From the NCBI GenBank assembly GCA_009602725.1, contig WELB01000015.1:396770-439929 (forward strand): DNA of 43,160 nucleotides. The letters run 5' to 3'. The notes beneath the pieces are model-generated. The model saw only the letters and a list, made by a program, of their open reading frames with translations. It did no database searches and was not told where the DNA came from. This document shows, piece after piece, positions 1 to 43,160 of this stretch. The stretch's first letter is position 1. Each line of letters opens with the position of its first letter. This stretch comes from Spirogloea muscicola. Its lineage: Eukaryota > Streptophyta > Zygnematophyceae > Spirogloeales > Spirogloeaceae. Made by a program: the position numbers and the translations under genes.

Positions 1-68
1 GGCGCCGGCGTGGCGGGCTCGTGGCGGCGGCCGCGGCGGCGGCGGCGCCGCCAAAGGCAGCGCCGGCC

Positions 69-1509
69 ATGGAGCCCCCGGCCCTGGACCAGGTCCGTTG
101 GCCGTCAGCCCTGCTTCTGGCCCTTTCTCGCTTCCGGAGGAGATTATATATTGTTTTATTTCCAATTTGATTAACGGTAGAGTTAGCTAAGGTCCAGCTT
201 CAGTCAGACAAAGTTCCTCGCGCCTCGACGAGCTAGGGTCTTCGATGCCGGCACTCGGCGCTGGCCCTGACGCTGACGCTGGCCATGTGACGCTGACGCT
301 GCCAACTGCAGGCGGCCGAGGCGACCGGTGGGCGCGGCGCTGGCTTTGGTGGTGGTGGCTGCACCGGTGATAGTTACTACCTGGAGAACATGTGCGACAC
401 TTGGAAGCGGCCGGCCACTGCTGCGGCGGGAGGTGGGCTGTTGCCTCCGCAGGCGCCCATCAGAAGCGGCCAAGCTCGGCTTGGCGACAATGCCGGCGGC
501 CGTCTAGAAGAGGATGCCTTGCGGCATCACACTCGCAGGTCGTCGGACCTGCGAGACGGCGTCGAGTACGGCGACAGCGATGACTACGACGACGACGACA
601 ACGGCAGCAGCCCCTGGAGCAGCGCGCTGGGTTCGCCGGCGCGCTCGCTGATGGCCTCGCCGTCGTCCTCGTCGACCGCCGCCTCGGAGGGCAGCGGCAG
701 CAGCCTCGGCGGGCACAGCGGCCCGATACCGACCACACCCGACAGCGCCGAGGTCACAAAGAGTTTCGCCGCCCCCGTCGTTGTTGCTGCCGGCCCTGCC
801 GCCGCTGAGGAAGCGCAGAAGGAGGAGCAAGACGAGGAACAAGACGAGGAGGAAAATGGCTCTGACGACGGCGAGGACGACAGCGATCCGTTCTTCTTCC
901 ATGGGCCGGACAAGTCCTTCTTCTACCAGCAGCTGCAGCTGTACCGCGTCGCTGGCGCCGGCGGCCTCGGCGGTCTGGCTCCCTCTTTGGCGGTCTCCGC
1001 TTTCGGCGGAGGCGGTTTGGGCGCTGGTGGCTGTGGCAGCGGTGGCCCCCTCGATGGCGTGCTGCCCCTGCGCCCCGCCAGCGGCCCGTTTGGTTGCAGC
1101 GGTGGCGGCGTCGCCGCTGTCAATGCGTGGCGCCCATCGCTCAGCACCATCACTGAAGTCAGCACGGTGGAGCCCAAGGCGAGTCGTCTCCTCCTTCCTC
1201 CCACTTTGAAGTGAAGTCTTTCCATGGTCCTTTCTCTCCTGCCACCCTCATACCCCAATTTACCTCATCCTCCATTAATTTCAGCTTCTATGCTTTTCTA
1301 ATCATCAATGCCTGTGTCCCCCGCGTCATCTCTCCTGCCTGGGCGGTGCCAACGGTCTGACATTGTCGTCGCCGTCCGCTTGCTGTCATGTGCAGCTCAT
1401 CAAAGCTCTAGCGGGCGGGCTTCCCGGACGGCCAGCTGACAAGGCGGCACAGATCCGTGCGGCGCAGGCTGCACTGCTCGGCCTTTCCGAGGAGGACCTA
1501 AATAGCTGA
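69..1509 (+). CDS. Acidic, Ser/Gly-rich protein of unknown function, three exons
   Basis: Proposed exons are 69-92 (ATG, MEPPALDQ), 312-1178 and 1396-1509 (ending TGA), giving 334 residues. All junctions are phase 0. Intron 1 is GT-AG (CAG/gtccgt ... ctgcag). Intron 2 starts with GC (CCCAAG/gcgagt) and ends tgtgcag, because reading on without splicing gives a stop 36 bases later and the downstream exon is cleanly open. The protein has an Asp-rich patch (YGDSDDYDDDDNG), a Ser-rich stretch, a Glu/Asp-rich stretch (EEQDEEQDEEENGSDDGEDD), the block DPFFFHGPDKSFFYQQLQLY, a Gly-rich section and a helical C-terminus (RPADKAAQIRAAQAALLGL). I do not recognise the family. The frame is also open upstream to the window edge, so the true start may lie outside. 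Confidence 0.55.
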
Positions 1510-2940
1510 GAGTGAGCCGCCGCGCCACTGAAAGCTGCTGCTGCGCTTACAACGAATAATGCTGGCGGCCGAGCAGGCTGTCACGGCGGTGAAGGATGCC
1601 AGAGTCCCCTCTTTCCTCTCTCCTGGGCATCCACCTCCCTGCCAACGAGTGCCTCGGTTGTCTTGCGCTGCTACGGGTTGCTGGAGTGACAGCAACCTCC
1701 ACACTGCCCTCGTCTGCCCCAGTTCTTTACCAAGTCACACCGTGCGAGCTGCCTAGAACAAATAATGTGGGAAACGAGTGGCAGCATGCCTGCATTGCAC
1801 ACCAATCTCTCACTCCATTGCAATACCTCCATCGAGGCTGCGGACCTTGTCAACAATTCGCAGTAAGTATCATGTCACGTAGGTATTATACTGCTTTAGG
1901 CTTTACATGTGTTGGTCTGCTCCAACAATGTGCGCTGGCCGTTGGAACATGGTGGCCCACAGGATGCTACACTGATTGCTACTTGTGGGGCCCTGTTCGA
2001 TAGGCGAGCACCTTGTTGGTGAGCTCAGCTTTCTGAAACGTTGCTTCTGACTCGAAGGGGGCACTTTCGGTCTGCAAGGCTCACCCCTTCGGCACGTAGT
2101 GTTGCTTAGATGTGGCGTGAGGTGGGCCCCTCTTATATGGATGCTGAGTAGCTGTTGGTGGCCTGTCATTAAGGCCCTGTATGGTATTGCCTGAATTTAA
2201 TAAATCAGGGCTATTGGCTAATACGGAGGGGCCATTGAGCTGTGCCAGCACTATTGAGCTGCACCAGCGAGTGCGTCACAATTGCTGCCTTCTTCTGAGT
2301 GGCGATGGAGATTCGTGCAAGCCAGCTCAGTGAGCTGATCAGCTGTAGCTTTCCCTTGGCTGCTTGACTAGTGAGAGTCGAAGAACACAAGCTGTAAATG
2401 GAGAACTGAAAGCACGAAACGGGGACCACAGCAAGGGCACTTGCAAGCTGACTCGTCTTGATGTCGTTCCTGGAAACGCGATCCAGTGAGCTGCAGCCGT
2501 CACAATAAAGTGGTGTGCCTCCGTTCTGCACTTGCATGTCCAGTAGAGCACACTTCTATATCCTCAAGAGAGGGTAGCCACAATGGCTGGTGGAAACCTG
2601 AGGCAGCTCCCACAGGTACGGTGGCGGAGAGTGGGAGAGGGAGCGTATGAATTTGCGACTACATAATAGCAGGCTGTGAAGTGTGAGCCAGGGTTGGCTG
2701 CAAAGAGCAGGGGTCGAGGCAAAGAATGGGGCAAGCGCGAGAGGAGCACTGCAGGGGATGGGGCGCTTGCAGTGAGGGCAAACACAGGCACCGGCATGGC
2801 AAGGGCGCTGCCAAGTGAGCAACGAGGCGGCGCTGCCGGTGCGCTCCAGCTGGCCAGCCATCGCAGGCGGCAGAAGGGGGCTATGGCTCGTATTCACACT
2901 TGCAACCAAGGAGGAAAAAGCCATCATCAACAAGAACGCA
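1510..2940. other. Intergenic stretch, no supportable gene
   Basis: Short overlapping reading frames occur on both strands, but none has a recognisable motif, consistent codon use or plausible splice partners. I see no RNA gene or clear repeat here. Confidence 0.5.
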
Positions 2941-2999
2941 TTTAGGGTTTAGGACTTAGGGAGTAGGATTTAGGGTTTAGGATTTAGGGTTTTAGGGTA
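2941..2999 (+). repeat. Degenerate telomere-like repeat block (TTTAGGG type)
   Basis: Several imperfect TTTAGGG units (TTTAGGG, TTTAGGA, CTTAGGG, TTTTAGGG) lie in a row over about 60 bases. The plant-type telomere unit is TTTAGGG. Being internal and degenerate, this is an interstitial remnant rather than a chromosome end. Confidence 0.7.
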
Positions 3000-3208
3000 G
3001 GGTCAAGGGATAGGTATGAGATAGGCAGGAGGGGAGGTGGGTATGCAGAGGATTGGTCTACCATGCTGGGGGTGGCCCTTGCAACCTCAGTGCGGACGTC
3101 AACACGGAGTGGGCTTGATGAGCAGGCGGCGGACTCCACTGACGAGAGGGCAAGGCTCCGTGCACTGTGGCTGCAGCGGCCGTGACGGCCGCCTTCATCT
3201 CCGCTTCT

Positions 3209-5557
3209 TCACATGGCACACACAAACTCGCCGCTGCTCTCCACGTCGTCATTGTCCATGTCCTCCATGTCGGCGTCTATCTCCTCCTCGAGGTCCTGTT
3301 CTGTCGAAAGAACGGCGCCCTCCCCGAGCGTGCGAGCATCCTCAAGCACCTGCAGGATCTCCACGTGGCTTTGATGATATGCCGGGTCGTCCCGTCGGTA
3401 GGTCTCGTCCATGGACATCAGGTCTGCCGGCAAGTTCCGCAGGAACCACTCGTGCTTCATGATCTCGCTCATCGTTATCCGCTGCAAGTGCGTGCCATTG
3501 CAAGTCAGCGAGCTCCCCAAGCTCATCAAAAGGAGCACGTCCTAAAGACTAAGGTGATGCCAGCAAACAAGTAACCTCTGAATCTAAAGAGCTAAGAACC
3601 TCTCCTGTTACCTGACGGGGCACCTAGAGGTGGCTTGCTGGGACTGACCTTGAAAGGGTCTGCGACGAAGATACGTGATAGGAGGTGCCGGCACTCATTG
3701 GACACCTGGATGAGCGGTGGTATGCTGTACTGCACGCTGAAGATGCGCTGCAACCCCACAGAGAAGAAGACCAGCAGTGTGATCAGCTCTGACAGTCTTC
3801 GTCTGCAGTGCCTGTGTGCTCAGGTCAAGCTCATAGTGTTGATGATTGTGACTTGGTTAGCCAGTAACCCTGGATAGACGTGACTCGGTAGGTTGGTAGC
3901 TCAAGTCACATCACTAGTACTACTGGCTAAGTAGGTGCACAAGATACAAGTGGATACATCAGTTAGAGCTACCATTCACTATGCGCACGTAAGCACCAAG
4001 TTACATCTCCTAGCTCCAAGCTCTAACCGCATTCAATATCCACCACAGGTGCCTTGGACTTGATCACAGCTGCAGCACTTGCGCCTTTAGGCACAAGCAA
4101 GGAAGTCCACAAAGGAGGGCAGAGCTGCAAGCATGGCACTATCATCACCTGGATTGTCTTTCGGAAGTTGCGGGGGTCATCGGGATCCTCGAACGGGTAC
4201 GCGCCGACGAGCATCACGTACAGGGTGACACCGCAGGACCAGACGTCAGCAATCTGCGACAGCAGCCAGGGGCATGCATCCGAGATGCCACTGCCTGAGG
4301 AAGTGCTCCGTCAATTAAGTGGTACAATTGCAAAATGAGGAAGCATACTTCACTAACCCACTGCGGAGTCTGTCAGCATGTCAGTAACAAGCACTGCTGG
4401 CCTTCATGTGGCCTTTGAGATACTCATGCGGCTGACTGCAAAGCTCCGGCAGGGGGCCAGCCTTATCAAGAAGGAGAAGCACCATGGCTGCTCACCTTGC
4501 CGTCGTACTCCTTCTTGGAGAGCACCTCCGGCGCAATGTACGCCGGCGTGCCCACCGTCGACTTGGGCTGCGAGTGCAAGAGGGACGACTGCGCCGAGGG
4601 ACGCAGAGCTTTAATGGGTCACACACAATCTCGTTCAAGAGGCGCCGCGAACACGAAACATGGGGCTATACAGATTTCACAGCGTGCGCTAAGAGCGTGG
4701 AGGAAGCTGGCTGACCTTGGAGTAGCCAAAATCGCAGATTTTGAGCCGCGGCGCGGGGCTGCCGTCGAGGAGCGTGTTCTCCAGCTTCAGGTCCCGGTGG
4801 CAAATCTCCTGTGCCACGCGCGCCCAAGCATCGCAGCTTGACATGGCGACTCACTGTCGGCCCCTGAGCAGCCAGAGGAGGCCGCCGCCTGAGCCGACGA
4901 GGGGCGCGAGGCGAGGCCTCCGGCTGCCATGAGAAGCCACAGGCTCCGCCGAGGGCTGTCAGGTCGGCGCACTGAGGGCTGACCATCGCATGGCAGTAGC
5001 TGACGCCGGAGATGAGCTGCTGGAAGAAGAACCGCGCCTGGGCAGCGCAACGACGGCAACCGGCGAAGGTCAAGGCGCAAGTACGGCTTCCGAGCGCTGC
5101 TGCCAATCTGCCTCTCACTGCTGCTGCAGTCCACTTCCCGAGATCGAGGGCGGTGCAGCTGACCTCGTCCTCGCTGAAGCGGCCGGCGTTGCAGATGCGC
5201 TCGAAGAGCTCGCCGCCGGCGGCGTACTCCATCACGATCGCCAGGTGAGTGGGCGTGAGGAAGACCTGCGCCAGGCCGTTGGCGTCGGCGGCGTGGCGTC
5301 AGCACCTTTGCCGCTATGCTCCGGCAGAGGCCAGCACGGCCGTATGAGGGCTTCCCGGCGAGCTCCGTCCTCCGGCGCCACTGGAGCTGCTGCTGCGGCA
5401 ATGCCAACAACGGCACCGGCGACGGCGGTGGCGACGGCGGCGGCGGCGACGATACGGCGGCGGCTGCGGTGGAGGCTCTGACCTCCTTGAAGCGCACGAT
5501 GTTGGGATGGCGCAGCGACCGGTGGTTGATGATCTCCCGCTGCACGTTCTCGTCAAT
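3209..5557 (-). CDS. SnRK2: SnRK2-family Ser/Thr protein kinase (subclass III/OST1-like), 5' end missing
   Basis: Eight minus-strand exons join in phase: 5483-5557, 5164-5265, 4984-5037, 4716-4808, 4496-4588, 4149-4253, 3649-3747 and 3209-3481 (stop). They encode 297 residues, all with GT-AG junctions. Visible kinase landmarks are the helix-C region ([19 protein letters not shown]), [14 protein letters not shown], the catalytic loop [15 protein letters not shown] in KICDFGYSK, the activation segment [13 protein letters not shown] and [20 protein letters not shown]. The C-terminus is strongly acidic ([15 protein letters not shown]) and ends SSGEFVCAM, as in ABA-activated SnRK2s, where this region binds PP2C phosphatases (family knowledge). 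The glycine loop and VAVK lysine, roughly the first 60 residues, are absent. The sequence before the first exon is a GGC run ending in an N at 5630. The expected role is osmotic-stress/ABA-type signalling, but whether this copy responds to ABA cannot be seen. Confidence 0.9.
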
Positions 5558-5593
5558 CTGCAGCGGCGGCGGCTGGCCTCAGCGCCGGCGCCA

Positions 5594-5594
<1 letters not shown>

Positions 5595-5629
<35 letters not shown>

Positions 5630-5630
5630 N
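5595..5630. repeat. GGC trinucleotide run ending in a single N (assembly weak point)
   Basis: About twelve GGC units end in one undetermined base at 5630. The sequence changes abruptly from GC-rich kinase intron to AT-richer DNA after it. The missing N-terminal exon of the SnRK2 gene would be expected on the far side and is not found there. Confidence 0.8.
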
Positions 5631-8340
5631 ATATACCAACCCTTGACAAAACCTAGAGCAGTACAAAATAGATCGATCCTCCTTATGACAAAACCCGCTG
5701 ACTCAGAAGTGTGGGGCCAGGACCTGGTCCCAGGTCCAGATTCAGGTCCCAAGTCCCGTGTTCCATTATCACAGGTCGATCCGCCTTTCGACAATTGCTG
5801 ACAAAGCGGTGCAAATACCCAGGGTTGTGTGTAGGATCAGCCTTAAGATCAATACTTGAAAGCTGACGCCGGGACACATTCTCGATGTTGTCAGAAACCT
5901 CGCTGCCACAAGATCCTTGAAGGCGAACTACACCTTGAGGTGCTTTCCGCCATCGACCTTGTATATTGAAGGAGACTGTGGCAGGAGATTTTGACTGCTT
6001 CAGTATTGATCTTGTACTCATATTATTGAAATTAACGCTACGCTTGATCCTAACAGCAATGGGTGGCTGCACACGTGCAGAAGTTGCCTTCAGGACAGTC
6101 AACCTGCAGTTGTGTGTGTGCGGCAATGTGCTTAGTCAACTTTGCGATCGTCGATTTAGCTCATGGTGGCAAGCTAATAAGGGGCCAGATGGGCATGATG
6201 TAACAAGGATATCATGAGTACTGGATTCCGAGTGAAGTGTCTGCGTAGAGAGTATTGCATAATAGGATGGAGGATTTGTGTTTGTTATCCACTCTCTTTG
6301 CGGTCATGTGTGGATCTGCATCAAGTTTACTGGACCAATCACAGATGTTAAGTCTGAGTTACCGTATTTGATTGGAAGGGGGACATTTAGCGTGGATGTC
6401 ACAAACCCAAGATCTTCATGTCACAGATGAGATGATATAGAGACGACGAATCGGTTTGGTTTTTAGTCCAAGTGCTACCTTTCCAACCGTTACTACTTCC
6501 GTTGTTTGCAAAGTGAAAAGAGTATCTCTTCTATTGTCAGTTGTCACGGTGTGTAGACAGAAGCTTACAAATGTCAATCTGAATAGCGCCAGTAGCATCT
6601 GGTATCTCGTTCTCTATGGAGGGCATATGATTTCCGTCTTTGGAGAGGACTTCTTCTCGCTTCCACCCAAGAGAGAGATAGTGTAAAAGGTGGTGGCGAA
6701 GGAATTTCAAAAGTCACTCAATTAGCGATAGTTGTATAAGTGAAGTTCATTGGGTGGTAGTCACAGAAATTAGAAGAGCAGCTTTGCGAGGTCCGACTAG
6801 TGTCTGACTCCATTGGGATGAATGTATATGAATACAGATTGTTGATGTTGATATTCCGACTGGTGTCAGTAGACCACATCTTAGCGTCAACCAGATATTT
6901 ACTTTTTATCATAGAATTGTGAAAACGTTCATGTGTAAACATGAATACGTGAATTTGGAAGTGCCTTATATGTTTGCTATTGACGAATGTACCACAACAA
7001 GTAAACCTTTACTGTGTCATGATTCAAATGTTCATCTCATTGTTATCACTGTTGCTAAAACAAGCTTGCCGAGCAGCTGCAAAACCAAAGAGCTCTTTTG
7101 TATGATGGTGGCCACGGGATTGATGTACTGGGTAAGAGGCCGCTGGAATCTTGACGAAGCCGAGGGGAGGAGAAAAGATTCTGGCCAGCGATGGAGCACA
7201 TGAATCTGAGGAAAGCCCTGGTAGCAGCGGCATTGGCGGTGCCGGCAGGGCAGATCTGACAGATGTACACGAAGGACACCATGAGGCAGACACCAGAACC
7301 GGGTTAGTAGATGGTGTTGAGAACGGGCCCAGTGGCGGTGGCGGCAGGCACGGATACGGGGATGGACCGTGCGTGGTCACTCGAAAGTCACCCAACTTTG
7401 ACCCGTAACAACCTCTTAGTCTGAGCATAGTCAAGAGAACGTCAACAGCCCGTCCCTGGTATGATGTTGACCCCTTAAGCAACTTGGCTAAACCATCTGT
7501 AGGCCGCCTCAGGTTCACGCTCCTCCGCTCAGCAGCTCTCAAGCACCTCAAGCTGCATCCACTCACCACGACTCCTCCAACACTGCAGCTAGCTGTGCAG
7601 CCCAGCCAAAGTGTGAGTGCAGATGTAAGGCCATGCTTTGCAGGTCTGCTGTTTCGTTCACCAGCTAGAGCGGTACATGGATCTGCAGCTGCCAAAGTCA
7701 TGCACAGGGACGCGTGGATGATTCCAACATCTCCTCATCTCTTCGTTTGGCGGATGTTACTCTACGCACAGAATGAGCCGATGGGCACTAGCATGGAATG
7801 TGTGAATTCGTATAGATTCACGATTTTGCTGCCCATACTGTGTAGGTGACTTGCACATCAAAAAAGGCAAAAGGTGGGCGCACAAAAGCATGGGACAGAC
7901 TTAATGTCCCATGCCAATCCTACTACACGTGACCTTCGTAATCGAGCCAGTAATTGGCAGCATGTTGCAGTCTTACAGGCCATCATGGCGGCATTCATCT
8001 GCAGCAGAAGCTACTACTGCCATAGCTGCTGTACTTGAAGCTGCACTGAAAATCACCGAAGGGCGGACAGCCTTGGAGCATGTAGTACACCGCCATTTCC
8101 TTCTCAGAGCAAACGGGAGGCGAGCCAGCCTGGGGCCGGGTGGGCACGGCAATGCAAATGCTGCAGCATGCGAACAGGACGGGGGCTGACGAAGGGGCAT
8201 GAGGGAGCCACCGATGAGGAGTAGACACGATGCTGAAAATGGCAGGGGGATTTCTCAACCCATGTGCAGTGGGGGCTGGTCAACAGAAGAGCGGGGCTTG
8301 AAGATCTGCGGCGCGCACGCGTGCTCTGAACAGGAAAAGG
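5631..8340. other. Gene-poor, AT-richer segment with no supportable gene
   Basis: Base composition is lower in G+C than on either side. Open frames at 5683-6126 (minus) and 7024-7701 (minus) have no recognisable domain. The second lies over Pro/Ser-rich codons and overlaps alternative frames of similar quality. This may be old transposon remains. I cannot assign a family. Confidence 0.4.
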
Positions 8341-8404
8341 ATAGCTCTTTCACAGGCTGGCAATGGCTGCGAAAGGCCAGCCCACAAACATTGACGAGGT
8401 CAAG
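8341..8404 (-). mobile_element. LINE 3' hairpin-tail remnant
   Basis: Read on the minus strand this has the tail layout seen elsewhere in the window: a GACCTCGTCAATG block, then GGGCTGGCCTTTCGCAGCC, then GCCTGTGAAAGAGCTA. It matches the GGGCTGGC ... AGCC ... GAGC pattern of the dispersed hairpin tails but is divergent. Confidence 0.5.
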
Positions 8405-9554
8405 GGGAAAGCCCCAACACAAAACTGCAACTTACTCAGCCTCTCAGAACGAGCAGAACACAATAGCACGTCTTGCTAAAGCGGCTGCGTGTGGCTTGTT
8501 GATGTGCGCTTTGCTTTGGAACAGCCCCTTGTCACAAAGAGAGGCGCTGCATCACGTAGCCTCCACCTCTGACTTCTGACCAGGGGCTGGAACCCTTCAG
8601 TGACAAGTACAAGACGCTGGCTCCAAAAGCAGTGCCGACAATTACCCTCCGCAGGCAAGCGCAGCCCGTTCTCCCCTTTGCCAGATCTCATGTCAGAGAC
8701 TTGGGCGCAAAAGCCGAAACAGGGAAAGCTTTTACTAATAGCCAGCCTCAAATGACATCCAAAGCAAGGCAAAAGAACGAACAGGAGCAAGTCAAATACT
8801 GGGCATTAAGCACGTCAATGACAGGTAGGTGTTCCAAGAAGGAAATTTACATGAATGACGAGGTGACCGGAGGTAATTGAGAGGCCATGGTCTGTTGAGG
8901 TGTTAGACACTTACAGTTCGTTTGCGACAACAGAGCATGATGGTCAGCCTGACCAATCTGCACTGCTGAACTTGATTGCTAGCCTCACTGTCTCTACACA
9001 AGCAGGCAGCGACAGATGCAAGGACACTTATGACATCGAAATCTCAGCTCCTTCCGCATTCGTCTCCCTTTGATACCATCATACCGATTTGACAAACTAT
9101 GCCACCCTCCCTGTAGCTGCTTCACCAGTTTCTCACACGCTTGTGCCACGCTTCGCGGCAGTCTGGCAATCTGTCCACTGTAGAGAAGCAACGGTATGTC
9201 AAGAAGTGACACGTGCCTACTTATTCCATGTGCAGGGCCTAGGAAGTAACTCCTCATTACGCATGAGTTCTTCACATACTGGAACTTCGAGCACCAAGTG
9301 CACTGACGCTTAAGTAACCAGAGTACTTGTACCTACCTAGATCCTCAGTGAGCAGTCATCCTAGCAATGCAACAATTGGATCACATAGGCTAAGTCAGAA
9401 AGCTTATCTTGAACCATTTCAGCAATATATACCAAGTTCTCAAGCCTGCGCTTTAGCTATTAGTTTCAGGATATAATTGGGGCCCTAAGGCCTTGGCAAT
9501 GTGAGAGAGAAATCAGCAGGATCTGAGCACAACTAGATCTTCGCGACTGCTCTC
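8405..9554. other. Spacer downstream of the 9.5-10.9 kb gene, nothing assignable
   Basis: I see no kinase-like exons here, although the two paralogous genes in the cluster continue into a kinase at the equivalent place. Short frames (for example 8994-9275 minus) carry no recognisable motif. Confidence 0.4.
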
Positions 9555-10864
9555 TTATTGAGTTACGCCAACCGGGACACGTCCAGCCCCCTGATCTGGG
9601 TATCCATAGATGGGCCTCTGATATTTCTGCACACGCTCCACAGCATATCCTCAACCATCTGAGACTGAGGCTCTGCACATAAAGCTTGAGTAACAGCTCT
9701 GACTATGCAACCCAAAGAAGCAGGCCCTGCTGAAGCTTCACCACAGTGCACTGCCAAGCTGGTCGCTGAGAAGCTGATGAGCAGATTGAACATGAACGTG
9801 AAGACTGCGGCGTCAATCTGGGCACTGAAGACCTCAATACACTCACATTTCATCGTTACAGCACAGAAGAGGCGTCATAATCATAGTATCGTATCTGACA
9901 AGTTACTGGAGCTGCAGGTAACATCTCACCTCATAGCATTCTGGCATAAGGCAGGGAATGAAGGCCAAGATAGGGAACACAAGGATTAGAATGATGATGG
10001 CCATGAAACCAACTGGAGACAGGTCTTCAAATTTGCAGCAGCCGACCTGCAGAGGACAGAAGGTCAATCTCCCGGAGAATGAGTGATAAGCTTCTGCAAA
10101 TATTCATTGGACGCCAACTTGTTCCCTTGTCATCTCATTGTTGACAATATCGGTGTCTGCCATACTGTCAGCGTAGATGACATGGAGCCGGAGCAGCAGG
10201 ACAACTCCTTTCTGCTCTTCCTGCTCTTGCACGAAGTCGCTGCTCGCCAATTGTCCACATACTATCCCGTGGAGGCTGTCGAGGCGAATGCTGCTCATCG
10301 ACAAGAGGTGCAGCAACCTTACCGGACATTGGTCCAGAACAATCACTGGGCTGCAGCAGCCGGCGCTACCGTCGTACCTCGGGATCGCCGATCTGATATG
10401 CCACGAGGACTTGGCCCTGCTGGGGGTTGACCAGCGGCGGCTTGATGCGCAGGCCCTGGATGGGCTGAGGCTGCTGCCCAGGGTATGGCTGCGGCGCAGC
10501 ATACTGCGGGTAGGGCGCTTGCGCCGCTTGCGGATAGGCGTATGGCTGCTGCAGACGAGGAAAACGGAGTGCGGTCTGAGTGATGGAGGGAGGGCCTAAG
10601 TGAGTAGTGGTCAAGTACGAGGGCAAGCTACACTGACAGGTGTGGCGCAGGTGGTGTACAGGTGTGCATCACCTGCGGCGGAGGGTACGCGCCCGGAGGC
10701 GGGTAGCCGCCTGGCGGCGGCGCGCCGTAGGCCTGCGGCGGTGGCGCGCCGTAGGCCTGCTGCGGCGGCGCGCCGTAGGCCTGCTGCGGCGGGTAGCCCT
10801 GCTGCGGCGGCGGCAGGCCGTCGGCCGGCGAGGGGTGGACGGCCTTGCCGTCGGCGGCGGCCAT
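9555..10864 (-). CDS. Small Pro/Tyr/Gln-rich single-span membrane protein (unfused paralog of the cluster kinases)
   Basis: Four exons join in phase 0: 10673-10864 (ATG), 10378-10548, 9930-10046 and 9555-9626 (TAA), giving 183 residues. Order of parts: a Pro-rich N-terminus with repeats around AYGAPPPQ (residues 21-64), a second Pro/Tyr/Gln region (YPQYAAPQPYPGQQPQ), a conserved block GLRIKPPLVNPQQGQVLVAY, then GCCKFEDLSP leading into one hydrophobic span (FMAIIILILVFPILAFIP). After it come a Cys-containing juxtamembrane motif (CLMPECYE) and a short tail KYQRPIYGYP ... VGVTQ-stop. There is no signal peptide. The middle and C-terminal parts align with the first three exons of the two kinase genes at 13.7-18.5 and 23.1-28 kb, but here a stop follows. 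The first intron is only in this copy and contains an inverted SINE-like repeat. Function unknown; a membrane anchor or scaffold is inferred. Confidence 0.8.
10565..10640 (-). repeat. SINE-like dispersed repeat, fragment inside an intron
   Basis: This is an inverted partial copy of the repeat seen at 42.1-42.8 kb (core GGAGGGCCTGAGTGG, then CAAGTACGAGGGCAAGC). It lies wholly within intron 1 (10549-10672) of the small membrane-protein gene. Confidence 0.6.
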
Positions 10865-10929
10865 GGGCGCCGCGTTCCGACGGGCCCCTTCTTCTTCTGA
10901 CGAGGAGAATGCGGCTGGCGGTGTGGAAA

Positions 10930-11035
10930 GAGAGAAAGAAGAAGAAGTGGCACTCCCAATGGGGGCAAGGGCTGCGAAAAGCCAGCCCAAAAAGAATTCA
11001 CAAAGGTTCAGAGGGGCCTAAGAGCGGTGAGCAGC
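10930..11035 (-). mobile_element. LINE 3' hairpin tail directly upstream of the membrane-protein gene
   Basis: On the minus strand: TTCTTTTTGGGCTGGCTTTT, then CGCAGCCCTTGCCCCCATTG and GGAGTGCC. It lies within about 70 bases of the start codon at 10864, in the same orientation, so it probably forms part of that gene's 5' leader or promoter. Confidence 0.65.
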
Positions 11036-11095
11036 TACAAAGGGGCCTGAGGATGCAATGGTAAAACAGGGGGAGGATGGATCACTCAATAAGTA

Positions 11096-11345
11096 CGAGT
11101 GAGGAGCCTCAGATCCGACAGACTAGCTGCCGGGAAGCTATCACCCTGACGAAAGCCAGAGCCCGCAGCGAGAGCACGGCCAGCTCGCAGATGCAGAGCG
11201 TGGGCCATGGAGAAAGTGCTCGCCCATTGAGAATAGGGGCTGGAACAACCAGCCCGAAAAAGAATGAACAGAGTACGAGAAGGGGGCCAGGGGAAGCGCT
11301 AAGTAACACCATGGACCGCTGCAGGGATACAGAGAGGCGCATCCG
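11096..11345 (-). mobile_element. 5'-truncated LINE copy (C-terminal coding end), interrupted by a second insertion
   Basis: The minus strand encodes MRLSVSLQRSM, then (after the 98-bp interruption) a frame resembling AHALHLRAGRALAAG and FPAASLSDLRLLTRTY-stop. This is the C-terminal end of the LINE protein found complete at 19.8-22.3 and 35.2-39.3 kb. The coding sequence is split at CCATGG by the tail at 11211-11308. Confidence 0.75.
11211..11308 (-). mobile_element. 98-bp LINE 3'-tail insertion with CCATGG target duplication
   Basis: This 98-bp piece is nearly identical to the 3' UTR of the LINE copy at 12037-12136 (TTACTTAGCGCTTCCCCTGG ... GGGCTGGTTGTTCCAGCCCC ... GGGCGAGC). It is flanked by CCATGG at 11205-11210 and 11309-11314. 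Removing it joins a continuous LINE coding sequence matching the uninterrupted copy near 34.86 kb. Confidence 0.8.
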
Positions 11346-11579
11346 ATATACCTGAGCCCACGAGCCCGCGGCGTTGAAGTCGGCTGGCTCGCCGCGTCTG
11401 CTGGACAGAAAGGGCGGCTGTTAAAGGGCGGCGGAAAGGCAGGGCAGAGCGGCCCTTCCGCGGGGGCGTGCTTCTCCGTTTCTTCTTGGGCTTCGGTGGC
11501 CTTGTACCTGACGAAGTGAGCTCGTTTCTTTCTTTGGGACATTGTCCATTATTTCTGGGCTGGCTTGCCAGCCCCTCTT

Positions 11580-11845
11580 CTCCGGGTCTCGGCGGAGTGC
11601 CTCCTTCCCTGCCTCGAGCTACTCGGACCTGATGTTGCTCACTCGCGGGTACTGAGCTTCCCTAGTATGTTGTCGTGATTGGTAGAGTAGAGACGAAAGG
11701 GCTCGCCCATTGAGGATAGGGGCTGGACAAGCCCCTATCCTCAAGAGGAGTCCTTCCTCGGCATCTCATTCTTCGGCTTTGGACATTGTCCATTCTTTTT
11801 GGGCTGGCTTTGCCAGCCTCTCTTTCTCTATGGGCGAGCCTTCTT
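11580..11845 (+). mobile_element. 5'-truncated LINE copy, same subfamily as the two long elements
   Basis: This starts in the C-terminal codons (FPASSYSDLMLLTRGY-stop), continues through a 3' UTR matching the 19.8-22.3 kb element (GAGCTTCCCTAGT, GGTAGAGT, CCTTCCTCGGCATCTCATTC) and ends in the hairpin GGGCTGGCTTTGCCAGCC with ATGGGCGAGCC. TCTTCTC flanks both ends as a possible target duplication. A 51-bp inverted hairpin insertion lies inside it. Confidence 0.8.
11693..11743 (-). mobile_element. 51-bp hairpin-only insertion
   Basis: This is an inverted copy of little more than the terminal hairpin (minus strand: GGGCTTGTCCAGCCCC, TATCCTCAATGGGCGAGCCC). It is flanked by AGAG at 11689-11692 and 11744-11747. 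The undisturbed sequence is seen in the 19.8-22.3 kb element at about 22186, where GGTAGAGT runs straight into GAGGAGTCC. Confidence 0.65.
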
Positions 11846-11849
11846 CTTC

Positions 11850-12136
11850 TCGTATCGAATGCGCCTGGCCGTCTCGCTGCAGGGGTCCATGGCCCGGGCG
11901 CTGCACCTTCGTGCCGGCAGAGCCCTCGCTGCTGCCTCTGGCGCTGGCCAGGGGACCCACTTCCAGGAGCCCAGCATCTCTGATCTGCGGCTGCTTAGCA
12001 GGGGTTACTGAGTGTCTCGTAGCAGCTTTGTTTCTGTTACTTAGCGCTTCCCCTGGCCCCCTTCTCGTACTCTGTTCATTCTTTTTCGGGCTGGTTGTTC
12101 CAGCCCCTATTCTCAATGGGCGAGCACTTTCTTCTT
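11850..12136 (+). mobile_element. 5'-truncated LINE copy, second subfamily
   Basis: The coding end reads MRLAVSLQGSMARALHLRAG then RALAAASGAGQGTHFQEP and SISDLRLLSRGY-stop (about 12011). The 3' UTR contains TTACTTAGCGCTTCCCCTGG and ends in GGGCTGGTTGTTCCAGCCCC with AATGGGCGAGC. The same UTR is the source type for the 98-bp insertion at 11211-11308. Confidence 0.75.
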
Positions 12137-12139
12137 CTT

Positions 12140-12700
12140 CTCCGGGCGCCGCCCCATCCGTCGGTCGCTTCCCGCATTGGGCGAACGCGCGGGCGGTCCT
12201 GGCCCGGGTCACGAGCAGGTCAACGCGCTTTCTTCTTCTTTCTCTTCTTCTTCTCTTGGCCTCTCCCAGCCACCAGTCAATCTGGCCGCGCTTGTTGTTT
12301 CTCTCCCCCGTCTCAGCCCGCACGCCTTTGGCTTTGGACATTGTCTATTCATTGAGCATTGAGCTGGCTCTGCCAGCCTCTGCCAGCCTCTCTTTGGGCG
12401 AGCTCTTTCTTGCCAGCCCCTCTTCTCTATGGTCGAGCACTTTCTTTCCTGCTGTACGTGAGGCGTCTGAGGGTTGTTGCCATCCCCCTGAATGCTCGTC
12501 GAGCTCAGCTGGTGGCAGAGGGGCAGCCAATGAGCGACAAAGGAGGAGGCCCACCAGCTCAGGCCTGACCCACCTGTATGACGTGTTCTTAGTGCTCTGC
12601 AAGTTCGGAGAAAACGGCAGGGATATAGAAGGATAGAAGAAGTGGCACTCCCAAATGGGGCAAGGGCTGCAAAAAGCCAGCCCAAAAGCAGGGATAGCAA
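12140..12700. mobile_element. Cluster of further hairpin-tail fragments, both orientations
   Basis: There are plus-strand tails near 12362 (GAGCTGGCTCTGCCAGCC ... GGGCGAGC) and 12410 (GCCAGCCCCTCTTCTCTATG). A minus-strand tail at about 12630-12690 (GCACTCCCAAATGGGGCAAG, AGCCAGCCCAAAAG) closely resembles the one at 10.93-11.0 kb. No gene is supportable here. Confidence 0.6.
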
Positions 12701-12786
12701 AGTTGCCAGGTATGAAGATGAGCTGCCTTATTTCCCTTGAGCTGCTTCATTCACCCGTGTCTTATAAGCTTAGAGGTACACGCAAT

Positions 12787-12787
<1 letters not shown>

Positions 12788-12856
<69 letters not shown>

Positions 12857-12969
12857 CTCTCTCTCTCTCTCTNNNNNNNNNNNNNNNNNNNNNNNNNNNN
12901 NNNNNNNNNNNNNNNNNNNNNNNNNNNNNNNNNNNNNNNNNNNNNNNNNNNNNNNNNNNNNNNNNNNNN

Positions 12970-13064
<95 letters not shown>
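12788..13064. repeat. CA/CT microsatellite containing an assembly gap
   Basis: A (CA)n run at 12788-12853 passes into (CT)n. Undetermined bases occupy 12873-12969, and (CT)n resumes to about 13064. It lies just 3' of the first kinase gene. A CT/CA-rich tract lies at the equivalent place 3' of the second. Confidence 0.95.
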
Positions 13065-13066
<2 letters not shown>

Positions 13067-13726
13067 TCATCTTCAAACCCCTTCACGACACTGCCATTCA
13101 ATCACGTGTGATTGTCTCTCAAAGTAATGCTTCACTATTACCTACATACGGTCAACAGCAAGTACAGGCCGTGACTACAAGCTGAAAGACAACATGCCTA
13201 TACACGCCTTTCCAGCAGACTCAAGCCCTTTCATGACAATCTTGAATCCCTTTGGCTCAAAGACGTGCTCTTCAGCATGTAGCACGATAACGCGCTTGGA
13301 CAGAACTGCAGATGCATCTGCCTTTTTGGTCCTGCTTTCTGTGTTCATGAAACAACGACGGCTATGCAATGGGCCACTTCCCAGGGGTTGAAGGTTGGCA
13401 ACTTCTTGTGAGCGCCGCTTGTTTAGCTACTATACAGTGTCTGCTTCATGTCTTTTTGACATACATTCAAATAGAATTGAGCACAGCAAATTGTGCATAC
13501 TCCTGAAAGATATAAGGCGACAGCAACGTGCAGTAGCTGTAGAGTATTATCCACAGGTCCTCGTCTGGGGCTGGACTGATGGGCAGAAGGGCCAATGCGG
13601 TCTTCTTATAATCATCAGGTCCAAGCTCTGCGGCAGAGGAAGCTTGTAGAAGCTTGTAGTTCGATGCCGGCTGAGTTGGTCCGAAACAACTTGCTTCAAT
13701 AGGCACCCAAGCCACCTTCTGGACCT

Positions 13727-16700
13727 TTAGAAGGTGCTATAGTCGCTTCCGTTGAGCATGTCTGCTGCCTTTAGCTCACTGGATGCCTGTCCTTCGAGCA
13801 TGTTAACCACCTGACAACAGAAGAGGTGTAAGGCTCTTCTGGAGATGCATCCTCATCACTGGGCACAACACAGCTTGGCATTCCAGACCTGGTATGCCTA
13901 GAAATCTTGCAATTAGATGGAAACAAGACACACAGGTAGCACATTTACTTCCGTGCTGTGTATCAAGAGAGCTGCTAACACAACGTCAATGTAGCTCGAA
14001 ATCATCATAGAGCTAGACATAATGGTGGCCTGTGACCATAAGTACGGGCTAGAGCAGACAGAAGGTGCCTCGTTATGAGCCGTCATCTGACCTGGCTCAT
14101 GGAAGGGCGTTTCCCAGGGGATGATTGAGCACAGTGTGTCGCAGTTATGAGCATACGCTGAACCTCCTCATGATTGTATTGGCCTCTGAGCCGCGGGTCA
14201 ACAAGATGCTTGTAATCACCGGATTGTATGTGCCGATTTGCCTATTGTGATCCCACAACATCATGGGAAATGTGAATCAGCACATACTGCATGTCAACTG
14301 ACTCTGAAACCAGCTGACCTTGACTTCTCAGGCCATTGATGGATAGTTATTCAGCCTTGACACCAGGCCAGGAAGATGGCAAGACGCACTTGTAGGACAT
14401 CCCTTAGCAAAGCTTTTGCTTTCGCAGCTCCCTGCTGAATGTTCTTGTCAGATGTGCCCTGTCATCCTTAAGTTTGCACTGCTGTGTCCATGAGAACCAG
14501 GCTCTGCAAGTGCAGAAGCCTCACATCCAGGTTCATAGCGTCCAATGGTTGGGCCCTAAGGACGTTACCGTCCTTACAAATGGAAGCCACGCACATACCA
14601 CAAGAAAACATAATTGCAAGCTTCCAGCAATGTTCCAGCAATGTTTCTCTGTCTGGAGAATTTCTGCGGATCATACTTGTGCTTACCCAATCCACAAGTC
14701 TGAAATTGCTGTCTCCAAGGGGTCGCCTACCAGTGACTAGCTCCAGTAACACCACGCCCAGGGAGTACACATCCACCTTATCAGTTGCCACCCCATATGA
14801 ATTATAGTGTGGGTCACAGTACCTGTAAAATGGTAGCGCTGGCTTTTCTTCGACATTATATCTTACAGGGAAATATGAATATTTGGCACAAGCCATTGTG
14901 GCAAGTGTTTTCATTCTTCACCTTTGACCAACTCTCAAATAGCATGTTGGATCCAGTCAAAGCATCAAGGGTGTATCTAAGCAGTTCCAGCATGAGAATG
15001 CATGCATTTGGACTCTCAAAGTTATGCAACAGGCCGGGCAGGATGTTGGCTCAAGCTCGAGCTTGGCTTCCGAGGTTTGAGGGAAGCCATTACCCACAAG
15101 TCCCTCCCACTCTGGTCTTGAGATGTGACTCCAGATGTATATCCAGCGGCCTGGCCAAACCGAAGTCAGCTACCTGAAAGGAGCAGAATAATACCGCTTC
15201 AGATTCAGGACAGCTGTGTAAGACATTGTAGTCCACTCAAACAAGTGCTCAAGGCAAGGCATCTAGCACCCTTGCTACGGGACAGCAGCAAAAATAATAA
15301 GGCAACAAGAGCATTATCAGGTAGTCAATGCAATGCATACATGAATGGAGTCAGCAGCACAGTTATATGAGCACGTGCGAACATCTGCAGGCTTATGCAC
15401 GTGATTGTCCTGCGTCGGTGGTGATAGGCATGATATTGTTGACTTCCACGACCGCACGGTAGCCGGCGTCGCGCATCAAGCCCGCCAGGGCATCGCGAAG
15501 GAGAATAACACACGGTCTCGTTCAATCCGAAGAGAAGAGTCGCGTGACTGGGCCAAGCAACGCGTGGTGGGCGCAGTGCCGCCATCCCGGGTCGAACCCG
15601 CGACCTGCCCCCACATCCCCAGACGACCCCACCGCCTGCGGCCCCTCGCCCCACCGCCAGGCGCCTCTGTCTGGACCCCAAATTGCAAATTGATACCAGT
15701 GATTTACCAGTGCTTCATTAGCGCTGTTGAGGAGAATATTTGCCGATTTGATGTCACGGTGAAGGATTTGCAGACGACCTGTATGATACAAGCTTTAAGC
15801 ATGTCACTTTCACGATTGCTCGAGTTTGAGTTGGACTTAATCTGTCAAGTGTCAACTAGCACGTGGGAGCCCATGCACATAATGTCTCCACGATACTTAC
15901 TTAGCACAGTGTGTGAAACTTACTCCTCAAAGCCTGTTCTGCTCAACCTTCAGGGTGAGCTGCTTGTATGACAGGTCTTACATATATGCAGCAAGCTTCA
16001 GTACAATTGAGGATGTTTGACGAAATCATCAACACTTACATCCGTGATGCAGGTAATCTATCCCCTTGGCAGTCCCTATTGCAGCTTTCAATCGCAAAGG
16101 CCATGCCATTGGTGGATGATTCAGCTGGCCTGCAGGACAAGAAGTCTGATGTTTCTCAGTCAGGGTATAAGCTCATTCTCTTGGTTTCTGTTATATGCTG
16201 CCTGGAAATACTTGCAAACTTTCAAGAATAAATGCCATCCATCTTTTGGCCTCTTATGTGAGTACATGTTATGGCTTTGACATGGCAGGGACGTACCATG
16301 AAGGTTGTCGTTCAATGTGCCGTTTGACAAGTACTCATACACCAGAAAGTGGTTGTCCCCAGCACTGCAGCAACCAAGTAGCTTCACCAGATGGCGGTGG
16401 TGCACGTCGCTTATGGTTCGAACCTCGGTTTCAAAATCTTTCTGACTCTGTCGACCACCGAGTAGCTTCTTCACAGCTACATACACACCACTCTGCACGA
16501 GAAGCACAGAAGTGAGTACCCTCATGGAAAGACGCAGCAAGATGTGGGGCCAACAATGGTCTCCAATCGCTCAAAATGTGGTCATTACCATCACTCAATT
16601 CTTATATTATACTTCATATGAATATTTATGGTTTGTGATCCACTAATTCTGTACCTGTTAGATGCCTAACAATCAGAGAGCAGAATCGAGCACGCTGTTG

Positions 16701-18550
16701 TGAGCGCACGCGCATGCTGCATACAATACTGCTTTCTCTCTGAATGTAGGATTGCCAATTTTAGCAACTGATGTTTCAAGAGGGCCCATCAAACAGATGC
16801 TAGTCCTAACACGGCCGCTGCTGTACCCCCCCAATTTGTACATGTACATAGCGACCTGTCTCTCCAGTAGGGTTGACTGGCAAAGCTCTACCTGAAGCCG
16901 GCCTTATAGACATGTCCATAAGCTCCACCTCCAAGGTAGTCCTTGAATTTTCCAGTTGCCTCCTGAAGCTCGGAGTAGCTGAAGAGTGAAAAGGTTTTGC
17001 CGAAGTTCACATTCTCAGGCTTGGGTGATGGTGCGTTCGCACTAACACCAAAAGTAGGTGAAGGCTCCTGTCTGGAGACGTAGGGACGAGGGCCAAGGTC
17101 TGCAGGGGCTGCCACAAGTGCGTACAGCTAGAGTTCAGAATGTGACTTTGCTGGCCATGGCAATTGTCAGCTATTGCAGCGGCGCTTCAAAGCGGGGCTC
17201 TCATGTGCTGACAGACATGCATCGAAATGGTTGAGCCAACATGAGCCACTATAGTCTGCAGATCCCTTACGCCGTCTGTGTTCTGGGTCAATAACTCTGC
17301 TTACCCAGCACTGAAAAGTTAGCTTTTTGACCTTTGCTTGAGCAGTAACTGAAACTGGACAAGTTGTTCAACATCCGACAGGCTTTACATTTGCTGAGGT
17401 TACAGCTCTGACCCCCGCACAGCCTGGTGTAAGCATGTAAGGGCCCTTGTGTTTGTCATCTATCTTACTGTATAGCTGTTTAACAAGCTTCTCATGGCTT
17501 ACTTGGAAAAGAAGGCCATCTCCAAGAAGCTGGATAAGAGTAGACAGGCCTTTGGAATCTCTGCACAATGCACATTCTCCAGTGTGTTGCCTCAGCTACT
17601 TGCAAGGCTCTGCAGTCAAAGCTTGAGGGAGTACCTCCAGCAAGTCATCGTCAAGCTGACCCAAAATTTGCCTTGTTCTGCCTGTGTGTCCACCATATAG
17701 TAACACGAAGCAAGCCTGCTTCTGCTTTGCTTTAAGGCAAGCTTGATCACTGATTGGACACACGGCAGAACATGTGCATGGCATATGTTCAATCTTATAC
17801 GCATGTGAGCAAGCAACTCAGGGCAACTGAGTTCAGCAAAGAGGAGAACAAGTAGGTACATATGCATCTCCTTCATATAAGCCACATTGATTGGAACTTA
17901 CTTGATAGCATGATGGCATGAGACAAGGAATGAAGGCGCAAAAGGGAAAGACCAAGATGAGTACAACGATGGCGCTGAAACCACCTGGAGTCAGGTCTTC
18001 GAACATGCAGCAACCGGCCTGCGGATAGATGATAACGATCAGTACACCAGTTGTATGTTGCCGCGTATGTGCTACCCTCTGGTGGTGGAAGAGCACACAT
18101 AGCAGTAAGGTGCTGCCTTTGAGGACCTTTACTCTGTCAAGACACTGATCCAAAGCAGGCGGACCTGCTGGCCATCTCTACTTTTCTGTGACGACCCAGA
18201 AGAATGATAGACGGGTTGGAAGCTGGAGTTGCTTCATACATAAGGCATGGATGCATCATGCAATACATGTTGTACCCAACAGTATCCTAGCTTCAAGCTT
18301 GACAAGCCACCAGGGCGGCCGGCCCTCGCCTTACCTCAGCCTCACATATCTCGTACGAGACGATGATCTGCCCTGGCTGTTGGGGGACCCTTGGCAGCTT
18401 GATGCGCAGGCCCGGCATGGGCTGTACAGGTACTTGCCCCTGGAAAAGCTGAGGGGGCCCGCCGTATTGCTGGTAAGGAGCTTGCACTGGTTGGGCGAAA
18501 GGATAAGGGTGCTGAGCTGGGTATCCTTTCCTATAATCGTCAGCGGCCAT
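13727..18550 (-). pseudogene. Membrane-module receptor-like kinase, copy 1 (probably decaying)
   Basis: Eleven exons match the intact copy at 23-28 kb one for one: 18335-18550, 17902-18018, 17503-17560, 16892-17108, 16297-16492, 16040-16129, 15708-15778, 15094-15173, 14687-14822, 14092-14241 and 13727-13810. Visible parts are the Pro/Tyr/Gln N-terminus with [18 protein letters not shown], the span FSAIVVLILVFPFCAFIP, RFQRPVYSYP, LGGGAYGHVYK, VAVKKLL, HRDIKSANILL, DFGLARPLD and [20 protein letters not shown]. Two lesions are visible. Exon 4 lacks one base near 16903 (AAGGCCGG against AAGGGCCGG in copy 2), so it no longer joins exon 5 in frame with the standard acceptor. The last exon stops after 27 codons (SDYSTF-stop), while out-of-frame similarity to the copy 2 tail continues to about 13550. 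An acceptor two bases downstream (gcagAG/TGG) would restore the frame, so a shortened product is possible. Confidence 0.7.
15407..15698 (-). mobile_element. About 0.29-kb retroelement-derived insertion in intron 7 of kinase copy 1
   Basis: GTGATT occurs at both ends (15401-15406 and 15699-15704), and the intact paralog lacks this segment. The minus strand encodes a piece of a LINE endonuclease-region protein (LLRDALAGLMRDAGYRAVVE, VNNIMPI). This is related to, but clearly different from, the long elements here (LLRDGMQGVFIEAGFKVAVE). The other half is GC-rich and holds a tRNA-B-box-like GGGTTCGACCC near 15590. Confidence 0.6.
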
Positions 18551-18699
18551 CGAAGAAACGGTGGGGTCCTCTGCGCGCCGGCGATGGCGCCAACGGGGAG
18601 GCGAGACGGCTACTCGTGCAGCTCCTTGCGGCGGGTGCACAAGTAGACGCTTCCAGTAGAGGGCAATGACTGCCGCGGGGCTGGCAGCGGCGCGCGGAC

Positions 18700-19000
18700 T
18701 GGGAGGCGAGGAGCCGGGGAGATGAGCGCGGCTGCTGTATGAGGGAGAGGCGGTGCGCTGGTCGGGCCCATTCGGCGGGCGTCGCCTCGCCTCGCGGTCC
18801 GGTCAAGCGAAAGTCAGCCGGCCTTCCCTGCAGCGAGGCCTGCTATCCCGACGCTTGCTTCGTCGTGTCCATGTGTCAGGCTCAGCTCTTTGGCGTCGAG
18901 AGCAGCAGCTGCAAGAAATGAAGAAGAAAGACGCTTCCACGACGCTTCTTCAGTATAGCTTGTCAGATATGCATGTGCTTACTCGGGGATATTAGTGTCC
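18700..19000 (+). mobile_element. Divergent LINE C-terminal remnant
   Basis: The end of this stretch reads LLQYSLSDMHVLTRGY-stop (to about 18993), matching the FPAxSYSDLRLLxRGY-stop signature. Upstream similarity is weak. It lies just 5' of the kinase copy 1 start codon. Confidence 0.55.
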
Positions 19001-19039
19001 CCCTTAGCCAGCTCGTTACCCAGTTACCAGGACATTTGC

Positions 19040-19500
19040 AAGGCTAATATTGGCCTCCCTTTCAATTTCATGCGCACCGCGCGCCTTCTCTTCCATGAGA
19101 GGGCCGTGGCTGGGAGAGGCCAGCCCAGGAGAAAAGACTGAAGAAAGGTCGAGGGAGCCAACTGAAAGCGCTGAAGCTAGCACACATGGAATCAATCAGC
19201 GGAAAGAGAGGGAAGCGCTCAAGAAAGAAGAGCAAGCTCAAGGCGCTTGCTCAGGTGTGCCAAAATGTGTTTCACAGTCTCGCTCAGAGCTTTTGCCATG
19301 CATTACCGGCAAGCCGCGTCTTGGCTGCTGCTCCTGGTCTTGACGTGGCGACACTCCTTCCGGCTGCGAGCTACTCCGACTTGCGGCTATTGATCATAGG
19401 TAGTACGCTTGCATGATGGCTTGGGATGTGCTTTCCGGCCTCTTCGGACCCTACCACTTCATTTCGATAAGAATTTGTAAATATGGGCTGGCCTTTCATA
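19040..19500 (+). mobile_element. LINE tail and C-terminal remnants
   Basis: There is an inverted tail at about 19100-19140 (GGCTGGGAGAGGCCAGCCC). A plus-strand coding end follows at about 19260-19404 (LPAASYSDLRLLIIGS-stop). A plus-strand tail begins near 19480 (ATGGGCTGGCCTTTCATAGCC). Confidence 0.6.
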
Positions 19501-19821
19501 GCCAACAATGCCTTTTTGTCAGGGATTTCTACGAAGAAGGCTAACTTGGCTTGATACTTTCATCTGCTTTGTCTGATTGTATTCGCTTGTGAATTGTAGC
19601 GAACGGGGCTACCGATCAATTCAAGGCTCTCAATCCAATGTCTGTACATTAATTGCGAATATCCAACAAGAGCCGAAGCCCACACTTAATGTGTACCTCA
19701 ATTGCCATTCGTGAGGTGGCTATCCTTCCCGTGGATCCTGGCAGACGAGCTTAAGTTTGCCGTCCGGTATGTGGACATCGCTCAGCGACCTCTACGTATT
19801 TGCCCGTAATTACTGAGCAGG

Positions 19822-19830
19822 TCAGCTTAG
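19822..19830 (+). repeat. Left target-site duplication of the 19.8-22.3 kb LINE
   Basis: TCAGCTTAG here is repeated at 22288-22296. The match can be extended by CA, which is ambiguous because the element itself starts with CACC. Confidence 0.75.
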
Positions 19831-22153
19831 CACCTCCGGGAAATCTTCTTGGAGGGGGACGCTGCCGACTTCGCGGCGCTCCACCAGGTGTGCCAGCTCC
19901 TCGCGCGCGACCTGGTCCCAGCCAGCATTCGGGACGTCCTGTGCGCCAGTACACTGCTGGCGCTCAGCAAGGCCGGCGGAGGGGTCCGGCCCATCGCCAT
20001 CGGGAAGGTACTCTACCGTCTGGTGGGGCGCGCACTCTGGCAACAGCACGCGGGGCAGGCCCAAGCACACCTGGCGCCCCAGCAGTTTGGCGCGGGGCTG
20101 CGGAGCGGCGGCGAGACGGTCGTGCACGGCGTACGGGCCACCCTGGACCTGCACCCCGAGTGGGTGGCTATGGCAGTCGATGTCCGCAATGCTTTCAATA
20201 GCGTTGATCGGGACGTCATTGCGGAGGAGCTGAGAGAGGCCTTCCCCAGCCTTCTACCCTTCTTCAGGCTGGGGTACGGTCGGCCAAGTGACCTGCTGTG
20301 GCGGACGGAGGGGGGAGCGGTGGAGACCCTCCACTCCACCAGGGGTGCACGTCAAGGGGATCCACTCGCTGGATTCTACTACGCGCTGGCACACCATCGC
20401 GCGCTCCAGGCAACGGTCGCGGCTCACCCTGGCGTGCTGGTGCCGACGTACGCAGATGATACCACTCTGGTGGGACCGCCTGCAGACGTCGTGGCAGCCT
20501 TTGCTACCCTCCAGGTGCAGCTGGGCGCGATCGGCCTGGACATCAGGGCGGACAAGTGCTGTGCCTGGTCCCCGGCAGGTCCCCTGCCAGCCCACCTGGG
20601 CCTGCCCGTGGGCTGCCAGACACCGGCCGAGGGCCTCACTCTCCTCGGCGTCCCCCTGGGCGCACCTGCCTTCGTGGCGGAGCAGCTGCAGGGGCGGCTG
20701 CAGGACCACCTCCGGCCGGCGGCCCGCCTGCACACGCTGAACGACATGCAGCTGGCAACCGCCATGCTGACCCGGTGCATCGCGCAGCGGCCCCATTACC
20801 TGGCCCGCACCATCCTTCCCTCACCGGCGGTGACGGCAGCGTATGAGGCCTTCGACACCGGCATTATGGCGGCCGCAGCCTCCCTCGTGCAGCACCCGGC
20901 GTTCCTCACCACCCAAGCTGCGCAGCTGCAGGCCAGCCTGCCGATCAGTCGTGGCGGCTTGGGATGCCGCTCAGTTGCCCGCGTCTGTGAGGCGGCCTTC
21001 CTGGGAAGCTGGGCGCAGGTGGCCGCCCCCATGTGTCAGAGGTTCCTCGTGCACGGACAACGCGCCCTGGAGCGGGCGGCAGCCGATGTAGAGGCAGGCC
21101 AACTCCCCTTCCAAGTCGCCCTCCGCACTGCCCGCGACAGGCTCCTGCAGGTCCACCCCAACATGTCCGAGCAGACTGTTCCTTTCCGGCACCTCGCCCA
21201 CACTCCAGACCTGCGTGCCCAGGCATGCTTCACGGCGTTGGTCGAGAAGGCGGCCTCTGACCAGGCGGTGGAGCTTCTCCCTCCGCCTGACGGTCGCGGG
21301 CGTGCTCGGCTTCTCTCCGCCTCTTCCCCTGGGGCGGCGGCGTGGCTCCAAGCGCTCCCACTCTATGCAGCACTTACCATGCCCGACGAGGTCTACCGGA
21401 CGGCGGTGCATCGGCTCTTGGGGCTCCTCCCTGCCTGCCTTACAGGTGTCACACAATGCGAGTGCGGCGCCCGGCAAGCCGACCCTGCGGAGCTGGCCGC
21501 GCACATGCTCCGTTGCGCCCACGGAGGCGAGCGGACCGCTTCCCATGATCTTTTGCGCGATGGTATGCAGGGGGTGTTCATTGAGGCGGGCTTCAAGGTG
21601 GCGGTGGAGTGCTCCTCAGTCATGCCCATCCTGCGGGGCGAGGACGGCCGGTCGCACACCCGACGCGCCGACCTGGTCGCTATCCCGCCCGGCGGCGGTC
21701 CCCGCATCATCGCTGATGTGGTGACAACGGACAGCTACGACTCCGGCAACCCCACCAGGTCGGCGTCGTTTGCAGGGCATGCATGTAGGCCTGGCAGCCC
21801 GGGCAAAAGAGAAAAAATGTGCCGATCACCCGGTCGGTGATGAGTTCGCGGCCCTGGCGATAGATGTTCACGGGGCCTTCGGCAGCCGCTGGCTGGATCT
21901 CCTCCAGCGGCTCGCTCGACAGGCTATTGATCGGCGGTCGGGTCCGCCCGGGGCGCTGCCCGGCTTCAATGCCGCCGGGTCGCTCGCCCAGGTCTTTCGC
22001 ATGCGCTTGGCGGTATCGTTCCAGCGATCCCTTGCCCACGCTGTCCACACGCGCGCAGGACGCGCTCTGGCCGCTGCCTCCGGGTCTCGGCGGAGTGCCT
22101 CCTTCCCTGCCTCGAGCTACTCGGACCTGATGTTGCTCACTCGCGGGTACTGA
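19831..22153 (+). pseudogene. LINE copy A polyprotein: reverse transcriptase, zinc knuckle, restriction-like endonuclease (frameshifted)
   Basis: The frame is open to 21840. Reverse transcriptase features include the palm segment AVDVRNAFNSVDRDVI, RGARQGDPLAGFYYALAHH and the catalytic YADDTTLVG. A Cys/His knuckle follows (CECGARQ ... AAHMLRC), then the endonuclease-like region HTRRADLVAIPP ... IIADVVTTDSYD. In most RLE elements the equivalent of RAD is K/RPD (family knowledge). An extra base near 21785 shifts the frame. The remainder (AARAKEKKCADHP, LAIDVHGAFGSRWLDLL, FPASSYSDLMLLTRGY-stop) lies in another frame to about 22153. The N-terminal zinc fingers are absent through 5' truncation. Confidence 0.85.
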
Positions 22154-22287
22154 GCTTCCCTAGTCTGGTGTCGTGATTGGTAGAGTCGAGGAGTCCTTCC
22201 TCGGCATCTCATTCTTCGGCTTTGGACATTGTCCATTCTTTTTGAGCTGGCTTTGCCAGCCCCTCTTTCTCTATGGGCGAGCCTTCA
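19831..22287 (+). mobile_element. RLE-type non-LTR retrotransposon, 5'-truncated copy A
   Basis: This 2.46-kb copy begins inside the reverse transcriptase region at the point equivalent to about 37690 in the longer minus-strand copy, to which it is nearly identical by eye. It ends with a 3' UTR and the hairpin GAGCTGGCTTTGCCAGCCCC, then ATGGGCGAGCC. Flanking duplications TCAGCTTAG mark its ends. It sits in the spacer between the two kinase genes. Confidence 0.9.
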
Positions 22288-22296
22288 TCAGCTTAG
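22288..22296 (+). repeat. Right target-site duplication of the 19.8-22.3 kb LINE
   Basis: TCAGCTTAG matches 19822-19830. Confidence 0.75.
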
Positions 22297-22354
22297 CAGC
22301 AGATGATACATCCGTGGATGTACTTGTCTTTGTTCATGCACGATGCGCGCCTTC

Positions 22355-22410
22355 CTTCTCTCTATGAACTCGGCCACTCAGGCCCTGCACCACTCACAAC
22401 ACGTGCTTCA
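22355..22410 (-). repeat. SINE-like repeat fragment
   Basis: The minus strand holds GGGCCTGAGTGGCCGAG, the core of the dispersed repeat at 42 kb. Only the 5' part is recognisable. Confidence 0.4.
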
Positions 22411-22660
22411 CCCCTCTCCCTCCCCCTCTCACACTCTCTCCCCCTCTCCCTCTCCCTCCTCTCCCTTTGACCCTCCTCCCCTTCCCCTCCCACTCCCCTT
22501 CCCTCCTCCCCCCGCCTCTCTCTCCTATCCTCCCCCCACACGCACACAAACTTACAGACACGCACACACACGCACACGCACGCACGCAATTCTCACCCAC
22601 ACTGCACGCTTGCACGCACACTCACGCATACATGCATATGCGCACCTTCATGCTCCTTTG
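22405..22660. repeat. Pyrimidine-rich CT/CA tract
   Basis: Low-complexity CCCTCTCC-type sequence passes into CACACGCAC-type repeats. It lies 3' of kinase copy 2, in the position equivalent to the CA/CT microsatellite 3' of copy 1. Moderately similar sequence follows both tracts, including GCTCTTCAGC ... ATGTAGCAC. Confidence 0.85.
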
Positions 22661-23142
22661 GCTAACTCTGCCAATCCTCAAGTTCAAATTATGTACTACT
22701 GAGAGTGACTGCTTCACTGATACCTACATGCGACGACCAACAAGCACACGTGTCTCAAGCTGACGAAGGACCACACCATGAAGGTACAATGCACTTCCAG
22801 CACACGTAGCCCTCCAAGATGGTAACTGTATGTTACTGTGGCTCAGTTCTGAGCTGTGCTCTTCAGCAGCATGTAGCACTCAAGGGGCATGGACAGGACT
22901 GCTGATGCATCTGCAGTTGGTCTAGGCTTGCTTTATCAATTTCATGAAAAGACATGGTGGTGTAGTGACTGCTTCCCGGGGCTAGACAGTTGCACATATC
23001 CTTGGATGCCGGCTCGTTAGCTGCTATGACAATTGGTGTCATGAGCAACATCTGCTTCGTATCCTTGTCACATGCACTCAATAGACCTTAGCGCAGCCAC
23101 ACTGTTCGTACTAAAGTAGTGCGACAATCTCCTCCCACAGCT

Positions 23143-26100
23143 TCAGAGCAAATCCGATGGGTCCTCCATCGGGTCCTCGACTAGGGCTGGCCTTGTGAGT
23201 AGGGGGGCTGGTTTGGTCCTGTTGTCATCGTTGAATCCAAGCTGTAAGGCAGACGAAGCAGAGGTATGAGGTTGTGTGCCGTTTGATTTGGTCCAAGACG
23301 ACCTGCTATCGTATCTAACTAAGCCACCTCCTGAACCTTCACTGATGTTGCTGTAGATGCTTCCCTTCAGCATGTCTTCCGCCTGAAGCTCTGTAAATGC
23401 CTGTCCTTCAAGCACGATAACAACCTGACACCAGAACAGGTGTTAGGCTTTTATGTAAATGCATCCTCATCTCTGTGCTCACCACGGTCTGGCATGCCAT
23501 AACACTATCGGAGTGATTCTGATAGTCACTTGGAAGTCAACAGCAAGAAGCACGTTTACTGTCTCACATGCTGTGAACAAGGAACCACATTGCAGCTCAA
23601 GTCGTGCTAGAGCAAGAATAAGTTGCAAATGGCCATGGCTTGGTGACGGTTAAGGACGGGCTAGAGCAGGTAGAAGGTCCCTCCTTATGGCAGTCGTCTG
23701 ACCTTGCTCATGGAAGGCCGGCTCACAGGAGAGAGCTGGGCACAGTGTGTAGCTAATATGAGCATGCGCCGAGCCTCCTCATGGTTGTATTGGCCTCTAA
23801 GCCGCGGATCAACAAGCTGATCGTAGTCACCAGATTTGACATACGCATTTGCCTGGATATCCACCAAAAAATCAACAAATAGGTATATCAGCCCATACTG
23901 AAGATCATCTGACACTACAAATCAGGTATACTTGACTACTCTCCCTAATAATACTTGATTGCTTAACCTTGACATCAGGCCAGGGCAGCAACATGATGCA
24001 TATGTATGACAGCTCTTAGAATCACTTCGCTTCGAAAAACTTCCTGCTAATCTGTTCACTTCGAACGGGCTCTGTCAACTGTACTTTTCTTGTGCCTTGA
24101 GAACCAGGCTTTGCAAGTTCAGAAGTCTACTTTCCAGACTGCATTGGTGTTATTGTCCTTCATCAACGTAAGCAAGGCACGAATCTTCAGAAGATATAAG
24201 TTTTCCAGCAATGCTACTTTGTTTGGAAATTACTGCACAAGTTGATGTGCTTACCCAATTCACGAGTCTGAAGTTACCATCTCCAAGGGGTCGCCTACCA
24301 GTGACTAGCTCCAGTATTACCACGCCCATGGAGTACACATCCAGCTTCTCAGTTGCCATCCCATTTGAGTTGTAGTGTGGGTCACAGTACCTGTAGTAAG
24401 GTAGGGCTAGCTATTCATCAGAAGAAGAGGTATTGTGAAGATTGAATGTTGGGCAACTGAGAGCGGCAAGTTGTTGCATTTGTTCACCTTTGAAGTACCC
24501 TTACCCCGTAAGCAGCATCCAAATCCAGTCAAAGCACACAAGTATGTATCGAAGCATCTCAGTTCGATGACTGCATGCATGTGGACTCTGAAGTAGAGCA
24601 ACAAGCTGGGCTACTGTCGATGATCAAGCTCCAGCTTAGCCTTTGTAGTTTGAGGTAAGCCGATACCCTCGAGTTCCTTCCACTCTGGTCTTGAGGTGAG
24701 ACTCCTGATCAATATCCAGCAGCCTCGCTAGACCAAAATCAGCTACCTGGGAGGAGGAAACACGATACACTGAGAAAGAAGGAATGCGTGTGTATTAAGA
24801 GATGGAGGGCCATATGTGGCCAAGTACAAAGGCAAGCACATTGACAAATGTACGTCACCTGCTGCTAAGCTGACCCGCTCAATAACCACGAGTCAGCACG
24901 TAGAGGTTTAGACAAGAAAGGTTGTCGACCTAGATGTGTTCTGATGACAATATCAACCGTCCAATCAAATTGTTGCTCAAGGCTAGGAATCTAGCAACCC
25001 TTGCTATAACATAGCAGCAATACTACGGGTTAGTTATGTAGGTAGGGCAAGGTTGTGATTGACAGCGTGTCAGCTGCTCAGGACTATATACATGTGCAAA
25101 CATCTGCAGATTAACAGTATGTCAGTAAGACAGTCACCAGTGCTTCATTGGCTCTGTCGAGGAGGATGTTTGACGATTTGATGTCTCTGTGAAGGACTTG
25201 CGGACGACCTGCAGAATCCATACAGGACATGCCATGACTTTTGCTCAAATTGCTAGCTAGCAAGTGGCAAGCCACATCTATGTCTCTGACATCATTCACT
25301 GGGCAGACTTCGCGCAGAGTACACCGCAAGAATCGCTCTGCTAACGTAGTAGGACTAGCTGCCTATATGGTAATTCTTACAAACATGCAGCATGCTTGAA
25401 TCAGGTTGAGGAGGTGTGCAAGAATCATCGACACTCACAGCCGTCGTGCAGATAGGCTAAGCCCTTGGCAGTCCCTATTGCAGCTTTCAATCGCAAAGGC
25501 CATGCCATCGGTGGATCATTCAGCTGGCCTGTAAGACAAGAATATTATGAATCTCAATTACGTCTCTCGGTTATGCTAACGAGCTCGTATTGCTGGTGTC
25601 TGTTAGACAAGGCTGTCTAGCAAAGCTTGCAGGCTTTCAGGACAACTATGACAATCATTTACTGCCTACATGTGAGTCCAGCTTAAAAACTTTGACATAG
25701 CAGCGACATACCATGAAGGTTGTCGTCCAAAGAGCCATTTGGCAAGTACTCATACACAAGGAGGTACTTGTTTGCAGCACTGCAGCACCCAAGTAATTTC
25801 ACGAGATGCCGGTGGTGTACATTGCTTATAATTCTCACCTCAGCTTCAAATTCTTTTAGAACCTGTCCACCATCAATGAGCATCTTCACAGCTACAAGTA
25901 GACCATTCTGCAAGAGAAGCACAGTATTAATGAGGCCAAATTTGTCTTCAAGGAGATAAATGTTGTCAAAAGCATGACTTTGACTTCTGTTGTCCTTCGT
26001 CGCTTGCATCAAGGTCTGTGATCTACTAGCCTTGTACCATTCAGATGACTGACAGTCACAGGGCACAGCACACGCTGCTCCAAATTGCACATGCATATCT

Positions 26101-27987
26101 ACTATCATAACTTCTGTCGGTTCAAAGATAGACTTTTGTCTGTTGAGAGGAGGGTGCAGCAAGCAGAATGCTAGTCCTGACATGGCAGCTGCTGTAACTC
26201 CCCATGTACAAGCAACCTGTCAATTGGCCACATCAACTTGCAAGGTTCTACCTGAAGCCGGCCCTTATAGACACGTCCATAAGACCCACCACCAAGGAAG
26301 TGCTTGAAATTCTCAGTTGCTTCCTCAAGCTCGGAGTAGCTGTACATTGAAAAGGATTCGAATACTCGTTTATCCTGTGGGGGCTGAAGTCCAGGTGAAG
26401 GTGGAACTGGTTCTCCATAAGTAGTAGGATACTGGTTGGTGGGTCCTGGGACATCGGCGCGAGGGCCAGATTCTTGAGGGGCTGCCACAAGTGCGTACAG
26501 CTAGAATTCAGAATATGACTTTGCTGGCCACGGTGATTACTCGCTATTGCAGCAGCGCTTTAAAGCAGCATTCTCAAGTGCTGACAGACATGCAACTCAA
26601 TTGACTGAGCCAACAGGAGCAGTAATGCTGCAGAGTTCACATGCTGTCTCAATTTCTGGTATTTTCAGGATTAATCTTAACGTTCTTGCTCTGCCCGAGT
26701 CATGTAACCATTAGCTGGGCTTGGACCGGTTGCTCGGAAACAGACAGGCTGTATACTAGCTAGGATCACAGCCCTAACCCTCCAACCTGGTATGCATAAA
26801 ATATACCTTATCATCTGTCTCAGCACAGATCTATTGGACGAGCTTCTCATTGGCTTACTTGGAATTGGAAAAGAAGGGCGTCTCCATGAAGCTGGATAAG
26901 CATAGACTGGCCTCTGATATTTCTGCACAACACAAAATCTCCATTGGGTAACCTCAGCTTTCTTGCACAAGGCCCATCATCAACGCTTCAGCCGTGTCTC
27001 CAGCAGCTTATCTAAAGCTGGCACGAATGCTTCTCTGTGCTGCCTGTGTCTGGGGGCCCAAACGTTTTGCTGTGCTGCCTGTGTGTCCCCCATATAGTAC
27101 GAAAAAGCAAGTCTGCATCTCATAGGCATACATGCCAATCTTGGTCACTATATGTACATTCAGCAGACTTGACATGTCTTGACCAATCTATATACTTTAC
27201 ATACGTCTGCAAGCACCTCAGGGGCAACGGAGTCGTTCAGAGAGATAAGGAGTTGTACAGGCATCTCAATCGTACAAGCCAGAGAGTTACCTGATAACAT
27301 GACGGCATGAGACAAGGAATGAAGGCACAAATGGGGAAGACCAGTATGAGTACAATGATGGCTATGAGACCACCTGTAGTCAGATCTTCGAACATGCAGC
27401 ATCCGGGCTGCAGAAAGAGAGAGAATGTCAGTATCCTAGTAATGCGTTGACGAATATGGGTCGTTCTGGAGAAGGAGCACACAGGCTCCAATTCTGCAGT
27501 CTTATACTGCTGCATTGAGGACCTTTCAAATGTCAACACACTGATCCACAGCTTAGACTTTAGAGAACAGTTTGCCTCCTCTCATAGGCAGGGTAACCTG
27601 CCGGCATTCTGACATTCTTCAGTGACAGCACAGAAGAATGATATACGGGAGTAATTTGTTCAATTGAGGAGGACATGGATGCAGCATGCAAAACAGATGG
27701 ATATCAAGAGATAGTCGTCGCTTGAAGAATGACAAGCCACCAGGGCGGCCAGGCCCTCGCCATACCTCAGCCTCACATATCTCGTACGCGACGATTATCT
27801 GCCCTGGCTGTTGGGGGACCGCTGGCAGCTTGATGCGCAGGCCCGGCACAGACTGCGCAGGCTGAGCGGGCACCTGCCCCTGGAACAGCTGAGGAGGCCC
27901 GCCGTACTGCTGGTAGGGTGCTTGCACAGGCTGCGCGTATGGGTAAGGGTGCTGGGCTCCGTGCCCTTTCCCGTCGGTGGCAGCCAT
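23143..27987 (-). CDS. Membrane-module receptor-like protein kinase, copy 2 (intact)
   Basis: Eleven exons join in phase with GT-AG junctions: 27766-27987 (ATG), 27291-27407, 26859-26922, 26252-26481, 25712-25907, 25439-25528, 25138-25208, 24667-24746, 24255-24390, 23703-23852 and 23143-23424 (TGA), giving 545 residues. Residues 1-74 are Pro/Tyr/Gln-rich with [18 protein letters not shown]. Residues about 87-105 form one hydrophobic span, followed by CLMPSCYQ and [11 protein letters not shown] Pro-rich linker (136-175) leads to [13 protein letters not shown] and a plant RLK kinase domain: glycine loop GGGSYG (198-203), VAVK lysine 219, HRD 313-315, DFG 333-335 and [20 protein letters not shown]. 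The usual GY-x-DPEY Glu is His (YCDPHY). No signal peptide or known ectodomain is present. The Ser/Thr-rich C-terminal tail is about 80 residues. The first three exons match the unfused gene at 9.6-10.9 kb. Membrane signalling is inferred; the ligand is unknown. Confidence 0.85.
24783..24910 (+). repeat. SINE-like dispersed repeat inside intron 7 of kinase copy 2
   Basis: GATGGAGGGCC, GGCCAAGTACAAAGGCAAGC, CTGCTAAGCTGACCCGCTCA and ACCACGAGTCAGCACGTAGA follow the same order as in the copies at 42.1-42.8 kb. It is antisense to the host gene. Confidence 0.7.
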
Positions 27988-28107
27988 AGGCGCGCTGGCG
28001 GGCGATGGCGCCGTTGCCGGAAGGAAAGGGAAGGCGCCCGCGCGCGGCTTCCGATCGGTGGCAGCGAGGGGCTCGCCGACCCGGCGGCCCGGGCGACGGA
28101 GTGCGGA

Positions 28108-28270
28108 AACGGAGTGTGTGTTGTGATGGAGGGCCTGAGTGGTCAAGTACGAAGGCAAGCACGTTAACAGATGTACAGCTCCTTAGCTGCTGAGCTGAGC
28201 CGCTCAGTAACCACGAGTAGAGGTCGCCAACTGATGCCCGAATACGGGACGACAAGCCCTTGAGGCACCA
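28108..28270 (+). repeat. SINE-like dispersed repeat upstream of kinase copy 2
   Basis: GGAGTGTGTGTTGTGATGG, GGGCCTGAGTGG, GGCAAGCACGTTAACAGATG, CCGCTCAGTAACCACGAGT and GATGCCCGAATACGGGACG occur in the order seen in the 42-kb copies. It lies about 120 bases upstream of the start codon and runs antisense to the gene. Confidence 0.7.
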
Positions 28271-28494
28271 GCTGAGGCGAGGAGGCGAGAAGGGGAGGCG
28301 AGCGGGCGGAGCTCAGGCAGGAGAAGAAGAAAGGAAGAAGGAGGTGGGCAGGCCAGGCGCCGGCGGCTGGCGGGGCGACGACCCGCCCGGCCCCCGAGGG
28401 CTCTCCGCGCGGTCCGGTCAGGCGGAAGTCAAGGTAAGGCGGGATGTGGAAGTAGGATAAGTCAACCCGCCCTCCACAAGCCGCCTTACCTTGT

Positions 28495-28560
28495 CGTTTC
28501 TTTTCGGGCTGGCTGTTCATAGCCCCTCGCCCCCTAAGGAGAGCCACTTTCTTTCACAGC
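28495..28560 (+). mobile_element. LINE 3' hairpin tail (third type)
   Basis: TTTCGGGCTGGCTGTTCATA, then GCCCCTCGCCCCCTAAGGAG and AGCCAC. This is the variant whose hairpin closes with CA(C/T)AGCCC and ends in GGA(A/G)GAGC rather than GGCGAGC. Confidence 0.65.
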
Positions 28561-28631
28561 GGCGGACCGGCTGTCCTCGCGCATCCTGCCTCGCCTCTCT
28601 ATCCTCTCTGTCTGTCACTTCTGTCAGTTTC

Positions 28632-28690
28632 CTTGCCCTTGTACTTGGCCACTCAGGCCCTCCATCGCTCAATACACACTCCAACTTCCT
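28632..28690 (-). repeat. SINE-like repeat fragment, inverted
   Basis: The minus strand reads GGAGTGTGTATTGAGCGATG then GAGGGCCTGAGTGGCCAAGT, the 5' part of the dispersed repeat. Confidence 0.6.
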
Positions 28691-28699
28691 CTAGCTCCG

Positions 28700-28818
28700 G
28701 CCGCCCCAGACATCCGTCCGCGCATTCGCGCGCAGGCCGCGCCTTGGCTGCCGGCCGCCTCTGGATGTCGGCGTGGCGACTTCACTCCGGCTTCCTCAAT
28801 GGTCACTCGCGGTTCTGA
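28700..28818 (+). mobile_element. Divergent LINE C-terminal remnant
   Basis: The sequence resembles the coding end (an Arg/Ala-rich helix segment, then FTPASSMVTRGS-stop in one frame). It lies between an inverted SINE-like repeat and further tails. Confidence 0.4.
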
Positions 28819-30344
28819 GTACTGTACACTTTCCGACTCCTCCGTTCGTTGCTTTGTGGGCTGGCCTTTCACACGCTCCCTTTGATCGAGCTGCCCCTCC
28901 TCCCTATTTGTGGCTGCTGGGGGGCGATGGCTGGAGAGGCCAGCACGAAGTTGGTTGTGGACAAGGGCCATGAGGGCCGGAAAGCGCAGACCACACAGCA
29001 GAACAGCTGCCATATATGTGATGGCTGCTCAGTCGGCCCTGGTCAACAGCCGCATGTGGAAGAAAGAGCGGTCAAAGAGGAAGTTGCCCGCCTCATGGGC
29101 AAAGTGGCAGCCAGGCGGTGAATTCAGAGTGGTCACCAATCGTGTACTGTCCTGCAACTCTTGTCATTATCGGCACACTGCTAGCTACCGCTTGCAGTAT
29201 AATCATGTTGCAGCTCATGCGGCAATCGAGGAATCCTGGGCCGCGAAGGTGGCAGTGGCCCGGTCCGCCTGCGGCGCAGGAGAAGGGCCCAGAGGGGAGT
29301 GGGGTAGTGGCCTGACAGGGGCTGGCACCAATGGCGGAGTCTCCAGACAGCGGCAGCGCGACGGCCCGCTGGCGCCGTCACCGGGGCCCGCCACCGCCGT
29401 CACCGCCCGCCGGGGGGCCGGTGACGGCGGGGGAGGATGCCGCGGCGGTGTGAATGGGGCGTCGCGAGGGCGTGGCCAACGTGCGGCACGCCGCGCGCGC
29501 CGGAAGGGGAGCGCGAGCTTGCGCGTCGTGGGGGCCTTACGGACCTTCCCGATCGATTTTTGGGCTGGCTTTTCATAGCTCCTCGCCGCACCTGTACGCC
29601 GTTGAGCTGGCATCCCAGCCACATGAACTGGAGGGAGCTGTTCCCTTGGAAGAGCTCCACTTGTCGTGGCGGGGGCGAGGCGCGCCAGGGGACGCGCGAG
29701 GCGGGCGGGCCCGCTGGCGATTGCGATCGCAGCAGAGGGGCCTGAGGCGCCGGCCTGCCGCGGGGTGAAGCGTAAAGCGGCGGCAGCGCCGCCGGCGGCC
29801 GGGCGGCCTTGCGCGAGCGCCCCGGGCGCTGCGGCGGGGCCTTCCCCATCGTGCGCCGGGCTGTCTTCTTGTGGGCTAGCTTTCCACCGAAGCTTCTCGC
29901 GTTTCCTGAGTCTGGCCAATCACAGCCATCGCCCTCTGCTGGAATAGACTCTCTCTTGTGGGCTTGCTGTTCACAGCCCCCTCTGGAGCTCACTTCCTCC
30001 GAAAGAGAAGCACTACTTCCGCCTCCACATCGGAGAAAGCGGTGGGCGGGCCGGCGTGTGCGGCGGGCGCGGCGGGCACGGGCTGCGGTGTCGGCGCTGC
30101 GCCGCCGTCTAAACTGGGGCGCCCTCCTGCTGACGTCTTAGAGATTAGTATCCTGCATTTTGCGCCATCGGCCTTTCAGATCGGCCATCGGCCGGGCTGG
30201 CCTCTCACAGCCTGAACAATTTATTGGCTTTCATTGGCCTCGATTTCATTTTATGCGCCCCCCCGCGCCTTCTCTCACAGCCCTTGCCCTGCGCTCTTGC
30301 CGCGGCCTTGGCAAGGCCAGGCGGGGCCCCTCTTGCCCGCCCGG

Positions 30345-30480
30345 GTTTGCCGGAGCCCGAATCCGTCGGGCACACGTCGGATCAGTCATTGCCCCCCTTG
30401 CACAGGTACCGAGAGATGCGGCGCAGGCTCCGGCTGCCGCCGGGGCAACGCACATGGATCCCGGAATTATAGGAGCTCGC
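30345..30480 (+). repeat. Divergent direct repeat, unit 1
   Basis: TTGCCGGAGC ... TGCACAGG ... GAGATGCGGCGCAGGCTCCG ... GGGGCAAC ... ATCCCGGAAT. A second unit with the same order of blocks is at about 30935-31085. Confidence 0.5.
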
Positions 30481-30934
30481 CCTCGCCCAAATTGAGAGGA
30501 GTGGCTGGCCGCTCACTGCTGATCACCCCCGTGTGTGGAGAGCTCTCGTCTCACAGCCTTCGCCCCCTTCGACAGAGCTTCTTCCTTCTTTTTTGGGATG
30601 GCCAATCACAGCCATCGCCCTCTACTGGAAGAGTTCTTCTATTCGGGCTGGCTAGCCTTCATCTGGTTGCCCCCATCTGGCGGCGAGCACATTCTTTCCA
30701 GCCCACATTGGAAGAGCTCATTTCTTTCTCTTCTGGGAGAGCCACTTCTCTTCCTTCTTGCTTCTTGAAAGGAGCTTGGAAGAAGACGGCCAGCTCAAAG
30801 GGCTCAAGAGGTCAAGAAATCAGACGGTGTCCAAAATAGGAGATGCCCCGGCACGAGATCGACCAGGTTCTCAGCAGAGCACATGGCCAGCTACCGATGT
30901 GTCGAAGGGCCGTCCCGCTCTGGGCACGGCGCAG

Positions 30935-31085
30935 CGCCATCTGGGCCTCTTGCCCGCCCGCCTCTGCCGGAGCTCCGCCGCCGCGGAAATCTCGGATCTC
31001 ACATTCCCCCGCACTGCACAGGCGCCCGCGAGATGCGGCGGCTCCGGCTGCTGCGGGGGCAAACCGGGGAATCCGGAGGCAGGGG
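30935..31085 (+). repeat. Divergent direct repeat, unit 2
   Basis: CTGCCGGAGC ... TGCACAGG ... GAGATGCGGCGGCTCCGGCT ... GGGGCAAAC ... AATCCGGAG. This follows the block order of the unit at 30345-30480. It is probably part of a repeated transposon body. Confidence 0.5.
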
Positions 31086-31503
31086 GCCCGCCAAACCCTC
31101 GTCGTGGCCGCCGTGGCAGCTTCTTCGGCCGCCAGCCCCGGCGAGGCACGTTCGCCCAGGCCGCCCGTCGCCGCCACCCATTATGACGCGCTTCCAAAGA
31201 AGAAGGGCTCGCCCATTGAGGGGCTGTCCGATGAGAAGCAGCTCTTCTCAAGGGGGTGATGGCTGTGAGATGCCAGTCAAGGAAAAGGAAAAGGAAACAG
31301 CCCGTCAATGTGAGGCAGCAACTTTGAAAGGCGAGCCCAATGTCTGAAAAGGCCGGGAATAGGATATGAAGGGCAAGCACACGGCAGCCTAGCGTCAGCC
31401 TCCACCCGTGCCGATTTCACCACTTCCCGCTGGCCCTGCCTGCGGAGATGACGAGGATGAGCCTCCCGCTGCGCGAGCCATTTGCTTCGTGGTCTGCTCT
31501 TGA

Positions 31504-31752
31504 ACTACCAGTGGGCGTGCTATCTCTCTCGTCCACCTCTTCCCTTCCCTCCTGGAGCTGGCCCCTATTATTAGAGAAAGCCACCTGGCCTTCATCGACC
31601 ACACGTCTTCCGCTGGCTTTTTTCCACAGAGTGTCAAGCGCCCTGTAGATTTGAAGCTGCTCACAACTGACCAGCCCTTCGCCGAGTACCTATCACCCCA
31701 TCTTCCGGAGAACTCGGGCGTCGCATACAGAGTCACACTGCCCGGCTTTTAG
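31504..31752 (+). other. Open frame without ATG immediately before the protease gene
   Basis: An 82-codon frame runs from after a TGA at 31501 to a TAG at 31750, 15 bases before the protease ATG. It includes LELAPIIRESHLAFIDHTSS, KRPVDLKLLTTDQPFAEYLS and YRVTLPGF-stop, which look more protein-like than the other frames. It has no Met. It could be a last exon of another gene, a transposon relic or leader sequence. Not recognised. Confidence 0.25.
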
Positions 31753-31766
31753 GCCGCCTCGCCGCC

Positions 31767-33955
31767 ATGACCATGATATCGATGGCGGCAGCTGCGCTCC
31801 TCCTGGCTGCCACCGCCGCCTACGTCGCTGCTGCTTCCTTGGCAGAGCCGTCAGTGCTGCAGCTCGTCACGGACGCCCATGTCCGCCGGTCGAAGGCCGC
31901 TCCTGTCAACTTCGCCTCCTCCAATCTGAGGCGACTTGGCCAAATGCGGATGTCCTCCGCCGAAGCAGCTGCCCCAGAGACCTCTGACGGCTTCCGTTAC
32001 GCCAGCATCCAGGCGCCACCTGCCTGGGATTGGCGCCAGGCCACCCCCTGTGTGTTGACCACTGTTAAAAGCCAGGAGGTTGGCTGCGCCAACTGCTGGG
32101 CCGTCGTCGCTGCGGACGCCATTGCATCGGCTCGGGCAGTGGCTGAGGTACAAGAAGTGGATGATCTGTCACCCCAGGACGTCCAGCTGTGCGAGGGAGC
32201 AGACTGCTGCTCTGGAGGTTGGCCAGAACTGGCCTTGGAGACTGCGACCAATGGCAACTTGACCTCCCATCTTGTGGCCTGGGAGCTCACCCCTGCTGGA
32301 AATGCTCTCGCCTTAATGCAAGCTGTGTCAGTACAGGTAACCGTCTGCTCCAACATTCCTCCTCCCTTTCCAGTCATCCTGAAAGCTGAAAGCATGCTAT
32401 TCAGCTCCGATCTACACATGAATATTCGTGTGGTGCTGTTTGGCAGCTACAGAGATACCCATCAGCTAAGTTGACATGCCTTTGCTCGGGCTGCTCGCTG
32501 GCTTGTGCGCAACAGCACCCTCATGGTCGACGGCAGTATGACAAATCACTGTGCCTTGTCTTGCTCGAGTCAGGCCTATGAATGACGCTTTCTGTGCGAC
32601 ATTTTGCAGCCAGTGATTGCCTATGTCAGCTCGTCCAGTGGCTTGCTGACCTCCTACTCGGGAGGTGTCTTTTCCTGCAAATTTGACAATCGAGAAGTGG
32701 ACCATGCTGTGCTGGTGGTGGGCTATGCGACTGATGTCCCGGAGCCCTATTGGTTGGTCAAGAACTCGTGGGGCCCGCTATGGGGTGAGGGCGGCTATGC
32801 AAAGCTGGCCATGTCTACCAGAGATGGGGCATGCGGCATGCTCTCAATGCCAGCCCTTATGCCCATATACCTGCCCAAAGGAGGCTCTTGCACGGGTACA
32901 GTCAACCCCTGCGGTGCAGGCACGTGCATAGCCTTGGGGTCTCACAAGGCATATACCTGCAACTGCCCCCAGAAGCATGTATTAGACGCCAGCAATGCAA
33001 TGGCGCCCAAGTGTGTCCCTGCACAGGTGAAGGTGCAAGAACCGGACAGCTCTGCAGGTGGGTACTTATGCTACACATGTTTCCGCAGCTTCCTCCATTT
33101 TTCTTATTTGCTACTTGAAGTACACCTGCCCACATTGAAGAAGGAGAAGAATGAGATGCCAGGCAATTGCATTTTGCATACATATGGATTGCCACAGGCC
33201 TACACTGACTCAAAGCACATATGCAGGTTCTGAAGTCGCGCTAGTCCATGAAGTGTTCATTGAGCATGTCATGCGTGAGGGAGAGTCACTCGATTCAATT
33301 GCTCAAGTCCTTGTGCAACTTTGCGGCCCAGTAGCCTCTCCTGCAAATATCAGGGCCAGTAATGTCAGAGTCCCTTTAGTCGCCGGCATGATTCTCCAGG
33401 TAATTGCTTGACCGATATGCTAGCAACGTATCATCCTCAGATGTGTGTCCATGTTCAGAAGTGATTCTTATAGTCCAACCCTTGCCCGAGCTTTTTGGCA
33501 TGCTCCAGGCTGACGGCAGCTCACTGCTGCAAGAACGTGCCTCAAGCACTCGTCCACATCTTGCATGACAGGTACCCTGTAGACAAGTGATTGGGAGGTA
33601 CTGTGGTTGCACACCTGACACAACAGTCTGTGGATGGACTTCAAAGTTGTACAGTTCCTTGTGCGATGCCATCTGCAACTATGACACGCCCACTCGGAAG
33701 CCAGATGCCAATGGGCAATGTGATCCTTGCCAGGCAGCTTGCGAGGGCCGCTGCTTTGGCAACATGAGAATCCCTTATCCTGCCTACTGTGACGACGTTA
33801 ATTACTATACTCCATGCCCTTACCCACCGTTCCCACCCATCACCAGTAGCTGCACTGACTACCTAAACGAGTGCCAAAGCTGCTGCTGGGGCCTTGGGTA
33901 TGGTTCTTTTGCGTTTAATCAATGCTTCTCAAATTGCAGGAGAGGAAAATGCTAG
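31767..33955 (+). CDS. Secreted papain-family (C1A) cysteine protease with EGF-like, LysM and Kazal-like Cys-rich domains
   Basis: Four exons join in phase: 31767-32336, 32610-33057, 33227-33399 and 33572-33955 (TAG), giving 524 residues. All junctions are GT-AG. The N-terminus is a signal peptide (AAAALLLAATAAYVAAASLA). The propeptide is short (about residues 25-80) and lacks the usual ERFNIN helix pattern. The catalytic domain starts near PPAWDWR. Active-site Cys is C110 (GCANCWA), His is H222 (VDHAVLVVGY) and Asn is N242 (YWLVKNSWGPLWGEGGY). Q103 probably serves the oxyanion hole, one residue further from the Cys than in papain. A six-Cys EGF-like module (about 284-325) follows, then a LysM-like module (about 350-399, VMREGESLDSIAQ ... 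NVRVPLVAGMILQVP). The tail is Cys-rich, starting with a Kazal-like VCGWTSKLYSSLCDAIC. A cell-wall or extracellular role is inferred from the signal peptide and LysM, which binds GlcNAc polymers in known families. Confidence 0.85.
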
Positions 33956-34800
33956 ATTTTCTGCCTCCATGTGCACTTGCACCTATGCTCGAGCAAAGAA
34001 ATAAGAATAGCGAGCAACAAAAGTTGCTCGAAGTTTGCCCACACCTTTGGCTACAATTTCTCCTTGGTAGCTTTCTATGCGCTTGTCAGCTTTCAGCAGC
34101 AGAATAAATTTGGAGTCATTCTCAACCTGCCGACATGAACTCAGCTTTTCAGCACAATGAATATGCGTGTTGCTCATTTGCTTTGCTGAAGCCTCATATC
34201 TGGGTTTGCCTTTGCCTACAACAAAGAACAACAATATGCGCAAGATGTGAGAGCGTTGTGGATTAAGCAGCTCTTGCATGGCTTTACCGGATCAGGTCAA
34301 ATGTCACTAGTCGAGAACAATCTGCAGGGTGAAGACACTTCTAACCTAGTCGGGATCTTGTCCAATTTGGCATCAATCATCATCCATCAACATGCAGACC
34401 GTTGTTCATGTATGCGACATTAGTGGCTCTGCTTAGTAAACAGTGGTGTCTTACAAACCCAGCTTAGTACTTTGACATGAATGAAGATTAATAAGGAGCA
34501 TTGCCACTAGCGAATGCGTGGGGGGGACATGAGGTCAGGAGGCAGCTGTCCAGCCAGCTCAGACTATGGACGTAGCAAGCGATCATTGGCGAGTCAGGCC
34601 GGAGTACACGATTGGAGAACCTCTGCGCTCAAGTCTGACCACCAATAACATTTTTTCCCAACATAAGATAATCTACACAAGGCCCTCTCCCAAAAGAGCG
34701 GGCCATACTTGTTAATTTATTCTTCTTATGAAGCCACCTTGGCTTTTCCAAGGAGAACGGCTGCGGGACGCGCTGTGTCCCTAGGCGAGGTGAGCAGACC
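33956..34800. other. 3' flank of the protease gene, no supportable gene
   Basis: AT-richer sequence with short frames only (for example 33983-34279 minus), none with a recognisable motif. Confidence 0.5.
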
Positions 34801-34804
34801 GACT

Positions 34805-34982
34805 TCAACGCTGCTGGCTCGCTAGCTCAGATCTTTCGCATGCAACTAAGCATCCAGCGGTCCATGGCCCACGCCTTGCATCTGCGTGCTGGCCGTGCTC
34901 TAGCTGCAGCCTCTAGCTTTCGTCAGGGGGATTGCTCTCCGGCTGCTAGTCTTTCTAATTTGCGGATCCTCACTGGAGGTTA
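34805..34982 (+). mobile_element. 5'-truncated LINE copy (C-terminal coding end)
   Basis: One frame reads DFNAAGSLAQIFRMQLSIQR, SMAHALHLRAGRALAAAS and SPAASLSNLRILTGG-stop. This matches residue for residue in layout the C-terminus of the long LINE copies. It contains the uninterrupted TCCATGGCCC that was the target of the 98-bp insertion at 11.2 kb. Confidence 0.8.
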
Positions 34983-35039
34983 GAAATTGACTATGAAAAG
35001 CGTCGAGAAAGCGCTTTTGGCCCCTTCGGACCTTGCCAA

Positions 35040-35223
35040 TAATTTACACCTTTCGGCTTTCGGCCCTTTGGACCTTGTCCATTCTTTTTGGGCTGGCCTT
35101 TTCCAGGCCCCGTCTCGAATTGGGCGAGCTTTTCTGTTTTCGGGCTGGCTGTTCACAGCCCTTGGCCCCTTTGGGAGAGCCACTTTCTATCTTCCAAAAG
35201 TAGCGAGAGCTGTGAAAAGCAAG
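35040..35223 (+). mobile_element. Two consecutive hairpin tails
   Basis: The first is GGGCTGGCCTTTTCCAGGCC ... TTGGGCGAGC. The second is GGGCTGGCTGTTCACAGCCC ... TTTGGGAGAGCC. An inverted tail half (AGCTGTGAAAAGCAAGCCC) follows at 35208-35226. Its other half lies beyond the LINE at 39315-39345. Confidence 0.7.
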
Positions 35224-35231
35224 CCCAGAGA
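35224..35231 (+). repeat. Target-site duplication of the 35.2-39.3 kb LINE (3' side of the element)
   Basis: CCCAGAGA here is repeated at 39315-39322. The two sides together restore a continuous hairpin tail. Confidence 0.8.
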
Positions 35232-38200
35232 AGAAAGGGCTCGCCCATAGAGAAGAGGGGCTGGCAAAGCCAGCCCAAAAAGAATGGACAATGTTCAAAG
35301 CCAAAGAAAGAGATGCCAAAGAAGGACTACTCTACCAAACACAACAGCACACTAGGGAAGCTCAATACCCACGAGTGAGCAACAGCAGGTCAGAACAGCT
35401 CGATGCGGGGAAGGAGGCGCTCCGCCGAGACTCGGAGGCGGCGGCCAGAGCGCGTCCTGCGCGCGTGTGGACTGCGAGGGCAAGGGAACGTTGGAATGAT
35501 ACTGCCAGGCGCATGCTGGAGACTTGGGCGAGCGACCCGGCGGCGTTGAAGCCGGGCAGCGCCCCGGGCAGACCCGACCTCCGGTCAATAGCCTGACGGG
35601 CAAGCCGCTCGAGGAGATCCAGCCAGCGGCTGCCGAACGCCCCGTGGACGTCGATCGCCAAGGCCGCGAACTCGTCGCCAACCGGGTGGTCAGCGTATTT
35701 GCGCTCTTTTCCCCGGGCCGCCAGGCCTACCGCATGCCCTGCAAGCGACGCCGACTTGGTGGGGTTGCCGGAGTCGAAGCAGTCTGTTGTCACGACGTCG
35801 GCGATGATGCGGGAGCCGCCGCGGCGGGATAGCGACCAGGTCGGCGCGTCGGGTGTGGGGCAGGCCGTCCGCGCCCCGCTGGATTGGCATTACTGAGGAG
35901 TTTTCCACCGCCACCTTGAAGCCCGCCTCGATGAACACCCACTGCATACCATCGCGCAGAAGATCATGGGAAGCGGTCCGCTCGCCCCCGTGTGCGCAAC
36001 GGAGCATGTGCGCGGCCAGCTCTGCAGGGTCGGCGTGCCGGGCGCCGCACTCGCACTGTGTGACACCCACGAGGCAGGGAGGGAGGAGTCCCAAGAGCCG
36101 CTGCACCGCCGTCCGGAAGACCTCATCGGGCATGGTAAGTGCTGCGTAGAGTGGGAGCGCTTGGAGCCACGCCGCCGCCCCAGGGGAAGAGGCGGAAAGA
36201 AGCCGAGCACGCCCGCGAACGTCAGACGGAGGGAGAAGCTCCACCGCCTGGTCAGAGGCCGCCTTCTCGACCAACGCCGTGAAGCGTGCCTGGGCACGCT
36301 GGTCGGGGGTGTGGGCGAGGTGCGGGAAGGGAACAGTCTGCCCTGACATGTTGGGGTGGACCGCCAGGAGCCTGTCGCGGGCAGTGCGGAGGGCGACTTG
36401 GGAAGGGTAGTGGGCCTGTCTCCACGTCAGCTGCCGCCCGCTCCAGGGCGCGTTGTCCGTGGACGAGGAACCTCTGACACATGGGGGCTGCCACCTGCGC
36501 CCAGCTTCCCAGGAAGGCCGCCTCACAGACACGGGCAACTGAGCCGCATCCCAGGCCGCCACGACTGGTCGGCAGGCTGGCCTGCAGCTGCGCAGCTGAA
36601 GTGGTGAGGAACGCTGGGTGCTGCACGAGGGAGGCTGCGGCCGCCATGATGCCGGAGTCGAAGGCCTCATACGCTGCTGTCACCGCCGGTGAGGGAGGGA
36701 CGGTGCGGGCCAGGTAATGGGGCCGCTGCGCGATGCAACGGGTCAGCATGGCGGTTGCCAGCTGCATGTCTTGCAGCGTGTGCAGGCGGTCCGCTGGCCG
36801 GAGGTGGTCCTGCAGCCGCACCTGCAGCTGCTCCGCCACGAAGGCAGGTGTGCCCAGGGGGACGCCGAGGAGAGTTAGGCCCTCGGCCGGTGTCTGGCAG
36901 CCCACGGGCAGGCCCAGGTGGGCTGGCAGGGGACCCGCAGGGGACCAGGCGCTGCACTTGTCCGCCCTGATGTCCAGGCCGATCGCGCCCAGCTGCACCT
37001 GGAGGGTAGCAAAGGCAGCCACGACGTCTGCAGGCGGTCCCACCAGAGTGGTATCATCTGCGTACGTCGGCACCAGCACGCCAAGGTGAGCCGCGACCGT
37101 TGCCTGGAGCGCGCGGTGGTGTGCCAGCGCGTAGTAGAATCCCGCGAGTGGATCCCCTTGACGTGCACCCCTGGTGGAGTGGAGGGTCTCCACCTCTCCC
37201 CCCCCTGTCCGCCACAGCAGGTTGCTTGGCTGACCGTACCCCAGCCTGAAGAAGGGTAGAAGGCTGGGGAAGGCCTCGCGCAGCGCCTCCGCGATGACAT
37301 CCCGATCAACGCTGTTGAAAGCATTGCGGACATCGACTGCCAAGGCCACCCACTCGGGGTGCAGGTCCAGTGAGGCCCGTACCCCGTGCACGACCGTCTC
37401 GCCGCCGCTCCGCAGCCCTGCGCCGAACTGCTGAGGCACCAGGTGTGCTTGGGCCTGCCCCGCGTGCTGTTGCCAGCAGAGTGCGCGCCCCACCAGACGG
37501 TAGACTACCTCCCCGATGGCGATGGGCCGGACCCCTCCGCCGGCCTTGCTGAGCGCCAGCAGTGTGCTGGTGCACAGGACGGCCCGAATGCTAGCTGGGA
37601 CCTGGTCGCGGGCGAGGAGCTGGCACACCTGGTGGAGCGCCGCGAAGTCGGCAGGGTCCCCCTCCAAGAAGATTTCCCGAAGGTGCTCGGTGAGCAGATG
37701 GGAAGGACCTCCAGCGGCTGCGCGGCGGCTGCTCTGCAGGGCCTGCCGCAGGGCGTCGGCGTCGAGGACCACCTCCTCCAGCGGGGTGAAGGTGTCCAGC
37801 CACGGGGGCAGGGGGTTGCGCACCGGAGGGTGCAGGGAGTCCAGGGCCGCCCGCGTGGCGGCGCTGGCGGGCGCCAGCACCGAGTCGTCCAGGGCCTGGA
37901 CCGCCCTGGACAACTCGCCCGCATGACCGAAGCGTAGCGCCCTGCGGACGGTGGCGGCCTCGGCTGGCGCGGCCCGTGCGGCACCACGGTCTGCCGCCGA
38001 GGTGGCCACCGCTGCGTCGTGGCGCGCCAGGAGCTCCTCCCAATGGCCGCCCTCGAACATCTGGACGCGCTCCAGGAGGGGCTGCTGGCCCTGCCGGCGG
38101 CCGTCGTTGGGGACGCGCCCAAGCAGCAGCCGGGGGAAGAGGAGGAAAGCCTTCCAGGCCGCCTCGTCCCGGTGGTCACGGACAATCCGCTGCATCACCG

Positions 38201-38636
38201 GGCGGAGCGCGCGGCGGACGTGCGGGCGCACCCATCGGGGGATGTGGCGGACGAGCGGGAGGGCCGTCTGGCGGAGGACGGCAGCCAGGTCGAGGCCGGC
38301 CAGCCACAGCCAGTGCTGGGGCGTGGGCGGGGGCGGCACAGGAGGGACTGGCCGGCCTGACCGGCCCCTGCGGCCACCACCGGCCGCTGCGCCACTTGCC
38401 TGCTCCGCACGGTTGTTTTGCACACGCAGGCTCTCGCGTGGGATGCTCGGGCGGACCGCGTGGCGTGGGGCTGCTGGCAGTACTGGCATCGCAGCGGGTC
38501 GGGCGGAGGAGGTGGAGGCGACGGCGATGGCGCGGGCTCACTCGGCGAGGGTGGAGGCGGCGGCGGCGGAGGCGGCGCCGATGGCTGGCTCAACAGTGGT
38601 GGGTGCTGGAGTGGCGGAGGCGCCGCCGGCGGCGCG

Positions 38637-38667
<31 letters not shown>

Positions 38668-39314
38668 GGGACGGCGGCCCTGACATCGCTGAGGCGGGAG
38701 GCGATAGAGGCTCCTCCGCGGTGTGCTCTCGAGCAGGGACGGCCTCCTGCACAGAGACGGTGGGGCCGCAGGCCGCGGCTGCCGCAGCCGCCGCCGCGGC
38801 GATGCGGCCGGCGCGCTTCAAACAGGCGTGCGCATGTATCGCCAGTCCATGTGCGTTCTTGCACAATTTGGGGCAGCGGGGGCACTGCACGCCCTCGGGC
38901 TCCACGGGCGGCGGTGGCGGCGGCGGCGGAGTTGGGGGGAGCGATGGCGGCGTTGCGGTGGGCGTCGGTGGCGTGTGGAGAGGGAATGGCGGCGGCGGCG
39001 GCGGAGCGGGCCTGCAGATGAAATGGAGGCAGGAGGCGGCGAGGACGGCGGGAAGCGGCGACGGCGCTGGAGGCGGAGGCGGGGGCGCGGCGCGGGGCTG
39101 TCTGACTCGGGGACGAGGCGCTCTGACAGCCTCGCACTGGTGCTTCGCCAGGAGCGACTCCTGGAGCCACTCCGGGCTCGGACTCCGTCGGCGGCGCGGG
39201 TNCCGCGGACCCCAAGGCGGGCGCCGCCGGCAGCGATACCGGCGGCGGCCCGGGGTTTAGGAGGGGCGGCGGCGGCGGCGGCGGCGCCCACGACCTAGCT
39301 CACTGCCGCACACC
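35232..39314 (-). mobile_element. RLE-type non-LTR retrotransposon copy B, near full length, inserted in an older tail
   Basis: The element is 4.08 kb. From its 5' end it has GC-rich leader DNA, N-terminal zinc fingers, reverse transcriptase, a zinc knuckle, an endonuclease-like region, a short 3' UTR and the hairpin GGGCTGGCTTTGCCAGCCCC followed by ATGGGCGAGCC. CCCAGAGA flanks it on both sides. Joining the flanks gives a continuous minus-strand older tail (ACCTTGTCCATGC, TCTCTGGGCTTGCTTTTCAC, AGC). This supports the boundaries. Confidence 0.9.
35362..38905 (-). pseudogene. LINE copy B polyprotein: zinc fingers, reverse transcriptase, zinc knuckle, endonuclease-like domain (several frame breaks)
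   Basis: In one frame from 38905 there are two C2HC fingers, CPRCPKLCKNAHGLAIHAHAC and CQYCQQPHATRSARASHARAC, joined by a Ser/Pro-rich linker. The frame then changes between about 38420 and 38340. The reverse transcriptase frame includes WLWLAGLDLAAVLRQTALPL, AVDVRNAFNSVDRDVI, RGARQGDPLAGFYYALAHH and YADDTTLVG. An extra base near 36410 shifts to the frame holding CECGARHADPAELAAHMLRC and HTRRADLVAIPP. A two-base loss near 35820 shifts again to LAIDVHGAFGSRWLDLL and the SDLLLLTRGY-stop end. These breaks differ from the one in copy A, so they look like independent decay or assembly errors. The finger-to-RT change could instead be an ORF boundary. Confidence 0.85.
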
Positions 39315-39322
39315 CCCAGAGA
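39315..39322 (+). repeat. Target-site duplication of the 35.2-39.3 kb LINE (5' side of the element)
   Basis: CCCAGAGA matches 35224-35231. Confidence 0.8.
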
Positions 39323-39344
39323 GCATGGACAAGGTCCTAAGTGT

Positions 39345-39740
39345 GACGTCCTGATGCCTATACACGCAGTTAGGGGTTGAGGACGCCCTTTTTGGGATTC
39401 TGACCTAGGGTTATCAAGGACTACCCCCCTACAGAGTGAAACGCCTGCGCAGACGGTGCATACTCGCGCACACCACGCAGCGGAAGTCTTACCCTGAGGC
39501 ACCGGCAGAAGGCGGTGACTTTACTGAGGATCTGGCTTAGTAGCTGTCCTCAGATGGCGCAACCATGGTACTTACGGAGAGCCGGCGATGTCCGCAGCGA
39601 CGAGCTGCGGCAACGGGCTGAGCAGCAGATGGCGGCAGCAGAGCTGTGGCGGCGTCTGCGGCAGCAGGCAAGCAGGGCTGTGCCTCTCTCGGCGTCACTG
39701 ATCCGACTGATCCGTCTGGCCTCGGCTTACTACTGATAGA
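39345..39740. other. Spacer with an unassigned short open frame
   Basis: The plus frame ending at 39736 (MAQPWYLRRAGDVRSDELRQ ... LIRLASAYY-stop) is Arg/Ala-rich and not recognised. No splice context or domain supports it as a gene. Confidence 0.3.
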
Positions 39741-39744
39741 GGAC

Positions 39745-40130
39745 AGCGCTTCCAAATTGACTGGTTGCTGTGAGAGGCCAGCCCAAAAGAGTGGACAAGG
39801 TCTGGAGGGACAGGGTTAGACAGCTAAATCTGCTACACAGGGTGCAGGAATTTACAGGCACCGGTGGGGACGCCCCGAAGTCCCTAAACCCAACGGTGAC
39901 GAGATGATAATGGAAGCGGCACCGTTGGCACGCTCAAACGGAGGGACATTACACTAGCGCCGAAAGGCGCTAAAAGCACACAGCTATGCAAGTGCCTACA
40001 GCGACTGGGAGCTTAGTAACCGCGACTCGGCAGCCGCAAATCGCAGTAAGGTGCAGCTGGAAAGCGTCGGCCTGACAAAACAGAAAAGCAGGCAAAGCTT
40101 GGCCTGTCCGCAAGAGCACTTGCCCTCGCC
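39745..40130 (-). mobile_element. Inverted LINE tail and C-terminal remnant
   Basis: The minus strand has a tail (ACCTTGTCCACTCTTTTGGG, CTGGCCTCTCACAGC) at about 39765-39810 and a coding end FPAAPYCDLRLPSRGY-stop at about 40014-40065. Confidence 0.65.
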
Positions 40131-40139
40131 CTTCTCGCC

Positions 40140-40690
40140 CCCTTGAATACATCTGCTTCGCATTCTTGGAAAGAGCTACTCTACCTTGGAAGAGCTGCTT
40201 CGACGACGTATCACTGAGCGGCCAATTCGTGCTATTCGCATCCCATTCCCTCTGGACCTCTTCATTCTTTTGTTGGCTGCACATTTGCAGGCCTCGACCC
40301 CATTGTAGAGATGTTCCGTGTTTATGTACCTTCCGGCCCTTTCAACCTTTTTCATTTCTTTCGAACTGGCCTCTCACAGCCACTGCCATACATTGGAAGA
40401 GCTATTCACTCACTGCGAATTAGCCACTTTCTTCTCTGCCCTGCCGGTGACAACTGTGGACGTCCATTGCTGGCGATGGATGTGCACAGGGCGTTTGGCG
40501 TTCGGTGGCTGTGGCCTTCCTAACAGCATGCGCATGCGCCTGTCACTTTGCTGCAGTGGTCAATAGCACAGACGTTGCATCTGCATGCCAGTCGCGCGCT
40601 CTGGCTGCAGCCTCTGGATTTAGACTGGGGACTAGTACCCGGACACTAGTTTCTCTGACCTGCGGCTGCTCACTAGGGAATATTGAGCAC
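40140..40690 (+). mobile_element. Degraded LINE fragments with tails
   Basis: Tail signatures occur at about 40280 and 40365 (GAACTGGCCTCTCACAGCC ... TTGGAAGAGC). A coding piece AMDVHRAFGVRW corresponds to AIDVHGAFGSRW of the long copies. A frame with SRALAAASGFRLGTS precedes a divergent LINE end at about 40686. Confidence 0.6.
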
Positions 40691-40719
40691 CGAGTGGCCA
40701 ATTGATTCGCTGTGTGCTT

Positions 40720-41075
40720 CAGCTCTCTTTTGGCCCCTTCGAACTTTGTTCACATTTTTCTAGGCTGGCCAATAACAGCCATCGCCTTCTACTGGAAAAG
40801 ACCATCTTCCAGGCGGCTTGCACAGCCGGCTATCTATCGTCTACAGGGACTGTCATGCTATATCCCACTCATGACAGAACATCAAGGTGAGCTGCCCGGC
40901 AACAGTGCCGCTGGGTCGCTTGCCCAGGTGTTCCGCATGTGGCTTAACATCTTCTATCGACGTTTCAGGCTTAGGCGGTGCATGCCGGCGAGGGGCGCTT
41001 TGGCTGCTACTTATTGAATTCGTCGGATTAATTCCTTTCCAGCTGCAACTTACTCCAACTTGCGGCTCCTGACTT
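40720..41075 (+). mobile_element. Degraded LINE fragments with tails
   Basis: There is a tail at about 40760 (AGGCTGGCCAATAACAGCC ... ACTGGAAAAG), a coding piece with AAGSLAQVFRM and a coding end near 41030-41072 (FPAATYSNLRLLTW). Confidence 0.6.
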
Positions 41076-41099
41076 GGCTCCCATCCGCTGTAATCTCTT

Positions 41100-41700
41100 G
41101 CATAGCTGTCTGTCCTTAGCGCCTTCCGGCCCTTTGATCCTTGTCCAATCATTTCTGGGCTGGCTTCTCACAGGACTCGCCCCTCTTTGGAAGAGCTTGT
41201 TGCACCCAGCCCAATGCGCCATCAAGGCTGAGTATGCGGTCGCCTGCGCTGCTCGGGCTAAGGAGCTCAAGTATGCCGATCATCCGCGGGAATACGACTT
41301 CTTCTCGCTGGCTATCGACAAGCATGGGGCGTTGGGCGCTCGGTGGCTCGAGCTGCTCAACCAGCTCGCCCGCCACGCCATCGTCTGCCGCTTCCATGGG
41401 AGCCGGTGGACTTTCCTGCAGCCGGGTCGCTTGCGCAGGTGAACCGAATGCGCTTCACTGCTGCCTCTGGCCAGGGGACCCACTTCCAGGAGCCTAGCTT
41501 CTCTGACCTCCAGCTGCTTAGCAGGGGTTACTGAGTGATTCGTAGCCGCTTAATTTCGTTGTGTGCTTGTTTTTCTTAGCGCTTCCCCTGGCCCCCTTCT
41601 CGTCGGCCCCCTTCTCGTCCTTTGTTCATTCTTTTTCGGGCTGGCTTGTCCAGCCCCTATCCTCAATGGGCGAGCCCTCTCCTATTACTTCTTCTCTTTG
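41100..41700 (+). mobile_element. LINE fragment of the second subfamily with internal deletion and 3' tail
   Basis: A tail at about 41155 precedes a coding piece CAARAKELKYADHPREYDFF, SLAIDKHGALGARWLELLNQ. After a frame change this joins directly from MRF to TAASGQGTHFQEPSFSDLQL and LSRGY-stop (41534), skipping about 20 residues present in other copies. The 3' UTR (CTTAGCGCTTCCCCTGGCCC) ends in GGGCTGGCTTGTCCAGCCCC and AATGGGCGAGCC. Confidence 0.75.
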
Positions 41701-41779
41701 CAGAAGTCACGGACAGCAGTTTCATGTATGTTGCTCCTTTCGGCCCTTACCATGTAGCCTTGTTTAGTCTGCACTCGAC

Positions 41780-41910
41780 TCTGCCTGAACAATGTATTGG
41801 CTTGAATTGGCCTCCCTTTCAATTCATGCGCCCCGCGCGCCTTCTCTCTTTCGGCCCTTTCAGAGGGCGTTCGTTGGGCTGGCCTCGCACAGCCGTTGAC
41901 TTACATTGAT
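41780..41910 (+). mobile_element. LINE tail fragment
   Basis: TTGGCCTCCCTTTCAATTCA, then GGGCTGGCCTCGCACAGCC. Similar text precedes a tail at about 30230 and at 19050. Confidence 0.5.
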
Positions 41911-42065
41911 GCATTTGTCTATGACGGGCTGCCAACGGTCTACCTGTGACGATACGTCACTAGGTGTGAATTGTTAGCCCAATCGTCTCCTTGGCTATAC
42001 ATAATATATCTTGGAAACATTGGGCGGTCTTCGACGACAAGTTGAGTATTACGTCTAGGGTTTAT

Positions 42066-42260
42066 GGTGATGGAGTGTGTAATGAGTGATGGAGGGCCTG
42101 AGTTGGCCAAGTACATAGGCAAGCATATTGACAGATTTACATCATCTGTTGCTAAGCTGATCCGCTCAGTAACCACGAGTCAGCACATAGAGGTCGCCAA
42201 CTGATGCCCGAATACCGGACGGCTAATAAGCCCCTGTGCCATTAGCTAAGGCTTGACCAC
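42066..42260 (+). repeat. SINE-like dispersed repeat, copy
   Basis: GATGGAGTGTGTAATGAGTG, GGGCCTGAGTTGGCC, GCTGATCCGCTCAGTAACCA, ATAGAGGTCGCCAACTGATG and CCCGAATACCGGACGG occur in this order. The same order is found at 42410 and 42640. I could not recognise clear tRNA A and B boxes. Confidence 0.75.
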
Positions 42261-42409
42261 CTTTCTCTTTCGGTCTTCGGCCATTTCAAACCTTGTAAAT
42301 TTGGGCTGACCTCACATATCCATTGCCTTACATCGGTAGAGCTGTCTCTCTTTTTTAATATCTGGTGCCAAAGCATGAGGCTGAAGCTTGCTGCAGACCG
42401 GCAGGCTTA

Positions 42410-42605
42410 AGGAGATGGAGTGTGTATTAAGTAATGAAGGGCCTGTGTGGCCAAGCACATTGACGGATGTACATCATCTGCTGCTAAGCTGATCCGCTCA
42501 GTATTTACGAGTCAGTACATAGAGGCCGCTAAATGATGCCCGAATACCGGACGGCAATCGACCACCTTCTTGTGCCACCAACTAAGGCTCGACTAGCTCT
42601 CTGAT
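42410..42605 (+). repeat. SINE-like dispersed repeat, copy
   Basis: GGAGATGGAGTGTGTATTAA, GGGCCTGTGTGGCCAAGCAC, CTGATCCGCTCAGTATTTAC and GATGCCCGAATACCGGACGG are present. The 3' end reads TGCCACCAACTAAGGCTCGA. Confidence 0.75.
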
Positions 42606-42639
42606 GCTCAAGGGGGGAAATTTCGTGTATTTGAAACAA

Positions 42640-42815
42640 ACGAAGGCCAAAGGCCAAGTACAAAGGCAAGCACATCTGAAGACCTACATAATCTACAGCA
42701 AAGTGACCCGCTCAGTAACCACGGGTCAAAACATAAAGGTCGCTAATCGATGCCTGAATACTAGATGTCAGATACGAAGCCCTTCTGCCACCAACTAGAG
42801 CTCGGCTCAGCTTTC
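42640..42815 (+). repeat. SINE-like dispersed repeat, more divergent copy
   Basis: GGCCAAGTACAAAGGCAAGC, GTGACCCGCTCAGTAACCAC, GATGCCTGAATACTAGATG and TGCCACCAACTAGAGCTCGG are present. Together with the two copies upstream it forms a loose head-to-tail array. Confidence 0.7.
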
Positions 42816-42929
42816 TGGTGCAAGGCATTAATTAGCCTGAGCACGCTGCAAGGGGGGGGGCCCACCAGGCGGCTGAATGCGCGGCCTCGGCCGCTCCTGA
42901 CGGCCGTTTTGCCCGGCGGGCATGCCATG

Positions 42930-43160
42930 CTCGGGCCCGCTCGCCAGCATGGCCCGTGCGCTGCACCTGCGTGCTGGCCGAGCCCTTGCTGCTGCCTCTG
43001 GCTCTGGCCAGGGGAAGCGCTAAGAAACCAAAGCACACAAAGAAAGAAAGCAGCTACAAATTACTCAGTAACCCCTGCTAAGCAGCCGCAAATCAGAGAG
43101 GCTAGGGTCCTGGAAGTGGGTCCCCTGGACAGAGCCAGAGGCAGCAGCGAGGGCTCTCCC
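42930..43160. mobile_element. Two second-subfamily LINE ends joined head to head
   Basis: The plus strand reads MARALHLRAGRALAAASGSG up to about 43017 (GGCCAGGGGA). It then switches directly to the inverted 3' UTR of the same subfamily (AGCGCTAAG ...). The minus strand from the window edge to about 43063 encodes ALAAASGSVQGTHFQDP and SLSDLRLLSRGY-stop. CCCCTGGCC is shared at the junction. Confidence 0.65.

Follow-up and report, generated by a model that had tools for sequence, protein, structure and literature searches.

Evidence for a probable joining of a small membrane protein module to a PERK-type receptor kinase in the streptophyte alga Spirogloea muscicola

Results

Genes at the locus

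The window analyzed here is a 43,160-nt stretch of contig WELB01000015.1 of Spirogloea muscicola. It carries, all on the minus strand, a gene for a small membrane protein (S) and two genes (K1 and K2) in which the exons of a similar membrane module are followed by those of a receptor-like kinase (RLK) (Table 1). The introns of S are in phase 0 throughout, and its open frame ends in a stop codon after the module, as stated in a preliminary description of the locus. K2 has the splice donor given there (CCAA/gtaagcc, phase 1), and the acceptor cttgtggcag/CCCCT holds the frame into the kinase half, which matches the Pfam family PK_Tyr_Ser-Thr (PF07714, E 8.7e-41).

The same S-K cluster is found on a second contig (C144), where both kinase genes are open: the K2 counterpart (K2') at 224197-228914 and the K1 counterpart (K1') at 230712-235210. 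A third related contig, C280, also has a copy matching S, and no trace of K1 or K2 was found there. The C144 cluster and the C280 contig are absent from the preliminary description.

The earlier count of two kinase genes holds for K2, which is intact, and fails for K1 as assembled, where a 1-base deletion in exon 4, relative to both K2 (26252-26271) and the C144 counterpart, had been missed. The K1 product ends after 207 residues, inside the kinase N-lobe. Since K1 is frameshifted and the exon 5 donor of K1' is GC in place of GT, the gene may be in decay, or these may be assembly errors.

Table 1. Features of the S-K locus (window coordinates)
Feature	Position	Strand	Description
S	9555..10864	minus	Unfused small membrane protein gene; open 183-aa frame, GT-AG introns
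S exons (4)	10864-10673, 10548-10378, 10046-9930, 9626-9555	minus	
K1	13727..18550	minus	Second fusion gene (putative); 11 exons, exon 4 frameshifted in this assembly
K1 module exons 1-3	18550-18335, 18018-17902, 17560-17503 (span 17503..18550)	minus	Exon 3 identical to C144 copy over 58 nt
K1 exon 4 end	16892..16910	minus	1-base deletion
K2	23143..27987	minus	Module-kinase fusion gene (putative); 11 exons, clean spliced 545-aa frame
K2 module exons 1-3	27987-27766, 27407-27291, 26922-26859 (span 26859..27987)	minus	Phases in 0, 0, 0; out 1
K2 intron 3	26482..26858	minus	377 nt, phase 1; joins module and kinase halves
K2 putative PERK-type half, exons 4-11	23143..26481	minus	Pro-rich juxtamembrane segment, kinase, C-tail; Pfam kinase
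K2 exons 8-9	24746-24667, 24390-24255 (span 24255..24746)	minus	Covers the activation segment and the first part of the C-lobe; DFG unchanged, PHY in place of APE

The membrane module and its relatives

S, K1 and K2 have in common a membrane module of three exons, whose phase-0 introns are identical. Alignment bore out the order of blocks proposed earlier: GLRIK, GCCxFEDL, a hydrophobic span, CLMPxCY and (K/R)(Y/F)QRP(V/I)Y. When a 90-aa S query was searched against the whole genome, the membrane exons of K1 and K2 were recovered with E values of 1.6e-14 and 1.9e-12, scores at which the similarity is not attributable to chance. The same search gave 20 exon matches in ten module genes on five contigs, so the module extends beyond the window locus. 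Four of the ten are fused to a kinase; behind the other six modules no kinase was found. The unfused proteins (S and the others, U) agree with the fused genes in where their module exons begin and end and in intron phase; the module is followed by a short tail, and none reached the cut-off of any family in a Pfam scan. Over 77 columns, the four fused modules are 62-66% identical to S, and the identity takes in the non-hydrophobic blocks GLRIK, GCC.FEDL and QRP.Y.

In a midpoint-rooted module tree, S and the K genes are grouped with support of 99/98 against the genes of contigs C79 and C88, and the K copies form one clade (86/94) beside S. Alignment and tree cover nine of the ten genes: U79b, whose first exon is lost to N in the assembly, was left out, its span exon being included in the exon-by-exon comparisons, which did not use the last exons of U79a, U79b and U88. 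The grouping supports the S-type unfused gene, still adjacent to the kinase genes as the preliminary description had proposed, as the nearest relative of the fused module, and the tree fits a single fusion predating the K1/K2 duplication.

Outside this genome, the module profile confirmed none of 29 pattern matches in viral contigs and one of 27 in a prokaryote genome collection, a 15-residue stretch in a bacterial contig that we took as chance. A search of the module against PDB returned nothing up to E 1.

One gene or two

Comparison between contigs shows purifying selection on module and kinase exons alike: dN/dS is 0.08 (K2/K2') and 0.15 (K1/K1') for the module exons, and 0.18 and 0.21, respectively, for kinase exons 5-10. 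In all four fused genes the splice sites at the joint (exon 3 donor, exon 4 acceptor) are conserved in both sequence and phase, and the spliced frames of K2, K2' and K1' are open. Because both halves are under purifying selection and the intron phase is kept in four copies, a fusion appears much likelier than two separate genes. Between K1 and K2, dS is similar in the two halves (module 0.57-0.76, kinase 0.49-0.58; four comparisons for each), so module and kinase were duplicated together.

Could a three-exon membrane protein gene simply lie next to an independently starting kinase gene, so that the fusion would be an artefact of reading across? The six modules with no detected kinase would suit this arrangement, as would the stop codon that, in unspliced exon 3 of K1 and K1', lies three codons past the donor, so that an unspliced transcript of these genes could make a short module protein. 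K2 and K2' do not have that stop, and their frame runs on for about 30 codons or more. The gap between the halves (371-394 nt) is of a length found among the other introns, than which it is no more conserved: intron 3 of K2 is 377 nt in both contigs and 87.7% identical, compared with 85.8-91.0% for the ten introns and 91.5-96.7% for the eleven exons of K2 and K2'. In K1', exons 4-5 have no Met before the kinase Lys (VAVK), so a transcript that began with exon 4 would lack an AUG from which to make the whole kinase there; K2 has only one, 17 residues upstream of the glycine loop. With the splice sites and phase also retained in every copy, we regard the two-gene arrangement as very improbable. 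The comparison supports module and kinase as parts of one gene, from which a single transcript would be made.

The kinase half

The best PDB chains for the kinase are BAK1 (E 3.2e-73) and then SYMRK, and the best 60 of 2504 chains are plant receptor-type and related cytoplasmic kinases and IRAK4/IRAK1; by these matches, the domain is of the RLK/IRAK (RLK/Pelle) type. VAVK, (L/I)HRDIK and VADFG are present in all four aligned fused copies, and the APE motif is altered to PHY in each; the position reads PE or PD in the 11 other distinct segments that match the same pattern in the retrieved loci. With the altered APE motif, the kinase could have weak or no catalytic activity.

All eight intron phases of K introns 3-10 match those of a PERK-like gene of the same genome (on C106), although the splice sites of the C106 gene at the juxtamembrane exon were chosen by eye to hold the frame, and seven of the eight introns are independent of this choice. 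Over 281 aligned kinase residues, K2 and K1' are 57.3% and 54.1% identical to it. Between the start of K exon 4 and the PERK juxtamembrane exon, no residue-by-residue alignment is possible. Three of these intron positions have no intron in an LRR-RLK-like gene on C244, and several further kinase genes match a single K2 exon about equally well. On intron phases and identity, the kinase half looks PERK-derived.

A passage of PMC9323123 describes PERKs as having no signal peptide, a Pro-rich N-terminus, one span and a kinase. The earlier statement on known plant RLK classes, that they have a signal peptide, does not hold for PERKs as reported there, and "new RLK class", the other half of the proposal of a fusion, overstates the case, since PERKs have the same overall plan; the fusion itself stands on selection and kept intron phase, by comparison of copies. 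K appears to share with PERKs the lack of a signal peptide, the Pro-rich N-terminus, the single span, the RLK/Pelle kinase and the kinase intron phases of the C106 gene; it differs from them in the homology of its N-terminal half with a small protein encoded separately, in reading PHY for APE, and in the absence of the extensin-type motif Ser-Pro3 (SPPP) from the stretches scanned (first 211 residues of K2, first 205 of K1'). In the first 211 residues of K2 there is one stretch hydrophobic enough for a span, and P, Y and Q make up 36% of its N-terminal region.

The common layout and the PERK-type kinase half also allow K to be read as an ordinary divergent PERK that resembles S by convergence of Pro-rich, membrane-spanning sequence. 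This is barely credible, being already contradicted by the similarity to S outside the span, by the exon borders and phases shared with S, and by the C106 gene, whose ectodomain differs and whose span has an edge rich in Lys/Arg. K is better described as a probable PERK-type kinase in which the N-terminal and membrane half has been swapped and the APE motif altered.

Membrane topology

Within 30 residues on each side of the K2 span there are no K/R and five D/E before it, and four K/R and no D/E after it, charges that favor an N-terminus outside. Tails that, like this N-terminus, are rich in YPP/PYPQ are often cytosolic, which argues against this orientation. A real fused gene might carry a LITAF-like monotopic hairpin with both ends cytosolic, tethering the kinase to endosomes or the plasma membrane and forming no surface receptor. 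The zinc-binding motifs of LITAF are spelled CxxC and HxCxxC, and no counterpart to these Cys-rich flanks is recognizable in the module alignment. LITAF is described in part of PMC5095921 as having a 22-residue hydrophobic stretch between Cys-rich regions with both ends cytosolic, and in part of PMC5142333 as having a Pro-rich N-terminal region; the module likewise has some 20 hydrophobic residues among cysteines, several of them prolines, behind a Pro-rich N-terminus.

Four of the six proteins scanned gave a match to the profile zf-LITAF-like (PF10601), all below cut-off: S, K1 and K2 match its second half weakly (E 0.065-0.51), as does one of three further relatives the profile (E 0.69). These scores (10.5-13.8 bits) are far below the family cut-off of 23.8, and for this reason LITAF membership of the module was not accepted. 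In the genome, PF10601 matched four exons, all below threshold (best E 0.085). One gene, present on C12 and C95, has HHFCPAC behind a hydrophobic stretch, scores 19.5 bits and looks like a real LITAF-type protein. When nine modules were compared with both strands of the four PF10601-matching loci, the best match (E 0.079) was to 17 hydrophobic residues on C6, which we attribute to chance, and the C12/C95 gene showed no relationship to the module at that sensitivity (no match better than E 0.4). The attached kinase is a further difference from LITAF proteins. With the scores, the Cys-rich flanks and the flanking charges as they are, we consider the hairpin unlikely, if worth keeping in view.

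Discussion

Before land plants, receptor kinases had already diversified in streptophyte algae; how kinases came by new front halves can usually no longer be traced. At this locus an RLK gene seems to have exchanged its own front half for that of a small neighbor, and the joined gene seems to have been kept in working form. We propose, with a probability of roughly 0.7 for the reading as a whole, that the first exons of an S duplicate became attached, in a single event, to the exons of a PERK-type RLK that encode its juxtamembrane segment and kinase, giving a single-span membrane kinase with its N-terminus outside. The joint would be the PERK gene's own phase-1 intron before the juxtamembrane exon. 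The fused gene would then have been duplicated in tandem to K1 and K2, and the K1/K2 neighborhood later copied onto another contig, probably by whole-genome triplication, with C280 a further copy of the region without both kinases.

The protein would most likely be inserted by its own signal-anchor, with a single span separating some 85 external residues, rich in Pro, Tyr and Gln, from a positively charged Pro-rich juxtamembrane segment and the kinase on the cytosolic side. The short wall-side or membrane-side segment may control a cytosolic Ser/Thr kinase, as is thought for PERKs. K would be targeted as S is and would make the partner contacts that S makes, and S and K could therefore meet in the same membrane patch. 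It is also conceivable, though rather improbable, that K is a membrane-tethered kinase and no receptor: the S-derived module would place it on patches of S, the PHY segment would suit a fixed partner, and the frameshifted K1, in which the module is still encoded, would act as an S-like decoy or inhibitor.

The fusion is not described among the titles and abstract openings of the literature matches listed, which do not include the survey of Gong and Han 2021, reportedly the main one of algal RLKs; this is not evidence of its being unpublished. If the proposed origin is correct, the gene that probably supplied the front half, a relative of the one that supplied the kinase, and the resulting fusion are all present in one genome. 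With the unfused relative next door and the joint intron still readable, the route is directly testable. In algae, the term "Pro-rich RLK" may bring together genes that arose in different ways.

Gene structures in the window

The preliminary description had a small membrane protein gene (S) and two receptor-like kinase (RLK) genes (K1 and K2) opening with the same three-exon membrane module, and all three could be rebuilt on the minus strand. S encodes 183 aa in four exons; K2 encodes 545 aa in eleven exons, with GT-AG borders at 10/10 introns and no inner stops. K1 has eleven exons as in K2, but exon 4 is one base short of its K2 equivalent and the frame is broken in the kinase N-lobe, giving a product of 207 residues. 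Since K1 exons 5-10 have exactly the K2 lengths (196, 90, 71, 80, 136, and 150) and are stop-free in the K2 frame, the frame was broken just once, unless the assembly is in error here. K1 intron 7 (window 15412-15697 lies within it) is 534 nt long versus 262 nt on C144, another contig of this genome; its extra length is probably a mobile-element insertion, as 92-99 bases at the edge match contigs C79 and C88 at 92-93%. Both long reverse-transcriptase frames show about 72% DNA identity to C144:243476-244540, and window 11018-12138, 41461-41681, and 42613-42851, which match fetched parts of C144, C280, C79, and C88, are probably repeats.

Features in the window and a LITAF-type candidate elsewhere in the genome
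Feature	Location	Strand	Remarks
Assembly gap (N)	window 12873-12969		within long CA/CT simple repeat
Reverse-transcriptase frame	window 19831-21840	+	PF00078, E 6.1e-14; between K1 and K2
Reverse-transcriptase frame	window 36252-38537	-	PF00078, E 8.7e-13
Papain-type cysteine protease exons	window 31671-32474, 32586-33233	+	PF00112, domain start and end
LITAF-type gene candidate	C12:716437-716556 and C95:251095-251214		hydrophobic stretch then HHFCPAC; 19.5 bits, under Pfam cut-off

Module and kinase as probably one gene

Counterparts of the three genes lie on C144 in the same order as in the window (K2', K1', S'), with open frames of 473 aa in K1' and 545 aa in K2'; K1' carries GC, not GT, after exon 5 (C144:232958-232960), a possible non-canonical donor. 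The dS between copies on C144 and on the window's contig, C15, is 0.12-0.21, so that selection is detectable. By the Nei-Gojobori method, dN/dS is 0.08 (K2) and 0.15 (K1) for the module and 0.18 (K2) and 0.21 (K1) for kinase exons 5-10, values that are rough with so few changes. Four comparisons per half put the dS between K1 and K2 at 0.57-0.76 for the module and 0.49-0.58 for the kinase, which is what a joint duplication of the two halves would give. In all four fused genes the halves are separated by an intron of 371-394 nt, 87-88% identical, similar to the other introns, and all four share its donor and acceptor sites and its phase (1); the preceding exon is 100% identical between K1 and K1' and 93.8% between K2 and K2'. 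Ahead of the kinase Lys, exons 4-5 contain no Met in K1' and one in K2, 17 residues before the glycine loop. Taken together, the selection, joint K1-K2 dS, joint-intron conservation, and scarcity of Met in exons 4-5 make a single gene by far likelier than two separate ones. A short module-only product is possible from K1 and K1', because the unspliced exon 3 frame would stop three codons beyond the donor; K2 and K2' do not have this stop.

Catalytic motifs and predicted membrane topology

The K2 kinase retains the catalytic Lys, HRD, and DFG. The APE position of the activation segment reads PHY in 4/4 fused genes and PE or PD in 11/11 other distinct segments with the same pattern from the fetched loci; PHY is thus characteristic of the family rather than a sequencing mistake, and it may change kinase activity.

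Residues 88-106 of K2 form the sole span-grade hydrophobic stretch in its first 211 residues (Kyte-Doolittle mean 3.04; next best 0.83). Under the positive-inside rule, the topology of a span is read from its flanking charges. The 30 residues before the K2 span hold 0 K/R and 5 D/E, and the 30 after it 4 K/R and 0 D/E; K1' shows 0/5 before and 3/1 after, and S a weaker 1/4 and 3/3. These charges predict an outward-facing N-terminus and a cytosolic kinase. Weak Pfam matches and the LITAF literature suggest instead a LITAF-like hairpin with both ends cytosolic, but the score does not reach the threshold of the family, and the genome has a better candidate in another, likely LITAF-type gene (C12/C95). 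Under either the N-outside arrangement or the hairpin, the kinase should be cytosolic.

Relation to known receptor-like kinases

It had been suggested that a short Pro-rich non-kinase side without a signal peptide sets a new RLK class. This layout proves to be known, since proline-rich extensin-like receptor kinases (PERKs) already join a Pro-rich N-terminus lacking a signal peptide to a single span and a kinase: PMC9323123 reports that a signal peptide is missing from the 30 wheat PERKs, from AtPERKs, and from BnPERK1, and that 5 of the 30 wheat proteins also have no span. What is apparently new is the exon-by-exon homology of this half to a family of stand-alone proteins, whose Pfam matches all lie below cut-off. 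RLKs are known to evolve by the acquisition of new front halves on their kinases (PMC10868138, PMC11096116); the former source is a review whose count for Spirogloea muscicola is 142 RLKs.

Module genes across the genome

A whole-genome search with a 90-residue S query (E <= 1; all 22 candidates scored) gave 20 exon matches, corresponding to ten genes: three each on C15 and C144, two on C79, and one each on C280 (S280) and C88. Fused and unfused genes agree in the borders of the GLRIK and span exons and in the phase (0) of their introns. When the surroundings were searched with K2 (tblastn, E <= 0.01), kinase exons lay behind the module in four genes (K1, K2, K1', and K2') and were not found near the other six (S, S', S280, and the three C79/C88 genes), N bases making up 6,739/26,001 of the C79 region and 2,035/26,001 of the C144 region. 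Such gaps cover the start of S' and exon 1 of one gene on C79.

Source of the kinase half and order of events

Among the 136 of 704 candidates scored in a genome search with the K2 kinase, exon identities outside the cluster were 59% on C106, 58% on C304, 56% on C35, and 54% on C244; shorter stretches matched on C8, at another C35 site (57% over 54 residues), C33 (55%), and C61 (54%). The C106 and C304 genes are termed PERK-like for their layout, in which a long segment rich in SPPPP is combined with a hydrophobic exon edged by Lys/Arg and with a kinase. With C106 exons read from DNA guided by tblastn pieces, the intron phases between the juxtamembrane acceptor and the final exon of the kinase are 1,0,1,1,0,2,0,0, equal to K2 in 8/8, and seven of the eight introns lie at matching alignment residues; the first is in unalignable Pro-rich sequence, where the site was picked to hold frame. 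Kinase identity to the C106 gene is 57.3% for K2 and 54.1% for K1' (281 residues). The C244 gene has no intron at three of seven alignable places, and LRR-like exons in front of its kinase suggest an LRR-RLK. In the simplest history, module exons would have replaced the front half of a PERK at its phase-1 intron.

A nine-module tree (77 columns; midpoint root, for drawing only) separates the C79/C88 genes from S and K together (99/98) and gives S and K a single branch each (98/96 and 86/94, respectively). This grouping fits a single fusion after the split of S from the C79/C88 genes and before the K1/K2 duplication; dS between K and S at the membrane exon is 1.0-1.5 (12 comparisons), near saturation. 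On C280, counterparts of window 8175-10926 (S) and 28114-29123 (upstream of K2) lie in line about 1 kb apart (blastn E <= 1e-20), with no K1/K2 match between them (blastn E <= 1e-20; tblastn). Because K1 and K2 are further apart in dS than the copies on different contigs, the kinases were more likely lost from C280 than gained on the other contigs. S280 may now be under the control of DNA that formerly served K2, as the K2-upstream counterpart (C280:77951-79967) is about 1 kb from it. Some kinase matches of equal score occur in triplets (C229, C8, and C24, 83.4 bits; C106, C208, and C44, 75.6 bits), as in a triplicated genome, and PMC11547041 reports a whole-genome triplication in the zygnematophyte Spirogloea muscicola.
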